64,000 nucleotides of DNA, taken from NCBI RefSeq assembly GCF_003260205.1, contig NZ_QERF01000011.1, forward strand, positions 124,001 through 188,000. The letters run 5' to 3'. The stretch is from Winogradskyella tangerina. GTDB lineage: Bacteria > Bacteroidota > Bacteroidia > Flavobacteriales > Flavobacteriaceae. Shown here piece by piece: positions 1-64,000 of the stretch. Position numbers and translations under genes: made by a program. Position 1 is the stretch's first letter; every line of letters starts with the position of its first letter. The notes beneath the pieces were generated by a model. It was not told where the DNA came from. It searched no databases and was given only the letters and a program-made list of their open reading frames with translations.

Positions 1-145
1 AACTGTTGCACTCAATGGGGCTAAAAATGCTGGAATTCTCGCTGCACAGATCTTAGGTAGTGCAGACCAGTGCATTTTAGATAAGGTTATTGTTTACAAA
101 GAAGGACTCAAGGCTAAAGTCATCGACTCGGCAAAAGACCTATAA
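1..145 (+). CDS. purE: PurE C-terminus (5-(carboxyamino)imidazole ribonucleotide mutase), partial
   Basis: The first 47 codons in frame 2 form the end of an open frame that stops at 143-145. The peptide contains NGAKNAGILAAQIL, which matches the conserved C-terminal helix of class I PurE, the enzyme that moves the carboxylate from N5-CAIR to CAIR in purine synthesis. The start and the catalytic N-terminal part lie outside the window. The fragment is too short for an independent ORF call, so the assignment rests on this motif and the correct frame. Confidence 0.8.
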   Translation, partial: TVALNGAKNAGILAAQILGSADQCILDKVIVYKEGLKAKVIDSAKDL

Positions 146-335
146 AAAAAGCCCCAACATACGTCGAGGCTTACTTTGCTATTAACCAATCCTTCAGAAC
201 AAATTGATATTAGTTCAAAAAGATGATGCAAAAATAACTAAAACTTAACAAACAACAAGATGTTCTTCATCTTAAAATCAAGTTAAAATTCACATTATCA
301 ACATTATACGTAAGAAAATATAGACGATTCAAATT

Positions 336-2366
336 ATGACAATTCTAAATAAATCCTTTCTAACTCCTTACAATACAGCACCTTTTTCTCAAATAAATAA
401 TGAAGATTTTTTACCTGCATTTAAAGCAGCTATCGAAAAAGCAAGAGCTGAAATTGATGCGATAACAAGTAATTCAGAATTACCAAATTTTGAAAACACT
501 ATAGAAGCCCTAGATTATTCAGGTGAAGAATTAGATCGAATTTCAAGTATTTTTTTCAATCTGAATTCAGCCGAAACTAATGATGAAATTCAGAAAATTG
601 CCCAAGAAGTTTCTCCACTGCTATCAGAATTTAGTAATGATATTACCCTCAATGAGGATCTATTCAAACGTATAAAAACGGTTTACAATTCAAAACCTGA
701 CTTAGATCTTTCTACCGAGCAAGCGACTTTATTAGATAAAAAATATAAAAGCTTCTCTCGTAACGGTGCAAATTTACCAGAAGACAAAAAAGAACGACTA
801 CGCGCAATTGATAAAGAATTAAGTCAGTTGAAGCTAAAGTTTGGAGAACACATTTTAGCCGAAACCAACAAGTTTGAAATGCTCTTAACGGACGAGAATG
901 ATCTATCAGGATTACCTGATGGCGCCAAGGAAGCAGCAAAACAACTCGCTGAAAGTAAAGGCAAAGAAGGCTGGCTAATAACCTTGGATTACCCGAGTTA
1001 TATTCCGTTTATGACCTATGCCGATAACAGACAACTCAGGGAGAAATTATCTAAAGCCTTTGGAAGTAAAGGTTTTAAAAATGACCATCTAGACAATCAG
1101 GATATTGTTTTAAAAATTGCCAATTTACGTTTTGAACGTGCTCAGCTTTTGGGATACGATACACATGCACATTTTGTGCTTGAAGAGCGTATGGCCGAGA
1201 CACCAGATAAGGTGAATTCCTTTCTTCAAGATTTACTGGAGAAAGCGAAGCCAGCTGCTGAAAAAGAATTTAAAAATCTTGAAAGTTTTGCCAAGGAACT
1301 CGATGGTATTGAACAGATTCAGAAATGGGATTCAGCTTACTATTCAGAGAAACTCAAACAGAAATTATTCAGTTTAGATGATGAACAACTTAAGCCTTAT
1401 TTTAAACTTGAAAATGTTATTGATGGTGCATTTACGGTAGCTGAAAAATTGTTCGGTCTTAAATTCGAAGAAATCAACACTATCGACAAATATCACGAGG
1501 ACGTTTTAACTTATGAAGTGTTAGACGCCGATGGCCATTTAGTATCGATTTTTTATGCTGATTTTTTTCCACGTGCTGGTAAACGCAATGGCGCCTGGAT
1601 GACGTCATTCAAGCCACAGATGATCAAAAATGGCGTGAATGAAAGACCTCATGTTTCAATTGTCTGTAACTTCACTAAACCAACAAAAAGTAAACCTTCT
1701 TTGCTAACCTTCAACGAAGTGACAACCTTGTTCCATGAATTCGGACATGCCCTTCACGGCATGCTGGCTAATACAACATATCCTAGTTTATCGGGGACTA
1801 ATGTTTACTGGGATTTCGTTGAACTTCCAAGCCAAATTTTAGAGAATTGGTGCTACGAAGAAGAAACCTTAAAGTTATTTGCAACCCACTATAAGACCGG
1901 TGAAGTAATTCCTCTGGAATTGATAGAGAAGATCAAAGCCTCAGCAACGTTCCATGAAGGTATGCAAACTTTACGTCAATTGAGTTTTGGCATGCTCGAT
2001 ATGGCATGGCACGGTAGATCTCCCGTAAATATCACGTCGGTTAAAAAACATGAAACAGAAGCGTTCAGTGAAACACAATTATATCCAGAAGTTGCAGAAA
2101 ATTGTATGAGTACTGCTTTTGCTCATATTTTTCAAGGAGGCTATTCTTCAGGGTATTACAGCTATAAATGGGCTGAAGTTTTAGATGCCGATGCCTTTGA
2201 GTATTTCAAGGAAGAAGGCATATTTAACAAAACAGTTGCTAACAAGTTTAAAGCTTATGTTCTCTCGCAAGGAGGTACAGAAAACCCAATGACGCTCTAT
2301 AAAAAATTTAGAGGTCATGAACCAAAACCAGACGCCTTATTGAGAAGAGCCGGATTGATAAAATAA
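336..2366 (+). CDS. M3 family zinc oligopeptidase (Dcp/OpdA-like)
   Basis: This 676-residue protein is a thermolysin-fold metallopeptidase of family M3A, which cleaves short peptides in the cytoplasm (peptidyl dipeptidase or oligopeptidase A type). The zinc site is visible as HEFGH at residues 467-471, with the third ligand E496 in FVELPSQ, the usual M3 spacing. The length equals that of the family (about 680 residues). There is no signal peptide, so a cytosolic place is likely. It stands alone: purE ends 190 bp upstream, and a convergent lipoprotein gene ends 6 bp downstream. Dcp and OpdA cannot be separated from sequence alone, so no symbol is given. Confidence 0.93.
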   Translation: MTILNKSFLTPYNTAPFSQINNEDFLPAFKAAIEKARAEIDAITSNSELPNFENTIEALDYSGEELDRISSIFFNLNSAETNDEIQKIAQEVSPLLSEFSNDITLNEDLFKRIKTVYNSKPDLDLSTEQATLLDKKYKSFSRNGANLPEDKKERLRAIDKELSQLKLKFGEHILAETNKFEMLLTDENDLSGLPDGAKEAAKQLAESKGKEGWLITLDYPSYIPFMTYADNRQLREKLSKAFGSKGFKNDHLDNQDIVLKIANLRFERAQLLGYDTHAHFVLEERMAETPDKVNSFLQDLLEKAKPAAEKEFKNLESFAKELDGIEQIQKWDSAYYSEKLKQKLFSLDDEQLKPYFKLENVIDGAFTVAEKLFGLKFEEINTIDKYHEDVLTYEVLDADGHLVSIFYADFFPRAGKRNGAWMTSFKPQMIKNGVNERPHVSIVCNFTKPTKSKPSLLTFNEVTTLFHEFGHALHGMLANTTYPSLSGTNVYWDFVELPSQILENWCYEEETLKLFATHYKTGEVIPLELIEKIKASATFHEGMQTLRQLSFGMLDMAWHGRSPVNITSVKKHETEAFSETQLYPEVAENCMSTAFAHIFQGGYSSGYYSYKWAEVLDADAFEYFKEEGIFNKTVANKFKAYVLSQGGTENPMTLYKKFRGHEPKPDALLRRAGLIK

Positions 2367-2372
2367 GTTTTA

Positions 2373-2912
2373 CTATTCTTCGTAAATGTAGTTGAAGGTA
2401 CCTTCGGTAACGTTTATGGTCGTATTAGCTGGATCAGAAAAATCTTGAGCTACAAATTCGAATGTACCCGTTACAATCTTGTTTTCGGTATCGACCGTAA
2501 GCACATTGACTTCTCCTGAAACAGTGCTTTCAAAGAAGTTATTGCTGTTATCGATCAAGTCAATATGCGTGGTATCACCTGCCCCATCCGTATCATTATC
2601 GACTTGGTATGTTGTACCTGCAATGATCTGATCTCTTTTTAGCCATAGGTCAATTTCAATAGCACCTAATAAACCGTTTCTCCCTTGCAAAAGGACAAAG
2701 TCCTCTATCGGATAACTCGTAAAAATATTAGTGTTAGAGAATTTATTATCACCAAAAGGATTATTTACCTCGTAGTATTCACCATTTAATCTAAAGGTCA
2801 TGGCAAAATCGGGTGTGTTTTGTGGCGGATCGCTGTCATCAGAGCTACACGATAAAACCAATAAGAATCCAAAGATTAATAGTAAGGGCTTTTTCAGATA
2901 AGTTAGTTTCAT
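2373..2912 (-). CDS. Lipoprotein of unknown function
   Basis: This 179-residue protein begins with a basic-hydrophobic signal ending in a lipobox, VLSC, with the lipidated cysteine at residue 22. The following SSDDSD is an acidic stretch of the kind that acts as a surface-export signal for Bacteroidota lipoproteins, so it is probably on the cell surface. The rest is mostly beta-type sequence with no domain that I recognise. It is monocistronic and converges on the M3 peptidase gene. Confidence 0.75.
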   Translation of the reverse strand: MKLTYLKKPLLLIFGFLLVLSCSSDDSDPPQNTPDFAMTFRLNGEYYEVNNPFGDNKFSNTNIFTSYPIEDFVLLQGRNGLLGAIEIDLWLKRDQIIAGTTYQVDNDTDGAGDTTHIDLIDNSNNFFESTVSGEVNVLTVDTENKIVTGTFEFVAQDFSDPANTTINVTEGTFNYIYEE

Positions 2913-3050
2913 ATTGAATGGATAGTTAGGCTAACAAAAGTTTGGTTTATGTTTAATTGATTTAATTGCAAGTAATATTATACAAAAAATCCTACAATCA
3001 AAAATTTAAAGCATGAAATAATTACATCAAATGAAACCGGTACCGAATTG

Positions 3051-3749
3051 TCAATAGCGTAACATTTTTAAAGTAGTACTTGAATTTTCTGCTAAAATCT
3101 TTACGAGGTAAACTCCTGTATTTCGCAATTGAAAATCAAAGGTAGTTTGCGATGTGATGTTAAGCGTTTTATTAAAAACACGTTTTCCAAGCAAATCATA
3201 AACAGAAACTTCATATTGTGCCGGACTGTTGAATGTTATTGTACCATTACCAACACTGACGTTATTGGAAATTTTAAAAGAATCAACCGATAATACAGCC
3301 GAACCAAAACCATAGGCACTACCCTGTAAATCTGCTGATTGCCTAGATTGGTCTGAATTTGTAATAAGAAAATACCAATCAAATACCTCAGTTCCATTCG
3401 GAATAGTCGTCGTATTTAAATTAGGCTCCTCGAGGTAGGTTCTTGTCGCCGGGTTGAAAGTTGCTACATAATACCCCAAACCAGAATCGAAAGTTAATGG
3501 AATCATAGTAGAAACGTCCGAGAAATCATCATGATAATCCCATGTCATTGGGTCAGCATCGGTCTGTAATCCAGTATACAGATAAAGATTAGGATCACTC
3601 AGCGGATCAAAAACAGAGTAATCTCCGAATTCGCCATACTTAAAAGTAAGTGTCCCTGAATTGATGTCACAAGGATTGGGCACAAGCTCTATTTGAGCCT
3701 GAGATATCCCACATACAAGTAATAAGAGACATAGTAGTTTTGTTTTCAT
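3051..3749 (-). CDS. Secreted protein with T9SS type A sorting domain
   Basis: This 232-residue protein has a Sec signal peptide ending near residue 18 (GISQAQ). Its C-terminal domain (about residues 160-232) has the features of a type A T9SS sorting signal: the VSVYDLLGKRV strand, NTGVYLVKI, and an end in KMLRY. It should therefore cross the outer membrane by the PorU/PorV machinery encoded at 50.9-56.1 kb. The middle part (about 20-150) is beta-rich with aromatic residues and resembles small carbohydrate-binding modules in Bacteroidota, but I see no catalytic motif and do not assign a ligand. Confidence 0.75.
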   Translation of the reverse strand: MKTKLLCLLLLVCGISQAQIELVPNPCDINSGTLTFKYGEFGDYSVFDPLSDPNLYLYTGLQTDADPMTWDYHDDFSDVSTMIPLTFDSGLGYYVATFNPATRTYLEEPNLNTTTIPNGTEVFDWYFLITNSDQSRQSADLQGSAYGFGSAVLSVDSFKISNNVSVGNGTITFNSPAQYEVSVYDLLGKRVFNKTLNITSQTTFDFQLRNTGVYLVKILAENSSTTLKMLRY

Positions 3750-3792
3750 TTGGGTACTATTTTAATCCAATATAGCAAATTTTAGCAAAATA

Positions 3793-3820
3793 TAAACTTT
3801 CAATAATTATTGAAAGTTTA
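3793..3820. promoter_or_regulatory. Perfect 28-bp palindromic operator
   Basis: The half-site TAAACTTTCAATAA is followed directly by its exact reverse complement, giving 14 paired positions without a mismatch. It overlaps the -33 region of the regulator gene that follows. A copy matching at 23 of 28 positions lies at 4364-4391 before the desaturase gene. The inferred ligand is the GbsR/MarR-type protein encoded at 3843-4346, which would then repress itself. Confidence 0.75.
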
Positions 3821-3838
3821 AAAATATTTGTATATTTG
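3810..3838 (+). promoter_or_regulatory. Bacteroidota-type promoter of the GbsR-like regulator
   Basis: A -7 box TATATTTG (3831-3838) fits TAnnTTTG exactly, and TTG at 3810-3812 stands 18 nt upstream. The box ends 4 nt before the ATG at 3843, so the transcript should start at or beside the start codon (leaderless). The TTG lies inside the 28-bp palindrome. Confidence 0.6.
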
Positions 3839-3842
3839 TGAT

Positions 3843-4346
3843 ATGGAATATGTAGAAGCAAAAGAAAAGTTTATAAGTACCTGGGGAAGTTTAGGCACAC
3901 TTTGGGGCATAAATAAGGCAATGGCTCAAATACAAGCCCTTCTATTTATTTCTACAAAACCATTGTCTATGGAAGACATCATGGAGGAGCTAAAAATTTC
4001 ACGAGGCAATACAAGCATGAACCTCAGACAACTTATTGATTGGGGAATCGTAACCAAAGTTTTAGTTTCTGGAGAGCGCAAGGAGTTTTTCACCACGGAA
4101 AAAGATGTCCAAGAATTAGCACGAACAATAGCAAAAGAACGCAGCCGAAGAGAAATAAAACCTGTTATTAAAGTCTTGGAAGAAGTGTCCTCTATTAAAG
4201 ATGACGGCACAGAAAAAACAAAAGAATTAATCAAGCAAACAAAGGCACTACGCGAACTTACGGACGATCTTGATGCTTTAATGAACAAACTTGTTAATCA
4301 AAAACAAAACTGGCTGACAAAATCAGTAATAAAGCTAATGAAGTAA
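3843..4346 (+). CDS. GbsR/MarR family transcriptional regulator
   Basis: This 167-residue protein has a winged-helix domain in its first half: PLSMEDIMEELKISRGNTSMN is the helix-turn-helix, followed by a wing ending GERKEFF. A long charged helical tail (about residues 95-150) should serve dimerisation. The layout is that of GbsR-type regulators. An in-frame TTG at 3828 would extend it by 5 residues but falls in front of and within the -7 box, so ATG 3843 is the better start. It lies 59 bp ahead of a desaturase gene, and the two intergenic regions share an operator, so it probably represses itself and the lipid genes. Confidence 0.8.
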   Translation: MEYVEAKEKFISTWGSLGTLWGINKAMAQIQALLFISTKPLSMEDIMEELKISRGNTSMNLRQLIDWGIVTKVLVSGERKEFFTTEKDVQELARTIAKERSRREIKPVIKVLEEVSSIKDDGTEKTKELIKQTKALRELTDDLDALMNKLVNQKQNWLTKSVIKLMK

Positions 4347-4363
4347 AATATATTTTTTTAAAT

Positions 4364-4391
4364 CTAATTTTCAATATTTTTTGAAAGTTTA
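4364..4391. promoter_or_regulatory. Second operator copy before the desaturase gene
   Basis: This 28-bp stretch matches the palindrome at 3793-3820 at 23 of 28 positions. The right half-site TTGAAAGTTTA is intact and mismatches fall in the left half and centre. It sits 15 bp before the ATG of the desaturase, a position where a bound regulator would block transcription or elongation. Confidence 0.65.
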
Positions 4392-4405
4392 AAAACTATA
4401 AAATT

Positions 4406-5299
4406 ATGATGAATACACTTCAAAACAATGCAGGAACTATTAGATTTTCTTTGATTAAAACCTTGTGGTTATACCTCATGCTATTGTCATTAGTATTTAT
4501 TGATTTTTCAATGATTACTTCTACGGATATTATTCTTAATGTTTCGCTATTGTTTTTAACGGTCGGAATTGGTCATTCTGTTGGATTGCATCGCGGCATT
4601 ATTCATAAGTCATATAAAACTTCGAAAGTATTCAGAATAATTTCATTGTATTTATTCGTACTTACAGGTCTTGGTAATCCTTTAAATTGGTTAAAGCAGC
4701 ACTATTTTCGGGACTATTGGCAAAATAGAAAAGACTGTCCAAGATATTTTCAATATAAACACTCCTTATCAACAGACTATATTTGGAATCTTCATTTAAC
4801 CTTCATCCCAAAAGATATTACTCTGTATAATATTCCAAAGAAAGATCTTAATGACAAAACACTAAAGTGGTTAGGCAATACATGGATAATACATTATGCA
4901 GCATTTATGGTAATAATATATGTTCTACTAGGTCTTAATAGTATGCTGATTGCTACAACTTTTAGAACCTCAATCATAATTCTTGGACACTGGTACATCG
5001 GTTATGCTTCACATAAATACGGTTATGCCAGACATGAAATAAAAAACGCTGATGAAAGTGGTTATAATGATATCTTTCTTGGATTAATTTCCTTTGGTGA
5101 AGGATTCCACAACAACCATCATTCCTATCCAACTTCAGCAAAATTCTCATCAAAATGGTATGAAGTTGATTTCGGATGGATGTTAGTTTGGATTTTACAA
5201 AAACTTAAAATAATCTGGGATGTAAATACCCAAGAGGATAATTTAAAATCTAGTGCAATTCCGCACAACCATATTGTATGGAAACTTCCTAAACTTTAA
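4406..5299 (+). CDS. Membrane fatty acid desaturase-like protein with unusual second histidine box
   Basis: This 297-residue integral membrane protein carries a desaturase-type first box (H62-RGII-H67, with extra H57) and third box (H235-NN-HH, residues 235-239). Four hydrophobic helices lie around 17-53, 78-92, 155-178 and 183-203. At the place of the second box (HRxHH in acyl-CoA desaturases) it reads WLKQHYFRDYW (residues 95-105), so one His is kept and the HH pair is absent. It may be a subfamily with a different di-iron ligand set, acting on acyl chains of lipids. It lies between the regulator and a methyltransferase gene whose ATG follows its stop by 4 nt, so the two are cotranscribed. 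Confidence 0.78.
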   Translation: MMNTLQNNAGTIRFSLIKTLWLYLMLLSLVFIDFSMITSTDIILNVSLLFLTVGIGHSVGLHRGIIHKSYKTSKVFRIISLYLFVLTGLGNPLNWLKQHYFRDYWQNRKDCPRYFQYKHSLSTDYIWNLHLTFIPKDITLYNIPKKDLNDKTLKWLGNTWIIHYAAFMVIIYVLLGLNSMLIATTFRTSIIILGHWYIGYASHKYGYARHEIKNADESGYNDIFLGLISFGEGFHNNHHSYPTSAKFSSKWYEVDFGWMLVWILQKLKIIWDVNTQEDNLKSSAIPHNHIVWKLPKL

Positions 5300-5303
5300 T
5301 ATC

Positions 5304-6185
5304 ATGAAAACACAAGCCATACCCTATACCCGCCATCAAGAGCAAAACCGAATCGATATGGTAGACTTCTATAACGAAGCTACCGAAGATTATGAGTTTT
5401 GGAGTAAGGATTTTAATATGCATTTTGGCTATTTCATTCCTTTTAAGACCAATCCATTTAAGCGCGATTCCATGCTGAATCAAATGAATCATCAAGTCAT
5501 AAAACGACTTAGAATTGGAAATACCAAAAACCGACTTGTCGATCTAGGATGTGGTATGGGCGGAACCATGCGTTACGCCCTCAAACATTTCAAAAATGTA
5601 CTGGCCTATGGCGTTACCTTATCTGACTTTCAAGTTCAAAAGGGTAATGAATTTCTTAAAGGTCTCAATGGAATCATTCTGAAAGAAAATTATAATCAAA
5701 CTTCTTTTCAATCTAATTCTTTTAATTCTGCCGTGGCCATAGAAAGTTTTTGTCACTCGGGCCACAACTACAATTCGCTCAAGGAGATGCACCGAATTTT
5801 AAAACCTGGTGGCCGCTTCGTGATCGCCGATGCCTTTTTAAAGAAAGACAGGTCGCAGCTTTGCAAAGGAGGAAAATACGCTTACGATAACCTCTGTAGC
5901 CACTGGAATTTAGAAAAACTCGAAACGCATCACTATATAAAAGAGCAACTGGAAGCGCTCGGTTTTGAAGACATCAAAGTTGAAGACATATCATTTAGGG
6001 TGGCACCTTCAGTTCTTCATGTGCCCTTTGCGATCATTGGATTTATTTTGAAAAAACTGCTGAATTTCAACAAAATTAAGGGTGAAAGTACACACAACCT
6101 GAAAGGCTCATTTTACGCATTACTTTCAGGTTTGCATATGAAAAGTTTTGGATACTACATCATTAGCGCTACCAAAAAGCAGTAA
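5304..6185 (+). CDS. Class I SAM-dependent methyltransferase, lipid-type
   Basis: This 293-residue protein has motif I VDLGCGMGG (about residues 82-90), then AIESFCHSG and HRILKPGGRF, the typical class I order. The start of the chain, with FWSKDFNMHFGYF, resembles C-methyltransferases acting on tocopherol, sterol or fatty acyl substrates more than protein or RNA methyltransferases. An ATG at 5253 in the same frame would overlap the desaturase gene by 47 nt; ATG 5304, just after its stop, is preferred. Pairing with a desaturase suggests methylation at an introduced double bond. The substrate is an inference. Confidence 0.78.
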   Translation: MKTQAIPYTRHQEQNRIDMVDFYNEATEDYEFWSKDFNMHFGYFIPFKTNPFKRDSMLNQMNHQVIKRLRIGNTKNRLVDLGCGMGGTMRYALKHFKNVLAYGVTLSDFQVQKGNEFLKGLNGIILKENYNQTSFQSNSFNSAVAIESFCHSGHNYNSLKEMHRILKPGGRFVIADAFLKKDRSQLCKGGKYAYDNLCSHWNLEKLETHHYIKEQLEALGFEDIKVEDISFRVAPSVLHVPFAIIGFILKKLLNFNKIKGESTHNLKGSFYALLSGLHMKSFGYYIISATKKQ

Positions 6186-6222
6186 ATGATCTTGAGCTAT
6201 TTTAGAAGTAAATATTTTATCC

Positions 6223-6230
6223 TATTTTTG
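6223..6230 (+). promoter_or_regulatory. -7 box of ECF sigma factor gene
   Basis: TATTTTTG matches TAnnTTTG and lies 21 nt before the ATG at 6252, giving a short leader of about 15 nt. No well-spaced TTG is seen at -33. Confidence 0.45.
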
Positions 6231-6251
6231 GTCAAGCAATGAGAATCATAA

Positions 6252-6806
6252 ATGGCTGACCATAAAATAAACCCAAATAACTGGATAAACTTGTATTCAG
6301 ACTACCTATTTAACTACACGATTTCGAGAGTTAGCGATAGGGAAATGGCACAAGATTTAGTTTCGGAAACATTTTTGGCCGGACTCAAATCCATGGCGAA
6401 TTTTAAGGGTGAAGCCAGTGAGCGTACATGGTTGATTTCAATATTAAAGCGAAAAATAATTGATTATTATCGCAAGATCAATTCAAACAAAGGCAAGGCC
6501 GAAGTACGAATGAACTATAATAGCGACAGTGAAGCTGAAGGAGATTGGTTAGAAGAACGCGTTGCAGATCCGTTTGATAAAACGGCTGAAGATAAATTAG
6601 AAAACTCAGAATTAGGTGATGCCATATACGATTGCATGGCTAAACTACCTGAAAAGCAAGCTGAAGTTTTTAAAATGAAAACCATTCTAGGTTACGATAC
6701 TGAAACAATTTGTAATGAATTAGGAATTACTGCGTCTAACCTTTGGGTTATTATCCATAGAGCCCGAACCGCATTAGCGGAATGCATGGAAAAAAATTGG
6801 TTTTAA
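6252..6806 (+). CDS. ECF (sigma-70 family) RNA polymerase sigma factor
   Basis: This 184-residue protein has the two ECF domains. Region 2 (about residues 12-80) includes DREMAQDLVSETFLAGL and the region 2.4 segment with RTWLISILKRKIIDYYRK. Region 4 (about 120-180) has LPEKQAEVFKMK and a helix-turn-helix ending ASNLWVIIHRARTAL. It redirects RNA polymerase to a small set of promoters. The next gene begins 4 nt after its stop and encodes a small protein, which by position should be its antagonist. Confidence 0.92.
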   Translation: MADHKINPNNWINLYSDYLFNYTISRVSDREMAQDLVSETFLAGLKSMANFKGEASERTWLISILKRKIIDYYRKINSNKGKAEVRMNYNSDSEAEGDWLEERVADPFDKTAEDKLENSELGDAIYDCMAKLPEKQAEVFKMKTILGYDTETICNELGITASNLWVIIHRARTALAECMEKNWF

Positions 6807-6810
6807 TACA

Positions 6811-7068
6811 ATGAAGAAAAGTTTTTTATTTATAAGCTGTGAAGAAGCTCAACATATATGCGACAAAAGGCAATATGGTGAAGCAACTGGTTGGGAGCGT
6901 GTTAAACTAGGCATAAGACTCTCTTGGTGTCGTATAACTAAGGCTTATTCAAGTAGAAATAATAAGTTAACGGATGCTATTAATAAGGCCGAAGTTGATT
7001 GCTTAAATAATAATGAGCGCGATAAACTCAAACAAGAATTCGAAAAAGAATTAGCCAAGCATCAGTAA
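6811..7068 (+). CDS. Small anti-sigma-like protein with eroded zinc site
   Basis: This 85-residue protein has SCEEAQHICDKRQYGEAT near its start, like the first helix of zf-HC2 type anti-sigma proteins found after ECF sigma genes in Flavobacteriia. The usual HxxxCxxC zinc motif is replaced by RLSWCRIT, so only one of the three expected ligands there remains. It has no membrane segment. It is inferred to bind the sigma factor from its place 4 nt downstream. Its 3' end overlaps the convergent membrane protein gene by 18 nt. Confidence 0.6.
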   Translation: MKKSFLFISCEEAQHICDKRQYGEATGWERVKLGIRLSWCRITKAYSSRNNKLTDAINKAEVDCLNNNERDKLKQEFEKELAKHQ

Positions 7069-7884
7069 AAGTCCTAGCCAAAAAATAGGCACACCTTCAA
7101 CCCACAAAGCACTATAATACTTGGATTGATCTTTATTTGAAAAGATCAGTAGTAAGAAGGTTATTATCAACATAATCAAGGTTGAAATGATGGCGTTGCT
7201 ACTTAATTCGTCTTTGAAAAATTCAAGTAGAAAATACACAACAAGCAAAATCACTCCAATAAACTTGGTGTTTTTAGCTCCAATTTTCTGAGGTATAGTA
7301 GCTAGCTTAATACTGTCAAAATTTAGATCTCTGATCTCAAAGGGTAAAGTGAGAACAATCACAAGTATAAATCGCTGAACTGCGGCAATTATGATGTCTG
7401 TACTAATATGAACTCCCTGGTCGATAAGCGGTAAAAATACAGTGGTAAATACCCAAACTAAGGCAATTACATAGATCTTCAAGCCACCAATCTGTCTTAA
7501 GTTCTTCTGCTCATTTTTGTAATATTCTAAAGGAAATAAAGGTATAGCATATAAAAAAGTTATAAGCCCAAAAAGCACTAAATACAAAAGAGATTTTAAC
7601 TGCAAATGAAGGGCGAAATAACACATTGCAAGGAAGGCAAAAAATGAAAATAACTGTATCGTTTTAAGCCATCCGGCTAATCGCCTATGATGAAATCGGG
7701 CTACACCAAAATATTTTATAAAATTATATCCAGTAATTGTCGCGAAAAAGACAAAGTAAAGGACAGTTTTGTCTAAGCTTACATCAAACTGAAGAATAGT
7801 GACCCAAGTGAGTGCACACACGGCTAGAGCGACGTGAATACTACTGTTGATATAAAAATTGAGTAACTGCTTAAGAATTGTCAT
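7051..7884 (-). CDS. UbiA-superfamily-like polytopic membrane protein
   Basis: This 277-residue protein has about seven to eight hydrophobic segments in the pattern of UbiA prenyltransferases. The second conserved loop is recognisable as PFEIRDLNFDS followed by KLATIPQKIGA. The first aspartate-rich motif (NDxxDxxxD) is absent: at that place it reads TGYNFIKYFG. The family fold is likely, but prenyl transfer is doubtful without the first Mg-binding motif. A -7 box 4 nt before the ATG suggests a leaderless mRNA. Confidence 0.6.
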   Translation of the reverse strand: MTILKQLLNFYINSSIHVALAVCALTWVTILQFDVSLDKTVLYFVFFATITGYNFIKYFGVARFHHRRLAGWLKTIQLFSFFAFLAMCYFALHLQLKSLLYLVLFGLITFLYAIPLFPLEYYKNEQKNLRQIGGLKIYVIALVWVFTTVFLPLIDQGVHISTDIIIAAVQRFILVIVLTLPFEIRDLNFDSIKLATIPQKIGAKNTKFIGVILLVVYFLLEFFKDELSSNAIISTLIMLIITFLLLIFSNKDQSKYYSALWVEGVPIFWLGLLLMLG

Positions 7885-7888
7885 TAAA

Positions 7889-7896
7889 CAAAAATA
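7889..7896 (-). promoter_or_regulatory. -7 box of the UbiA-like gene
   Basis: On the minus strand this reads TATTTTTG, an exact TAnnTTTG. Only 4 nt separate it from the ATG ending at 7884, so transcription should begin at or next to the start codon. Confidence 0.5.
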
Positions 7897-7944
7897 ATCA
7901 TTGTGTTAATAAACCTAATTTTCAGTTAAAAACTTTAATATTCA

Positions 7945-7978
7945 TTAACTAAAAACTATGGCTATTTCCGTATTTTTG
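7945..7978 (+). promoter_or_regulatory. Promoter of gcvP
   Basis: The -7 box TATTTTTG lies at 7971-7978. A TTA at 7945-7947 is a weak -33 element. The predicted start is about 22-24 nt ahead of the ATG at 8007. Confidence 0.5.
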
Positions 7979-8006
7979 CATATCAAAAAAAATAGCTGAA
8001 TTTAGA

Positions 8007-10856
8007 ATGGATACGACCTCTTTTGCACTTAGACACATCGGACCGAATTTAGACGAACAAAAAGCCATGCTAAACACTATTGGTGTTACTAGTATTGAGC
8101 AATTGGTTTCTGAAACTATTCCGGCAGGAATCCGTCTTAACAAGGAACTTGATTTAGATGCTCCTATGAGTGAGCAAGACTATTTAAGTCATATTTACAA
8201 GCTTTCGCAACTCAACAAGGTTTATAAATCATACATAGGGTTGGGATATCATCCTTCAAATTTACCAGCTGTTATTCAACGAAATATTTTAGAAAACCCA
8301 GGCTGGTATACAGCCTACACACCATATCAGGCAGAGATCGCTCAAGGTCGTTTAGAAGCTTTATTGAATTTCCAAACCATGATTATTGACCTCACCGGAA
8401 TGGAAATTGCAAACGCTTCACTTTTAGATGAAAGTACAGCAGCAGCCGAGGCCATGAGTCTTTTATTTGCTGTTAGAGAACGAGCGCAAAAGAAAGCTGG
8501 TATCAATAAATTTTTTGTCTCAGACTTAGTTCTACCTCAAACAATTGCACTACTCGTAACTCGAGCTACACCTATTGGTATTGAACTCGTTATTGGTGAT
8601 GAATCGGCATTCGAACATAACGAGGAATTCTTCGGGGCGTTACTACAATACCCAGGGAAGAACGGCCAGATCACAGACATTAAATCGTTTATTGAAAAAG
8701 CAAACGCTTCTAACATAAAAGTAGCCGTAGCCGCAGATATTTTAAGTCTTATTAAATTAGAAGCACCAGGAAAGTTTGGTGCTGATGTTGTAGTTGGCAC
8801 CACACAACGCTTCGGAATTCCGATGGGTTATGGTGGTCCGCATGCAGCCTATTTTGCTACAAAAGAAGCTTACAAGCGCGACGTTCCTGGTAGAATTATT
8901 GGTGTTACAAAAGATGCGAACGGTCATAGAGCCTTACGTATGGCATTACAGACCAGAGAGCAACATATAAAACGCGACAAGGCTACATCTAATATCTGTA
9001 CGGCACAAGTATTACTAGCCGTAATGGCTGGAATGTACGCTGTTTATCACGGACCAAAGGGCTTGACGTTTATTGCTAACAAGGTGAAAAACACAACGTC
9101 GACACTTTCTAAAGCCTTAGAATCACTCGGTTTAGACCAGGTAAATTCGCATTATTTTGATACCATCCAGATCAAAGCCGATGCTGCTAAAGTTAAAAAC
9201 GAAGCTGAGAAAAAAGAAGTGAATTTCTTTTATCCAGATGAAAATACAGTGACCATTTCCATTAACGAAACAACTTCAATTTCAGACATCAATGAAATCG
9301 TTTCCATTTTTGAAACTGTTACTGGGAATTCAACTGAAGCTGTAGTTTCAATTTCTGAATTAGATACTATTCCAGCGGAATTAAAACGCCAAACTGACTT
9401 TTTAACTTATGATGTTTTTAATTCTTATCATTCTGAAACAGAATTAATGCGTTATATCAAAAGACTAGAGCGTAAAGATTTAGCCTTGAATCATTCAATG
9501 ATATCTCTAGGTTCCTGTACCATGAAACTCAACGCCGCTTCCGAAATGCTACCATTAAGTTGGAGCAGTTGGGGAAATATACATCCGTTTGTTCCTGAAG
9601 AGCAAGCAGCAGGCTATCATTTTGTTTTGAAAACTTTAGAAGATCAACTGACGGAAGTTACCGGTTTTGCTGCAACATCTTTACAGCCAAATTCTGGTGC
9701 ACAAGGTGAATTTGCTGGACTGATGGTAATTAGAGCTTATCATGAAGCAAGAGGTGATCATCACAGAAATATATGCTTAATTCCTTCATCTGCGCATGGA
9801 ACAAATCCTGCAAGTGCGGTAATGGCCGGAATGAAAGTAGTAGTGACCAAGGCGTCTGAGGATGGAAATATTGATGTGGATGACCTAAGAGAAAAAGCAG
9901 AATTACATAAAGATAACCTTGCAGCTTTAATGGTAACATATCCATCTACGCATGGTGTTTATGAGTCGGCCATCAAAGAGATCACTCAGATCATTCATGA
10001 TAATGGTGGACAAGTTTATATGGACGGAGCTAACATGAATGCACAGGTAGGGCTTACAAACCCTGGAAATATTGGTGCTGATGTGTGTCACCTCAACCTG
10101 CATAAAACCTTTGCGATACCTCATGGTGGTGGCGGCCCTGGTGTTGGTCCAATTTGTGTTGCTGAACAATTGGTACCATTTTTACCTGGGAATCCAATAA
10201 TTTCTACTGGTGGTGATCAAGCGATTTCAGCAATTTCCGCAGCACCATTTGGTTCTTCATTAGCATGTATTATTTCTTATGGATACATTAAGATGTTAGG
10301 CGCAAGTGGATTGAGACAAGCTACCGAAGTTGCTATCTTAAACGCAAACTATATCAAAGAGCGTTTAGAAGGCTATTATGATACTTTATATACTGGTGAA
10401 AACGGCAGAGCTGCACACGAAATGATCATTGACTGTCGTGATTTTAAATTAAAAGGCATTGAAGTTACAGATATTGCAAAACGTTTGATCGATTATGGAT
10501 TCCATGCACCAACCGTTTCATTCCCTGTTGCAGGCACCATGATGATAGAACCAACGGAAAGTGAAAGCAAAGCTGAAATGGACCGTTTTTGTGATGCAAT
10601 GATCTCAATTAGAGAGGAGATTAACAGAGCTTCAAAAGAAGAACCTAATAACGTTCTTAAAAATGCACCTCATACCATGGCAATGCTGACATCAGATGAA
10701 TGGTTATTACCATACACAAGACAAGAGGCTGCATTTCCATTAGACTATGTAAAAGACAACAAGTTTTGGCCAAGTGTTAGACGTGTTGATGACGCCTACG
10801 GCGATAGAAACTTAATATGCAGTTGTGCACCTATTGAGGATTATATTGAAGCCTAA
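8007..10856 (+). CDS. gcvP: Glycine dehydrogenase (decarboxylating), P protein
   Basis: This 949-residue protein is the full-length fused P protein of the glycine cleavage system. It decarboxylates glycine with pyridoxal phosphate and passes the aminomethyl group to lipoyl GcvH. Both halves are present: an N-terminal half (1-450) without the lysine, and a C-terminal half with the PLP lysine K700 in NLHKTFAIPHGGGGPG. SSAHGTNPASA is also typical. No gcvH or gcvT is in the window. It has its own promoter, divergent from the UbiA-like gene. Confidence 0.98.
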   Translation: MDTTSFALRHIGPNLDEQKAMLNTIGVTSIEQLVSETIPAGIRLNKELDLDAPMSEQDYLSHIYKLSQLNKVYKSYIGLGYHPSNLPAVIQRNILENPGWYTAYTPYQAEIAQGRLEALLNFQTMIIDLTGMEIANASLLDESTAAAEAMSLLFAVRERAQKKAGINKFFVSDLVLPQTIALLVTRATPIGIELVIGDESAFEHNEEFFGALLQYPGKNGQITDIKSFIEKANASNIKVAVAADILSLIKLEAPGKFGADVVVGTTQRFGIPMGYGGPHAAYFATKEAYKRDVPGRIIGVTKDANGHRALRMALQTREQHIKRDKATSNICTAQVLLAVMAGMYAVYHGPKGLTFIANKVKNTTSTLSKALESLGLDQVNSHYFDTIQIKADAAKVKNEAEKKEVNFFYPDENTVTISINETTSISDINEIVSIFETVTGNSTEAVVSISELDTIPAELKRQTDFLTYDVFNSYHSETELMRYIKRLERKDLALNHSMISLGSCTMKLNAASEMLPLSWSSWGNIHPFVPEEQAAGYHFVLKTLEDQLTEVTGFAATSLQPNSGAQGEFAGLMVIRAYHEARGDHHRNICLIPSSAHGTNPASAVMAGMKVVVTKASEDGNIDVDDLREKAELHKDNLAALMVTYPSTHGVYESAIKEITQIIHDNGGQVYMDGANMNAQVGLTNPGNIGADVCHLNLHKTFAIPHGGGGPGVGPICVAEQLVPFLPGNPIISTGGDQAISAISAAPFGSSLACIISYGYIKMLGASGLRQATEVAILNANYIKERLEGYYDTLYTGENGRAAHEMIIDCRDFKLKGIEVTDIAKRLIDYGFHAPTVSFPVAGTMMIEPTESESKAEMDRFCDAMISIREEINRASKEEPNNVLKNAPHTMAMLTSDEWLLPYTRQEAAFPLDYVKDNKFWPSVRRVDDAYGDRNLICSCAPIEDYIEA

Positions 10857-10959
10857 ATGAACGGTTGAACATCGTAAAACATCTTCATCTATTCTTTTCA
10901 TTTCATCAAATATGGTTACCTTGCCCACTTGTGTACAGAAATAAAAAATAAAGTCGCAT

Positions 10960-12021
10960 ATGAGCATTAAAATCACAGGTACAGGTAGCTATATTCCAAA
11001 GAGTATTGAAAGGAATGAGGATTTTCATCAACATACTTTTTTAAATTCAGACGGATCATCGATAGACTACCCAAATGAGGTTATTGTAGAAAAGTTTAAG
11101 GCTATTACCGGGATTGTTGAACGTCGCTATGCGGACGATCAATTAGTCTCATCAGATATTGGATTTTTGGCTGCTCAAAAAGCAATAGATGATGCTAATG
11201 TAGATCCTGAAGAGATCGACTATATTATTTGTGCTCACAATTTTGGAGATGTAAAAGCAAATACCATCCAAAGTGATATTTTACCTTGTTTAGCTTCGCG
11301 AATAAAGCACCGCCTAAGAATTAAAAATCCAAAATGTGTTGCTTACGATATTCTTTTTGGTTGTCCTGGATGGGTTGAAGGTGTTATTCAAGCACAGGCA
11401 TTTATTAAAGCAGGCATAGCCAAACGCTGTTTAGTTATTGGTACAGAAACCTTGTCTCGTGTGGTTGATAAGCACGACCGCGACTCTATGATCTATTCTG
11501 ATGGCGCAGGTGCAAGTATTGTTGAAGCAATTGATAATGACGAGTCAGGTATCTTGGCCCACGAATCTGCTTCTTTTACTTATGACGAAGCTTATTATTT
11601 GTTCTTCGGAAATTCGAATAATAAAGAATTATGTCCAGACACACGTTATATAAAAATGCACGGTCGAAAGATCTATGAATTTGCGCTGACCAACGTCGCT
11701 CAGGCGATGAAAGACTGTCTGGATAAAAGTGGTGTGGATATTTCAGAAGTGAAAAAAGTATTGATCCATCAGGCTAATGAAAAAATGGATGAGGCCATAA
11801 TAAAACGTTTTTATCGATTATTCAAAGCTAAAGCGCCAGAAGATATCATGCCAATGAGCATTCATAAACTGGGTAATAGTTCTGTGGCTACGGTTCCGAC
11901 GCTTTTCGATCTCATCAGAAACAACAAACTCGAAAAACACCAGATCAATAAAGGCGATATCATCATATTTGCTAGTGTAGGTGCGGGTATGCATATCAAT
12001 GCTATAGTTTACAGATATTAA
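10960..12021 (+). CDS. 3-oxoacyl-ACP synthase III family protein (FabH-like)
   Basis: This 353-residue thiolase-fold enzyme condenses an acyl-CoA with malonyl-ACP or a related donor. The catalytic triad is complete: C135 in LFGCPGW, H270 in IHQANEK and N306 in LGNSSVATVP. It is longer than housekeeping FabH (about 320 residues), with an insertion in the first 60 residues, so it may be a specialised paralogue. It leads a tight run with a methyltransferase-like gene (12 bp gap) and a glycosyltransferase, which suggests a lipid or envelope product. Confidence 0.88.
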   Translation: MSIKITGTGSYIPKSIERNEDFHQHTFLNSDGSSIDYPNEVIVEKFKAITGIVERRYADDQLVSSDIGFLAAQKAIDDANVDPEEIDYIICAHNFGDVKANTIQSDILPCLASRIKHRLRIKNPKCVAYDILFGCPGWVEGVIQAQAFIKAGIAKRCLVIGTETLSRVVDKHDRDSMIYSDGAGASIVEAIDNDESGILAHESASFTYDEAYYLFFGNSNNKELCPDTRYIKMHGRKIYEFALTNVAQAMKDCLDKSGVDISEVKKVLIHQANEKMDEAIIKRFYRLFKAKAPEDIMPMSIHKLGNSSVATVPTLFDLIRNNKLEKHQINKGDIIIFASVGAGMHINAIVYRY

Positions 12022-12033
12022 TTGTGAACTCGT

Positions 12034-12555
12034 ATGTACGAGAAAACCTTTCCAAATAAAAGATTCAGGCTTACCCTTGAATTTCTAAAAAAACATGTAT
12101 CAACATCTGAGTCCATTTTAGATTTAGGAGTAACAAATCCTTTCTCTGAAATCATGACAGCTGAAGGCTACCAAGTTGAAAACACCAAAGGTGAAGACCT
12201 TGATGAAGACCGAACCACTATCGAAAATTCTAGTGCTGACGTTGTAACGGCCTTTGAAATTTTTGAGCATCTTTTATCCCCTTATGAAGTTTTAAAATCT
12301 ATTAAGGCCAATAAGTTGGTAATCAGTGTACCCTTAAGATTATGGTTTGCCCCAGCCTATAGAAGCGCTACTGATAAATGGGATAGACATTATCACGAAT
12401 TTGAAGACTGGCAACTCGATTGGTTATTAGAAAAAACTGGCTGGACGATCAAGGACTCTGCTAAATGGACCAATCCTGTGAAGAAATTAGGCATCAGACC
12501 TATTTTAAGACAATTTACCGATCGCTATTATATTGTTTATGCTGAAAGAGTTTAA
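12034..12555 (+). CDS. Methyltransferase-like protein (class I SAM fold)
   Basis: This 173-residue protein has a class I pattern: a motif I-like ILDLGVTNPFSE (about residues 27-38), then AFEIFEHLLSPYEVL, common to the methyltransferase 11/23 group. Motif I departs from GxGxG (GVTNPF), so SAM binding may be altered. It lies 12 bp after the KAS III gene and 24 bp before the glycosyltransferase gene. The substrate is unknown. Confidence 0.65.
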   Translation: MYEKTFPNKRFRLTLEFLKKHVSTSESILDLGVTNPFSEIMTAEGYQVENTKGEDLDEDRTTIENSSADVVTAFEIFEHLLSPYEVLKSIKANKLVISVPLRLWFAPAYRSATDKWDRHYHEFEDWQLDWLLEKTGWTIKDSAKWTNPVKKLGIRPILRQFTDRYYIVYAERV

Positions 12556-12579
12556 CTTTGATGAAATTTCATATCAATT

Positions 12580-13425
12580 TTGAACTTCTACATCATCATT
12601 CCTGCGCATAACGAAGCTGAATATATCGGTAAAACTATACGCTCTTTGACCGAGCAGACATTTTTGCCCAAAAAGCTTGTTGTTGTAAATGATAATTCAA
12701 CCGACAATACGCAAACCATTGTCGAAGAATTTGCGGAAAGCCATCCTTGGATATCCCTTATTAATAACAATAGTTCTGATGCGCATTTACCGGGTTCTAA
12801 AATTGTAAAAGCTTTCAATAAAGGACTGGAGATCTTAGATCAAGATTTTGACATCATATGTAAATTTGACGCCGATCTTATTTTCCCGAATAACTATTTA
12901 GAAAAGATTGCTGATCATTTCAAGTCTAATTCAAAATTAGGCATGGCAGCAGGTTTCTGTTATATTGAAAAAAACGGCAACTGGATTTTAGAAAACTTAA
13001 CTCGAAAGGATCATATTCGTGGTGCATTGAAAGCCTATAAAAAAGAATGCTTTGAACAAATTGGGCAAATTAAACCATCGATGGGATGGGATACGGTTGA
13101 TGAATTATTAGCCAAATTTCACGGTTGGGAGATCTTAACCGACGAGACCTTGCATGTGAAGCATCTTAAACCTACCGGCCAATCTTATAACAAAGCCTCT
13201 AAGTATTTACAAGGTGAAGCCATGTATAAAATGCGTTATGGGTTTTGGATCACTTTATTATCGGCCTTAAAATTGGCCTATAAAAAGCGTAGTTTTCGCT
13301 TATTTAAAGATTACATAAATGGCTACTTTAAGTCAAAATCTAAGGGTGTTGATTTCTTGGTTTCGGAGGTCGAAGGTAAATTTATTAGGCAGCTACGTTG
13401 GAAGGGTATTTTTAATAAGAAATAA
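12580..13425 (+). CDS. Family 2 glycosyltransferase
   Basis: This 281-residue GT-A enzyme begins with FYIIIPAHNEAEYIGKTI, the GT2 start, and carries the metal-binding DAD at residues 97-99. It should transfer a sugar from a nucleotide-sugar in the cytoplasm. The reading frame is closed by a TGA at 12562, and the only sensible initiator after it is the TTG at 12580, which places the GT2 motif directly at the N-terminus. It is the last gene of the run starting at 10960. Confidence 0.88.
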   Translation: MNFYIIIPAHNEAEYIGKTIRSLTEQTFLPKKLVVVNDNSTDNTQTIVEEFAESHPWISLINNNSSDAHLPGSKIVKAFNKGLEILDQDFDIICKFDADLIFPNNYLEKIADHFKSNSKLGMAAGFCYIEKNGNWILENLTRKDHIRGALKAYKKECFEQIGQIKPSMGWDTVDELLAKFHGWEILTDETLHVKHLKPTGQSYNKASKYLQGEAMYKMRYGFWITLLSALKLAYKKRSFRLFKDYINGYFKSKSKGVDFLVSEVEGKFIRQLRWKGIFNKK

Positions 13426-13431
13426 AACGAC

Positions 13432-14226
13432 TCAGTCTAATTCTTTAAGCAAGTTTGATGCATTTTCAAAATTGAAAAGCTTTTCGTCTTTGATCTTATG
13501 TAATAGATTTCTAGCATCGTCTACCTTATCTTGTTTGAGATACAATAGTGCTTTATACCAATAGCCTTTTTCAGCATCGATTAAATCGCTATTAATTAAC
13601 GTATTGAACGTTATTTCTGCTTCAGAATATCTTTTGAGTTGTATTTGAGATATACCTTGATAAATCAGAACATTGCCCTTTGCTTCTGCAGAATTTAATT
13701 CTGATTCAAAAATTATCAAAGCCTCTTCATATTTTTCATCTTGAAATAGTTTTTGCGCTTCAGATAATTTGTTTTCGGTGTCATTTCTCGAAACGAAAGA
13801 AGGCAAACCATCTAGGTTCACATAATCATTATAAAGCGCTTCGGAAGTAATATTCTGATTGAAAAAGAACTGAAAACCTAAAAAGATAACAATCGAAGCA
13901 GCGGCTAAATAATAGAATAATCTACGCGTGCTATTTGAAGGTTTACCATTATCGTTCTGGCTGGCGTTAGTCGCGATTAGTGTTTTTTTTAAGCTTTGTA
14001 TATCGTCTGAAGCGAGAATCTTTTTGTAACTATCTACGTGTTCGTTATTTGAATCAATAAAGCTCCAATTCTGCTCATCAAGCGTCTCAAAGAGTTGTTT
14101 CTCGATCGTAAATTGCGTCTTAAAATCGGCGTCAACTTCTAATCGTTCTGTGAACAAACTTCTTTCGGCTTCAGATAATTGGTCTCTGAGAAATTTTTCA
14201 ATTAATATGTCATCCTCAATATTCAT
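13432..14226 (-). CDS. TPR membrane protein, putative anti-sigma partner
   Basis: This 264-residue protein has an N-terminal cytosolic part (about 1-100), a single membrane helix near residues 105-122 (LFYYLAAASIVIFLGF), and a periplasmic part with TPR-like repeats (about 145-260). It begins inside the end of the ECF sigma gene (4-nt overlap), the usual place of the factor that controls a sigma. No zinc motif is present. The TPR half may sense a periplasmic protein. Confidence 0.7.
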   Translation of the reverse strand: MNIEDDILIEKFLRDQLSEAERSLFTERLEVDADFKTQFTIEKQLFETLDEQNWSFIDSNNEHVDSYKKILASDDIQSLKKTLIATNASQNDNGKPSNSTRRLFYYLAAASIVIFLGFQFFFNQNITSEALYNDYVNLDGLPSFVSRNDTENKLSEAQKLFQDEKYEEALIIFESELNSAEAKGNVLIYQGISQIQLKRYSEAEITFNTLINSDLIDAEKGYWYKALLYLKQDKVDDARNLLHKIKDEKLFNFENASNLLKELD

Positions 14227-14786
14227 AAACTCTTGAGTTCGTTATAGCGAACATCACTTTTCACTAGATCCTTTAATTTATTTTTACACTTAAATACTCG
14301 TTGCCTTGCAACTGTTTCAGAATTATAATTAAACTGTTCAACCATTATTGCATAAGATACCTTAGCAAAAAATAATTTCAGAATGGCTTTACAGTTTTCA
14401 GAAATTAATTCCAGGGCTTCAGTGAATAATTCCCATCGTTTTTGTTCTAAAACTGATACAGCAATATCGTCATCTTCACTATTCAGTTCAATAACAGCAT
14501 CATTTGTTACCTTTAATTTCGACTTATTTAATTCGCGACGCCATAAATTTTTACAAACTGTAAACAAATACGCCTCAAAACTTGATTTAATTTCGAACTT
14601 TTCTTTCTTATATCTTACGGCGAGTTGTAATAATGCCTTTTGAAATATATCTTCAGCATCCTCTCTTCTACCCTTATTATTTGAAACAAAGCGTATTACA
14701 TTTCGGAATGATTTTTGATAAATATCTTTAACAACTGACTCATTATTTGTAACCAACCCTTCTAAATAATACCTCGGTTCATTCAT
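14223..14786 (-). CDS. ECF sigma factor of the CHAT locus
   Basis: This 187-residue sigma-70 family protein has region 2 (REDAEDIFQKALLQLA and FEAYLFTVCKNLWRRELNK) and a C-terminal region 4 with a less typical helix-turn-helix (AIMVEQFNYNSETVARQRVFKCKNKL). An upstream ATG at 14861 would add 25 residues lying across the likely promoter; ATG 14786 gives the normal ECF start. It is divergent from the lipoprotein/TPR-CHAT gene pair and overlaps its TPR membrane partner. Confidence 0.85.
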   Translation of the reverse strand: MNEPRYYLEGLVTNNESVVKDIYQKSFRNVIRFVSNNKGRREDAEDIFQKALLQLAVRYKKEKFEIKSSFEAYLFTVCKNLWRRELNKSKLKVTNDAVIELNSEDDDIAVSVLEQKRWELFTEALELISENCKAILKLFFAKVSYAIMVEQFNYNSETVARQRVFKCKNKLKDLVKSDVRYNELKSL

Positions 14787-14825
14787 GTTAGTTAAAATTA
14801 AAAGAAAATTAATTTTAGTGGGTAA

Positions 14826-14833
14826 CAAATATA
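14826..14833 (-). promoter_or_regulatory. -7 box of the ECF/TPR operon
   Basis: On the minus strand this reads TATATTTG, an exact TAnnTTTG, about 40 nt before the ATG at 14786. It supports ATG 14786 over 14861 as the sigma start. Confidence 0.5.
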
Positions 14834-14869
14834 TATTTTTATGAACACAAGGGTAAAACAATATTTATT

Positions 14870-15508
14870 ATGAAAACAAAACAATTAAAATTTCTAAGTC
14901 TATTGACGCTAATTTTAGCCTTTAGTTGTTCTGTAGATGAACTCCAAAATGATGCCAATCTCGATGCTGAGGTTGTATCAGAAAAAAAAGTCTCAGATGA
15001 TGAGGCCAGTAAATCGGATTTCAACACGCAGCAAAGAAATAGCAACCAACAGCCCGCTAACAACACTCAAAATTCTGAAACGCCATTACCAGGTGGAGAC
15101 ACCGAAGTCTACTTTTTATATTTAGATATGGAAATTGTAGAAGATCGTTATAATGATGATCCTAACAATCCTCCTTATACGGGACCATTTAACATTCACT
15201 ATCGAAACTTAATGGCAACCCACTTTTCTATTTATCTAATTACAGAAAGTACAACTTGTGAGAATATTGAACGTTGGATAGTAGATTTAGAAGAATACAA
15301 TGCTTATAGAGTTTCTATAGGGCTATCACCAGTTGATAACGACCCTGGTGGTGACAACAACACAGATGGAACCAATACAAGTTCTGGCACGAACAATACA
15401 ACGGTGGCAGACACTAATGGAAAAAAGAATAAAAACGTACCACCTCCTCCTCCACCAGATCCAGACGAACCACATCTTACTATAAGCTACGGCCAATGCT
15501 TCAACTAA
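14870..15508 (+). CDS. Acidic low-complexity lipoprotein
   Basis: This 212-residue protein has a lipoprotein signal with LAFSC and lipidation at C20. It is followed by an acidic and Asn/Gln-rich linker (about 25-75), a compact region (about 80-145), a Gly/Asn/Thr-rich stretch, and a proline run before DPDEPH near the end. The function is unknown. It lies between the divergent sigma gene and the TPR-CHAT gene, with a terminator just after it, so it is probably made in larger amounts than CHAT. Confidence 0.7.
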   Translation: MKTKQLKFLSLLTLILAFSCSVDELQNDANLDAEVVSEKKVSDDEASKSDFNTQQRNSNQQPANNTQNSETPLPGGDTEVYFLYLDMEIVEDRYNDDPNNPPYTGPFNIHYRNLMATHFSIYLITESTTCENIERWIVDLEEYNAYRVSIGLSPVDNDPGGDNNTDGTNTSSGTNNTTVADTNGKKNKNVPPPPPPDPDEPHLTISYGQCFN

Positions 15509-15515
15509 ATAAATT

Positions 15516-15550
15516 AAAAAGCGGATAATAATAATTATTCGCTTTTTTTT
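15516..15550 (+). terminator. Intrinsic terminator after the acidic lipoprotein gene
   Basis: The arms GCGGATAAT and ATTATTCGC pair (one G-U) around a 4-nt loop, with flanking A5 and T8 runs that extend the stem. Confidence 0.75.
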
Positions 15551-15560
15551 AATTTCGCTT

Positions 15561-18275
15561 ATGCGAAAACCATGTCGACTCTTTACCTATCTATTTTTTT
15601 TATTAGTTCCTCTATTAGTTAGTTCACAATCCATTAAAGAAATTCTCACCAATGATGAAATGTCGGTTGAGCAAAAGGAAATACAAGCTTCGGAGATATT
15701 AAATTCTTATAAGTCTAACAAAAATTTCGATTCTTTATTTCATAATAACTATGAGGTCATTAAGTGGTATAGAAAAATAGACAGCCTAGACAAAGCCATA
15801 GCGCTAAATAAGGAGAATTTAGAGTTAATGATTTCTTCGGATTACAACGACCCAACGTTTATCCGTAAAAATATATTTAGCTTAGGCTTTTATCAGAATA
15901 AAAATGGCAATAATATTGATGCGCTAGAGACATTTTCAAGACTATTAAATTATGAAGAGCCCGATAGCTATGCGATTTCTGCAACCTTCAAAATGGCAGA
16001 GATCTACTTTGTTGAGCGCGATCATTATAAAGCGCTAGAATATTACAAGCTCTGCAAGTCCATCTCAGAAAGTCTTAATGATGATTTCAATATTATCCGA
16101 GCAACCATCGGAATTGGACAAACCAGCACCAGAATTAACACTACTAAATCATTAAAAAATGGTATTGATATAACCACCAAAACTATAGCGCGTATTGAAT
16201 CTAACGAGTTAGCTTGTGCCCCTGACTGGCGATTTAAAATTTACAAACTTCTCGGTAATCTTCATTCAGATCGTACTGATTACAATTTTGAACTTGCCGA
16301 AAAACATCTCTTAAAAGCCTTAGAAATTGCCGAAACCATAGACAACCCTTACGAATTGGTCAACATCTATAATGATCTCGGTTTCACCTATCTGATGGAG
16401 AAAGACGAACGTGCCGAAAGTTATTTAATGAAGGCCTTAGATATTGGTCCGTATGGCATTATGTACACCATCGTTACCCGAAATTTAGCCAATCACCATT
16501 TGAATGCAGAAAACTTTGATCAGGCTTTACAGTATGCACAATTATCTTTGAGTGATGTTACAAATACTGAATTGCCTGAAATTACTGCATTACCAACTAA
16601 GGATGTTTTAAAAAATGTAAATGAAAAGTTACACGTTGTGTCTACCTTAGACACTAAAGTTGATATTTGGATTGAATTAGCGCATAGCAGCCAACAAAAA
16701 AAGGACTATTATTTTGAGCAAGCCTTAAAAACTATTGAACTCGCGGATGATTTGATAGACCTTGCTCGAATTGAAAATATTGATCTTAAGTCTAAACTAT
16801 TCTGGCGAAAAACGGCAACCGATCTTTATATAAAAGCCACAGAAGTTTGTTACGATCTTAAAAAGCCTGAAGCTGCTTTCTATTATATTGAAAAAAATAA
16901 AGCGCTTGTTTTACTTGAAGATATAGCCATAAAAACCTTGAGAAATAATTCGGAAGCCTCCAAAGATCTTATTGAACAAGAGCAATTACTTCGGGATAAA
17001 ATTTCGGCATTAGAAAAACAGAAAAACAACACAAATTCTGACGAGCTTCAGCGTGATTTATTATTAGCCAAAGCCGATTACGACGCTTTTATTAATTCGT
17101 TGAGCACAGATAATCAGATATATTTTAAAACCCATCAGCCGGCCAAGGTATTGGCGCTCGACGTTTTTCAAAGTCAATATTTAAATGATAAAACAGCATA
17201 CTTAGAGTATATATTAGACGATAAAGATGGTTACGGATTATTAATTACTAAAACCAGTCGTACACTTTTTAAGATCGAAGCTGCAGATTCACTTAAATCT
17301 ATGGCTATTACTTACCGTAGTTTAATCGACAAGCCATTTAAAACGAAGACCGATATTGAACGTTTCACGCGCATTTCGCATAAAATGTATAATGCTTTAA
17401 TTCCTTCAGAAATTAGAGACATTATAAAAGATAAAACACTCACGATAATACCAGATTATTATTTACAAAATATACCTTTTGAACCTTTGTGTACGCAGCA
17501 AAAAGACCTTAGCTATTTAATCTATGATCATCAGGTTAATTATGCATACAGCCTTTCGTTCTTAGCTGAGAATAACAAAATCGAAAGAAAAAATAACAAT
17601 CCAATTGTTGCCTTCGCGCCAATTGAGTTTGAGTCATTAGAACCCTTACCATATACGGAATATGAAATTTCTGTGATTGATTCAATTTTTAATGCTGAAA
17701 CCTATTCAAACGAAAAAGCCACTAAGGCAAATTTCTTCAAACACACTAACGATTACCAGATCATACATATAGCTTCACATGCAAATGCCTCTGACAGTAT
17801 AAGTCCGAAAATTTCGTTTTATGATGATGTCGCCACTTTGAATGAGCTTTATAATTTTAATAATTCAGCTGAGTTAGTGGTTTTAAGTGCCTGTAACACC
17901 TCTTTAGGGGAATTATATAAAGGTGAAGGTGTAATGAGTTTATCGCGAGGATTTTTTAATGCTGGTTCTAAAAGCGTGATGCCCACCTTGTGGGAAGTTA
18001 ACGATCGAACTACCTTAAATTTAGTGGAGTCCTTTTATTCAAACTTAAAAAATGGCCAAGACAAATCGTTGGCGCTTCATAATGCAAAATTGAATTATCT
18101 CGAATCAAATTCATTAAGCGATGCGTCTCCATATTACTGGGCTTCATTTGTGCTCATTGGAGATTCTGGTGAAATAAATTTAGTTGAGAAAACACCCCTT
18201 TATATATGGGGCATTCTTATCATTTTTTGTGTTCTAATTTTCATCCTTCTGAAAAAAAATAAAAAATTAGGGTAA
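15561..18275 (+). CDS. TPR-CHAT domain protein, membrane anchored
   Basis: This 904-residue protein has a Sec signal (cleavage near residue 23, VSSQS), TPR repeats over about residues 60-440, a coiled-coil patch near 470-500, and a C-terminal CHAT domain, a caspase-related cysteine protease fold. The catalytic dyad appears as H740 in IASHANAS and C778 in LSACNTS. A membrane helix (about 877-897) and a lysine-rich tail end the protein. The topology puts the CHAT domain outside the cytoplasm. It lies beside a divergent ECF sigma/TPR pair, so envelope stress signalling by proteolysis is one possible role. The substrate is unknown. Confidence 0.88.
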   Translation: MRKPCRLFTYLFFLLVPLLVSSQSIKEILTNDEMSVEQKEIQASEILNSYKSNKNFDSLFHNNYEVIKWYRKIDSLDKAIALNKENLELMISSDYNDPTFIRKNIFSLGFYQNKNGNNIDALETFSRLLNYEEPDSYAISATFKMAEIYFVERDHYKALEYYKLCKSISESLNDDFNIIRATIGIGQTSTRINTTKSLKNGIDITTKTIARIESNELACAPDWRFKIYKLLGNLHSDRTDYNFELAEKHLLKALEIAETIDNPYELVNIYNDLGFTYLMEKDERAESYLMKALDIGPYGIMYTIVTRNLANHHLNAENFDQALQYAQLSLSDVTNTELPEITALPTKDVLKNVNEKLHVVSTLDTKVDIWIELAHSSQQKKDYYFEQALKTIELADDLIDLARIENIDLKSKLFWRKTATDLYIKATEVCYDLKKPEAAFYYIEKNKALVLLEDIAIKTLRNNSEASKDLIEQEQLLRDKISALEKQKNNTNSDELQRDLLLAKADYDAFINSLSTDNQIYFKTHQPAKVLALDVFQSQYLNDKTAYLEYILDDKDGYGLLITKTSRTLFKIEAADSLKSMAITYRSLIDKPFKTKTDIERFTRISHKMYNALIPSEIRDIIKDKTLTIIPDYYLQNIPFEPLCTQQKDLSYLIYDHQVNYAYSLSFLAENNKIERKNNNPIVAFAPIEFESLEPLPYTEYEISVIDSIFNAETYSNEKATKANFFKHTNDYQIIHIASHANASDSISPKISFYDDVATLNELYNFNNSAELVVLSACNTSLGELYKGEGVMSLSRGFFNAGSKSVMPTLWEVNDRTTLNLVESFYSNLKNGQDKSLALHNAKLNYLESNSLSDASPYYWASFVLIGDSGEINLVEKTPLYIWGILIIFCVLIFILLKKNKKLG

Positions 18276-18293
18276 CAAATCTTTGTCTTTTGA

Positions 18294-18325
18294 ACAGTAA
18301 AGTAAATAATAAAACGATTTACTGT
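18294..18325 (+). promoter_or_regulatory. Hairpin over the GTG start of the VKOR fusion gene
   Basis: ACAGTAAA (18294-18301) pairs with TTTACTGT (18318-18325), which includes the first two bases of the GTG start. An alternative 7-bp stem uses AGTAAAT (18301-18307) with ATTTACT (18317-18323). Either would hide the start region in the mRNA. Confidence 0.4.
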
Positions 18326-19937
18326 GAAAGACCCTTTTTGTTATCTGGTTGAATTACTCTTAAAAAAGAACGATCTCTTAATAGATTTTGAAGAATTGAC
18401 TTTTCAGATTAAAAGTCATCCTTCATTTCCAAGCCTTCATGCTATCACAGGTGTACTCGATCATTTTAATATCGAAAACCTAGCACTAGATATTCCGATT
18501 AACGCTTCAACCTTAAAGCAACTTCCTGAGACGTTTCTGGCTCAAGTTGAAATTGATGGTAAAAAGAAATTTGCAACTGTAACGAAATCAAAACAGCAAT
18601 ACAAGCTTCATTTTGGCATTAAGGACAAAACAACTGTCGATGAAAATTACTTTTTAGAATGTTTTACGGGTGTTGTCTTAATTGTAGATAAGACTGAAGA
18701 TTTTTCAATTATCAATAAAACCAATACTGTTAAGAACATTGTTAAAGGTTTGTCTGTTGTTGCGCTGTTGACTGTAACTGCGATTCTGATTTTTGGAAAC
18801 TTAGCCGTATCTGATTATTTATTTGTAACAACTTCAATACTCGGTATCTATCTGTCGTCTATTATTATTAGGCAAGAACAGGGCGAATCTACCAAAATCG
18901 GTAATGCTTTCTGTTCGGGAGATGACGAGAGGAAAGATTGTAACGCGGTTCTTAACTCAAACGCAGCTACACTTGTGGAAGGTTTAAAATTAAGTGACTT
19001 AAGCCTCATATTTTTTGCAGGATTAACGCTGGCGTCTTTAATTTTAGTAAGCTCAAATTCTGAAATCTACTCTGTAAAATTATTGAGTGTTCTTGGATTT
19101 CCTGTGACTATATTTTCAATTTACTATCAATTCATAAAAATTAAGAAATGGTGCTTTCTATGCTTAGGAATCGTTGGAATTCTTTGGACTCAAGCTGCAC
19201 TATTTGCTTATAGTTCTAATGCAGAATTCAACGTAAACCACATCTTAATAGCCCTATTCTCATTTTCCATTACGGCATTAACTTGGTTAGTATTTTCAAA
19301 AATCTATAGGGAGAAGGAAGAACTCAATCAAATAAAGATCAAATACTTTAAGTTTAAGAGAAATTTTGGGCTCTTCAATGATCAATTATTAAAATCCCCA
19401 ACACTACCAACGCAGATCCCAGGCATAAATGAAATTGTCTATGGAAACCCAACGAGTCAATTTCACTTAATACTAATAACCAATCCTTTATGTGGGTATT
19501 GCAAAACAACTCACCAAATTTTAAATCAGGCGCTAAAGCAATTTAATAACGAATTGAAGATCACTATAAGATTTAATATTCAATCTGTAGACTATAATAA
19601 TTCAGCAGTAAAAATTGCATTGCGACTTCTAGAAATATATCATACCTACTCACCCGAAGCCTGCAGAGAAGCATTAGACGACATCTACGGAAACCACACT
19701 ATAAAAGACTGGTTTAATAAATGGAATGAGGCCGATAGTCCTGAAAATTACAAACATATTTTGCAAAACGAAGCGCAATGGTGTCAGCAAAACAACATCA
19801 ACTTCACACCAGAAATATTGGTCAATGGCCATTCCTATCCTAAAATGTATGAACGAAAAGATCTCATGCATTTTATGGAAGAACTACTAGAGGATCATAA
19901 AAATCAACACTGGCAAATACCTCTGGCAAAAGTTTAA
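18324..19937 (+). CDS. C39-like / VKOR / thioredoxin fusion, disulfide catalyst for exported peptides
   Basis: This 537-residue membrane protein has three parts. Residues 1-125 resemble a C39 peptidase domain without the catalytic cysteine, the type known in other exporters to bind leaders without cutting. Residues 138-330 have about six helices and the VKOR cysteines: C197/C206 in the loop and the quinone-side pair C277/C280 (WCFLC). Residues 370-537 are a thioredoxin/DsbA-like domain with C390-GY-C393. VKOR passes electrons from thiols to quinone, so the protein should form disulfides in the periplasm. The adjacent peptides have four cysteines each. Start is GTG. Confidence 0.85.
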   Translation: MKDPFCYLVELLLKKNDLLIDFEELTFQIKSHPSFPSLHAITGVLDHFNIENLALDIPINASTLKQLPETFLAQVEIDGKKKFATVTKSKQQYKLHFGIKDKTTVDENYFLECFTGVVLIVDKTEDFSIINKTNTVKNIVKGLSVVALLTVTAILIFGNLAVSDYLFVTTSILGIYLSSIIIRQEQGESTKIGNAFCSGDDERKDCNAVLNSNAATLVEGLKLSDLSLIFFAGLTLASLILVSSNSEIYSVKLLSVLGFPVTIFSIYYQFIKIKKWCFLCLGIVGILWTQAALFAYSSNAEFNVNHILIALFSFSITALTWLVFSKIYREKEELNQIKIKYFKFKRNFGLFNDQLLKSPTLPTQIPGINEIVYGNPTSQFHLILITNPLCGYCKTTHQILNQALKQFNNELKITIRFNIQSVDYNNSAVKIALRLLEIYHTYSPEACREALDDIYGNHTIKDWFNKWNEADSPENYKHILQNEAQWCQQNNINFTPEILVNGHSYPKMYERKDLMHFMEELLEDHKNQHWQIPLAKV

Positions 19938-20029
19938 ATAACACTTAAGAACATAAACCATTTCAGTTATAAATGAATTCTACTAGCATTCACTTATAGA
20001 CACTTTATGTCAAACATGAACCAATACAC

Positions 20030-22219
20030 TTGAAAACAAAGTTTCCTACATATCGACAAACAGAAGCTAAAGATTGTGGCCCTACCTGTATAAAAATAAT
20101 TGCTAAGCATTATGGCAAGACAATTAATACTCAGGAATTGAGAGAACTCAGTGAGACCACACGATTAGGTAGCAATTTAATGTGCTTAAGCGATGCTGCA
20201 GAGTCTATTGGATTTAGATCATTAGGCATAAAACTTTCATATAAAAAACTTAAGGAAGCGCCTTTACCGTGCATTCTCCACTGGAACAATGAGCATTATG
20301 TTGTAGCCTACAAAATTAAGAACGACACCGTTTATATTTCAGATCCTGCACATGGACTTTTAACCTACAAGAAAGATGAATTCATTAGGTCATGGATAGG
20401 TTCTAATGCAGATGAAAATACACAAGATGGAATTGCACTTTTGTTAGAACCAACACCTAAATTCTATCAAAACGAATTTGAAAATAATGAAACGTTTGGA
20501 TTTAGTTTTATCCTGAAATATCTGATTAAATACAAACGATTTATTCTTCAATTGATCATCGGATTAATTGCTGGAAGTCTATTACAACTCATCTTACCTT
20601 TTCTAACTCAAAGTATAGTAGATATTGGTATTCAGAATCAGGACTTAAACTTTGTTTACCTCATCCTATTTGCCCAACTCGCCTTATTTATTGGGAAAGC
20701 CTCGTTAGAAATTATTCGAAGTTGGATTCTTTTACACCTTAGCACACGCATCAATATTTCACTCATATCAGACTTTTTTATAAAACTGATGAACTTACCT
20801 ATATCCTACTTCGATGTGCGTATGACGGGTGATCTGATGCAGCGAATTAATGATCATAAACGTATTGAACAAATTTTAACCACATCGTCCTTAACCATAA
20901 TTTTTTCATTGTTCAACTTCATAATTTTCAGCTGCGTCCTAGTGTACTATAGCGCACAAATTTTCGGTGTGTTTTTGTTAGGCAGCGTAATTTATGTCGT
21001 GTGGGTAATATTCTTTTTCAAAAAACGAAAAGAACTTGATTACAAGCGCTTCTCGCAGGTTAGTGATGAGCAAAGTAAGGTTATAGAACTCATCAACGGC
21101 ATGCAAGAAATTAAACTTCACAACGCCGAGCGTCGTATGCGATGGAACTGGGAATATGTTCAAGCTAAACTCTTTAAAATAGCGGTCAAGAATTTAGCCT
21201 TAGAGCAAACACAAAGTGTAGGATCGAGCCTAATTAATGAGCTCAAAAACATATTTATTACCATCCTTTCTGCAACTCTAGTTATTGAAGGAAACATCAC
21301 CCTCGGTATGATGATGGCCATTAGCTATATGGTTGGTCAACTCAACGGCCCGATCATTCAACTTATTGGGTTTTTACGTCAATTTCAGGATGCAAAAATT
21401 TCATTAGAACGTTTAGGAGAAATCCATAACATGAAAGATGAAGAAGACCAAAGCGCATCTAAAGTTTACAATATACCTGAGGAGTCGGATATAGTGGTTA
21501 ACAACATTTCTTTCAGATATTCTGGAGCTCTCGAGCCCGTAATCAAAGATCTTTCACTTCGAATCCCGGCAAATAAAATCACGGCAATTGTTGGCACAAG
21601 TGGTAGCGGTAAAACAACACTTATGAAATTGCTATTACGGTTCTATGACATTGATAAAGGTGAGATTTTAATAAAGAATTTCAACATCAACAATATCTCT
21701 CAAAAAATCTGGCGCGACAACTGCGGTGTAGTTATGCAAGAAGGATTCATCTTTAATGATACTATTGCTCAGAATATAGCCGTAGGTGAAGACATAATAG
21801 ACATTGACCGCCTTAATTACGCCATTAAAATGGCTAACATTTCAGATTTTATAAACCAATTACCGCGGCATTATAACACCAAAATTGGAAGTGAGGGACA
21901 TGGTCTAAGTACCGGACAAAAACAGCGCCTACTTATCGCTAGAGCAATTTACAAAAACCCAAAGTTCTTATTCTTTGACGAAGCAACATCAGCTCTAGAT
22001 GCTAATAACGAAAAAATAATAATGGAAAACCTTGATAATGTTTTTAGGGAAAAAACCGTGCTGGTTATTGCCCACCGATTAAGCACCGTAAAAAACGCCC
22101 ACCAGATTGTGGTTCTAGAAGATGGAAAGATCGTAGAGATCGGCAATCATGATCAACTCATAAAAAATAAAGCCAACTATTTCAACCTGGTAAAGAACCA
22201 GCTAGAATTAGGGAAATAA
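20030..22219 (+). CDS. Peptidase C39 ABC exporter of double-glycine peptides
   Basis: This 729-residue protein is a peptidase-containing ABC transporter. The N-terminal C39 domain has its full triad: C16 in KDCGPTC, H89 in EHYVVAY and D105 in ISDPA. Transmembrane helices cover about 155-430. The nucleotide-binding domain has Walker A GTSGSGKTT (about 523-531), signature LSTGQKQRLL and Walker B FLFFDEATSALD. It should cut leaders after GG and export the peptide. A TAG at 19997 closes the frame upstream, so TTG 20030 is the start. Substrates lie directly downstream. Confidence 0.95.
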   Translation: MKTKFPTYRQTEAKDCGPTCIKIIAKHYGKTINTQELRELSETTRLGSNLMCLSDAAESIGFRSLGIKLSYKKLKEAPLPCILHWNNEHYVVAYKIKNDTVYISDPAHGLLTYKKDEFIRSWIGSNADENTQDGIALLLEPTPKFYQNEFENNETFGFSFILKYLIKYKRFILQLIIGLIAGSLLQLILPFLTQSIVDIGIQNQDLNFVYLILFAQLALFIGKASLEIIRSWILLHLSTRINISLISDFFIKLMNLPISYFDVRMTGDLMQRINDHKRIEQILTTSSLTIIFSLFNFIIFSCVLVYYSAQIFGVFLLGSVIYVVWVIFFFKKRKELDYKRFSQVSDEQSKVIELINGMQEIKLHNAERRMRWNWEYVQAKLFKIAVKNLALEQTQSVGSSLINELKNIFITILSATLVIEGNITLGMMMAISYMVGQLNGPIIQLIGFLRQFQDAKISLERLGEIHNMKDEEDQSASKVYNIPEESDIVVNNISFRYSGALEPVIKDLSLRIPANKITAIVGTSGSGKTTLMKLLLRFYDIDKGEILIKNFNINNISQKIWRDNCGVVMQEGFIFNDTIAQNIAVGEDIIDIDRLNYAIKMANISDFINQLPRHYNTKIGSEGHGLSTGQKQRLLIARAIYKNPKFLFFDEATSALDANNEKIIMENLDNVFREKTVLVIAHRLSTVKNAHQIVVLEDGKIVEIGNHDQLIKNKANYFNLVKNQLELGK

Positions 22220-22240
22220 AAATATTCAATCGCGAAGAAT

Positions 22241-22275
22241 AGACACAACCCTTGGGTGTCTTTAAACGACCAAGG
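22241..22275 (+). ncRNA. H-type pseudoknot leader element, copy 1
   Basis: Stem 1 is AGACAC (22241-22246) with GTGTCT (22256-22261). Stem 2 is CCTTGG (22250-22255) in its loop with CCAAGG (22270-22275). The 8-nt linker is TTAAACGA. It ends 27 nt before the ATG of peptide 1. GCGAA precedes it at 22232. Copies 2 and 3 have the same geometry with paired base changes. Confidence 0.82.
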
Positions 22276-22302
22276 CTAATTTAATTTTTAAAACAAGTAA
22301 TT

Positions 22303-22530
22303 ATGAAAAATTTAAAAAATTTAGGAAAAACTTTAAGCAAAGTAGAACAAAAAAATGTACTAGGCGGTGATACTCTTAAGCGTTACCCAGGTGAAGGATT
22401 TGAGTGTATTGAAGGAATGTGCGACAATATGCCAAACCCAAATTATAACCCATTAGAAACCGCACATAATCCAGGAAATCCTGTATTTGTTAAAGGTGTT
22501 TGTAGAGACGGTGAATGTTTTTACGAATAA
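22303..22530 (+). CDS. Double-glycine secreted peptide 1 (four cysteines)
   Basis: This 75-residue precursor has a 22-residue leader ending VLGG, of the LGK-L-EQK type used by Bacteroidota C39 exporters; 13 of 22 leader residues equal those of peptide 2. The 53-residue product has cysteines at 35, 40, 67 and 72 in two C-x4-C pairs within FECIEGMC and VCRDGEC, and a Pro/Asn-rich middle. Two disulfides are likely. It follows the exporter gene by 83 nt. A bacteriocin or signal role is possible, but no known class is recognised. Confidence 0.85.
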   Translation: MKNLKNLGKTLSKVEQKNVLGGDTLKRYPGEGFECIEGMCDNMPNPNYNPLETAHNPGNPVFVKGVCRDGECFYE

Positions 22531-22539
22531 AAAGACTCT

Positions 22540-22570
22540 AAGAGGGAGCTGAGCTCCCTCTTATTTTATT
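22540..22570 (+). terminator. Terminator after peptide 1
   Basis: AAGAGGGAGC (22540-22549) pairs perfectly with GCTCCCTCTT (22553-22562) over a 3-nt loop, followed by ATTTTATT. Partial read-through would reach the adaptor gene. Confidence 0.7.
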
Positions 22571-22628
22571 CTTAAACCTAGAAAAGGCCATTTAAACCTC
22601 AATTATAAATAGACTAAACCCAGTGTCA

Positions 22629-23918
22629 ATGGAAGCAAATGATGAAAGAATAGTACTCCGTAGCGAACATGTGCAAGAGTTATTGAATGCTGTACCTAAC
22701 CGCATAATTAGATATGGAAATCTGCTAATTTTTTCATTTATCCTATTATTGATTGGGCTGTCTTGGTTTATAAAATATCCGGATATCATTGCATCTCAAG
22801 CCATAGTCACGACGAGTTTTCCACCCCAAAAGAATATCGCTAGGATAACCGGGAAAATTGATACTCTATTTATAAAAGAAAATCAAAGTGTTCAAGAAAA
22901 TGAGGTTATTGCTCTACTTGAGAACACCGCTAATTTTCATCATATTAAACTGCTTGGGTCCATTATCGACACCATCAAACCGAATAACAAAACCTTTAGT
23001 TTTCCTATTAATGAATTGCCTATTCTGTTCTTAGGAGAAATAGATTCAGAATATGCCCTTTTTGAAAACAGCTACATTGAATATCAAATCAATAAAACGC
23101 ATCAGCCCATAAGTAATGAACAGTTAGGAAATAATTTTTCAATTCAACAGTTGTATTCTAGATTAAATACACTTCGATCTCAAAAAAATATTAATAAAGC
23201 CGAATTAGAGTATCAAAGAAATGATTTAGAGCGACAAAGGCAACTTTACGACAAAGGCGTAATTGCCAAGCAGATTTTAGAAACCTCTGAATTGGCTTTT
23301 TTGCAGGCTCAGCGCAACTATGCTAATATGGATGCTTCAATATCTCAATTAGTTGAGTCTATAAATGCCGCCAAAACTAATAAGCGTAGTACGCAGATTA
23401 AGAAGAGTAAGGAAGAAATACGCTTATTGAAAAACGTACTCCAATCCTTTAACCAACTAAAACGAGCCCTTCAAGAATGGAATACTAAATACACCTTACG
23501 GTCTGATATAGATGGAAAAGTAGCATTTTCAAAAACATGGGCGGCACACCAAAACGTGAGTCAAGGCGAGCTTATGTTCACTATTATTCCTGAAAAAAAC
23601 TCAAGGTTCATCGGAAAGTTGAAAACACCTTCTCAAAATTTTGGTAAAATCAAACATCATCAGAAGGTTATTATCAAGCTAGAAAATTACCCCGAAAATG
23701 AATTCGGAACAATAGAAGGCGAGGTTGAGTCCATACCGATATTACCTGATGAAAATGGATTTTACAATATATCAGTTAGCCTACCTAGTAATCTTATAAC
23801 ATCATATAATAAAAAGATTGAATTTAAGCATGAAATGCGTGCCTCGGCTGAAATAATAACCGAAGATCTAAGGCTCATAGACCGATTATTTTATCAATTA
23901 AGAAACTTATTTAAATAG
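22629..23918 (+). CDS. HlyD family membrane fusion adaptor
   Basis: This 429-residue protein has one membrane helix (about 32-52), a split lipoyl/barrel-sandwich region (about 68-100 and 290-320), and a long coiled-coil hairpin (about 170-275) rich in Gln, Leu and Lys. It is the periplasmic adaptor for the C39 exporter, linking it to an outer membrane channel that is not encoded nearby. A GTG at 22623 would add two residues; ATG 22629 is preferred. It sits between the two peptide genes. Confidence 0.88.
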   Translation: MEANDERIVLRSEHVQELLNAVPNRIIRYGNLLIFSFILLLIGLSWFIKYPDIIASQAIVTTSFPPQKNIARITGKIDTLFIKENQSVQENEVIALLENTANFHHIKLLGSIIDTIKPNNKTFSFPINELPILFLGEIDSEYALFENSYIEYQINKTHQPISNEQLGNNFSIQQLYSRLNTLRSQKNINKAELEYQRNDLERQRQLYDKGVIAKQILETSELAFLQAQRNYANMDASISQLVESINAAKTNKRSTQIKKSKEEIRLLKNVLQSFNQLKRALQEWNTKYTLRSDIDGKVAFSKTWAAHQNVSQGELMFTIIPEKNSRFIGKLKTPSQNFGKIKHHQKVIIKLENYPENEFGTIEGEVESIPILPDENGFYNISVSLPSNLITSYNKKIEFKHEMRASAEIITEDLRLIDRLFYQLRNLFK

Positions 23919-23939
23919 AAAAAAATCATTGCGCAAGAT

Positions 23940-23974
23940 GGACACAGGTCTTGGGTGTCCTAAAAAGACCAAGA
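23940..23974 (+). ncRNA. H-type pseudoknot leader element, copy 2
   Basis: Stem 1 is GGACAC (23940-23945) with GTGTCC (23955-23960). Stem 2 is TCTTGG (23949-23954) with CCAAGA (23969-23974). The linker is TAAAAAGA. Against copy 1, the outer pair of stem 1 changes from A-U to G-C and the outer pair of stem 2 from C-G to U-A. It ends 26 nt before the ATG of peptide 2. Confidence 0.82.
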
Positions 23975-24000
23975 AAATTTAACATTTAATAGTATTAATT

Positions 24001-24207
24001 ATGAACAATTTTAAAAACTTAGGGAAAGCCCTAAACCGTATTGAACAAAAGAGCATTTTTGGAGGATCAGAACCAATAAAACATGCAAGAGAGGAAGAAG
24101 AATGTACTTACGACTATGATTACCATATTCCTTGCCCAGTATATACTTCGAATAGCGACGGTGGATGTTGGGCTACAGTTGTGACTTGTGGATCAACACT
24201 TAGTTAA
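24001..24207 (+). CDS. Double-glycine secreted peptide 2 (four cysteines)
   Basis: This 68-residue precursor has a 22-residue leader ending IFGG, matching the leader of peptide 1. The 46-residue product has cysteines at 35, 45, 56 and 63, an acidic EEEE run before the first, tyrosines in YDYDYH, and a small hydrophobic end. The first cysteine lies 13 residues after GG, as in peptide 1, but the rest of the product differs. It follows the HlyD gene by 82 nt, is preceded by a pseudoknot and followed by a terminator. Confidence 0.83.
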   Translation: MNNFKNLGKALNRIEQKSIFGGSEPIKHAREEEECTYDYDYHIPCPVYTSNSDGGCWATVVTCGSTLS

Positions 24208-24219
24208 CCATCAACTATT

Positions 24220-24252
24220 GAACTACCTTTTATCGAGGTAGTTCTTTTTTTT
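24220..24252 (+). terminator. Terminator after peptide 2
   Basis: GAACTACC (24220-24227) pairs perfectly with GGTAGTTC (24237-24244) and is followed by a run of eight T. Confidence 0.85.
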
Positions 24253-24438
24253 ACTCATATCATATTCTTTAAAGTAGGATTTCTAATAATGAGGTGTATA
24301 TCCTAGTTATAAGAATGAACTACAACCACCTAAATATCACCTACTTACTTTCGGCTACCACATTGAACCTCACAAAACACTAACCTTTCTGGCCTTATTT
24401 TTCGATACCTTAAGTATTTGAATATAAATGATCTAATG

Positions 24439-24483
24439 CTTTTAGCGACCGTTGAAATAAATACTATTTCAACCTGCTAAAAG
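24439..24483. promoter_or_regulatory. Two-part palindrome upstream of the histidine kinase gene
   Basis: Outer arms CTTTTAGC (24439-24446) and GCTAAAAG (24476-24483) enclose inner arms GTTGAAATA (24451-24459) and TATTTCAAC (24465-24473): 17 pairs in all. It ends 6 nt before a -7 box, so it covers the -33 region and is likely an operator. Confidence 0.6.
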
Positions 24484-24489
24484 TAACCG

Positions 24490-24497
24490 TATATTTG
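24490..24497 (+). promoter_or_regulatory. -7 box of the histidine kinase operon
   Basis: TATATTTG is an exact TAnnTTTG, 44 nt before the ATG at 24542. No TTG is seen at -33; the palindrome lies there instead, which fits a promoter needing an activator. Confidence 0.55.
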
Positions 24498-24541
24498 TTT
24501 ATATTGTTTCTAGCTAACCATTAATTTTTTGGTCGATTTTT

Positions 24542-26356
24542 ATGCGGCATTTTCTAACCATTCTTACTTTCATTTGTTTATTATTTTGTTGCAGTTGTAA
24601 CGTTGATAATGAAATTTCAAGAATTATTTATTTACAGGAAAAAGCGAAGAATAATGTTAATGATTCTACACTTACCTACATTAAAGAAGCACAGGATATC
24701 ATTGATAAAGGCGTTAATATCCCAGACACTTTGATAACTGAAAACATCTTCAGAAAAGGACGCTATTTTAAAAAAATTAATGAATTAGATTCAGCATCTT
24801 ATTATTACCATCTTGTAACTGACCGTATTGAAGCACCCAATAACAGAGCTAGGAATTTAGTATACTTTAGAAACACCTGGGAAACTGATGAAGCATTAAG
24901 AAATTATAAAAATGCCATAGCAACAATATTAAAATTCATAGAAATCACTGACCCAGAAAAACGACAAGGTGATGTTCAATTTGCATATAATACTTTGCAG
25001 AGATTATACTATGATCTGGGAAACTCTAAGAAAGAATTAGAGTATAGTAACCTAGCTAGTAACGCTGCGCTTTTAGCAGATGATTTAAGTATGTACGTCG
25101 TTACTAAAAGTCATAGCGCATACATTCTAGCGCGAGATTATTATAAACCAAAAGAGGCACTTATATTACTTGATAGCCTAGATACAATTGATGCAAGTGA
25201 TGCTGCAAAATATCAGCTATATAGAAATACCGGTATAGCACATTATTACGACGCCAATCTTAATGAAGCCATTAATTTTTACAAACGCTCGTTGTCCTTG
25301 GCAAAAGAAGTTGAAGTTAATCGTGATAACAATTTACTTGAAGCATACAGTAATATAGCTGAAGCTTATATTGATGTAAAAGAATATGACAAAGCAAAAA
25401 AGCATTTAGATTCAGCTAAAGTTTATATCACGCCTAATTCGCCGACATCTACATTAAATTTCTTTTATAGTCTTCTACTCAATCTTAATGAAAAGACTAA
25501 TTCTGACAAGGAAAATTTAGCTAATCAATTCAAGTCATTGATAAAAATCAGCAACCAGCAATACGAGAAAAGAATAAATCAAGAACTTTTTGATCTAAAG
25601 CTTGCCAATGCTAGCGAACAAAAAGCACTCAATGAAAGGAATACTGCTCGGATTAATAATCTTAAACTTTGGGCTGCTTTGGGCGTTTTAGCCCTTCTTG
25701 TCCTTTCAGGATATCTGTATTACAGGCAAAGGCAATTCAAGTTTGAACGCGAAAGTCTTCAAATGCAACAGCGACTTCTGCGCTCTCAGATGAATCCGCA
25801 CTTTATCTTTAATACTTTATCTGTTATTCAGAATCAAGTAAAAGAAAATAAGGATGATGCTGTTAATTATCTCATTAAATTTTCTAGACTATTGCGGTTA
25901 ATTTTAGAAAACAGTCTTAGTGATTATGTAGAATTAGAAGATGAAATCGAATCGTTACGAAAGTACTTAGACCTTCAATTATTTCGGTTCCCTAACAAGT
26001 TTGAATACCATATAGAATTAGCAAATATTGAAGACGAAAGTGAATTTTTAATTCCGCCTATGCTTATTCAACCTTTCGTCGAAAACAGTATTGAACACGG
26101 GTTTTTAGATTTAAATTACAAAGGTCAATTACGCATTAATTTGAGCTTAGATGATAAATGGATATCTTGTAAAATTGAAGATAATGGCGTTGGTATAAAC
26201 AATTCAAATTCGAAACTTAAAAATTCGGTTTCTGTAAAATTAATTTCGAGATTCCTTAAAAAAACAACAAAACAAGACTTAAGAGTAACCAATAAAAAAG
26301 ATATTGATCCCAACACGTCGGGCGTGTTAGTAGAGTTTTTAATCCCCTTTAAATAA
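24542..26356 (+). CDS. TPR sensor histidine kinase (LytS/YehU type)
   Basis: This 604-residue protein has an export signal with a cluster of cysteines (CCSC, about 16-19), a periplasmic TPR region (about 60-300), a coiled segment, one membrane helix (about 378-395) and a cytosolic kinase of the LytS type. The phospho-acceptor is H420 in NPHFIFNTL; the N box is QPFVENSIEHG and the G box DNGVGI. The response regulator gene follows after 7 nt. It may sense the product or state of the nearby peptide system, which is an inference from position. Confidence 0.9.
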   Translation: MRHFLTILTFICLLFCCSCNVDNEISRIIYLQEKAKNNVNDSTLTYIKEAQDIIDKGVNIPDTLITENIFRKGRYFKKINELDSASYYYHLVTDRIEAPNNRARNLVYFRNTWETDEALRNYKNAIATILKFIEITDPEKRQGDVQFAYNTLQRLYYDLGNSKKELEYSNLASNAALLADDLSMYVVTKSHSAYILARDYYKPKEALILLDSLDTIDASDAAKYQLYRNTGIAHYYDANLNEAINFYKRSLSLAKEVEVNRDNNLLEAYSNIAEAYIDVKEYDKAKKHLDSAKVYITPNSPTSTLNFFYSLLLNLNEKTNSDKENLANQFKSLIKISNQQYEKRINQELFDLKLANASEQKALNERNTARINNLKLWAALGVLALLVLSGYLYYRQRQFKFERESLQMQQRLLRSQMNPHFIFNTLSVIQNQVKENKDDAVNYLIKFSRLLRLILENSLSDYVELEDEIESLRKYLDLQLFRFPNKFEYHIELANIEDESEFLIPPMLIQPFVENSIEHGFLDLNYKGQLRINLSLDDKWISCKIEDNGVGINNSNSKLKNSVSVKLISRFLKKTTKQDLRVTNKKDIDPNTSGVLVEFLIPFK

Positions 26357-26363
26357 TGAGAAG

Positions 26364-27101
26364 ATGGTAAGAGCAATATTAATAGATGATGAGGCTTACA
26401 TAAGACAAGAAATTAAAGAAAAATTAAGTGAGCATTTTAGCACTGAGATAGATATTGTTGGAGAGGCAGATAGTGTTTCCAAAGCAATTTCGCTTATAGA
26501 GGAAAAGAAACCAAACCTCGTATTCTTAGATATTAACCTTCAAGACGGAACCGGATTTGATATACTTAATAGTATCAGCGACAAATCCTTCGATGTGATT
26601 TTTGTAACAGGTTTTGATAATCACGCTATTAAAGCCATTAAAGTTGGCGCCTTAGACTACATATTAAAACCTATTGACGACGAGGAATTTATTAAAGCTG
26701 TTACCAAAGCCATTGAAAACTCGAAAGAAAATGTTAACCTAGAAAAATTGGTTGAAATTTCAAGTGAGTACTTTCAAGGTGTAACCAAAAAGCGTATTGT
26801 TTTAAAAACACTTGAAAATGTTTATGTCGTATATGAAGATGATATTAGCCATTGCAAATCTGATGGAAATTACACTACTTTTTATACCCAGCAGTCTGAA
26901 AAAATCTTGATATCAAAACCACTAAAAAAAATATTGGAGTTACTTTCTGAAGATATATTTATTCGCTGCCATCAATCTTATTTAGTAAACAAAAAACATG
27001 TAACTCGTTATAATAAACAAGGGTTTCTACTAATGAACTCTAGAGTTAAAGTTCCTGTTTCGAGCAGAAGAAAAGACTACGTTATCGATAAAATCTTTTG
27101 A
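26364..27101 (+). CDS. LytTR family response regulator
   Basis: This 245-residue protein has a receiver domain (1-120) with acidic pocket D8/D9 and phospho-acceptor D56 in VFLDINLQDG, and a C-terminal LytTR DNA-binding domain (about 140-243) with IRCHQSYLVNKKHV and VPVSSRRKD. It is the partner of the kinase just upstream. In LytTR systems next to double-glycine peptides in Gram-positive bacteria the peptide is often the inducer; whether that is so here is unknown. Confidence 0.93.
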   Translation: MVRAILIDDEAYIRQEIKEKLSEHFSTEIDIVGEADSVSKAISLIEEKKPNLVFLDINLQDGTGFDILNSISDKSFDVIFVTGFDNHAIKAIKVGALDYILKPIDDEEFIKAVTKAIENSKENVNLEKLVEISSEYFQGVTKKRIVLKTLENVYVVYEDDISHCKSDGNYTTFYTQQSEKILISKPLKKILELLSEDIFIRCHQSYLVNKKHVTRYNKQGFLLMNSRVKVPVSSRRKDYVIDKIF

Positions 27102-27235
27102 TATAAATATCTTTTTTGTTGCGAATTTGAAATTACAAATATCAAATATGAATCAAAATTGATAATAATAGATTTTAGACATTGGTTGTATTTACCTTGC
27201 TCAAAAATTCTAATAATTTAAAATCTAAATTTGTT

Positions 27236-28030
27236 ATGACTAAAATTAAATTTCTTTTAATCTTACTGGTTGCAACAGTAATTTACTGTTGTAGCACAAA
27301 TGACATCAATGAAGAATCTACGGAAGTAGAATTTATTGAAGGTCTTGAATCTAAAATCTCAAACACAAAGGATTCTGATCAGCAAACCGATAGTTTTAGA
27401 ACTATTGATGAAATTGAAGATTTAGAACTTAAAATGCAATGGGTGTCTTACTTAACGGCACAAGTACTATTTAGAGATACCAATGCGAGACGTCAATTTG
27501 AAGAAGAATTCGATTTCACAGATGGAATTGATGTGGTAGCACTTGAGGATCTCATTGGTGATCATGCACCATACGATCACTTTAGGAATACTTTTAAAAC
27601 AGAATTCCTTTTTCATTATCACTATACAAGTGGTGATGGATCATCACCTTGTGATGTTGGTAAACCAAGTGGTCGTCCGGCTCCAATTATTGATGGTGGA
27701 GACCTCATCTTAGATGACGACGTCTTATTTAATAATTACGTAGATTATTTATTAAATGACGATTGCTTAGAGTATTATTTACCTAACGGACTAAATACAA
27801 TGACACTCGGTGGATGGGGTCTTCCAGGCACTTATACAAGCACGGCACATCCTCTGACTGATAGCAACAATAATTATGCATTCACGCATCGATCATTATG
27901 CAATGTAAGTCATAGTCGCGTTAGGCCTTCAACGTTAGGAAATATCATTGTGGTTAGACCGTTTAGAACAAACACAAGCTGTCCATATACTGATTACCCT
28001 CAATTAAATTTTACAGACTTTTTGAACTAA
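27236..28030 (+). CDS. Lipoprotein of unknown function
   Basis: This 264-residue protein has a lipoprotein-like signal (KFLLILLVATVIYCCS, cysteines 18-19), an acidic linker with EESTEVEF, a helical part (about 60-125) and an Asp/Gly/Asn-rich second half with three more cysteines. A TTG at 27182 would add 18 residues without a signal-like start, so ATG 27236 is chosen. It follows the response regulator and ends with a strong terminator. I do not recognise the family. Confidence 0.65.
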   Translation: MTKIKFLLILLVATVIYCCSTNDINEESTEVEFIEGLESKISNTKDSDQQTDSFRTIDEIEDLELKMQWVSYLTAQVLFRDTNARRQFEEEFDFTDGIDVVALEDLIGDHAPYDHFRNTFKTEFLFHYHYTSGDGSSPCDVGKPSGRPAPIIDGGDLILDDDVLFNNYVDYLLNDDCLEYYLPNGLNTMTLGGWGLPGTYTSTAHPLTDSNNNYAFTHRSLCNVSHSRVRPSTLGNIIVVRPFRTNTSCPYTDYPQLNFTDFLN

Positions 28031-28050
28031 CAATAAACTCTTAATACTAA

Positions 28051-28084
28051 AAAAAACCTCTCGAATAATCGAGAGGTTTTTTTA
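28051..28084 (+). terminator. Strong terminator after the lipoprotein gene
   Basis: AAACCTCTCGA and TCGAGAGGTTT pair perfectly across a 4-nt loop, followed by a run of T. It isolates the next gene. Confidence 0.88.
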
Positions 28085-28236
28085 TGCCCAAATCTATCTG
28101 ATTCCAATTAAATACGAATTTGAAATAAGGTACCGCACTTTTGAATTCACTATGGTGTAGCCCTGCTTTTTTATAGACATTTATGATGTATTAGTAAAAC
28201 ACTAATGCAGTAAAAAAACATTTTCGCGAAATCAAC

Positions 28237-28271
28237 AGACAGAAGCTGTAACTGTCTTAAAACGTTTACAG
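28237..28271 (+). ncRNA. H-type pseudoknot leader element, copy 3
   Basis: Stem 1 is AGACAG (28237-28242) with CTGTCT (28252-28257). Stem 2 is CTGTAA (28246-28251) with TTACAG (28266-28271). The linker is TAAAACGT. The stem 2 sequence is almost wholly different from copies 1 and 2 yet fully paired. It ends 25 nt before the ATG at 28297. GCGAA lies upstream at 28226. Confidence 0.82.
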
Positions 28272-28296
28272 AACTTAAATTTTAAAATCTATTATT

Positions 28297-28734
28297 ATGA
28301 AAAATTTATTTGTTGTTTTATTTATGTGTTTCTCAGTATCTGCTTTTTGTCAACTTCAACAAGACAAAGGAGGAAGTGGTCTCGGAACTGGTGGTGGCAC
28401 TGGTGGCGGTGGAATTAATCCACTTACTGAATTCCAAATGGGAAGAAGCAACGGTTGTACTGATGGTAGTCGTTCGCTATCACAGGCTCAAAATGCATGG
28501 GATGATATTATGAACAACCCTGCAATTAGTCTCATTTATAAAGAAGGTTATGAAGGTGGTTGGATGACCTGCCGTTTCCAAAGAGCTGCAGGAACTATTA
28601 TCACTGAATCTGGTATGACAAATGAGGCGCAGTGCTTCAACTTCGGACAATCTTGTGACGCTGTTACTTGGTATAGTATTGCAAATTGTTTTGCTGATGG
28701 TGAATGCGGTCAGCAAAGTAGTGGAAGTAATTAG
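28297..28734 (+). CDS. Small Sec-secreted cysteine-rich protein with glycine-rich start
   Basis: This 145-residue protein has a Sec signal peptide (1-18, ending SAFC before Q19), a Gly-rich stretch (residues 25-39), and a domain with six cysteines (54, 92, 113, 120, 131, 137). It has no double-glycine leader, so it should leave by Sec rather than by the C39 exporter. It shares the pseudoknot leader with the two exported peptides and is followed by a terminator. The function is unknown; three disulfides are possible. Confidence 0.75.
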   Translation: MKNLFVVLFMCFSVSAFCQLQQDKGGSGLGTGGGTGGGGINPLTEFQMGRSNGCTDGSRSLSQAQNAWDDIMNNPAISLIYKEGYEGGWMTCRFQRAAGTIITESGMTNEAQCFNFGQSCDAVTWYSIANCFADGECGQQSSGSN

Positions 28735-28743
28735 AATTTTTTG

Positions 28744-28782
28744 AAAAGAGTCAGGCATGTTTTCTTGACCTGACTCTTTTTT
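28744..28782 (+). terminator. Terminator after the cysteine-rich protein gene
   Basis: AAAAGAGTCAGG (28744-28755) and CCTGACTCTTTT (28769-28780) form 12 perfect pairs followed by T residues. The next ATG is only 7 nt further on. Confidence 0.88.
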
Positions 28783-28788
28783 CTAACT

Positions 28789-31485
28789 ATGTGGTCTTAC
28801 TTAAAAATACTATCACTCCTAATTTTTGTAGTTTCAATTTCAATCACTACAAAAATATCTGCTCAAACTAACACCTTTGAAATATCAGGAAGAGTTCTTT
28901 CCAAAGACAATCAACAGCCCATTGAATCTGCCACCATCTACATTAAGAAAGCATCAGACAGCAGCTTAATCACTTACTCAATTTCAGACCAAAAAGGCAA
29001 CTTCAAAATTTATGGTGACGCTATTAAAGACGAACTTATTCTATACATCTCATGCATTGGATTTAAAACCTTTGAGTATCCTATTAAAATTTCAAACCAA
29101 AAAACTGACCTAAAAACTATCGAATTAGATATTAGTTCTCAAATGTTAGATGAAGTATCAATAAGCTCGACCGCACCAGTAATAATTAAGAATGATACGA
29201 TCGAATACAATGTTGCTTCATTTAATCCTAAACGCAATGATGTTGTTGAAGACCTTTTGAAAAAATTACCCGGAGTGAATGTCAATCCTAAAGGCCAAGT
29301 TATCATTAATGGTAAATTGGTAGATAAAATTCTAATTGACGGCAAACCCTTTTTCGCTTCCGACCCAACGATCACCACAAAGAATATCAATATAGATATG
29401 ATCGATAAGATCCAAGTTTTGAATACCAAAACCAAGGTTGAAGAGTTTGTTGGAGATGAGGGTAGTTCTGATACCAAAACAATTAATCTCAGCTTTAAAG
29501 CTGAAAAAAAACAATCACTCTTTGGTCGTATTAAATCAGGGGCAGGAACACAAAATAATTATGAACTTGCCAGTATGATCAACATGTTTAATAAAGGTAG
29601 AAAACTTAGTCTTGTAAACAGCAGTAATAATATAAATTCGCCCAACTTTAGCTTTAACGACAACAGCGAACAGGAAGCGCTAAACCCAAATTCTACGATA
29701 AAAGGGCTACTAAAATCACAAAATTATGGCCTTAATTATTCTGAGCAATTTCAAACTAACCTCGATGTTTATAGTTCATATTTTTATAATAAAAGTCATT
29801 TAGACAACACCAACTCTATTGATCAATTAAACTTTATTCCAGATAATAGTTTCACAAGTAAATCGCAGTCTAGACTTACCAACAGATTAGACAATCATAT
29901 TAGCAATACCAATATCGATTATAAAATAAACCAAACGATTCTTGCCAATGTTACAATTGATTTTTCTCATAGTAAAACCGATTTCAACAAGTCTAGCTTT
30001 GAAAATTCTATTGATAGTAATGGTATTTTAATTAATGAATTAGAATCTTCAGAATTAAGTAATAGTAGTCTTAAAAATTTCAATGCACGGATTGAATTAA
30101 CAAAGCGAATTGGTCGTAAAGGTGCTTTTGCCAATATTAGTATTTCAAAAGCTATCAAACGCACCGATTCAAAGCAATTTGAAAATTCTTTACTTCAGTT
30201 CATCGATAATGAAGAAGAATCCATCTCTAGGGATCAATTTATTTCTGAAGATTTGAATGAAGGCCCACTACGTATTTCTAATCAAATTAGAATTCCTATA
30301 AGAGATAAGCGTTTTTTATTCGATTTATCCCTAGTGTATATCAATGATAAGACTACCAACAAAAGATTAACATTCGAAAAGGATGAGTTGACGAGTGAAT
30401 TTTCAATCTTAAACGAAACGCTAAGTACCAATTTCCGGTACGATAATCACTTGTTCAGTTCAGGTTTTAATATTAGACTAAAATATAACAAGTGGCGACT
30501 TAATTTTGGCGGCAGCTATCTTTTAAGGAATTTGGATAATACAGACTCGTTTAGACCCAATTTAAGCATATCTCAACAATTGAATAGCTATGAATTCAAA
30601 ACTGATTTCAACTATAGACTTAATTCGCAGCAATCGATCAACCTCAACTACGGATTAAGAAATATTCCACCAAATTTAAATCAATTAAGGCCCTTTCAAG
30701 ATGTATCTGATCAACTAAATATAATTACAGGAATTCCGTCTTTAAACCCTACAAACAATCATAGACTTTATATCGGTTATAGTTCTTTTAATTTTCAGAA
30801 ACGACGTTCATTTTTCATGCATTTAACTGCAAATTTCATTCAGGATAAGATCATACCTCAAGTACAAATTAGCGATGACCTGGTCCAAGAAACAAGTTTT
30901 ACAAACGTCAATGGAAATTACAATATCTCACTTAGCCTTAGCCATCTGAAAACCTTCAATATTTCTTCAAGAAGTAGTTTAAAAATTAACTTCAGTAATT
31001 ATTTTCAAATCCGCCGTGTTATAAATTATTTTAACACTGAGAAATATTCAAGTCAGATAAGATCATTAACTCCTGGGCTGAATGTAGAGCTAAAATCTGA
31101 AGACCTTTTAGACCTAAGTGTCAACTATAATTTCACCGCATCCAATACAAATTATAGTATTAATAATTTTGAAAATATTGCCTTTAATATTCATGCCCTG
31201 AATATAGGATTTAACACATACTTGCCTAAACCTTTCGAATGGAAAAATAGCCTTGAGTATGTTTTCAACCCAAGTATTGAAGGTTTTCAGAATAACTTCT
31301 GGCGCTGGAATTCAACCATACTTTATCCAGTTATGAAAGACCGTGGCACAATTTTTCTTCACCTCTTTGATATTTTCGATCAGAATATTGATGTGAATAG
31401 AATTATTTCTCAAAATTTCAGACGCGATATTCAAAACAGAACGTTAAGACGTTATGCCATGCTTGGATTTAGTTGGAAGTTTTAG
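28789..31485 (+). CDS. TonB-dependent receptor-like outer membrane beta-barrel protein
   Basis: This 898-residue protein has a signal peptide (about 1-25), a carboxypeptidase regulatory-like domain (about 30-110, FEISGRVLSKDNQQPIESA), a plug-like part (about 130-230, with LLKKLPGVNVNPKGQ and ILIDGKPFF) and a barrel of alternating aromatic strands ending in SWKF. This is the outer membrane beta-barrel family common in Bacteroidota. It begins after the terminator of the cysteine-rich gene. Its position suggests that it may take up or bind one of the peptides, which is not shown by sequence. Confidence 0.85.
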   Translation: MWSYLKILSLLIFVVSISITTKISAQTNTFEISGRVLSKDNQQPIESATIYIKKASDSSLITYSISDQKGNFKIYGDAIKDELILYISCIGFKTFEYPIKISNQKTDLKTIELDISSQMLDEVSISSTAPVIIKNDTIEYNVASFNPKRNDVVEDLLKKLPGVNVNPKGQVIINGKLVDKILIDGKPFFASDPTITTKNINIDMIDKIQVLNTKTKVEEFVGDEGSSDTKTINLSFKAEKKQSLFGRIKSGAGTQNNYELASMINMFNKGRKLSLVNSSNNINSPNFSFNDNSEQEALNPNSTIKGLLKSQNYGLNYSEQFQTNLDVYSSYFYNKSHLDNTNSIDQLNFIPDNSFTSKSQSRLTNRLDNHISNTNIDYKINQTILANVTIDFSHSKTDFNKSSFENSIDSNGILINELESSELSNSSLKNFNARIELTKRIGRKGAFANISISKAIKRTDSKQFENSLLQFIDNEEESISRDQFISEDLNEGPLRISNQIRIPIRDKRFLFDLSLVYINDKTTNKRLTFEKDELTSEFSILNETLSTNFRYDNHLFSSGFNIRLKYNKWRLNFGGSYLLRNLDNTDSFRPNLSISQQLNSYEFKTDFNYRLNSQQSINLNYGLRNIPPNLNQLRPFQDVSDQLNIITGIPSLNPTNNHRLYIGYSSFNFQKRRSFFMHLTANFIQDKIIPQVQISDDLVQETSFTNVNGNYNISLSLSHLKTFNISSRSSLKINFSNYFQIRRVINYFNTEKYSSQIRSLTPGLNVELKSEDLLDLSVNYNFTASNTNYSINNFENIAFNIHALNIGFNTYLPKPFEWKNSLEYVFNPSIEGFQNNFWRWNSTILYPVMKDRGTIFLHLFDIFDQNIDVNRIISQNFRRDIQNRTLRRYAMLGFSWKF

Positions 31486-31514
31486 CAAAACGCACCAACT
31501 GTAATAAGTAAAAT

Positions 31515-33185
31515 CTAATCTATCACAAACCCTAGTGGTTGACCTGTTGCACCATTCGGAAAACTGATACCTAATAAAGCCGAAATGGTTGGGGCAATAT
31601 CTGGTATTACCGTTTTCTCAAAAGTTTCACCATGTTTAATACCAGCGCCAAAAAACAGAAGTGGCACGTGCGTATCGTAATTAAGTCCACTACCATGTGT
31701 ACTCCCCTTTCTACTGTAGGCTATATGGGCGATATCGTCAACAACGATCACATCTCCAGATCGCTTTTGATTAAATCCATTTTGAAGTAAAGCCTCAATA
31801 CCTGTAGTGAAATTTGTACTATTCATTGTTGTGGCCGTATAGACCTTTGCAATGTTTTTATAACTAATTTGCTCATCAACAAAGGCTTGCTCCACCTCAT
31901 GCAGATCTAACCCTAGTTCTTTCAATTTTGCTTTATTCAAAAACACCTGGTTGTTGCTCACATTTTCAACAATATCAAGTGTTCCGTAGGTGTCTAATAA
32001 AAATTTAGTAAACTGTTCTTTGCGATCGTTATAGTCTAAATATCCTGCTGGAATATTTACAGATTCTAAATACGCAGGAACATTAACTGCACCGTGATCA
32101 GCAGTTAGGAAAACAGTGTATTCGCCCTTTCCAACATAATCATCGAGTGTATTAAAAAGTGTTTCAAGATCCCGATCTAGTCTAATATAAGTGTCTTCAA
32201 CTTCCTTCGAATTCACACCAAAATTATGTCCTACATAATCGGTACTTGAAAAGCTCACAGCTAATACGTCAGTATCATTATCTTGTCCTAATGCCTCACC
32301 TTTTAAAGCGGCCAGTGCAAAATCTAAAGTCATGCTATTGCCATAAGCAGTGGTTTTCAAAATATCATAGCCGCCGTTTTCAGATTTCAAGCTAGCCAAA
32401 TCATAAGGAAATGTGGCGGTTGATTTACCCGTAAATCCACGTTCAAAATCATTGAGGTCGTTACCACTTTCTGTGTAACTTTCAATGGGCATAAATGTAT
32501 CCCAAACCTTGAAGTAAGAATCTACACTTCGAGATGCATTAAATGTTTTTACCCATTCTGGTAAATCTTCTCTGTAGAAGGTGCTAGTGATCCACATACC
32601 TTCATCCATACCATGAAACCAATAAGCTGCATTTGCTGTATGACCTGCCGGAAGAATTGCACCTCTATCTTTTATGGCTATACCTATTGTTTTACCTCGC
32701 ATTTGGGTAAACAATCTGTTTTCATCAGCAAAGCTAATCGTTAACATTCTATGAGGTGACATTTTACCTGCATTACCTTCAGTACCAACGGAAGACACAT
32801 TATCATCTTGAGCGCAATACACTGATGTTTTAAGATCTTTATCGTACCAATTGTTTGAAATAATACCGTGGTATTTCGGAGTTGTTCCTGTGTATACTGA
32901 TGCATGTCCTGGCCCAGTATAGGTAGGCACGTAATTGAAGTGGTTATTTTTACAATTAAAACCTTCGCGCATCATGCGTTTAAATCCGCCTTCTCCAAAT
33001 TTTGATTCAAATCGAGTTAAATAATCATATCGCATCTGATCTACAACGATACCTACAACCAGCTTTGGTTTCAAATTTGAATTCGATTGGTCCTGTGTAT
33101 TGACATTGGAAGTACTTACTATTTCTTGCGAACCACAAGAAGTAAACATCGTAAATACAAGGATTAATGTAAGGTATTTCTTCAT
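31515..33185 (-). CDS. pafA: PafA-type alkaline phosphatase, lipoprotein
   Basis: This 556-residue member of the alkaline phosphatase superfamily has a lipobox (FTSC, C17). The active site follows the PafA pattern: nucleophile T90 in TYTGPGHAS, N111 in SNNWY, K172 and R174 in IKDRGA, and metal ligands in VVDQM, STDYVGHN, TADHG and GSTHG. PafA cleaves phosphate from many monoesters without phosphate repression. Anchored on the outer side it would scavenge phosphate. It is monocistronic and divergent from the lipid ABC transporter genes. Confidence 0.9.
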   Translation of the reverse strand: MKKYLTLILVFTMFTSCGSQEIVSTSNVNTQDQSNSNLKPKLVVGIVVDQMRYDYLTRFESKFGEGGFKRMMREGFNCKNNHFNYVPTYTGPGHASVYTGTTPKYHGIISNNWYDKDLKTSVYCAQDDNVSSVGTEGNAGKMSPHRMLTISFADENRLFTQMRGKTIGIAIKDRGAILPAGHTANAAYWFHGMDEGMWITSTFYREDLPEWVKTFNASRSVDSYFKVWDTFMPIESYTESGNDLNDFERGFTGKSTATFPYDLASLKSENGGYDILKTTAYGNSMTLDFALAALKGEALGQDNDTDVLAVSFSSTDYVGHNFGVNSKEVEDTYIRLDRDLETLFNTLDDYVGKGEYTVFLTADHGAVNVPAYLESVNIPAGYLDYNDRKEQFTKFLLDTYGTLDIVENVSNNQVFLNKAKLKELGLDLHEVEQAFVDEQISYKNIAKVYTATTMNSTNFTTGIEALLQNGFNQKRSGDVIVVDDIAHIAYSRKGSTHGSGLNYDTHVPLLFFGAGIKHGETFEKTVIPDIAPTISALLGISFPNGATGQPLGFVID

Positions 33186-33211
33186 GATTTTAATGTAATC
33201 TATTCGAGTTT

Positions 33212-33219
33212 CAAAAATA
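33212..33219 (-). promoter_or_regulatory. -7 box of the pafA-like gene
   Basis: The minus strand reads TATTTTTG, an exact TAnnTTTG, 26 nt before the ATG ending at 33185. No clear TTG lies at -33. Confidence 0.5.
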
Positions 33220-33298
33220 CATTATTTAGACCATCTTAATTTAAATTAACGTTATATTCCTAATCATTTTTTATACTTTAGCATTAGAATTTTCTTAG

Positions 33299-34036
33299 AT
33301 GAAGTACCTTCATAATATTGGCACTTACTTTATAATGATCAAGGACATGTTTCGCAAGCCAACCAAATGGTCTGTAATGAAAACATTGATCTTAAAGGAC
33401 ATTGACGATCTAATCATAGGATCGCTAGGTATTGTTGCCTTTATCTCATTCTTTGTGGGTGGCGTTGTGGCAATTCAGACTTCATTAAATATTAGTAATC
33501 CACTTATTCCGAAATACCTAGTTGGTTTTGCGACAAGACAGTCTATTATTTTAGAATTTGCACCAACGTTTATCTCCATAATTATGGCTGGTAAGGTTGG
33601 TTCATTTATCACGTCGAGTATTGGTACAATGCGCGTTACTGAACAAATAGATGCACTTGAGGTTATGGGAATCAATGCCATTAATTATTTGGTGTTTCCG
33701 AAGTTTATTGCACTTACACTTTATCCTTTTGTAATTTCGATCTCAATGTCTTTGGGTATTTTGGGCGGACTTGCAGCCTGTGTTTACGGCGGATATGGTA
33801 CGTTTGAAGATTATATTGAAGGCGTTCAGAATGATTTCATACCATTTCATATGGCCTATGCCTTTATTAAAACTATGGTTTTTGCATTTATTCTGGCAAC
33901 AATTCCATCATTTTATGGCTACTTCATGAAAGGTGGCGCACTTGAAGTAGGAAAGGCAAGTACAACCTCATTTGTTTGGACGAGTGTTGTTGTAATTCTG
34001 GTAAATTATTTAATAACAAGTTTACTTTTAGGCTAA
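33299..34036 (+). CDS. mlaE: MlaE-type ABC transporter permease
   Basis: This 245-residue protein has about five membrane helices and the MlaE family segments FAPTFISIIMAGKVGSF and MRVTEQIDALEVMGI. It is the inner membrane part of a transporter that moves phospholipid between membranes. Its stop overlaps the start of the ATPase gene by 1 nt (TAATG). No MCE-domain (mlaD) gene is adjacent, so that partner must be encoded elsewhere. Confidence 0.92.
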   Translation: MKYLHNIGTYFIMIKDMFRKPTKWSVMKTLILKDIDDLIIGSLGIVAFISFFVGGVVAIQTSLNISNPLIPKYLVGFATRQSIILEFAPTFISIIMAGKVGSFITSSIGTMRVTEQIDALEVMGINAINYLVFPKFIALTLYPFVISISMSLGILGGLAACVYGGYGTFEDYIEGVQNDFIPFHMAYAFIKTMVFAFILATIPSFYGYFMKGGALEVGKASTTSFVWTSVVVILVNYLITSLLLG

Positions 34037-34803
34037 TGATAGAAGTTAATAATTTACATAAGTCGTTTGGAGAAGCTCATATTTTAAAAGGGATAACTAC
34101 CTCTTTTGAAAAAGGAAAAACCAACCTTATTATTGGTCAGAGTGGCTCAGGAAAAACCGTATTTCTGAAATGTCTACTTGGGCTGTTTGAATACGAAGAA
34201 GGAAGTATTGCGTACGACGGCAAAATTTTTAATGAGTTTAGTCCAGATGAAAAACGCGACCTCAGAGCTGATATCGGCATGGTATTTCAGGGAAGTGCGC
34301 TTTTTGATTCTATGACTATTGCCGAAAATGTAATGTTCCCATTGCGCATGTTTACAAAGCAGAGTAAAAGTGAAATGGAAGACCGCGTAAACTTCGTTCT
34401 TAAACGTGTTAATCTTGATGGTGCTCACAAAAAAATGCCTAGTGAAGCTTCAGGTGGAATGCAAAAACGTGTGGCTATTGCTAGAGCTATTGTGAACAAT
34501 CCTAAGTATTTATTCTGTGATGAACCTAACTCCGGATTAGATCCTAAAACAGCCATTGTGATCGATAATCTTATTCAAGAAATAACTGATGAATATCAAA
34601 TGACCACAGTAATTAACTCTCATGATATGAATTCTGTGATGGAAATTGGTGAAAAGATCGTTTTCTTGAAGGATGGTTACAAGGAATGGGAAGGTTCAAA
34701 AGATACAATTTTCAAAACTGAAAATGAAGCGGTCACCAATTTTGTGTATTCATCAGAATTATTCAAAAAAGTACGCAAAATGTACCTCGAAGAGAACCAA
34801 TAA
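34036..34803 (+). CDS. mlaF: MlaF-type ABC transporter ATPase
   Basis: This 255-residue ATPase begins MIEVNNLHKSFG and has Walker A GQSGSGKT, the variant signature EASGGMQKRVAIARA and Walker B LFCDEPNSGLD, as in MlaF. It powers the adjacent permease. A reading frame starting at 33976 would overlap mlaE by 61 nt; the ATG at 34036 overlapping the mlaE stop is preferred. The convergent DUF389 gene ends on the next base. Confidence 0.92.
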   Translation: MIEVNNLHKSFGEAHILKGITTSFEKGKTNLIIGQSGSGKTVFLKCLLGLFEYEEGSIAYDGKIFNEFSPDEKRDLRADIGMVFQGSALFDSMTIAENVMFPLRMFTKQSKSEMEDRVNFVLKRVNLDGAHKKMPSEASGGMQKRVAIARAIVNNPKYLFCDEPNSGLDPKTAIVIDNLIQEITDEYQMTTVINSHDMNSVMEIGEKIVFLKDGYKEWEGSKDTIFKTENEAVTNFVYSSELFKKVRKMYLEENQ

Positions 34804-36303
34804 TTAGTTGCGTTTTATACTAATTTTTTCAGTTTTTAACTTTTGCTTTAACCATTGCAGCAACTCACCCTCTTTAACAAGAGCAACACTATCATTAACC
34901 GATTCCTTCCATTCAATATTAGCCACAGTTAAGGTATCTATTTTAATGAAATCCTTCGATTCTAAAAGCTTAGCATAACTAAAATAGGAGAGGTCATCAA
35001 ATCGTATTTTCGCATCTCTTGCCAAGACAGAAAAGGCCACCTCATCGGTTGTATTCTGGGCCTCTAATTGCTGATTTAAACCAGTAACCGTTTTTTGTAA
35101 TTCTTCTATCTGCTGTTCGAGTCCGGTGATAATCAGATCTTTTTTATCGAGTTCTGCAATAGCTCTATCATAGGCATCAGAAATCTTATCGATACTTCGA
35201 TTCTTATTCCCAAAAATTTCTAATTCAAAATCCTTGATATTTTGATATTGCTTCAATTCATTTCTAAGATCAGTTTCGGTAGCATCGGTAATTTCACCAT
35301 TAAAATACAAGGTGATCTTTTTCTTTTCCCATTGCGGTGTTCCGCTCTGAAACCACAAGTCGTTATTAGAGCGTACTTCCTTCTCAATAAATGCTGAATA
35401 ATCCGCGTTTAATCGTGTTTCTTTAATGAACTTTACGAAACTTAATGTTGGCCAAATCATAACCACAATCGCTACCAAAGATGCCAGTTGAGCAATGCGC
35501 TTTCTCTTTTTTGAATTGGCATATTTAAGCATCGGAAAGCGTAACAATTTCAATACTATAAAGGTTGCCAAGGCAATAAATATGGTATTGATGGTAAATA
35601 AATTCATGGCACCCAGAAAATCGTCGAATCCACCTTCAATACCACGCATCCAATTGGCCAAACCAAATCCGGCCGTACATAGGGGCGGCATTAATGCTGT
35701 TGCAATGGCCACACCAAAGATCACAGAAGCAATGGTTCCTTTTTTAGTTCTGGCAATAATCAATGCTAAACCGCCAAAAAATGCAATGAGAACATCTCTA
35801 ATATCGGGAGCTGTTCTTCCTGCTAATTCGCTGGTTTTTATTTCTGCCGTTGGAAATATTCTGAAGAATAGATAAGCAGTCAATAAACTCAGTACGATCA
35901 TAGTGACTAAGTTGATGAGCGACTTCTTTAAGGTATCAATATCATTAAGAGCTATAGACATCCCCACACCGAGTATCGGACCCATTAGAGGTGATATTAA
36001 CATGGCACCGATCACTACTGCTGTAGAATTGGCATTTAGCCCAACCGAAGCCACCATTATTGAACAAACTAGAATCCACGCCGTCGCCCCTTTAAACGGA
36101 ATATCCGCCTTGATCGCAGCTATAGTAGCTTCACGATCTGTGTCGTCTCTAAAATCTAGAAGTTCACTAAGAAAATTTGTTATACTTGAAAATAAGCCTT
36201 TGGCATCTTTTTTTACGGCTTCCTTTTTTTCTTCGACGGCTTTATCTTTTTCAACCTGTTGTTGTTCGTCTTCAGAAAAATTGAATTTACTTTCTTCGCT
36301 CAT
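34804..36303 (-). CDS. DUF389 polytopic membrane protein
   Basis: This 499-residue protein has a charged N-terminal tail (1-45), a hydrophobic core of about seven to eight helices (70-290) with the DUF389 signature GLNANSTAVVIGAMLISPLMGPI and ATALMPPLCTAGFGLA, and a C-terminal soluble part (about 310-499) with a coiled coil. The function is not established. It ends 2 nt before manC on the same strand and may be cotranscribed with manC and the SprT-like gene. Confidence 0.85.
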   Translation of the reverse strand: MSEESKFNFSEDEQQQVEKDKAVEEKKEAVKKDAKGLFSSITNFLSELLDFRDDTDREATIAAIKADIPFKGATAWILVCSIMVASVGLNANSTAVVIGAMLISPLMGPILGVGMSIALNDIDTLKKSLINLVTMIVLSLLTAYLFFRIFPTAEIKTSELAGRTAPDIRDVLIAFFGGLALIIARTKKGTIASVIFGVAIATALMPPLCTAGFGLANWMRGIEGGFDDFLGAMNLFTINTIFIALATFIVLKLLRFPMLKYANSKKRKRIAQLASLVAIVVMIWPTLSFVKFIKETRLNADYSAFIEKEVRSNNDLWFQSGTPQWEKKKITLYFNGEITDATETDLRNELKQYQNIKDFELEIFGNKNRSIDKISDAYDRAIAELDKKDLIITGLEQQIEELQKTVTGLNQQLEAQNTTDEVAFSVLARDAKIRFDDLSYFSYAKLLESKDFIKIDTLTVANIEWKESVNDSVALVKEGELLQWLKQKLKTEKISIKRN

Positions 36304-36305
36304 GC

Positions 36306-37397
36306 TTAACCATATTCTTCTCCAAAATTAGCTTTCACATTTTGGAGGACTTTTTTAATATCCTGTTCTTTACTTTTAGGAAAGATAAGCAAAACTTCGT
36401 CTTTATCAACTATGATGTAGTCTTTTAAGCCATCAACTACTACAATTTTATCTTTTTTAGAGCGAATCATATTACCTGTAGCATTTTCGGCAAGAACTCT
36501 CGAATTAACCACGGCGTTGTCACTGACATCTTTATCTAACTTATCGTATAGACTACCCCAAGTTCCGAGGTCGTTCCAATCGAATGTGGCAGGAATCACA
36601 AAAACATTTTCGCTCTTTTCCATTATGGCATAATCTATGGAAATATTTTCTGCCTTTGCATAATTCACTTTGATAAAATCTTCTTCAGCTTCAGTATTAT
36701 AGGTAGCATAACCGCTTTTAAACAGCTCATAAAGTGCTGGTTGCTTGGTCTCAAAAGCCTTAATAACAGACTTGGCACTCCACATAAAAATCCCAGCATT
36801 CCATAAGAAATTACCTTGGTCTAAGAAAGACTTTGCGGTCTCATAATTTGGTTTTTCTCTAAACTGGTTTACTGATTTTATAGGTTCCGCACTAGTTGAA
36901 GCTGCGTCGTCATACTCAATGTAACCATAACCCGTATTTGGAAATGTTGGTGTAATTCCTAAGGTCATTAAAGCATCGTTAGACTCGCAAAAATCGAAAG
37001 CAGTCTTCACATTATTTGAAAAGGCGGCTTCATCTTCGATCCAATGATCACTCGGTGCTACTATCATTAAAGCATTTTCATTTTCCTTTTGAATCTTTAA
37101 AGCAGCATATAAAATACAAGGTGCTGTATTTCTCATTGCTGGTTCTAAAACCACTTGGCGCTTTGTGACACTTGGTAGTTGTTGAAATACCAAGTCGTTA
37201 TAACGCTCATTGGTAAGAATAAAAATATTTTCTTCAGGAATTAACTGCGCAAGACGATTGAAGGTTTTTTGTATTAGCGTATCGCCAGTACCTAACATAT
37301 CGTGAAATTGCTTCGGGAAATTTTGGGTACTTACTGGCCAAAATCTCGATCCTACACCGCCTGCCATTAATATGGCGTAATAGTTTTTATTTTTCAT
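36306..37397 (-). CDS. manC: Mannose-1-phosphate guanylyltransferase
   Basis: This 363-residue nucleotidyltransferase makes GDP-mannose from mannose-1-phosphate and GTP. The N-terminal loop LMAGGVGSRFWPVS followed by PKQF is diagnostic, and GYGYIEY and FREKP are also typical. It is the short form without a fused phosphomannose isomerase domain. Its start overlaps the stop of the SprT-like gene by 1 nt. The product feeds glycan or lipopolysaccharide synthesis. Confidence 0.93.
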   Translation of the reverse strand: MKNKNYYAILMAGGVGSRFWPVSTQNFPKQFHDMLGTGDTLIQKTFNRLAQLIPEENIFILTNERYNDLVFQQLPSVTKRQVVLEPAMRNTAPCILYAALKIQKENENALMIVAPSDHWIEDEAAFSNNVKTAFDFCESNDALMTLGITPTFPNTGYGYIEYDDAASTSAEPIKSVNQFREKPNYETAKSFLDQGNFLWNAGIFMWSAKSVIKAFETKQPALYELFKSGYATYNTEAEEDFIKVNYAKAENISIDYAIMEKSENVFVIPATFDWNDLGTWGSLYDKLDKDVSDNAVVNSRVLAENATGNMIRSKKDKIVVVDGLKDYIIVDKDEVLLIFPKSKEQDIKKVLQNVKANFGEEYG

Positions 37398-37993
37398 TAA
37401 TCAATTATTTCTACTTCCGCATTGGGGTTAAACAAATATAGTTTCCCAGTTTTAACTTCGAGGCATTCAAAGCGTTTTCTTCGTTTTTGCCCCTTTTTAA
37501 AAATTCTACCATTGTAGAGTTTGAAACTTTGACCCAAAGGTACTTCAAATACAAACGTCTTAGCCGGACCTTCGTCGAATTGCTTCAAAGCTAAGGCGAG
37601 TCGCGTATCTGTATCGCTCGATGCTTTCGGATTTTTAAAGTGATTGGCCAATAGCGGAAGTAATTCAAGAGGAAAAACTTCAGGCCTTAAAAACGGTAAC
37701 ATTAAATGCTGAAAGGTAGTTTTCCACTCCTTACCATGCGGTTTAATGAGCCGACCATATCTACTGAATGCTTCAAAATGGGCGATCTCGTGAATTAAGG
37801 TGATTAAAAATCTATATGGATTTAAATTGGCATTAACCGTAATCTGATGCTTACCGTGGGGCAATTGTCTGTAATCTCCGTGCTTGGTCTTTCGTTCTTT
37901 ATTCACCTTAACTACCAAATGATCTTTAGCTAGTAAGGCTTCAACCTGTGATTGGGCTTCAACAGGAATAAAATCTAATAATTGTACTTGCAT
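37397..37993 (-). CDS. SprT-like metalloprotease family protein
   Basis: This 198-residue protein carries HEIAHFEAF (HExxH) in the context typical of SprT-like proteins, then KPHGKEW with the expected third histidine region, and a basic C-terminal part. Homologues act in DNA-protein crosslink repair in eukaryotes; the bacterial role is not established. A longer frame from 38044 contains the promoter, so ATG 37993 is chosen; a -7 box lies 5 nt before it. Confidence 0.8.
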   Translation of the reverse strand: MQVQLLDFIPVEAQSQVEALLAKDHLVVKVNKERKTKHGDYRQLPHGKHQITVNANLNPYRFLITLIHEIAHFEAFSRYGRLIKPHGKEWKTTFQHLMLPFLRPEVFPLELLPLLANHFKNPKASSDTDTRLALALKQFDEGPAKTFVFEVPLGQSFKLYNGRIFKKGQKRRKRFECLEVKTGKLYLFNPNAEVEIID

Positions 37994-37998
37994 TGGTA

Positions 37999-38006
37999 CA
38001 AAAATA
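37999..38006 (-). promoter_or_regulatory. -7 box of the SprT-like/manC operon
   Basis: The minus strand reads TATTTTTG, an exact TAnnTTTG. Only 5 nt separate it from the ATG ending at 37993, so the mRNA is likely leaderless. Confidence 0.5.
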
Positions 38007-38029
38007 GATGATTTGAAGCTTTCAGAAAT

Positions 38030-38072
38030 AAAAAAATGAGGCACTTTTTAGAAGAAAATTAAAAGTGCCTCA
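38030..38072 (-). terminator. Terminator after the VWA lipoprotein gene
   Basis: TGAGGCACTTTT (38037-38048) and AAAAGTGCCTCA (38061-38072) form 12 perfect pairs; read on the minus strand they are followed by a run of T. Confidence 0.88.
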
Positions 38073-38081
38073 AGCTACATA

Positions 38082-39668
38082 TTAAAGTTTCTCTCTTAGT
38101 AGCGATGCGGTTTCTACCATATTAATAAATTCTTGTCGGTACCCGTTAACATCCTCACCTTGACCTTGTTTTGCTAACGTCCTAATCATTTCATAAGTTG
38201 TATTCCCTTTGAATTTTGAATCTCTTAATAGGAGTCCAAATCCAGAAACAGCCGCAGAAAATTTAAAATTATTTGAAGCTTGGGCTAACTCTAGTCCTTC
38301 ATCTGAAATTGTATGCGTAATTAGAATACTGCGCTCTCCTTTAGGTTTTTTATATCTGAATTTTATGGTAAGCATTTCATCATTTTTTGAAGCTGACGTT
38401 GTTTTTGTCTTTTGGTATTTCAATTTATCATGACTAGCGATTTGCTCTTCAGAATTGGCAGGAATTATTTCATACAATGCTGTAACTGTATGCCCTGCAC
38501 CTAATTCCCCAGCATCCTTTTCGTCGTTATTAAAGTCTTCGTCTTTCATTACTCTATTTTCGTAACCGATGAGACGATAACCTTTCACTTGATTCGGATT
38601 GAATTCGATCTGAATTTTTACATCCTTCGCGATCGTAAACATATTGGCACGCATCTCTGTGGAGAATACTTTCTTAGCCTCTTTTATATTATCAATGTAA
38701 AAGTAATTACCGTTGCCTGCATTACTGATCTGTTCCATCCTTCCGTCTTTGTAATTTCCCATTCCAAATCCACAAATCGTAAGGAATATGTCTTCTTTAC
38801 GCTTTTCTTCAATTAATCTCACCAATTCTGAAGTTGAAGATGTCCCAATATTAAAGTCACCATCTGTGGCCAGGACAACACGGTTATTGCCATTTTCAAT
38901 TAAATGATCTTTGGCAATTTTGTAGGCAAGCTCTATACCTTCTCCGCCTGCTGTTGAGCCACCAGATTCTATTCTATCTAAAGCATTAATTATGGTGGCT
39001 TTCTCTGAAGCTTTTGTTGAAGGCAGTACCAAACCAGCCGCACCAGCATAGGCTACAATAGCCACTCTGTCGGCGTCCTTAAGTTCATTAAGGAGTAATT
39101 TAAAACTCTTTTTAAGAAGAGGTAGCTTATTACTAGAGCTCATAGAACCGGAAGCATCTACTAAAAACACCAAATTACTAGGCTTTAAGTCTTCGTAGTC
39201 TAAAGATTTACCCTGAATACCAATATGAACCAATTTATGTTCCGTATTCCAAGGGCAATTAGACACTTCATTTGTGAACGAAAACGGGTGTTCTCCTTCA
39301 GGTTGAGGATAATCATAATTAAAATAATTGATCATCTCTTCAATTCGAATGGCGTCTTTAGGAGGTAATTCGTTGTGATTTAAAAAACGTCTTAAATTGG
39401 TGTACGAAGCGTTGTCAACATCTATAGAAAAAGTAGAAAGAGGATTTTGCATAACCGTCTGAAATGAATTTTCATAAATACGATCATATTCTTCCGTATT
39501 GTGTTCGGTATAATGATCTTCTAAAGCCGCTTCTGAGACTTCAATATCGTCATAACTGTAATTGAATTTTTCGTGCTTGCTCGACTGTACATCACATGCA
39601 TTACTCATTAATAAGATTGCGCCTACTATCAAGAAATTAGTTATTACTTTAAATGGTATTGCCTTCAT
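38082..39668 (-). CDS. VWA domain lipoprotein (YfbK-like)
   Basis: This 528-residue protein has a lipoprotein signal with C25 (MSNAC), a linker, the N-terminal segment NPLSTFSIDVDNASYTN (typical of YfbK-like proteins), a von Willebrand A domain (about 165-345) with the MIDAS motif DASGS, and a C-terminal DUF3520-type region. It should bind a protein partner through a metal ion at the envelope. It is divergent from a two-gene operon of unknown proteins and ends at a strong terminator. Confidence 0.85.
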   Translation of the reverse strand: MKAIPFKVITNFLIVGAILLMSNACDVQSSKHEKFNYSYDDIEVSEAALEDHYTEHNTEEYDRIYENSFQTVMQNPLSTFSIDVDNASYTNLRRFLNHNELPPKDAIRIEEMINYFNYDYPQPEGEHPFSFTNEVSNCPWNTEHKLVHIGIQGKSLDYEDLKPSNLVFLVDASGSMSSSNKLPLLKKSFKLLLNELKDADRVAIVAYAGAAGLVLPSTKASEKATIINALDRIESGGSTAGGEGIELAYKIAKDHLIENGNNRVVLATDGDFNIGTSSTSELVRLIEEKRKEDIFLTICGFGMGNYKDGRMEQISNAGNGNYFYIDNIKEAKKVFSTEMRANMFTIAKDVKIQIEFNPNQVKGYRLIGYENRVMKDEDFNNDEKDAGELGAGHTVTALYEIIPANSEEQIASHDKLKYQKTKTTSASKNDEMLTIKFRYKKPKGERSILITHTISDEGLELAQASNNFKFSAAVSGFGLLLRDSKFKGNTTYEMIRTLAKQGQGEDVNGYRQEFINMVETASLLREKL

Positions 39669-39696
39669 AATTTTATATTTTTAAACGTTATTAAAG

Positions 39697-39704
39697 CAAA
39701 CATA
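39697..39704 (-). promoter_or_regulatory. -7 box of the VWA lipoprotein gene
   Basis: The minus strand reads TATGTTTG, an exact TAnnTTTG, 28 nt before the ATG. A TTGACA-like segment lies upstream but with a spacer of about 25 nt, longer than usual. Confidence 0.45.
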
Positions 39705-39801
39705 TCGATCACTTTAATAAGGTTTTTGTCAATCGTTTGTAAAACACTTGCAAATGATTTACAACAGTTACACAACTGATTTTTAATACTTTAAATTAAT
39801 T

Positions 39802-40698
39802 TTGACTACAGAAGAACAACATATTTTCTCAAAGCTGAAATTGGCCATTGCAGCCAAATTTTTGGAAAATAATAGTGCTTCTGAACGGATTGAAGATTGG
39901 AAAGGTGAAGAAATCATTTCATTTCAGGAAGATCTATTCGATAATGTAAAAGCGAGGGTAAGCGAAAAATGGTTCTATACCTACATGAAGAACAATGCTG
40001 AAAAGCTTCCGAGAATTGATATGCTCAATTTATTGTGTACCTATGTAGGTTACCAAAATTGGAACGATTTTAAATCTCAACATCAAACTCCTCCAACTTC
40101 AAAAAAGAAAAAAGTATTAAGTAAATATTTATGGTTGTTGCTGTTAATACCTGGCATTTTGCTGGCATTTTCGATGATTACTACTAAGAATAATTATGAG
40201 TTTTGCTTTTTTGATTCAATAAAAAATGAGCCTATTAAAGATGTGATATTGAACATTAAGATTTTAAAAACTAACGAGTCACCGATTCATGAAGTTTCGG
40301 ATTCATTGGGTTGTTTTAAATTTAGTTCGTCTGAAAAAGAATTGCGTTTTATTGTTGAATCGCCCTACTATAAAACAGATACAATTGTTAGACAATTTAA
40401 TTCAAACGAAAATAGGATTATTAAACTCGAAGCTGATGATTATGCCTTAATGCTTAATTATTATGTCAATAAAAATATAACGGCATGGAAAGAACATCGT
40501 GAAAAACTGAGTGAAATATTCAGTGACGATGCTATAATTTATCAGCTTTATAAACAGAGTAATACGGTGGAGATCTATACGAAGCAAGAGTTTATTCAGA
40601 AGTTAACTATCCCAACCAGAAGTTTGCGCGGGATGGAAATTTTAGAGAAAGTTGTTGTTGACGGAAAAATAACTAAACTGAAATTCACCATTAAATAA
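39802..40698 (+). CDS. Single-pass membrane protein of unknown function
   Basis: This 298-residue protein has a helical cytosolic part (1-105), one membrane helix (about 111-127, LWLLLLIPGILLAFSMI) and a C-terminal outer part, whose first portion (about 135-210) looks like a small beta domain of the carboxypeptidase regulatory kind. The initiator is TTG at 39802; the next in-frame ATG is 60 codons further on. The next gene starts 2 nt after its stop. I do not recognise the family. Confidence 0.6.
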   Translation: MTTEEQHIFSKLKLAIAAKFLENNSASERIEDWKGEEIISFQEDLFDNVKARVSEKWFYTYMKNNAEKLPRIDMLNLLCTYVGYQNWNDFKSQHQTPPTSKKKKVLSKYLWLLLLIPGILLAFSMITTKNNYEFCFFDSIKNEPIKDVILNIKILKTNESPIHEVSDSLGCFKFSSSEKELRFIVESPYYKTDTIVRQFNSNENRIIKLEADDYALMLNYYVNKNITAWKEHREKLSEIFSDDAIIYQLYKQSNTVEIYTKQEFIQKLTIPTRSLRGMEILEKVVVDGKITKLKFTIK

Positions 40699-40699
40699 A

Positions 40700-41212
40700 A
40701 TGGAAATAAGACTTAAACATATTGTACTTTTTTCGATAAGCTTGTTGTTTGCAGCTTGTGCTATGGAATCGAATAAGGTGAATACATCTGAAAGTGATTA
40801 TAAGTATGTAGACATTGAAGAATCGGCTGCCACTGAAGCAGATGATTACGGTTCAAATATTTCTGGTGATCAGGCACTGATTAATGAAAAATTACAAGAC
40901 TTTTATGATTTATTAGCGCTTCAGAATAAACATCCAGAATTTACCAAAGAGGTTATTGAGCAACTCAGAAATTACACTTCAAATTCTATTGAAGAGTTCA
41001 GTTCAGAAAATGCATTTGTGATTAAAAATATTAGCCAGTTGGGCCAAGCTGAAGTATTAAACGATAGTGTGAAAAAACTAAAATTAGTCTACGACAAAAT
41101 TAGCGAAAATGTAAAGGTTACAGACACCATCTATGCGCTAATAACGAGTAAAACTATAGTCATTGATGGCGAATCTTTCAAGTCTAATAAAATTCAATTT
41201 TCAAAAAACTGA
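40700..41212 (+). CDS. Small lipoprotein of unknown function
   Basis: This 170-residue protein has a lipoprotein signal (LLFAAC, C20), an acidic linker (residues 27-55) and a helical body (about 58-140). It is translationally close to the membrane protein gene upstream (stop and ATG separated by 1 nt), so they likely act together. No domain is recognised. The following minus-strand gene converges 13 bp away without a clear terminator. Confidence 0.65.
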   Translation: MEIRLKHIVLFSISLLFAACAMESNKVNTSESDYKYVDIEESAATEADDYGSNISGDQALINEKLQDFYDLLALQNKHPEFTKEVIEQLRNYTSNSIEEFSSENAFVIKNISQLGQAEVLNDSVKKLKLVYDKISENVKVTDTIYALITSKTIVIDGESFKSNKIQFSKN

Positions 41213-41224
41213 TCCGAAAAAAGG

Positions 41225-44200
41225 CTAGTTATTTACCACGATCATTTCAGCAGTGTCATTGATCTTCAAAAGGTAAAGACCTGTGGCTGTACCATCAAAT
41301 TTCAATACAGTTGTGTTATTAGATTCGTTGAAAGTTCTATCGGCAAGATCTATTCTTCTTCCGCTAATATCATAGACTTCAATAGTTTCTATTCCGTTGG
41401 TATTACTTATGAAAATTTCTCTATCCGTCGTAGGATTTGGGTAAATACTCATAGGAACTTCTAAATCGTCTATACTTAAGGCTCCATTAAAATAAGGCAC
41501 TGCAAAATCGAAAGTATCCTCAGCAACTGCTTGTCCAATAAACCTTCCTGGAATATCGTCTGCAGGTGGATGAATACCACCCCAGATTCTACTTAAACTT
41601 GTCTGGTCGGAGGCATCTCTGTACGTTGCCCATTGTAAGATAACATCGACTGAAGGCCCTTCTTCGAAAACTAAGAATTCATTAGCCTTAGCTTTAAACT
41701 CGCCAACGCCGCCTGGGAAAAATGGACTTCCCGTCATCATGGTCATCAACTCGGCAGCAGTCCTAGAATAAGTTGAATGTCCCGATACAAAACCTGCAAA
41801 AGGTGGTGTAACGAATGTTGGTCTTTGATAAGGATACCAGTCTTCGGCTAAGATCCAGCCCACACCTGCCTGATCAGTTTCGGTATCATCAATAAAATCG
41901 TGACCACGCCATGTGTATAGTTTAATCTTTCCAACATGCTGGTTTGCGAACCCGGCTAATGGATCGCCAGCTTCCACGACTTCAATGTAATTATCGATTA
42001 GTGGAATACCACCCACATTATAATTCGATAAGCTATTGTCCGTACTTTGACCAAGTTCAGCCATTGCTCTAATAGCCGAAATAGGTCTGATATAGTCATA
42101 CCAACCTTTAACGCTCCAAGCAGATATCGCAGCATCGTGCATTCCGCCTCCGAGAATAAAGTAGGCTTTTACATCCCATTCTAGCGGATCTAAGATTTCG
42201 CCAACACCTTCAAAGCGTTTTTCGAATAATGGATGATCATTAACATAATTCAGAATAGTAAACCAGTGCCCTGGTGGTGTTTCAGAATCAGGACCATCTG
42301 CCCAAAATTCAGCAAGAACTCTTGCATAATCACCTCTAGGCACCATATTTGGTGGATAAGGATTACCAGTTACAGGATTAAGGTTATGACCATTACTATT
42401 TGCTCCACCTTCAAAGAAATCATAAAAACTAGGATAATCAGAGTAATTTGTTGGGAACGTGCTAAGGTCTACATTACCTATCGAAGCCGGAGATATATCC
42501 CACATAACGCCATCCGTTTGGTCTAAATGAGATTGCCATACAGAAACCATCGTAAAGCCCCATTTGTAATTATCACTATCCGTATTGTCTTCAGTTAAAC
42601 TGATATATGGTGGTGCTGAAGGGTCATGATAAACATTATAATCATTACCGTCTCTTTGATACGTTACTTTATCTTCCTCCTTTAATGCGAAACCATTAAC
42701 ATTGCCCCATTCCGGGCTTAAAAACTCTGGTATGCTACCACCAACAACATTACCGGCCTGATCAATAAAGGTATCAAATCCCAGAGGTTGCCAACGGTTT
42801 GGATCTTCAATTGGCAGGTTGAAATTTGAATCTAATGAATAAGCTGAATTAGCAGGTTCGTAATAGGCATTGTCATAATCAGTTGCTTCTCTCGAACCAT
42901 CTTGTAAACCATAATCGATCATCGTCTGAGCTACATAATTTCCTAAAGCTGCCGCATCTCCATCTTCGTACATTAATGAGGTAATACTTGTATCATAACC
43001 TAGTTTATCCATCAATAAGTTGAATCTTGCTTGTGATTCATCTACACCAGGTGAGTTTTGAAAACGATGCGTAAGCAAACGGTACATGGCATAGCTTATG
43101 GCCTTTTCTTGTGAAGCTACGATATCTTCATTTGGTGTAAAGTCTTCTAATGAACTTGAAAAACCGTGCACCGTTTTACCCATGATGTATGGCGAGGCAA
43201 TGGCATCATAGATGGCCCAGACATCGTACATAGCTACACTTGAATGAAAGAGGTTTCTTGCATGAACGGTTGGCCTTGCAAAATCATTCCTGATAGCTTC
43301 TAGCAGAGCATCATTCCAGAGTCTGGCTATTGAAATATTATCTGGCAGATTATCGATACCTAGCGCAACATCTATAGATACTTCTAGACTAGAACAGACA
43401 TCATCAGATTCGGTAATTGCAACTCTTCCTGATTCCTCGAGATGCCATCTTACTGTAATTGTATTTGTATCGTCACCGTCAATAATTTCACCTCCAGTCA
43501 CTTGCCAATTGGCCGTAGAACCCGGTGCGAGATTATAGCTATAAACTTCAGTTCTTAAAAAGGAAGACGTTGTATTACCAATTATATTTTGAGATGGAAG
43601 GTATGTACAAGAACCATCATCTAAAGTTGCTTCCGGATTGTAATTACATGAATTAGGATCAGTACAACCATAAATCTTTTGGCTTGGTTCAATGCTCAAT
43701 ACTTCTAATGAACTACCTTCAGTTAATTTAATAGTAGCATTTGACGCAATATTATTATAATTTTCCACCAATCCAGAGGGCCATTCAACTTGAAGTGTTT
43801 GAATATTGGTAGCATCATCTAATCCGAAGTGGAGTCCTTGTAAACTCTGACTTAGAAATCCAACACCAGAATAATATCTTTTAAGCGTTCCGTTAACAGT
43901 GGTGATGGTCACGGTGGTTCCTATGGCATCTCTGTTGGATGTAGTTCCTTCTAGCTGTATTTTTAACCAGTTCGAAGTTGTAACCGTATCGTCGAAATTC
44001 AAAAGTTTATTCTCATAAAACAATACTCCACCGTCACCATTGGTTACAAAAATATCTAAGTCGCCGTCGTTGTCGTAATCAAAATCCAAGGCTTCTACAC
44101 TTTCGGTATTTTCATTAAGCATTAGTTCTGAAGAGGCATCTTCAAACATGGGCTGACCTTGACTATGCAAATTTCGGTAATAGACATTTTGTTCTGGGCC

Positions 44201-45262
44201 TCTGCCTTCAAACTCATAACCATTAACAACAAATAGATCTTCGTCCCCATCAAGATCAAAGTCGGCAAATCTCGTTCCCCATGACCAACCTGTCGGACTC
44301 AATCCAAAATTTCCTGAGTTTTCAACATACTGATTAGATCCATTATTTTCTAAGAGTGAATTCTCATCGATTCCTGTAATAAAAAAGTCAAAGTCGCCGT
44401 CCAAATCAAAATCACTGATGGCAATACCCATATCATCAATTTGGTTGTCCATACCATAAATAGCGGCCTCTTCATCGAAAACAACTCCAAATTGATTGAT
44501 ATAGAGATAATTGGGTTCTTCAAGATCGTTGGTAACGATCAAGTCCATTCGATTATCGTCGTTTATATCAAATGGAAATGGTGTATAACTCAACTTAGAT
44601 TCAATATTTTCACGCATACCAACTTGTGAAGTAACATCTGTAAACGTGAACCCACCATTATTTCGATAAATAGTGTTCGTATTACAGCCACTCCAATCTG
44701 TGATATAAATATCTAGAAAACCGTCATTGTTATAATCAAACCACGTGGCGCCCATATTAGTACAGCCATTTGTCGTCCCAAAACCTGTAGCTACAGTTAC
44801 ATTTGCAAATGTGCCATTCCCCAGATTTCTCCAAAGTTGTACCTTTTGTGAATAGGTTAGAAACAGATCTGGAAAACCGTCATTGTTATAATCACCCCAA
44901 GACGCACTAAATCTAAATCCTTGTTGTGCGAAGGTAAACTGCACATTCTCTTCGGCTGTAAGTAGATTTACAAATCCTGCAGCCTCAGTAACATCGGTGT
45001 ACGAACCATCGTTGTTATTTCTGTATAGTCTACTAAAGCTGGTATAGTCTTCTTCATCCTCAACAGCATGAGCTACCACAAATATGTCTAAATCGTTATC
45101 ATTATCATAATCCGCTACTGCCACACCATTATTGTTCGCAAGGTCACCTAATCCAGCAATATCTTCGATGCGTTCGAAGGTTTGTCCGTAACTAAATGAA
45201 GTAAATAATAATACGAATTGAAAACAGAGAAGGAATTTGTGATAGAATAATTTTTCTAGCAT
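41225..45262 (-). CDS. T9SS-secreted FG-GAP/ASPIC-vanadium haloperoxidase-like fusion
   Basis: This 1345-residue protein has a signal peptide (about 1-26), FG-GAP/VCBS-type repeats with many DYDNDNDLD calcium loops (about 35-430), a UnbV/ASPIC-type domain (about 445-515), a cysteine-bearing linker with DPNSCNYNPEA, and a large helical domain (about 640-1265) like vanadium haloperoxidases of the PAP2 fold. Vanadate-site motifs are S1160-GHS and R1225-IWGGIH1231-PP. The end is a type A T9SS sorting domain (YPNPTTD, GLYLLKI). Halide oxidation or phosphatase activity is possible; the substrate is not known. Confidence 0.82.
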   Translation of the reverse strand: MLEKLFYHKFLLCFQFVLLFTSFSYGQTFERIEDIAGLGDLANNNGVAVADYDNDNDLDIFVVAHAVEDEEDYTSFSRLYRNNNDGSYTDVTEAAGFVNLLTAEENVQFTFAQQGFRFSASWGDYNNDGFPDLFLTYSQKVQLWRNLGNGTFANVTVATGFGTTNGCTNMGATWFDYNNDGFLDIYITDWSGCNTNTIYRNNGGFTFTDVTSQVGMRENIESKLSYTPFPFDINDDNRMDLIVTNDLEEPNYLYINQFGVVFDEEAAIYGMDNQIDDMGIAISDFDLDGDFDFFITGIDENSLLENNGSNQYVENSGNFGLSPTGWSWGTRFADFDLDGDEDLFVVNGYEFEGRGPEQNVYYRNLHSQGQPMFEDASSELMLNENTESVEALDFDYDNDGDLDIFVTNGDGGVLFYENKLLNFDDTVTTSNWLKIQLEGTTSNRDAIGTTVTITTVNGTLKRYYSGVGFLSQSLQGLHFGLDDATNIQTLQVEWPSGLVENYNNIASNATIKLTEGSSLEVLSIEPSQKIYGCTDPNSCNYNPEATLDDGSCTYLPSQNIIGNTTSSFLRTEVYSYNLAPGSTANWQVTGGEIIDGDDTNTITVRWHLEESGRVAITESDDVCSSLEVSIDVALGIDNLPDNISIARLWNDALLEAIRNDFARPTVHARNLFHSSVAMYDVWAIYDAIASPYIMGKTVHGFSSSLEDFTPNEDIVASQEKAISYAMYRLLTHRFQNSPGVDESQARFNLLMDKLGYDTSITSLMYEDGDAAALGNYVAQTMIDYGLQDGSREATDYDNAYYEPANSAYSLDSNFNLPIEDPNRWQPLGFDTFIDQAGNVVGGSIPEFLSPEWGNVNGFALKEEDKVTYQRDGNDYNVYHDPSAPPYISLTEDNTDSDNYKWGFTMVSVWQSHLDQTDGVMWDISPASIGNVDLSTFPTNYSDYPSFYDFFEGGANSNGHNLNPVTGNPYPPNMVPRGDYARVLAEFWADGPDSETPPGHWFTILNYVNDHPLFEKRFEGVGEILDPLEWDVKAYFILGGGMHDAAISAWSVKGWYDYIRPISAIRAMAELGQSTDNSLSNYNVGGIPLIDNYIEVVEAGDPLAGFANQHVGKIKLYTWRGHDFIDDTETDQAGVGWILAEDWYPYQRPTFVTPPFAGFVSGHSTYSRTAAELMTMMTGSPFFPGGVGEFKAKANEFLVFEEGPSVDVILQWATYRDASDQTSLSRIWGGIHPPADDIPGRFIGQAVAEDTFDFAVPYFNGALSIDDLEVPMSIYPNPTTDREIFISNTNGIETIEVYDISGRRIDLADRTFNESNNTTVLKFDGTATGLYLLKINDTAEMIVVNN

Positions 45263-45299
45263 AGACCCAATTTTTTTTATAAATATAAAAATTACCTCC

Positions 45300-45938
45300 T
45301 TAATCTAATAATTCCCTCAGTTTAATCATGCTATCAAAGGTCTTAGTCGAATTTTTACGCAGCTCATCCTTGTAATCGTGTGCTGTAAACCCGTAAACAT
45401 CAAAACCACCATTAAGAGCTGCCTGAACACCGATAGGACTATCTTCAATTACTAAGCAGTCTTTTACTTCAAATACCATAGTCTTAGCCGCCCAAAGAAA
45501 TACAGCCGGATCGGGTTTCCACTTCTGAATGGTATAACAACTAAAAATGTTGCCTTCAAAATAAGGAAGCAAACCTGTGAGCTGTAAATTCAGACGTATT
45601 TTACTTTCTGGTCCGCTGGAAGCAACACAATATGAAATTTTTAACCCATCTAGGAGTTCTTTTATCCCTTCAATAGGTTTAATATGTGCTTTGAATTTTT
45701 CGGTAGACCGATGTCTATACTGTGCTTCAAGGTCTGAAGGCACTGCCCTACCAATCAATGCTGAAATTTGATCTGCGCAATTCTTAAATGAATTGCCCTT
45801 AAAATTTTGGTAAGCGTAGTCTAAATCTATATCTGCTCCGAGCTCATTGGCTAAATCTACCATTACCTGATTGCTAAGTGGCTCGCTATCAACAAGAACG
45901 CCATCACAATCAAAGATGATACACTTATATCTCGCCAT
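45300..45938 (-). CDS. HAD family hydrolase (beta-phosphoglucomutase-like)
   Basis: This 212-residue protein has HAD motif I at D10/D12 (FDCDGVLVDSEPLS), a helical cap (about 18-80), motif II in VASSGP, the lysine in KWKPDP and motif IV VIEDSPIGVQAA. The type 1 cap groups it with phosphoglucomutases and sugar phosphate phosphatases. The order is M28 peptidase, SDR, HAD, with an overlap between the first two genes and no gap between the last two, so the three form an operon. Confidence 0.9.
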   Translation of the reverse strand: MARYKCIIFDCDGVLVDSEPLSNQVMVDLANELGADIDLDYAYQNFKGNSFKNCADQISALIGRAVPSDLEAQYRHRSTEKFKAHIKPIEGIKELLDGLKISYCVASSGPESKIRLNLQLTGLLPYFEGNIFSCYTIQKWKPDPAVFLWAAKTMVFEVKDCLVIEDSPIGVQAALNGGFDVYGFTAHDYKDELRKNSTKTFDSMIKLRELLD

Positions 45939-46622
45939 TTAAGGTGTGCTATTTGAAACCTGAAGTACTTTACCGTTATAATAGTTATTGCCAGTTAGAG
46001 CAAAATCCATGATATATGTAGCCATTTCGAGGGCTGTAGTGGGTGCTTGATAATCTGGGAAGGCTTCTTTTAGCATTTCAGTTTGCACCGCACCAATAGC
46101 CAAAACGTTGAACTGCGGTCCAGTTTCTTTGTACTCTTCAGCTAATAATTCCGTTAGGGTAATCACAGCGCCTTTACTCGAGCTATAAGCTGCGAGGCCA
46201 GGAAATTTCATGCTTCCTTGTATTCCACCCATACTACTTATAGTTACCACGTGACTGTCTTCTTTCATAAAAGGTAAGACTACGCGTGTCATTTCAGAGA
46301 CTCCATAAACGTTGGTTTTATAGACGTTTTCGAAATCGGACATCGTAGTTTCTGCAAAAGGTTTATTTAGCAGCATTCCTGCGTTATTAATCAGGATATC
46401 TACACGATCCCATTCCTTAGAAATATAGTCTACTACTTTAATATAATCATCATCCGCACATAGGTCGCAACTAAATGCAGTTATATTGCTGTGACTTAGT
46501 TCCTGAACTGGTTTTGCATTTCTTGATAGCGCCAAAACATTATGACCTGCATTAGCAAATAACTTTACTAATTCAAACCCAATACCTCTACTCGTGCCGG
46601 TAATTATTACGTTTTTACTCAT
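45939..46622 (-). CDS. SDR family NAD(P)-dependent oxidoreductase
   Basis: This 227-residue Rossmann-fold protein has the cofactor motif TGTSRGIGFEL, NNAG (about residue 79), serine in TISSMGG and the catalytic YSSSK. It should reduce or oxidise an alcohol or carbonyl substrate with NAD(P)H. Its start overlaps the M28 peptidase end by 8 nt. The substrate is unknown. Confidence 0.92.
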   Translation of the reverse strand: MSKNVIITGTSRGIGFELVKLFANAGHNVLALSRNAKPVQELSHSNITAFSCDLCADDDYIKVVDYISKEWDRVDILINNAGMLLNKPFAETTMSDFENVYKTNVYGVSEMTRVVLPFMKEDSHVVTISSMGGIQGSMKFPGLAAYSSSKGAVITLTELLAEEYKETGPQFNVLAIGAVQTEMLKEAFPDYQAPTTALEMATYIMDFALTGNNYYNGKVLQVSNSTP

Positions 46623-47535
46623 TCTCTGTAAGTACTACTTCTCTGGTTGGTGCATTAATCATTCCTTCCAAGGCAGGAATCATTTTTGTTATGAAGCTTG
46701 CCATGTGTTCATAATCCATCTGATCGGCTTCGTCATCTACATGATGATAATAATCGAAATTGGTAAAATCGAATGTTGAAATCGCATGCGCTGGTATATT
46801 AAAGGCCTTATAGAATGGAAAGTTATCTGATCTAAAGAATAATTGAAATTCCTTTGCCTTCGGAAAGAAACCTACAACTTCTTCGCCTGCATATCGGTTT
46901 AAGGTAGGTGCAAAATTAGAGCGATTATAACCACTCATATAAGCCATGGATTTATCAGCAGCTCTTGGTACACCAATCATTTCGAAATTAATCATGGTGT
47001 AAGCATTCATACCTTCGTTCTTTAGACGTTCTGCTAGATGCGCTGAGCCTTTAAGTCCCATTTCCTCAGCAGCATATAAAGTGATGAGAATACTGCGCTT
47101 ATTAGATTTTGACTTTGCAAAATACTTACCAAACTCCATGGCAGCAATTGTTCCTGAGGCATCATCGTTAGCCCCATTAGCTATAGTATCGCCATTTACT
47201 TCTTTTCCTGTACCGATGTGATCATAATGACCGCCGAGAATTACAAATTCATTTTTTAAGTTTGGATCATTTCCTTCAATAACTCCAACTACGTTATAAC
47301 CGACTATTTCACCGATATTGAAAGAATCTCGATACGTCTCAAAATATGGTTTGATATTATTATCCTTGAAGTAATTCTCAATATATACAGCAGCCTTTTC
47401 AATGCCTTCGGTTCCTGTTGCTCGACCTTGCAACTCGTCGGAAGCAAGATACTCCATGCTTTCTTTTACACTTTTTTCTACTGAGCCACAGCTCACCAAG
47501 AGCGCTAAAATAGCAAACACTAAAATATTCTTCAT
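46615..47535 (-). CDS. M28 family zinc aminopeptidase-like lipoprotein
   Basis: This 306-residue protein has a lipobox (LVSC, C16) and the co-catalytic zinc site of family M28: GGHYDHIG, GANDDASG, the catalytic glutamate pair in YAAEEMGLKGS, and a late histidine in YYHHVDDEADQ. It is a short form without a PA domain. It likely trims peptides at the envelope. It is the first gene of the operon with the SDR and HAD genes. Confidence 0.9.
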   Translation of the reverse strand: MKNILVFAILALLVSCGSVEKSVKESMEYLASDELQGRATGTEGIEKAAVYIENYFKDNNIKPYFETYRDSFNIGEIVGYNVVGVIEGNDPNLKNEFVILGGHYDHIGTGKEVNGDTIANGANDDASGTIAAMEFGKYFAKSKSNKRSILITLYAAEEMGLKGSAHLAERLKNEGMNAYTMINFEMIGVPRAADKSMAYMSGYNRSNFAPTLNRYAGEEVVGFFPKAKEFQLFFRSDNFPFYKAFNIPAHAISTFDFTNFDYYHHVDDEADQMDYEHMASFITKMIPALEGMINAPTREVVLTENE

Positions 47536-47562
47536 TCTAAGAGGATTTAATTATTTAAACAT

Positions 47563-47600
47563 AAAAATCCTATTTCAAAGATTCAAAATAGGACTTTTAT
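47563..47600 (-). terminator. Terminator of the pyruvate dehydrogenase operon
   Basis: The arms TCCTATTT (47568-47575) and AAATAGGA (47586-47593) pair; on the minus strand the stem is followed by a run of five T. Confidence 0.7.
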
Positions 47601-47628
47601 TATGTCATTTTATATATACTTAATCTGG

Positions 47629-49260
47629 TTAAACCAGCATCGTTACAGGGTTTTCAATATAACCTTTTAAGGTTTGAAGGAATTGTGCTCCAGTTGCTCC
47701 ATCGACCGTTCTATGGTCGCATGCCATTGTTAGCTTCATCGTATTACCTGGTACAACCGCTCCATTTTTCACAACCGGTTTAGACACAATGGCTCCAACC
47801 GATAAAATTGCGGAATTAGGCTGATTAATAATAGATGTGAAACTTTCAATACCAAACATTCCTAAGTTGGAAATGGTGAAAGTACTTCCTTCCATTTCAT
47901 CTAAAGTAAGTTTCTTATTTCTTGCCTTACCTGCAAAATCTTTAACAGCGGCTCCTATTTGAGTTAAACTTTGTTCATTGGCAAATTTCACAACTGGTAC
48001 AACTAATCCGTCTGGTACAGCAACCGCTACACCAATATGAACGTGATTGTTCAGTTTCATTTTATCATCAAACCACTGCGAATTGACTTGTGGATGCTGT
48101 CTTAAGGCCAAAGCACATGCCTTAACAATCATATCATTGTATGATATTTTTGTGTCTGGCATTGAGTTATACTGTGCTCTAAATGCGATAGCATTTTCCA
48201 TATCAAACTCTACATTGAGATAGTAATGTGGTGCTGAAAATTTAGACTTCGCTAAATTCTTAGCAATTGCCTTACGCATATTTGAATTTGGAACTTCGTC
48301 AAAATCTTCTTGTCCTGATGGTACAAATTTCGCTACTGGTGCTGATGACTGAGCGACCGCAGCAGGCGTGAAGTTCTCAATATCACGTTTAATAATTCTT
48401 CCGTTTTCACCAGAACCGTTGACTTGCGCCAGATTAATCCCCTTTTCTTCAGCCATTTTCTTAGCCAGAGGTGAAACAAAAATTCTACCATTTGGGCTTG
48501 TTGCTGGTGCTGTAGCTACAGGAGCTGAAACTTTAGTTTCCGCAACTTTAGGCGCTTCAACAGGCTTAGACACTTCAGGAGCAGCAGGAGCAGGTTCAGA
48601 TTTTGTCTCTGCACTTCCTACCTTGAAGTTTTTTGCTACTGAGGACACATCAGTACCAGCTGGACCAATAATCGCTAATAAGGCATCAACCTTTGCAGAT
48701 TGTCCTTCTTCAAGACCTACATGTAATAAAGTTCCTGATTGAAACGATTCAAACTCCATAGTAGCTTTATCCGTTTCGATCTCAGCTAAAATATCGCCTT
48801 CTTCAACTTCATCACCAACCTTCTTCAACCAAGTTGCTACAGTTCCTTCTTCCATGGTATCACTTAATCGTGGCATGGTAACCACAATAACACCTTCTGG
48901 TAAATCTTCAGATGTGCTTTCTGAAGATGTTGTATCTGAAACGTCTTCAGACTCAGCTTCAGCTTCTGGAGTAGATTCTTGAACCTCAGTATTTCCGTTC
49001 AATAAAGAGGAAATGTCTTCACCTTCTTCTCCGATGATTGCTAAAAGCTGGTCGACCTTAGTAGTCTCCCCTTCTTGTACGCCTATATGAAGTAATGTTC
49101 CTTCGTGAAACGATTCGAATTCCATCGTAGCCTTGTCCGTTTCGATCTCGGCGATAATGTCACCTTCTTCTATTTTATCACCAACTTTTTTTAGCCAAGC
49201 CGCTACCGTTCCTTCTTCCATTGTGTCGCTTAGACGCGGCATGTTAATCACTTCTGCCAT
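47629..49260 (-). CDS. aceF: Pyruvate dehydrogenase E2, dihydrolipoamide acetyltransferase
   Basis: This 543-residue protein has two lipoyl domains (lipoyl lysines K43 and K165, both in ETDKATMEF), linked by acidic and Ala/Pro-rich linkers, a peripheral subunit-binding domain (about 255-295, VSPLAKKMAEEKG) and the acetyltransferase core with the active-site HRTVDG (H516). It transfers acetyl groups from lipoate to CoA in the complex core. The E1 alpha gene lies 3 nt upstream. A separate E1 beta gene is not in the window. Confidence 0.95.
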   Translation of the reverse strand: MAEVINMPRLSDTMEEGTVAAWLKKVGDKIEEGDIIAEIETDKATMEFESFHEGTLLHIGVQEGETTKVDQLLAIIGEEGEDISSLLNGNTEVQESTPEAEAESEDVSDTTSSESTSEDLPEGVIVVTMPRLSDTMEEGTVATWLKKVGDEVEEGDILAEIETDKATMEFESFQSGTLLHVGLEEGQSAKVDALLAIIGPAGTDVSSVAKNFKVGSAETKSEPAPAAPEVSKPVEAPKVAETKVSAPVATAPATSPNGRIFVSPLAKKMAEEKGINLAQVNGSGENGRIIKRDIENFTPAAVAQSSAPVAKFVPSGQEDFDEVPNSNMRKAIAKNLAKSKFSAPHYYLNVEFDMENAIAFRAQYNSMPDTKISYNDMIVKACALALRQHPQVNSQWFDDKMKLNNHVHIGVAVAVPDGLVVPVVKFANEQSLTQIGAAVKDFAGKARNKKLTLDEMEGSTFTISNLGMFGIESFTSIINQPNSAILSVGAIVSKPVVKNGAVVPGNTMKLTMACDHRTVDGATGAQFLQTLKGYIENPVTMLV

Positions 49261-49263
49261 AGC

Positions 49264-50262
49264 TTATAATTTATGTGGTATAAATGGATAATCATCTTGT
49301 TCGTAAACGGCATCGTACATCACATTCATCTCTGGATATGGTGATTCCTCTGCGAACTTTTCACATTCTGAAACGCGCGCCTTAACACGCTTATCAATTT
49401 CTTTGATTTCATCTTCAGTAGCGTACTTTTTCTCTAAAATCACGTCCTTAACCTGAGTTATAGGATCTATTTTCTTGTACTCTTCTACTTCTTCTTTTGT
49501 TCTGTAATGTTGTGCATCAGACATTGAATGTCCACGGTAACGATAGGTCTTCACTTCTAAGAACGATGGTCCTCCGCCATTTCTTGCACGTTGGATGGCT
49601 TCATCGAAAGCTTCAGCTACTTTGATCGGATTCATCCCATCAACAGGACCTGAAGGCATTTCGTAACCTAATCCTAACTTCCAAATATCGGTATGATTCG
49701 CAGTACGCTCTACTGATGTCCCCATAGCATAACCGTTGTTTTCACATACGAATACTACTGGTAAATTCCAAAGCATTGCTAGGTTAAATGTTTCATGCAG
49801 TGAGCCTTGTCTTGCGGCACCATCACCAAAACAACATAAAGTAACCGCATCGCTTCCATGATATTTATCGCCAAATGCAATTCCTGCACCTAATGGAATT
49901 TGACCACCTACGATACCATGACCACCGTAAAATCTGTGTTCCTTAGAAAATATGTGCATTGATCCTCCCAGACCTTGTGATGTACCGGTTCCTTTTCCGT
50001 ACAATTCTGCCATCACGCGTTTTGGATCTACGCCCATTCCTATAGGTTGAACATGATTCCTGTAGGCCGTGATCATCTTGTCTTTGGTAAGGTCCATAGC
50101 ATGTAAAGCACCTGCTAGTACAGCTTCTTGCCCATTGTAAAGGTGAAGAAATCCGCGAACTTTCTGTTGAATATAAACTGCGGCTAGTTTGTCTTCGAAC
50201 TTACGCCAAAACAGCATATCCTCATACCATTTTAGGTAAACTTCTTTAGTTATCTTTTGCAT
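49264..50262 (-). CDS. pdhA: Pyruvate dehydrogenase E1 component, alpha subunit
   Basis: This 332-residue thiamine diphosphate enzyme has the cofactor motif GDGAARQGSLHE through ENNGYAMGT and the phosphorylation-loop-like segment with YRYRGHSMSD. It decarboxylates pyruvate and acetylates the lipoyl group of E2. It is the first gene of an operon with aceF and has its own promoter at 50293-50320. Confidence 0.95.
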   Translation of the reverse strand: MQKITKEVYLKWYEDMLFWRKFEDKLAAVYIQQKVRGFLHLYNGQEAVLAGALHAMDLTKDKMITAYRNHVQPIGMGVDPKRVMAELYGKGTGTSQGLGGSMHIFSKEHRFYGGHGIVGGQIPLGAGIAFGDKYHGSDAVTLCCFGDGAARQGSLHETFNLAMLWNLPVVFVCENNGYAMGTSVERTANHTDIWKLGLGYEMPSGPVDGMNPIKVAEAFDEAIQRARNGGGPSFLEVKTYRYRGHSMSDAQHYRTKEEVEEYKKIDPITQVKDVILEKKYATEDEIKEIDKRVKARVSECEKFAEESPYPEMNVMYDAVYEQDDYPFIPHKL

Positions 50263-50292
50263 TTTTTTGATTCGTTCTTTTAATCAGAATAA

Positions 50293-50320
50293 CAAAAATA
50301 AGACATTAGTCAGTAACCAA
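50293..50320 (-). promoter_or_regulatory. Promoter of pdhA-aceF
   Basis: On the minus strand TTG (50318-50320) is followed after 17 nt by TATTTTTG (50293-50300), a consensus -7 box. The start should lie about 25 nt before the pdhA ATG. Confidence 0.6.
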
Positions 50321-50353
50321 AAAACCGAAAATTGTAATTTTTGAACGAAAACG

Positions 50354-50836
50354 TTATAGGAAACTTCTATCGAATCCCAATGGTAATAAATTAGCCAATG
50401 AGTTTGATTTTGCAACCTTTCCGGTAGCGCCCATAAAATATATTTCAATGGGTTGGTCTTGTTTGATCTCGTACTCGGCAATTGCCTGTCTACAAGCCCC
50501 ACAAGGTGGTATTGGTTTATCTGTGATCTGATTATTTGAAGATGCAGTAAGTGCCATTATGAGAAACTTGGTGTTAGGATACTTCGCTCCTGCATAATAG
50601 ATTGCAGTTCGTTCTGCGCATAGTCCTGATGGATAGGATGCATTTTCTTGATTGCTCCCCGTAATGACTTCGTTATTTTCTAAAAGAATAGCAGCACCAA
50701 CTTTGAATTTCGAATATGGTGCATAGGCCTTATCTCGAGCCTCTGCAGCAGCTTTCATGAGATTCTGAACATTTTCAGGAAGTTCATTAACATCATCAAA
50801 AACTTGTACTTTAGTTTCAATTTTAACTTCCTTCAT
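50354..50836 (-). CDS. cdd: Cytidine deaminase
   Basis: This 160-residue enzyme turns cytidine to uridine for pyrimidine salvage. The zinc site is seen in LCAERTAI (C and catalytic E) and PPCGACRQA, and AYAPYSKFKVGAA near residue 37 is the substrate loop. The length is near that of the tetrameric short form, with about 20 extra residues at the start. It sits between porV and pdhA. Confidence 0.94.
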   Translation of the reverse strand: MKEVKIETKVQVFDDVNELPENVQNLMKAAAEARDKAYAPYSKFKVGAAILLENNEVITGSNQENASYPSGLCAERTAIYYAGAKYPNTKFLIMALTASSNNQITDKPIPPCGACRQAIAEYEIKQDQPIEIYFMGATGKVAKSNSLANLLPLGFDRSFL

Positions 50837-50856
50837 ATTTCAAATTCTTTATTAGA

Positions 50857-50889
50857 CAAAAAAACTATTGCTTTTAAGACAATAGTTTT
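50857..50889 (-). terminator. Terminator after porV
   Basis: AAAACTATTG (50861-50870) and CAATAGTTTT (50880-50889) pair perfectly; the minus strand continues with T residues. Confidence 0.8.
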
Positions 50890-50912
50890 AAATATACTGT
50901 GATTATTTAGTT

Positions 50913-52142
50913 CTAATATTCATCATATTCACCATCACCAAAATTAAAGGTTAGTGAAAAACGCAAGGTGTTTTCTAATGGACTTTGTACTCGCGATGCT
51001 GAAAACAGATAAGATAGATCTAGATTGATCGTGGTATACTTAAATCCTGCACCAAGTGCGAAAAACTTACGTGCTCCTTTATCTTCAGCTTCGTTAAAAT
51101 AGCCAGCTCTAAATGCAAAGTTTTCCTGATAGGTGTACTCTGCGCCTAAAGCCCAGGTAAATTCTCTAATCTCCTCACTAAATCCTCCCGGTGCATCACC
51201 AAATGATTGGAAGATACCGTTTAAGAAACTGACGTCGTTATCTTGTCCTTGTGTAATGATAGTTGGTTCGTTTTCATTAACATCTGGCGTGCTTGGGTCG
51301 TCTTCTGTTTGAACACCATCACCATTGGTATCAACAAACCCAAATAATGGTGGTGTTGGAACCAATAGTTTAGTAACTTCAGCAGTAATACCTAATTTAC
51401 TGTATTCATCGAATATGAAATCGAAACCACCACCTAATCTTAAATTAGTAGGCTGAAAATTTTCTCTTCCGCCGTCATCGTAGCTAAACTTCGGACCTAA
51501 ATTCTGTATTGCAAATCCGAATCTCCAACGACCATTAAAATCATTATATGCTTCCTCTTCACTTTGGTAATAACCGGTAATATCTGCTCCAAAGGAACTT
51601 GCAGCATTGGCATTTGGATCTACCTGATCGATTCTTAAGTCAGATCTCAAATATCGAATTGCTACGGACATAGCGAATTGATCGGCAAGTCGTAATGTAT
51701 AAGCAATATCTGCGGTGAATTCATTCGGTTTTACATTAATCCCAGGGTCATTTTCACTCTGTGTTAAGGTTATTTCACCTAAACTGAAATATTTAAAACT
51801 TGCAGACACTGCACTGTATTCGTTCAATCTATTGTAATAAGTAGCGTAGCTGATAGAAATATCATTTACTAATCGACTTAAATAAGGTGTATAACTTAAA
51901 CTCACTCCAGATTTTGCTTCAGAAAACACATATTTGGCCGGATTGTATTGTTGTGAAAATCCGTCCATTGATGTAGCTACACCCATATCTCCCATAGATG
52001 CTGATCTCGCGTCTGGTGCAATTAACATAAATGGTACACCTGTTGTAATTACGGAAGATTGATCAGGGAATGTTATGGTTTCTTGAGCAAAAGTAAAACT
52101 CAGCGCTAGCAGAGCTAAAAGGGATATTTTGTACTTCTTCAT
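50913..52142 (-). CDS. porV: T9SS outer membrane protein PorV
   Basis: This 409-residue beta-barrel has a signal peptide (about 1-19) and the PorV start region TGVPFMLIAPDARSASMGDMGVATSMD. PorV shuttles substrates from the translocon to the PorU sortase in type IX secretion. An acidic loop (about 275-310) with DTNGDGVQTEDD may bind calcium. It follows porU by 64 nt, yet a consensus promoter inside the porU end suggests separate expression. Confidence 0.92.
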   Translation of the reverse strand: MKKYKISLLALLALSFTFAQETITFPDQSSVITTGVPFMLIAPDARSASMGDMGVATSMDGFSQQYNPAKYVFSEAKSGVSLSYTPYLSRLVNDISISYATYYNRLNEYSAVSASFKYFSLGEITLTQSENDPGINVKPNEFTADIAYTLRLADQFAMSVAIRYLRSDLRIDQVDPNANAASSFGADITGYYQSEEEAYNDFNGRWRFGFAIQNLGPKFSYDDGGRENFQPTNLRLGGGFDFIFDEYSKLGITAEVTKLLVPTPPLFGFVDTNGDGVQTEDDPSTPDVNENEPTIITQGQDNDVSFLNGIFQSFGDAPGGFSEEIREFTWALGAEYTYQENFAFRAGYFNEAEDKGARKFFALGAGFKYTTINLDLSYLFSASRVQSPLENTLRFSLTFNFGDGEYDEY

Positions 52143-52190
52143 TTTGAATTTTGAATTCTTAATGCTAAGTGAATAACACTAAACAGTTAG

Positions 52191-52220
52191 CAAATATAGT
52201 TTATTATTAGAGTATGACAA
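52191..52220 (-). promoter_or_regulatory. Consensus promoter of porV inside the porU 3' end
   Basis: On the minus strand TTG (52218-52220) is followed by exactly 19 nt and TATATTTG (52191-52198). Both elements and the spacer fit the Bacteroidota consensus. The leader to the porV ATG is about 42 nt. Confidence 0.7.
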
Positions 52221-55200
52221 GTTTTTGAATTTTTTCAACTTGCTTATTTAAACGGTTAGATCTTACTTTTAGTTTATAGACATAGACACCTTTTCCAATT
52301 TTATCACCAAAATCGTCGCGTCCATCCCATACAATATCTTTTGAAAGTGAACTTACAGATTTGCTTCCACCTGAAGTTTGGCCATTCAAGGTTCTTACCA
52401 ATTTCCCAGAAACAGTAAAGATTTGGACTGAAATGTCTAAAGGTTCAACGCTATTATGATTAAACCAAAATTCGGTATAGTTAACAAAAGGATTCGGGTA
52501 ATTTAGAACGTTATTAATTACCAATTCTTCATCCTTATCAAATACATTAAACTGAATTTCTGCAGTGGCTGAGTTATTGTAAACATCCCAGGCCTTTAAG
52601 GTCAAGGTATGCATACCAGGCTCTAGATCTCTAAATGGAAACGTCACCGTCCCGTTGGTGTAATCGTCAATATTAGCCTGATAATAATCATTCAACACAA
52701 AAGGATTAGTTTCATCGCCATCAAGTATGGCTGTGATATCATGACCTATTCCACTTGCTGTATTTATACCGTTATCGTCTTGAAGTTTAGCGAGTAAGTT
52801 TGGTGATTCGTTAGTAATACCTCCAGAAACAAAGTTTTCATCATTCATAAATAAATTGATTACTGGCCCTACGTTATCTTCTGGTGCATCTTCGTTTATA
52901 CCACCTATCTGAACATCGAAATTCGCTCCAGCCTGATTTGACAACGGACTTTCCGTCTGAGCATAGAAACTTACTTTACCATTTCCGACAGGAATACCAA
53001 TATCTCGAGGAACAATAAAATCGAATTCAAATTGACCGTTAGTAACACTTGCTTGCCCTTTGAAAATAATTTCACCTAGTGTGGTATAATCTAAAATAAT
53101 TTGTCCATTTGCATCCGAAACCCCATCGTTGGCTAAGGTCTGACGCTCAATTCTTTTATCGTAAACGGTCGCGGTTAAGGTCCCATTATAATTAGGAAGT
53201 AAATTTCCATTTACGTCAGTAACCTCACCTGCCATTTTTGTGTAACTTAAGGCTTGAAGCACGTCTATTTGTTGTGAAATATCTACATCATTAACCTGTG
53301 TAAGTCTAATATTTGGTTCTGCAAAAGCCAATTTCATAGCTGGGTCACCAATCATAAAAACCAATCGTTTTTGGCTAATACCTGCAATGTTATTATCTAT
53401 TTTTGTAAGGCGTAAGGCTTCACCAATTGACGGATAATCATTAGACCCAAAGGCAAACAAATAATCATCTAAGACCTCATTGTAGGACACGCCCACAGTC
53501 ACAAAAATTTGTCTCGTTGTGGTGAGTAGGGCAACTGCTCCACCATTCTTATTCCAAAACGTAAACTCACCTGCCGTATCTCGGTTGGGGTCATCGAATT
53601 TAGTATATTCACAAGTAACAGTGACAAAAAGATTAAACTTACATATGTTATTGACTTCTTGCGCATCAAACTTGTCGAATATGCGCTCTTTCGCCAAACC
53701 ATCTTCTCCTCCATGCCCAAAATAGTTAACTACAAGCGCTCCGACTTCAATAGCGTCTTTGGCGGCCTCATTGACTTCTGGATACCGATCTCCTGCAGCT
53801 GAGGATTCTTGTTCGAATGCATCCGTATGAATCTTAACAACATTCAAAAACGGTTTTTCAGCTTCAATTTCAGAACCGATACCATCTGTTGTCTCTTGAA
53901 GTATTCGTTCCCATAATTCATCGACATCATCTGAAATTAATAAGACATTATTTCGCCAACTACCATAAGCTTCAGGCTGGTAATAAGCCGCGATCTTATC
54001 TACCATATCTCGTGCACGTTGAAGGTCTTCAGCTAGTATTCTTCCAACGGCTATATCCATTCGATCGCCATTGCCCATGTCGCCTTCATCGTCATCTAAC
54101 ATGGCGAAAAAATCATCTGATACAAACGAATTAGTAAGACTAAAACTACTTGTTGAGTACCAAGACGGCACTAGATTTGTATTATTATTTAGTCGGTCTT
54201 TATAATCGTAAGAACCTTCTCCGAAAAGACATAGATATTTTAACCTCGATGCTGGCGAACTTGCATTATCGTATACATATTTGACAAAATTTCTTATGGC
54301 TGCAATGTCCTGACTTCCTGTACTAAATTCGTTATATATACTTTGAAGATCGACGACTTTGACATTCAAATTATATTGGTTTCTATTGATCTCTGCTAAT
54401 CTTTCAGCTTGCGATATAAGTACAGTTGGTGATACGATGATATAATCGATATCCTCAAAATCGCCTTGTGCATTATTGAAGATGGTTCCTTTCAGGTTTT
54501 GGTTGGAAACTCTTGTATTTGATTCGCGTAGTGGCTGTAAAAAATTGTTCGAAGCAAAGGCTAAGTAAGTACGTTCTTCACCAGCGAATGCTTTAAAGGT
54601 CAATGTAGATTGACTATCAGGATTCCCAGTACTCGTCACATTAAATCTATCTGTTATATCCCAAACCTCTTGAAGCCCTTCTGCGTTAGAAATTGTATAC
54701 TCCGCAACCCCAGGAGTTGATATGACATCTCTGTTTTTAAATACCATCTGAGTCCCTTGATAGGTCAGAGCTCTCGTAGCTTCAATATTGATATAATCTA
54801 AATAAGCATTCGCCGATGGGTTGCCATTATTGTCATAATCTAAGGTCACAGTTACAACATCAGACGAAATACTGAGATCATCATTATAAGAGACCGCTGT
54901 CCCTAGTACAGAACCCGGACTAATGACACCCAAATTTAGACTTGTTAAAAAGCTACCATTGACGGTGATACCCATAGTTGTTCCGTCAGTTTCTGAAACA
55001 GACCCAACAGCTATCTCTGTTTGAACTGGTTCTGTTGTTACCAAATTCGGGAAGTTAAAATTATAAACCCTTTGATTTTCAATATCGAATTTATCGCCGA
55101 ACCATCTACGTCCTAGTTTGGCTAGATTATATTCATCGACTTCGTAAAACTGGTAATCTTGAAACGTGTTAATGTTGATATCGGCCGGAGCTTCGATAGT

Positions 55201-56061
55201 AGGCATCGCCTGAATTCTTTTACCATTACCCGGACTAACGTTGACATAATAGTATGTCCGATCAGTATATAGGTTTATATTGGTATTACTTTCTTCGTTA
55301 TAGGTTTTTGGCCCTTCACCATAAAATAAAATATAGTCACCATTATCGAAACTTCCATCATTTTCACCAACGAACTTTATAGCATTTTCCACAACATCGA
55401 ATGGATAGTTCTCAGAATTTTCTAACGGGAGCATTCTCCCACCATTGCCATATATCTTTATAGTTCTTGGATCCACAGAGTTTGTATTAATACCTAGACT
55501 ATTCAAAAATCCACGGGTAAGTTGAAAAACACCAGACTCTTCAATATAGAATTTGTACCAATCGCCCGAACTTAGAACAGAATTTGTAATCTGAGATGAA
55601 CTGCTTAAAATCGATGACCTATTTGCTAAAGTTGAAAAACTAACATTGAAAGCCTTCACTTTTTTATAAATACCACGATCTTTAACTATAGGACTTATCT
55701 CTAAATAATAAGAGGTTTTCCCTCTTGCGTTCGTATTTAAAAGCTCATATTTAATTTCTTCAGGAATAAGATTCGGGTTTAGATTTTTTAAGTCTGAATT
55801 GCTTATCGTTTCAAAAGAAACATTAGAAATAACAACTGAATTCTGATCAATCTGGCTCCCATTACTTTCCCATTGGGCAAAAAAGGTCAAGCCTTTTTTA
55901 TCATCATAACTGAAATGTTTGTCATCGAAGCCCGGAACTATGATTTTACCATAGTCGGTTTGTAGAACCTTATCGCCGTTCCATTCTATTTTAAATTGTT
56001 TTTGTTGACCGTAGCTAAATAAGGTCAGAAAGAACACGACTAAACAATAGCAATTTTTCAT
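52207..56061 (-). CDS. porU: T9SS C-terminal signal peptidase PorU
   Basis: This 1284-residue protein has a signal peptide (about 1-18) and a gingipain-like C25 peptidase domain with H783 in NYFGHGGEDG and C817 in TVTCEYT, spaced as in gingipains. Its end (YPNPFVNYTEFWF, GVYVYKLKV) resembles the sorting domain that PorU itself keeps. PorU removes the sorting signal of T9SS cargo and attaches cargo to the surface. Targets in this window are the proteins at 3051-3749 and 41225-45262. Confidence 0.94.
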   Translation of the reverse strand: MKNCYCLVVFFLTLFSYGQQKQFKIEWNGDKVLQTDYGKIIVPGFDDKHFSYDDKKGLTFFAQWESNGSQIDQNSVVISNVSFETISNSDLKNLNPNLIPEEIKYELLNTNARGKTSYYLEISPIVKDRGIYKKVKAFNVSFSTLANRSSILSSSSQITNSVLSSGDWYKFYIEESGVFQLTRGFLNSLGINTNSVDPRTIKIYGNGGRMLPLENSENYPFDVVENAIKFVGENDGSFDNGDYILFYGEGPKTYNEESNTNINLYTDRTYYYVNVSPGNGKRIQAMPTIEAPADININTFQDYQFYEVDEYNLAKLGRRWFGDKFDIENQRVYNFNFPNLVTTEPVQTEIAVGSVSETDGTTMGITVNGSFLTSLNLGVISPGSVLGTAVSYNDDLSISSDVVTVTLDYDNNGNPSANAYLDYINIEATRALTYQGTQMVFKNRDVISTPGVAEYTISNAEGLQEVWDITDRFNVTSTGNPDSQSTLTFKAFAGEERTYLAFASNNFLQPLRESNTRVSNQNLKGTIFNNAQGDFEDIDYIIVSPTVLISQAERLAEINRNQYNLNVKVVDLQSIYNEFSTGSQDIAAIRNFVKYVYDNASSPASRLKYLCLFGEGSYDYKDRLNNNTNLVPSWYSTSSFSLTNSFVSDDFFAMLDDDEGDMGNGDRMDIAVGRILAEDLQRARDMVDKIAAYYQPEAYGSWRNNVLLISDDVDELWERILQETTDGIGSEIEAEKPFLNVVKIHTDAFEQESSAAGDRYPEVNEAAKDAIEVGALVVNYFGHGGEDGLAKERIFDKFDAQEVNNICKFNLFVTVTCEYTKFDDPNRDTAGEFTFWNKNGGAVALLTTTRQIFVTVGVSYNEVLDDYLFAFGSNDYPSIGEALRLTKIDNNIAGISQKRLVFMIGDPAMKLAFAEPNIRLTQVNDVDISQQIDVLQALSYTKMAGEVTDVNGNLLPNYNGTLTATVYDKRIERQTLANDGVSDANGQIILDYTTLGEIIFKGQASVTNGQFEFDFIVPRDIGIPVGNGKVSFYAQTESPLSNQAGANFDVQIGGINEDAPEDNVGPVINLFMNDENFVSGGITNESPNLLAKLQDDNGINTASGIGHDITAILDGDETNPFVLNDYYQANIDDYTNGTVTFPFRDLEPGMHTLTLKAWDVYNNSATAEIQFNVFDKDEELVINNVLNYPNPFVNYTEFWFNHNSVEPLDISVQIFTVSGKLVRTLNGQTSGGSKSVSSLSKDIVWDGRDDFGDKIGKGVYVYKLKVRSNRLNKQVEKIQKLVIL

Positions 56062-56331
56062 TTAAGAATCTTAGTGGTTGTTGATAAGCAGTAAATTCAT
56101 TTTTACTAAAAAACGCTAACCCGATTTGAAATAATAAATTTACAGTAAAATAACGCCTAATAATCTACGTTATTATAGGGCGAAATTTTTTATTTCAAAA
56201 ATACAACAATAATTTATTTTTGAGCTCGTTATGAAAGAGCAAAATACGTCGATAAAAGGCGAAAAATCCGTTATTGTGCACGAAAAAAAGGATGAAATGC
56301 ACATTTTTTTGAATTTTCAAGCAAAAAAAAG

Positions 56332-56361
56332 TTGTCAGTTTACCTTTAATTCTTATATTGC
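56332..56361 (+). promoter_or_regulatory. Candidate promoter of gldJ
   Basis: TTG (56332-56334) is separated by 19 nt from TATATTGC (56354-56361), a near match to TAnnTTTG. It lies just ahead of the ATGs at 56375, 56393 and 56399. A second -7-like TATTTTTG at 56215 is further upstream. Confidence 0.4.
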
Positions 56362-56398
56362 ACAACTAAATTTTATGAGCTTACTTAAACATATGGAT

Positions 56399-58078
56399 AT
56401 GAAAAATGTCTCAAACCTCAAATTTTTAATAGCATTTGCGCTATGTGCTAGCATTGTTAGTTGCAAGCGTTCATCTAATTCTAGTAATGTAGATAGTGCT
56501 ACGGGTTGGAAGATCAACGATAAGAACGGTGGTTTTCAATACAACACCAATTTTAAAGAGCAAGAAACACCACCTGGTACAGCATTTATTGAGGGTGGAA
56601 CTTTTACAATGGGTAAAGTTCAGGACGACCCTATGCACGATTGGAACAACACTCCAAACCAGCAGCATATTCAGTCGTTCTACATGGACGAGCACGAGGT
56701 AACCAACCTTAATTACCTATTCTACCTAGATTATCTTAAAAATGTATATCCACCAGATGATCCTAATTATGCCCTTATTTATAAAGGGGCACTTCCAGAT
56801 ACATTAGTTTGGAGAAACCGTTTAGGATATAACGAAATGATGACTGAGAATTACTTACGTCATCCTGGTTATGCAAATTATCCTGTTGTAGGTGTAAGCT
56901 GGATTCAGGCTGTGGAGTATGCCAACTGGAGATCTAACCGTGTTGCTGAAATGTCTTTACAAGAAGCTGGTTACATCAAAAGAGATGCACATTTAACAGA
57001 CTTAAATGCAGAAAGTACATTCGACGTTGACACTTACATCAATGCACCAACGCAAACTTACGGAGGTAATTCAGATGTTTTAGAAGGTGGTAAAAGAAGA
57101 CAACAAACTGATGCCGATGGCAACCCAATCAATGTTTATGCAAACAGAGAATCTGGGTTAATTCCTGTAAAGTTTAGACTTCCAACTGAAGCTGAATGGG
57201 AATACGCTGCTTTAGGTATGAGCGAATTAAGAAGCTATAACGTCTACAGAGGGCGTAAAAAATATCCTTGGGATGGTCAGTACACAAGATCAGGTAAGCG
57301 TGTAAATCGTGGTGACCAGTTAGCTAACTTCAAGCAAGGAAAAGGTGACTACGGTGGAATTGCTGGATGGTCTGATGACGGTGCGGATATTACTGCTGAA
57401 GTTAAATCTTATCAGCCAAATGACTACGGTCTTTATGACATGGCAGGAAACGTTGCTGAGTGGGTAGCTGACGTATACCGTCCGATTGTTGATGATGAGT
57501 TTAACGACTTCAACTACTATAGAGGTAATGTTTATACTAAGAATGCCTTAAACGAAGATGGTACTGTAAGAGTTGTTACCGTAGATGAGATCGTTTACGA
57601 TACTTTAAGTAACGGTAAGATCATTGCAAGAAATCTTCCAGGTGAAATTGCTAAGATTCCTGTTGACGAACAAGACACTTATTTAAGAACGCAGTTCGAT
57701 AAGAGTGATAACAGAAACTTTAGAGATGGAGATAAGCGTTCTTCACGCTACTACAGAGAAAGTTTTGACGAAGGTGATGAAAGAATTGACGCTACAGGTA
57801 AAATGTATAACTCACCTAAGCACAAAGTTGAAATGGATACCATTGATGGTGAACCAAAAATGGTAAGACAATACGATAAGTCTAACACAAGAACTTCACT
57901 TATCAATGACGAAGTAAGAGTCTTTAAAGGAGGATCTTGGAGAGATAGAGCTTACTGGATCGACCCAGCGCAACGTCGTTACTTCCCACAAGATATGGCG
58001 ACAGATTACATCGGGTTTAGATGTGCTGTTTCGCGTGTAGGATCAAAATCTGTGAAATCACAAAAGAGACGTAACTAA
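56399..58078 (+). CDS. gldJ: Gliding motility lipoprotein GldJ
   Basis: This 559-residue lipoprotein has a signal ending IVSC (C22) and a formylglycine-generating-enzyme-like (SUMF1) fold with PPGTAFIEGGTFTMGK, RLPTEAEWEYAALG and GLYDMAGNVAEWVADV. GldJ is needed for gliding and stabilises other Gld proteins and T9SS. The open frame reaches back to 56231, but that would place the lipobox at residue 78; ATG 56399 (or 56393, 56375) gives a normal signal and the usual length. It is divergent from porU and ends at a terminator. Confidence 0.93.
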   Translation: MKNVSNLKFLIAFALCASIVSCKRSSNSSNVDSATGWKINDKNGGFQYNTNFKEQETPPGTAFIEGGTFTMGKVQDDPMHDWNNTPNQQHIQSFYMDEHEVTNLNYLFYLDYLKNVYPPDDPNYALIYKGALPDTLVWRNRLGYNEMMTENYLRHPGYANYPVVGVSWIQAVEYANWRSNRVAEMSLQEAGYIKRDAHLTDLNAESTFDVDTYINAPTQTYGGNSDVLEGGKRRQQTDADGNPINVYANRESGLIPVKFRLPTEAEWEYAALGMSELRSYNVYRGRKKYPWDGQYTRSGKRVNRGDQLANFKQGKGDYGGIAGWSDDGADITAEVKSYQPNDYGLYDMAGNVAEWVADVYRPIVDDEFNDFNYYRGNVYTKNALNEDGTVRVVTVDEIVYDTLSNGKIIARNLPGEIAKIPVDEQDTYLRTQFDKSDNRNFRDGDKRSSRYYRESFDEGDERIDATGKMYNSPKHKVEMDTIDGEPKMVRQYDKSNTRTSLINDEVRVFKGGSWRDRAYWIDPAQRRYFPQDMATDYIGFRCAVSRVGSKSVKSQKRRN

Positions 58079-58095
58079 ATCGTTTAAATAATATT

Positions 58096-58130
58096 GAAAA
58101 AGTCCTGATGAAATTCATCAGGACTTTTTT
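58096..58130 (+). terminator. Terminator between gldJ and murF
   Basis: AGTCCTGATGAA and TTCATCAGGACT form 12 perfect pairs around one base, extended by A and T runs, with a T tail. Confidence 0.88.
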
Positions 58131-58142
58131 ATTTTTAGGCCT

Positions 58143-59423
58143 ATGGAAATAGGAACGCTTTATCAAAAATTTGAAACCTGTACTTCGGTTTCTACCGACA
58201 CCCGAAAAATTGAAAAGGATGCCATGTATTTTGCTTTGAAAGGCGAAAACTTTGACGGTAACAAATTTGTAAGTCAGGCTTTCGAAAATGGAGCTAAGTA
58301 CTGTGTGGTAGATGATTCTGAAGCTGTCATTAATTCAGATTGTGTTTTAGTTGAGGATGTTCTAACAACTCTTCAGAAGCTGGCAACCTATCATAGAAAT
58401 ACTATTAAGGTTCCTATTATTTCCCTAACCGGAAGTAACGGAAAGACCACGACTAAAGAACTTATTCATGCTGTTTTAGCTACCACTTACAAGGTAAAGG
58501 CTACCAAAGGCAATCTCAACAATCATATTGGAGTTCCGTTGACTTTATTAAGTTTCACTAAAGAACAGGATTATGGCATTGTTGAAATGGGTGCCAATCA
58601 TCAAAAAGAAATAGAATTCTTATCCAATATAGCTCAGCCCGATTTTGGTGTGATTACCAATTTTGGCAAGGCTCATTTAGAGGGATTTGGTGGTGTAGAA
58701 GGTGTTATTAAAGGCAAATCTGAATTATACGACTATCTAAGATCAGAAGAAAAGAAGGTTTTTATAAATACCGATGACGCGAAACAAATAAAGCAAATTG
58801 GTAATTATGAACAGATCATCACCTTTGGTAAAAGCCCAGATAATGATTGCACCATTGAATTCTTGAAAGCCGACCCATTCGTAGCACTTAGGTATAAGGA
58901 CGAAGAAATTAGCAGCCAGCTTATTGGCGATTACAACTACGGTAACATGGCTATTGCTGTAGCGATGGGGCATTATTTTGGAGTTTCCTCCGGAAATATT
59001 AAAGCTGCAATTGCAGCCTACCAACCAAAGAACAACCGTTCAGAAATCATTCAGAAAGGTAGCACACAAATTATCCTTGATGCCTACAATGCTAACCCAA
59101 CGAGCATGTTGGCAGCCTTAAAGAATTTGAAGCAACTAGATGCTGAAACTAAGGTTCTTTTTTTAGGTGATATGTTTGAATTGGGTGAGGACGCCGAAAT
59201 TGAACATCAGGCGATTGTAGATTATGCTGAAAACAATTTTGAACGGCATATCTTTTTGATTGGTGAAAATTTTTACAAAACAAAAACCACCAACACCACA
59301 CAAAAATTTGCCCAATTTGAAGATCTAAAACCTCAACTAAAGGAATTAGACTTAATGAATGCCACCATCTTGATCAAAGGCTCGAGAGGTATGGCACTGG
59401 AACGGATTTTGGAGGGGATTTAA
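58143..59423 (+). CDS. murF: UDP-N-acetylmuramoyl-tripeptide-D-alanyl-D-alanine ligase
   Basis: This 426-residue Mur ligase adds D-Ala-D-Ala to the UDP-MurNAc-tripeptide, the last cytosolic step of the peptidoglycan precursor. It has the N-terminal STDTRKIEKDAMYFALKGE segment, the ATP loop TGSNGKTTTKEL (about residue 96), and LDAYNANPTSM in the C-terminal part. It follows gldJ, as commonly seen in Flavobacteriaceae. Confidence 0.96.
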   Translation: MEIGTLYQKFETCTSVSTDTRKIEKDAMYFALKGENFDGNKFVSQAFENGAKYCVVDDSEAVINSDCVLVEDVLTTLQKLATYHRNTIKVPIISLTGSNGKTTTKELIHAVLATTYKVKATKGNLNNHIGVPLTLLSFTKEQDYGIVEMGANHQKEIEFLSNIAQPDFGVITNFGKAHLEGFGGVEGVIKGKSELYDYLRSEEKKVFINTDDAKQIKQIGNYEQIITFGKSPDNDCTIEFLKADPFVALRYKDEEISSQLIGDYNYGNMAIAVAMGHYFGVSSGNIKAAIAAYQPKNNRSEIIQKGSTQIILDAYNANPTSMLAALKNLKQLDAETKVLFLGDMFELGEDAEIEHQAIVDYAENNFERHIFLIGENFYKTKTTNTTQKFAQFEDLKPQLKELDLMNATILIKGSRGMALERILEGI

Positions 59424-59490
59424 TCTAAGGGTTGTAGGCAATATCACAGCTTATCTCGGTGATATCAACAACTAAAGCATTCTATAAAAA

Positions 59491-59629
59491 AGCTCGCCTT
59501 CGTTTTCTATCGAAAACTTCGGGAAGAAAATGGGTGCGTCCCGCCGTAGCTCGTTGAAGATTTTTTAGAATGTGCTACAAATAAAAAGCTCGCCTTCGTT
59601 TTTCTTTCAAAAACTTCGGCGAGCGAAGG
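59491..59629. repeat. 96-bp repeat, unit 1, and truncated unit 2 next to tRNA-Val(GAC)
   Basis: Unit 1 (59491-59586) and truncated unit 2 (59587-59629) share AGCTCGCCTTCGTTTT and a following CGAAAACTTCGG-like part. Unit 2 breaks off exactly at the tRNA 3' end. Units 3-5 lie at 60158-60391. Confidence 0.85.
59583..59624 (-). terminator. Terminator after tRNA-Val(GAC)
   Basis: On the minus strand GCTCGCC and GGCGAGC, with inner T5/A5 arms, form a hairpin followed by T5, starting 5 nt after the tRNA. It is part of the repeat. Confidence 0.75.
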
Positions 59630-59704
59630 TGGGTCATACTGGATTCGAACCAGTGACTTCTACCCTGTCAAGGTAACACTCTAAACCAACTGAGTTAATG
59701 ACCC
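59630..59704 (-). tRNA. tRNA-Val (anticodon GAC)
   Basis: The minus strand folds as a cloverleaf of 75 nt including the discriminator A. The acceptor arm is GGGTCAT/ATGACCC, the D arm ACTC/GAGT, the anticodon stem TTACC/GGTAG with loop TTGACAG, and the T loop contains GGTTCGAATCC. Anticodon GAC reads GUC and GUU valine codons. The CCA is not encoded. Confidence 0.95.
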
Positions 59705-59766
59705 GTTTGCTTTTTCAAAATTAATAAAAATGGGATTGCATATCCCAAAGCTTTCAGCTTTGAAAA

Positions 59767-60021
59767 TTAAACTAATCTTTTCTTATAAAAGGCTCTTCCA
59801 GAGCCAGATTTCAAATATTTTTCAAACTTATAAGCTTTGTATTTATCCGTAAAGACTAAATATGTAATCAATTTAATCGGCAATTTTTTACTCGTAGAAA
59901 TTACCTTCCCTGACTTATGTTCATTTAATCGTCTTGCTAAATTATTTGTACACCCAACATAATTCATACCATTGGTACAAGATAATATATAAACGCACCA
60001 TGTCTTGTTTTGATTCTCCAT
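59767..60021 (-). CDS. GIY-YIG nuclease family protein
   Basis: This 84-residue protein is one GIY-YIG domain: VYILSCTNGMNYVGCTNNLARRLNEH carries the two strand motifs, the arginine and the histidine, and FEKYLKSGSGRAFYKK the C-terminal glutamate and lysines. It resembles the UPF0213/YhbQ-like group of short proteins with unclear role. It lies between two tRNA-Val genes and repeats, which could mean a mobile origin. Confidence 0.9.
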   Translation of the reverse strand: MENQNKTWCVYILSCTNGMNYVGCTNNLARRLNEHKSGKVISTSKKLPIKLITYLVFTDKYKAYKFEKYLKSGSGRAFYKKRLV

Positions 60022-60157
60022 AATAGAAAATTTGCACAGCGGACATAGTCTATCGAAACTACGAATTTATTTAGAAAGAAATAATAAAAATTAACCTTAA
60101 AAAATTAAGTACTAAATATGAATTAAAAAGAGGAAATCTCAGTTTGACGATGGGCAG

Positions 60158-60391
60158 ATTTTGCCTTCGTTTTTTATCGAAAACTTCGGCTAGTAAGTGG
60201 GTGCGTCCCGCCGTAGCTCGTCGAAGATATTTTAGAATGTGCTACAAATAAAAAGCTCGCCTTCGTTTTCTATCGAAAACTTCGGCTAGTAAGTGGGTGC
60301 GTCCCGCCGAAGCTCACCGAAGAAATTTTAGAAGTTGTTACAAACAAAAAGCTCGCCTTTGTTTTCTATCGAAAACTTCGGCGAGCGAAGG
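60158..60391. repeat. 96-bp repeats, units 3, 4 and truncated unit 5 next to tRNA-Val(TAC)
   Basis: Units 3 (60158-60253) and 4 (60254-60349) are tandem and each 96 bp; unit 5 (60350-60391) is cut at the tRNA, just as unit 2 is. All full units share AGTAAGTGGGTGCGTCCCGC or a close variant and the TTTTAGAA block. Confidence 0.88.
60346..60386 (-). terminator. Terminator after tRNA-Val(TAC)
   Basis: The GCTCGCC/GGCGAGC arms with inner TTTTC/GAAAA pairs form a hairpin on the minus strand, ending in T5, 6 nt after the tRNA. It equals the terminator of the other tRNA-Val. Confidence 0.75.
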
Positions 60392-60466
60392 TGGGCGCGA
60401 AGGGATTCGAACCCCTGACCCCTTGGGTGTAAACCAAGTGCTCTGAACCAACTGAGCTACGCGCCC
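60392..60466 (-). tRNA. tRNA-Val (anticodon TAC)
   Basis: The minus strand forms a 75-nt cloverleaf: acceptor GGGCGCG/CGCGCCC, D arm GCTC/GAGC, anticodon stem CTTGG/CCAAG with loop TTTACAC, and T arm around GGTTCGAATCC. Anticodon UAC reads GUA and GUG valine codons. Confidence 0.96.
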
Positions 60467-60529
60467 TAATTATTAGGACTGCAAATATAGACTAGTTTTT
60501 AATATCTCAAAAGGATTTTTACAAAAAAA

Positions 60530-61747
60530 TCAAATTATTTCAGCCACCACAAATGTGCTGCCACCAACGTATATAAGATCAGATTTTTGTGCCGTATTTA
60601 ATGCAGCTTTATAGGCCTTTTCAACACTACTAAAAACTTCTCCTTCAAGCTGATTTTCTTTAAATATTTCAGAAAGTTTGTGTGCATCTAATCCGCGTTG
60701 AATATTAGGTTTACAGAAATAAAATTGAGCCTTCTTTGGTAGCAACGGTATTATAGAATTGAGATCCTTATCACTTACAACTCCAAAAACCATATGCAAT
60801 TGCTCATAGCTTTCCTCTTGTAATTGTTGCATCACATAAGTCAAACCCTCTTTGTTATGTGCTGTGTCGCAAATAACTTTCGGGTTATTTTGTAAAACCT
60901 GCCAGCGTCCTAATAATCCTGTATTCCTGGTGACGTTCAACAGCCCATTTTTCAACTGCCGGTCAGAAATTTTATAGCCTAATGACCTCAATAGTTCAAC
61001 CGACTGCATCACCGTTTTAATATTATGTTTTTGATAACTTCCTTTAAGATCACTATCTAAATATGCTTCAATAAATTGATCTGCAAAATAAATCGGAGCA
61101 CTGTGATTGTTAGCTTTATTTTCAAAAACTGATGTCGTCTCCGATTGAGTTTGACCGATCACCACAGGTGTATTGTGCTTAATGATCCCCGCTTTTTCAC
61201 CTGCTATTTTTTCAAGAGTATTTCCCAAAAACTGCATATGATCAAATCCGATGTTTGTTATTATTGAAAGTTCTGGCGAAATAATATTTGTAGAATCTAG
61301 TCGACCACCCATACCAACCTCAACCACAGCAATATCAACTTTTTGCTTCGCAAAATAATCGAAGGCCATTCCAACAGTCATTTCAAAAAACGACAAGCTA
61401 TTCACATTAAAAAAGGATTTATTTCGCTTTATAAAACCTATAACGAATTGCTTCGAAACAACTTTTCCATTGACACGAATGCGCTCTCTAAAATCCTTAA
61501 GGTGTGGTGATGTGTAGAGTCCGACCTTATACCCTGCTTCCTGCAGTACCGAAGCCAACATATGACTGGTTGAACCCTTGCCATTTGTTCCTGCTACATG
61601 AATTGACTTAAAACGTTTCTCGGGATTGTTAAGTTGGTTCGCGAGTTTTAAGGTGTTTGAAAGGTCTTTCTTGAAGGCCGATTTACCTTTATTCTGATAC
61701 ATTGGAAGTTGCTGAAACATCCATTGAATTGTATCCTGATAGTTCAT
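60530..61747 (-). CDS. folC: Folylpolyglutamate synthase / dihydrofolate synthase
   Basis: This 405-residue Mur ligase-fold enzyme adds glutamate to folates and, in bacteria, also joins dihydropteroate and glutamate. It has the ATP loop VAGTNGKGSTSHM (about residue 53), SPHLKDFRERI and VVEVGMGGRLDSTN, typical of FolC. The gene ends the run exbB-exbD-tonB-folC and starts 3 nt after tonB. Confidence 0.95.
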   Translation of the reverse strand: MNYQDTIQWMFQQLPMYQNKGKSAFKKDLSNTLKLANQLNNPEKRFKSIHVAGTNGKGSTSHMLASVLQEAGYKVGLYTSPHLKDFRERIRVNGKVVSKQFVIGFIKRNKSFFNVNSLSFFEMTVGMAFDYFAKQKVDIAVVEVGMGGRLDSTNIISPELSIITNIGFDHMQFLGNTLEKIAGEKAGIIKHNTPVVIGQTQSETTSVFENKANNHSAPIYFADQFIEAYLDSDLKGSYQKHNIKTVMQSVELLRSLGYKISDRQLKNGLLNVTRNTGLLGRWQVLQNNPKVICDTAHNKEGLTYVMQQLQEESYEQLHMVFGVVSDKDLNSIIPLLPKKAQFYFCKPNIQRGLDAHKLSEIFKENQLEGEVFSSVEKAYKAALNTAQKSDLIYVGGSTFVVAEII

Positions 61748-61750
61748 AGT

Positions 61751-62602
61751 TTACTGACCAACATCAAAATTAATACTCACAAAACCAATTTGTTTCGCCG
61801 GCGCATCGGCATCGGCTGGCCATTTATGAGATAATGCAATTTTCTTCGCAGGTTCTAATAAACAAGGATGTGTATTAGTCGTACCTCTAATTCCTGGTTC
61901 GGCTTTGACCACTTGACCTTGACGGTTAACTTCAATTCTTACTACAACCAATCCATACTCATTACAGTCTTGTTTGTAAATTCGTTTTGAAGGTCTTCCT
62001 CTTCCACCTAAACCATAACCAACACCACCTTTTCCAGGTCCTGAACCACCAAAGTAACTTGGCGCATAAGGGTCGCCAATAGGCTTACCTTTATTTCCTG
62101 GTTTATCATCACCACCTTCACCACCATCGTCGCTCCCATCAGAATTGGTTACGCCACCGATAAGATTATCTAGTTTTTTCTTTTTAGCTTCCTCTTCACG
62201 TCTTTGACGCTCTTCGGCCTCACGCTTCTCGCGCTCAATGCGTTCGGCTTCAGCCTTTGCTTTTGCTTCAGCTTCCTTTTGCTTTTTGATGGCAATAGCC
62301 TCAGCATTTTCCTCAGTCATTACCTCTTCGGCCTTCGTTGATGTTTCTGTAGGTTGTGCTTCTGAAGTTTCAGGTTGTGATTCTTCCACAACTTTTTCTT
62401 CAACCGCTTTACGAGGTTGAGCTAAGGGTTTATTACCGCTACCAAAATCTGTTGTTCCGAAGTTTACAGCTACGCCATATTCATCTGGCGGATCTAAGTA
62501 TTTAGGCCCCACAAAAAACAACAGCAAAAATAGAATCAGAGCAATTAATGCTGTGATTCTTGCTGAATTACGTTGATGTTTGGTCTCAAAATACTTCATC
62601 AT
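61751..62602 (-). CDS. tonB: TonB family energy transducer
   Basis: This 283-residue protein has one N-terminal membrane helix (about 16-34), a Glu/Lys/Pro-rich and highly charged linker (60-150) likely spanning the periplasm, a glycine-rich stretch (155-205) and a C-terminal domain with EYGLVVVRIEVNRQGQV of the TonB_C type. It passes energy from ExbB/ExbD to outer membrane receptors such as that at 28789-31485. ATG 62602 is directly followed by a second ATG. Confidence 0.88.
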   Translation of the reverse strand: MMKYFETKHQRNSARITALIALILFLLLFFVGPKYLDPPDEYGVAVNFGTTDFGSGNKPLAQPRKAVEEKVVEESQPETSEAQPTETSTKAEEVMTEENAEAIAIKKQKEAEAKAKAEAERIEREKREAEERQRREEEAKKKKLDNLIGGVTNSDGSDDGGEGGDDKPGNKGKPIGDPYAPSYFGGSGPGKGGVGYGLGGRGRPSKRIYKQDCNEYGLVVVRIEVNRQGQVVKAEPGIRGTTNTHPCLLEPAKKIALSHKWPADADAPAKQIGFVSINFDVGQ

Positions 62603-62642
62603 AAGTTTACTTTATTTTGAATAGTTTCAAAAATGATGCCGT

Positions 62643-63035
62643 TTAATTTGGCTTCACCGCTAATATCACTTTGAATTTATTTCTATTGGCGATATCCATT
62701 ACTTTCACCACATTTTCTACCGGAACAGATTTTTCAGCTCTTAAGACTATAGTAGGTTGCTCTTGGTCTGCTAAAATGGAGATCAATTGATTCTCTAGCA
62801 CACTTTCACCGACACGCTTCTGGTCTATATAGTAAGTGAGGTCCTTCTTTATACTCACTGCAGTCGACTTCTTATTTTCGGTTTTACCACTTGCCTTTGG
62901 AAGAATAATATCAATGGCATTGGTGGTTACCAAAGTTGAAGCGATCATAAAAAAGATCAACAGTAAGAATACAATATCGGTCATTGAGGCCATATTGAAT
63001 TCTGGCGTGACTTTATTTCGTCCTCTAATATTCAT
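62643..63035 (-). CDS. exbD: ExbD/TolR family transport protein
   Basis: This 130-residue protein has one membrane helix (about 18-40) with MTDIVFLLLIFFM, holding the aspartate that conducts protons in ExbD, and a periplasmic domain. It lies 1 nt after exbB and 40 nt before tonB. Confidence 0.93.
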   Translation of the reverse strand: MNIRGRNKVTPEFNMASMTDIVFLLLIFFMIASTLVTTNAIDIILPKASGKTENKKSTAVSIKKDLTYYIDQKRVGESVLENQLISILADQEQPTIVLRAEKSVPVENVVKVMDIANRNKFKVILAVKPN

Positions 63036-63036
63036 A

Positions 63037-63732
63037 TTAGATAGGTTCGTTTAAGTGATCTAAAAATTCAACCGAATTAGCCTCCATCTGGTACACTACC
63101 TTGTTGGTTTTAACCACAATATGATTATACGCCACATAGGCAATAATACCAACAATAAGTCCACCGACGGTAGTTGTCATTGCCGTGTATAAGCCACTAG
63201 CCAAGACATCCATCTGAATGGTACCACCTGCGTTTGCCAATTCAAAAATGGAAAGGATCATACCTACTACGGTTCCGAGGAAACCAATCATAGGTGCCAC
63301 ACCAGAGATCGTTGCTAAAACACTAACGTTCTTTTCGAGACTATAGATCTCTAATCGGCCTGCATTTTCAATAGCTGTATTAATATCTTCAAGAGGTTTT
63401 CCAATTCTAGTAATTCCTTTTGCAATGAGTCGTGCTACAGGCGAATTTTGTTGCGCGCATAACATTTGAGCCGAATCGATTTTACCATTACTCACATGGT
63501 CTTTAATCTGATTCATAAAGTTTGAATCGACCTTCGACGCCGCTTTGATAGCAAAAATGCGTTCAAAATAAATATAAGTTGCAACAATAAGTAGTAGGAA
63601 TAAGATCAGAATGATCACCATTCCTGAAGTGCCACCACTTGTAATTAACTCAATAATAGATAGGGTTTTTTCAACTTGTTCTCCATCAGTTAATACCTCT
63701 ACCTCATCTTGAATATTACTTAGTAATATCAT
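63037..63732 (-). CDS. exbB: MotA/TolQ/ExbB family proton channel protein
   Basis: This 231-residue protein has three membrane helices (about 35-56, 128-152, 170-195), the cytosolic loop with NAGRLEIYSLEKNVSVLATI, and GFLGTVVGM of the family. With ExbD it uses proton flow to drive TonB. The gene is first of the operon and follows nhaD by 63 nt. Confidence 0.94.
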   Translation of the reverse strand: MILLSNIQDEVEVLTDGEQVEKTLSIIELITSGGTSGMVIILILFLLLIVATYIYFERIFAIKAASKVDSNFMNQIKDHVSNGKIDSAQMLCAQQNSPVARLIAKGITRIGKPLEDINTAIENAGRLEIYSLEKNVSVLATISGVAPMIGFLGTVVGMILSIFELANAGGTIQMDVLASGLYTAMTTTVGGLIVGIIAYVAYNHIVVKTNKVVYQMEANSVEFLDHLNEPI

Positions 63733-63795
63733 ATAATAAGTTTTAAGTTTAAAAGTTTCTGTAAGTTATAACGCTAGGTTTTTCACTTAAGTATA

Positions 63796-64000
63796 TTAAA
63801 ACAATGCTCGTGTTCCCATAAAGGCAATAGCACCCGCAATAAACCCAACAAGTGCTAACCATGAAATTTTTCTTAAGTACCAGAAAAAGTCGATCTTCTC
63901 CATACCCATAGCCACCACACCAGCTGCTGAACCTATAATTAACATACTTCCACCTGTTCCTGCAGAATAGGCAATAAAGTGCCATAACGGATTATCTAAA
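63796..64000 (-). CDS. nhaD: NhaD-type sodium:proton antiporter, C-terminal part
   Basis: The frame ending in TAA at 63796-63798 gives 67 complete residues, with AYSAGTGGSMLIIGSAAG and MGMEKIDFFWYL followed by a final membrane helix. This matches the NhaD family C-terminus (ion transporter superfamily). The gene runs off the window edge. A reading frame at 63749-63985 in another phase is only its shadow. Confidence 0.88.
   Translation of the reverse strand, partial: LDNPLWHFIAYSAGTGGSMLIIGSAAGVVAMGMEKIDFFWYLRKISWLALVGFIAGAIAFMGTRALF

Follow-up and report, generated by a model that had tools for sequence, protein, structure and literature searches.

Why should one small RNA fold stand three times in a single bacterial locus, each time at nearly the same distance from a start codon? 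The question is raised by a stretch of 64,000 nucleotides of Winogradskyella tangerina (contig NZ_QERF01000011.1, positions 124,001 to 188,000), hereafter called the window, and answering it requires knowing whether the fold is real, how widespread it is, which genes follow it and what it might do for them.

Three pseudoknots in a peptide export locus

The copies at 22241-22275, 23940-23974 and 28237-28271, read directly and re-extracted, each consist of a 6-bp stem 1, a 3-nt loop, a 6-bp stem 2, no junction and an 8-nt loop. Watson-Crick pairs make up 36 of the 36 pairs, and the next ATG follows the end of stem 2 after 27 nt in copy 1, 26 nt in copy 2 and 25 nt in copy 3. They lie among the following features of the window:

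18324..19937, + strand: VKOR/thioredoxin-domain protein gene, a recurrent neighbour of the elements (PF07884, E 6.3e-13)
20030..22219, + strand: peptide-cleaving C39 ABC transporter gene, directly upstream of copy 1 (PF03412, E 9.4e-35)
22224..22240, + strand: P0 hairpin of copy 1 (AUUC/GAAU stem, GCG-containing loop), 4 nt past the end of the C39 ABC gene
22241..22275, + strand: H-type pseudoknot, copy 1 (AGACAC/GUGUCU, CCUUGG/CCAAGG)
22276..22302, + strand: 27-nt A/U-rich spacer from the copy 1 knot to the start codon
22303..22530, + strand: gene of a 75-aa double-glycine leader peptide (MKNLKNLGKTLSKVEQKNVLGG...; NF047798 leader_Chryseo below cut-off, E 0.042)
22623..23918, + strand: HlyD-type adaptor gene, directly upstream of copy 2 (PF13437, E 6.6e-14)
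23925..23939, + strand: P0 of copy 2, weak (AUC/GAU, inner UUGCGCAA), 6 nt past the end of the HlyD gene
23940..23974, + strand: H-type pseudoknot, copy 2 (GGACAC/GUGUCC, UCUUGG/CCAAGA)
23975..24000, + strand: 26-nt A/U-rich spacer from the copy 2 knot to the start codon
24001..24207, + strand: gene of a 68-aa double-glycine leader peptide (NF047798 below cut-off, E 0.23)
28220..28232, + strand: P0 hairpin of copy 3 (AUUU/AAAU)
28237..28271, + strand: H-type pseudoknot, copy 3 (AGACAG/CUGUCU, CUGUAA/UUACAG)
28272..28296, + strand: 25-nt A/U-rich spacer from the copy 3 knot to the start codon
28297..28734, + strand: gene of a 145-aa protein whose start resembles a Sec signal peptide by eye, without a double-glycine leader (no family match)

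The window therefore has both marks of C39/double-glycine export, a C39 peptidase ABC transporter and double-glycine leader peptides. The geometry and distances of the knots are exactly those of the original prediction, and its view that chance does not easily produce them holds. A strict descriptor (6-3-6-0-7..9, Watson-Crick pairs only) matched the plus strand three times and the minus strand not at all; 20 Markov-shuffled windows together gave a single match, or 0.05 each. In the W. tangerina genome, five covariance-model searches gave just the three window copies (E up to 0.1 in one search and 0.001 in four).

Folding programs limited to nested structures can draw only one stem of the knot at a time, and the energies they give are nested ones; for the isolated 35-mers, their lowest-energy fold is stem 1 in copy 2 and a stem 2 hairpin in the other two copies. 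The GCG-containing stretch noted before each knot is present and can be described more precisely, as the loop region of a small hairpin, P0. Between this hairpin and stem 1 there is no gap in the first two copies and one of 4 nt in copy 3. The hairpin is weak in copy 2, with three contiguous pairs, and nested folding of the window leaders forms it in copy 1 only.

A covarying family in flavobacteria

Using a covariance model built on the window copies, a second model and a pattern that hardly depends on stem 2, we collected 259 distinct matches to the pseudoknot leader. They come from marine flavobacteria and a few relatives, with up to 19 copies per genome; taxon counts are lower bounds, because 13-132 candidates per genome were scored and the three genome draws overlap. 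The pattern matched no viral contig. One element, searched with its flanks, matched no plasmid and, in phages, a single 35-nt stretch (88.6%), which aligns with the 3' end of that query.

Scores of at least 20 were obtained for 241 readings, three of them misregistered (geometry 7-4-7-1-9). Among the 14 of 255 scored copies below 20, some, upstream of C39 transporter or VKOR genes, seem to be decayed or variant copies; others are truncated or badly aligned. Pairing percentages are biased upward in two of our sets, the 210 anchored copies (score >=20, GRCA/TGYC required) and alignment A5 (92 of 94 rows, the two left out being misregistered; score >=22), because both were preselected with a descriptor that rewards pairing. 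Hence, we take as main evidence the unfiltered pattern set and the alignments A3 (146 distinct rows, from the best 150 of 183 matches) and A4 (80 rows), both aligned to the model without a stem 2 filter and still fitted to stem 1. Alignment A2 kept 39 of 47 matches (6 left out, 2 duplicates), and five minus-strand matches absent from it all read as the knot, with scores of 22.5-29 and an ATG 26-27 nt on.

The pattern fixes no letter of the 3' strand of stem 2, and all six stem 2 pairs are present in 86 of its 94 distinct matches, against a mean of 33.8 and a maximum of 43 in a permuted control. Standard pairs fill 98.6% of the 1742 pair cells of A3 and 96.9% of the 943 of A4. These fractions were reached by none of 500 shuffles, and slid registers gave 24-58%. 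All six stem 2 pairs vary on both sides, in A3 and in A4; the number of pairs with two-sided change in A4 (9) was equalled in 113 of 500 shuffles and is not unusual. At one locus, L019, the stems are wholly replaced and the fold is kept (GGACC/GGTCC with TCTAAT/ATTAGG). Imperfect pairs tell the strand: both stems together hold 149 G-U, 16 A-C and 37 other mismatches, and stem 2 of the pattern set has 42 G-U versus 3 A-C. Such an excess of G-U over A-C implies that the sense RNA is selected. The compensatory changes of the original prediction are borne out in both stems. These comparisons strongly support a genuine covarying H-type RNA pseudoknot outside the named families, and we regard its structure, as deduced from the alignments, as near-certain.

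The absence of a fitting named family, also anticipated, holds in Rfam 15 (4227 families). At gathering score only two tRNAs were matched in the window and nothing in five loci with copies; at E up to 10, positions 22180-28400 gave ten weak matches, none on the knots. A literature search covering part of the journals, without the 2017 survey of 224 motifs, found no published description of the leader. Some of the 64 structured 5' regions described in a Flavobacterium (PMC9723704) may overlap it. The STAXI motif is likewise a pseudoknot repeated several times per locus; in PMC2864571, it is listed for Enterobacteriales, lies near genes of DNA-handling proteins and has two or three tandem knots. 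It gave no match in the Rfam scans of the window and of the loci with copies.

Layout of the element and its spacer

Sequence comparison gives a common layout. P0, where present, is a short hairpin with GCG in its loop; the H-type pseudoknot after it mostly has the geometry 6-3-6-0-8. Conserved within the knot are stem 1 (GRCA/UGYC) and loop 3 (about YUAAAUGW), which would lie alongside that stem. Eleven columns are invariant or nearly so among the 92 A5 copies. The AAATG of loop 3 could have started an upstream ORF; this idea was dropped, since some copies, those of the window among them, lack an ATG at that point. The P0 loop contains a 6-nt palindrome in 58 of 172 cases, a 4-nt one in 29 and none in 85; self-complementary loops might form a kissing dimer, a reading for or against which the motif varies too little to speak. 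Upstream of the element a hairpin is found in 80 of 232 cases. Shuffled sequences have it in 13-21 and regions farther upstream in 31 of 223, so that it is enriched but not general, and we attribute it to the end of the gene before.

On the 3' side of the knot comes a G-poor strand, mostly of 25-31 nt, and then the AUG; that this strand is single and open rests on its composition. The knot ends 25-31 nt before the ATG in 212 of the 237 copies with a start found. Spacers contain 7.4% C and 2.1% G (213 spacers), versus 10.9% G before 308 other ORFs. The difference persists among peptide genes, where G at positions -20 to -1 is 1.7% with the knot (n=154) and 6.1% without (n=47). TTAA occurs 6.96 times per 100 nt of spacer versus 3.96 in shuffles of the same spacers, and 6.77 versus 4.18 times before peptide genes with and without the knot. 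The average identity of spacers of equal length class is 51-54%.

Genomic setting and cargo

The 80 named loci hold 166 elements, many of them in gaps between co-directional genes of one peptide-export cluster. An ABC gene lies within 150 nt upstream of 20 of them, an HlyD gene of 25 and a VKOR gene of 26 (labels checked by BLAST against the window proteins). The match starts at most 8 nt from the end of the upstream gene in 24 of the 25 HlyD and 12 of the 20 ABC cases, and VKOR/thioredoxin-domain homologues occur in 33 of the 80 loci. By a loose expression, the next ORF downstream is double-glycine-like in 217 of 241 copies. Nine elements precede lipoprotein- or Sec-like ORFs (by eye); the element is thus not a mere passenger of the double-glycine leader. 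Double-glycine ORFs also occur without a knot (90 of 266), after a gap below 60 nt in 56 cases and of at least 100 nt in 17. The product downstream at locus L063 passes the cut-off of TIGR04149, and others are below cut-offs or match nothing. TIGR04149 and NF047798 cover double-glycine C39 peptides of Bacteroidota, the general kind to which the downstream genes belong, but they are protein families and the RNA element is absent from their one-line descriptions. The covariance-model search of Bacteroidota genomes and Rfam that had been suggested gave many further copies and no Rfam family. The finding that would have spoken against the prediction, a lack of further copies before small secreted-protein genes, was not made, the home genome itself holding only three.

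The flavobacterial -7 promoter motif is TAnnTTTG. It occurs 16 times in the 150 nt upstream of the elements (n=228) versus 19.5 expected, which is chance level, and we rejected an own promoter close upstream. RNase E/G is encoded (412.7 bits), and RNase J had no match at E up to 0.001.

Possible functions of the leader

What could such a knot do between two genes? Our tentative proposal, to which we give slightly less than an even chance, is that it is a cis-acting intercistronic mRNA leader by which the peptide cistron gains an expression level of its own, higher than that of the co-transcribed transport genes, through stability, ribosome recruitment or both. The co-transcription is deduced from gene order. 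The cell probably needs more of the peptide precursor than of the pumps whose genes lie beside it, and the module would turn the peptide cistron into an independent unit. Cleavage would take place upstream of P0, in the AU-rich stretch that follows the stop codon of the gene before, leaving P0 and the pseudoknot as a closed 5' end that would slow decay by a 5'-end-sensing enzyme of the RNase E/G type; such sensing is assumed for the flavobacterial enzyme from other bacteria. The unstructured spacer would put the knot just beyond the expected 30S footprint and leave the initiation site open. Either effect, stabilisation or an open initiation site, would raise peptide output relative to the transport genes. 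Intercistronic stabilisers and processed mRNAs such as those of papA and puf, which are simple hairpins with RNase E sites, likewise lie between low-need and high-need cistrons; the leader differs in being a conserved pseudoknot at a near-fixed distance from the AUG. The position of the knot, the lack of a nearby promoter and the apparently open start region favour a stabiliser or a translation control element; a riboswitch masking the ribosome binding site fits them less well. Yet, some observations speak against our proposal. The regular spacing may partly come from block copying of element and leader, a passive barrier does not require a pseudoknot, and eleven near-invariant columns are more than a plain barrier needs and would suit a ligand or a protein. 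The double-glycine ORFs without the knot, 17 of them behind gaps of at least 100 nt, count against it as well.

The leader may be a sensor. One might speculate that the knot is read by a single protein or small signal, which would switch many peptide genes together at the mRNA level and make the leader the cellular equivalent of the gene 32 operator of phages; we consider this possible but rather unlikely. In its protein version, a trans-acting protein would bind the pseudoknot and then the U/A-rich leader and switch translation of the whole exported-peptide regulon. The T4/RB69 operator has this layout (PMC535899): an intercistronic pseudoknot of about 28 nt upstream of a less structured UUAAA/UAAA leader of more than 40 nt running into the start codon, through which a phage SSB regulates itself. 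Here too a pseudoknot precedes a G-poor, TTAA-enriched leader, single-stranded by composition, the core of loop 3 and stem 1 is conserved, and the many copies per genome would suit one common regulator. But the TTAA excess may stem from common descent of the spacers, and the copies are cellular, stand before exported peptides and have a 35-nt knot with an extra P0. The downstream ORFs are small leader peptides or lipoprotein-like, with no SSB match in the eight scanned, so that regulation would not be autogenous. No RNA- or ssDNA-binding protein was recognised by eye in the 22 most widespread ORF clusters, from which cold-shock-size or distant RNA-binding genes would escape, because clustering took ORFs of at least 110 aa within 8-kb loci. 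We judge the protein switch improbable on balance.

A small molecule might instead bind the compact pseudoknot and tune translation or stability of the peptide gene. Small H-type riboswitches exist, preQ1-I and SAM-II, and resemble the leader in size and fold; preQ1-I is an H-type knot of about 35 nt with an A-rich loop 3, as here. Conserved loop nucleotides and dispersed genes of one apparent function would also fit an orphan riboswitch. However, in preQ1-I the 3' strand of stem 2 overlaps the ribosome binding site, whereas here 25-31 nt mostly separate the end of stem 2 from the start codon, so that the knot itself does not cover that site. The spacer is too poor in G and C for a G+C-rich terminator hairpin before the start, the downstream genes are others, with no metabolic gene among those listed, and Rfam has no match. 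This makes a riboswitch unlikely, more so than a protein switch. That the element acts as DNA, as interleaved operator palindromes for a repressor or as a recombination site shuffling peptide cassettes, seems very improbable. In its favour, each stem is an inverted repeat at the DNA level, units of element and ORF form arrays, and in one genome the same element and spacer stand three times, before different peptides. Yet, a DNA dyad does not predict the asymmetry of G-U and A-C, for which we rejected the palindrome reading, nor a near-fixed distance to the ATG, nor a knot geometry that stays constant while stem sequences vary. Chance or inherited similarity without function can practically be set aside: the copies do share ancestry and some tandem ones are decaying, but neither the shuffles nor the slid registers approach the paired fraction, and stems are entirely replaceable with the fold intact.

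Significance

A knot that recurs at a near-fixed distance before many small exported-peptide genes looks like a real RNA element, and apparently one not yet named. It seems to influence the amount of exported peptide made. To our knowledge, exported-peptide clusters of flavobacteria are numerous and little studied, and the leader offers a direct way into their control. An RNA handle common to most of the peptide genes seen is also a marker for new exported peptides, including those without a double-glycine leader. The mRNAs of these bacteria naturally lack Shine-Dalgarno sequences (PMC6847099). A naturally replicated knot with many variants is useful for understanding how a knot at a near-fixed distance affects initiation.

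A pseudoknot family before exported-peptide genes

A conserved RNA fold stands at a near-fixed distance before the start codon of exported-peptide genes. The original prediction described three copies of a 35-nt H-type pseudoknot in the window (positions 22241-22275, 23940-23974 and 28237-28271), and these we could verify base for base. A strict descriptor matched only these three copies in the window, and gave one match in all in 20 shuffled windows. Nested folding programs returned either stem 1 or stem 2, never both together, as a knot would lead one to expect. The original prediction knew of no named RNA family that fits, and Rfam gave no match for the window copies or for five further loci.

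To enlarge the set we built a covariance model from the three copies (R1), in which only stem 1 was entered as pairs. At E up to 0.1 it found 47 matches, spread over 14 of the 100 genomes searched from the same family; one genome has 19, two have 5 each and another has 4. Since stem 2 was not paired in R1, though its letters were present in the consensus, it can serve as a test in the matches. Among the 39 of them that were aligned (A2), stem 2 is paired in 98.3% of its cells, with two-sided changes at all six pairs.

A DNA pattern in which the 3' strand of stem 2 was left free and its 5' strand was limited only to a purine at one position matched 94 stretches in genomes taken one per species; 80 were taken as named loci. 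These loci contain 94 distinct 60-mers matching the pattern. All six stem 2 pairs are at the expected place in 86 of these 60-mers (553 of 564 cells paired), with 15 different 5' strands, against a mean of 33.8 and a maximum of 43 when the 3' strands are permuted. A second covariance model (R2, E up to 0.01) gave 183 matches in the 80 loci and 90 in 53 further sources. Pooled, the matches come to 259 distinct ones, 255 long enough for scoring, and the knot descriptor score is at least 20 in 241 of these, three of them in the wrong register.

The structure is RNA

Two model-fitted alignments made without a stem 2 filter, A3 (146 distinct rows) and A4 (80 rows), have 98.6% and 96.9% of cells paired, and each has nine pairs with two-sided changes. 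Their covariation scores are 0.278 and 0.532, against 0.125 and 0.216 in shuffles; in slid registers 24-58% of cells pair. The A4 count of two-sided pairs alone was reached by 113 of 500 shuffles and is therefore not unusual; its paired cells, two-sided cells and covariation score were each reached by none. A set of 92 diverse copies, chosen beforehand by score, has 96.0% of cells paired and two-sided changes at 11 of the 12 pairs. When the column pairs in 210 preselected copies were all ranked by corrected mutual information, stem pairs took ranks 1-4, 6 and 8-10, and the remaining two of the top ten fell within the loop of P0, an optional hairpin 5' of stem 1. G-U cells outnumber A-C cells in both stems of A3 and A4 (149 vs 16) and in stem 2 of the pattern set (42 vs 3). 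This excess speaks for RNA, read in the sense direction of the downstream genes.

In extreme cases, at three loci, both stems are replaced:

L019: stem 1 GGACC/GGTCC, stem 2 TCTAAT/ATTAGG, one-base junction
L018: stem AGTCAT/ATGACT
L070: stem TGTCAA/TTGACA

Each keeps the A-rich loop 3 and has a start codon 23-27 nt downstream. P0 (at least 4 bp, adjoining stem 1) occurs in 172 of 219 copies, vs 46 after one shuffle each; in A2 it has 78.5% of cells paired and three two-sided pairs. It is absent from the other 47 copies, and hence the knot is the core of the element.

Genes and spacers around the element

A loose regular expression finds a double-glycine-like leader in 217 of the 241 downstream ORFs. 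A further nine resemble lipoproteins or Sec proteins by eye, including three Aquimarina homologues and the gene of window copy 3. From knot end to ATG there are 25-31 nt in 212 of the 237 copies with a start found; none was found downstream of 4 of the 241. Among eight downstream proteins scanned, one passed the TIGR04149 cut-off (28.1 vs 25) and another resembles NF047798 with a score under the cut-off. Two that look like lipoproteins gave weak sub-cut-off matches only, and four had no family match. The two window peptides score below the NF047798 cut-off.

Conversely, of 266 double-glycine ORFs in the examined loci, 154 have a knot score of at least 24 (3 of 200 in a shuffled control), 22 are intermediate and 90 score below 20. 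Another ORF ends less than 60 nt before 56 of the 90, and 17 of the 90 have a gap of at least 100 nt; a gap this long precedes 82 of the 154 knot-bearing ORFs.

The element often sits in gaps inside the export gene cluster. Of 166 elements in the named loci, 26 lie at most 150 nt behind a VKOR-type gene, 25 behind an HlyD-type and 20 behind a C39-ABC-type gene (cluster labels verified by BLAST), and the element match starts at most 8 nt from the gene end in 24 of 25 HlyD and 12 of 20 ABC cases. Window copies 1 and 2 are arranged likewise, close behind the C39-ABC and HlyD genes. The flavobacterial promoter motif shows no excess 5' of elements (16 observed vs 19.5 expected). The spacer between knot and ATG contains almost no G (2.1%), and TTAA is frequent in it (6.96 per 100 nt vs 3.96 shuffled); both traits are stronger than before peptide genes lacking the knot.

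Other features of the window were seen near the copies:

13432-14861, minus strand: two ORFs, 212 and 264 aa, which by eye look like an ECF sigma factor and partner
15561-18275: large TPR/CHAT-domain protein (PF12770, E 1.4e-53), 5' of the cluster
19995-20029: TATAGACACTTTATGTCA, 5' of the C39 transporter gene, resembling a decayed element, knot score only 7.5
24542-27101, between copies 2 and 3: TPR-containing histidine kinase (PF06580) and LytTR response regulator (PF00072, PF04397)

The TPR/CHAT-domain protein has homologues in 14 of the 80 named loci and so probably belongs to the system. The kinase and the regulator have four BLAST homologues each in these loci; ORF clusters resembling the sigma factor and partner, by look alone, occur in 5 of 80 each. 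Three loci (L094, L137, L134) have P0 and a broken knot before apparently the same C39 transporter gene. An ORF of 492-493 aa that looks VKOR-type by eye follows P0 and a shortened stem 1, with stem 2 missing, at L080:1501-1559 and L142:505-561; export-cluster genes may therefore carry variant elements. At L090 (about 420-495, plus strand) the leader of a double-glycine gene has lost the 5' strand of stem 1, with the 3' strand and stem 2 retained; the element, part of a tandem array, is decaying.

Distribution

Judged by their record titles, most of the named loci belong to marine Flavobacteriaceae (Tenacibaculum, Winogradskyella, Polaribacter, Psychroserpens, Aquimarina, Dokdonia, Bizionia, Lacinutrix, Lutibacter and others), with two Roseivirga metagenome bins. 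At E up to 0.001, own genome included, matches occur in at least 6 of 41 genomes of the genus, 9 of 196 of the order (7 from the own family), 6 of 295 of the class (5) and 14 of 395 of the phylum (12), all lower bounds since the genome draws overlap and sensitivity is limited. The patchy occurrence within a genus suggests that the element is gained and lost together with peptide clusters. The 35 nt at 11024-11058 of Bacteroides phage MT074141.1 are 88.6% identical to the 3' end of an element query. They overlap a small hypothetical gene at its start, and the match is probably one between A/U-rich start regions.

Possible function

Neither structured leaders nor H-type knots are new in kind. 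New, as far as tested, is a knot that marks one class of genes, those for exported peptides, at a nearly constant distance from the AUG; the literature searched for it, of limited coverage, does not describe the element. The anatomy of the element would suit a regulator that binds the knot first and then spreads along the leader, as described for T4 gene 32 (PMC535899), and the conservation of loop 3 and of the core of stem 1 leaves a protein or ligand in play.

The mechanism we propose would instead act on the peptide cistron by protecting its 5' end after transcript processing, by favourable initiation, or by both together. RNase E/G is present in the genome and RNase J was not detected there; we count both in its favour. 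In Flavobacterium johnsoniae, structure around the start codon (about -20 to +20) and adenines ahead of it are described as tuning initiation, and Shine-Dalgarno sequences are reported as naturally absent in its phylum (PMC6847099). Judged by their composition, element leaders leave the stretch adjoining the start open, which likewise favours the proposed mechanism. We infer that the element lets the peptide cistron be expressed independently and at a high level within a transcript that also encodes the pumps, which would be needed in smaller amounts than the peptide.
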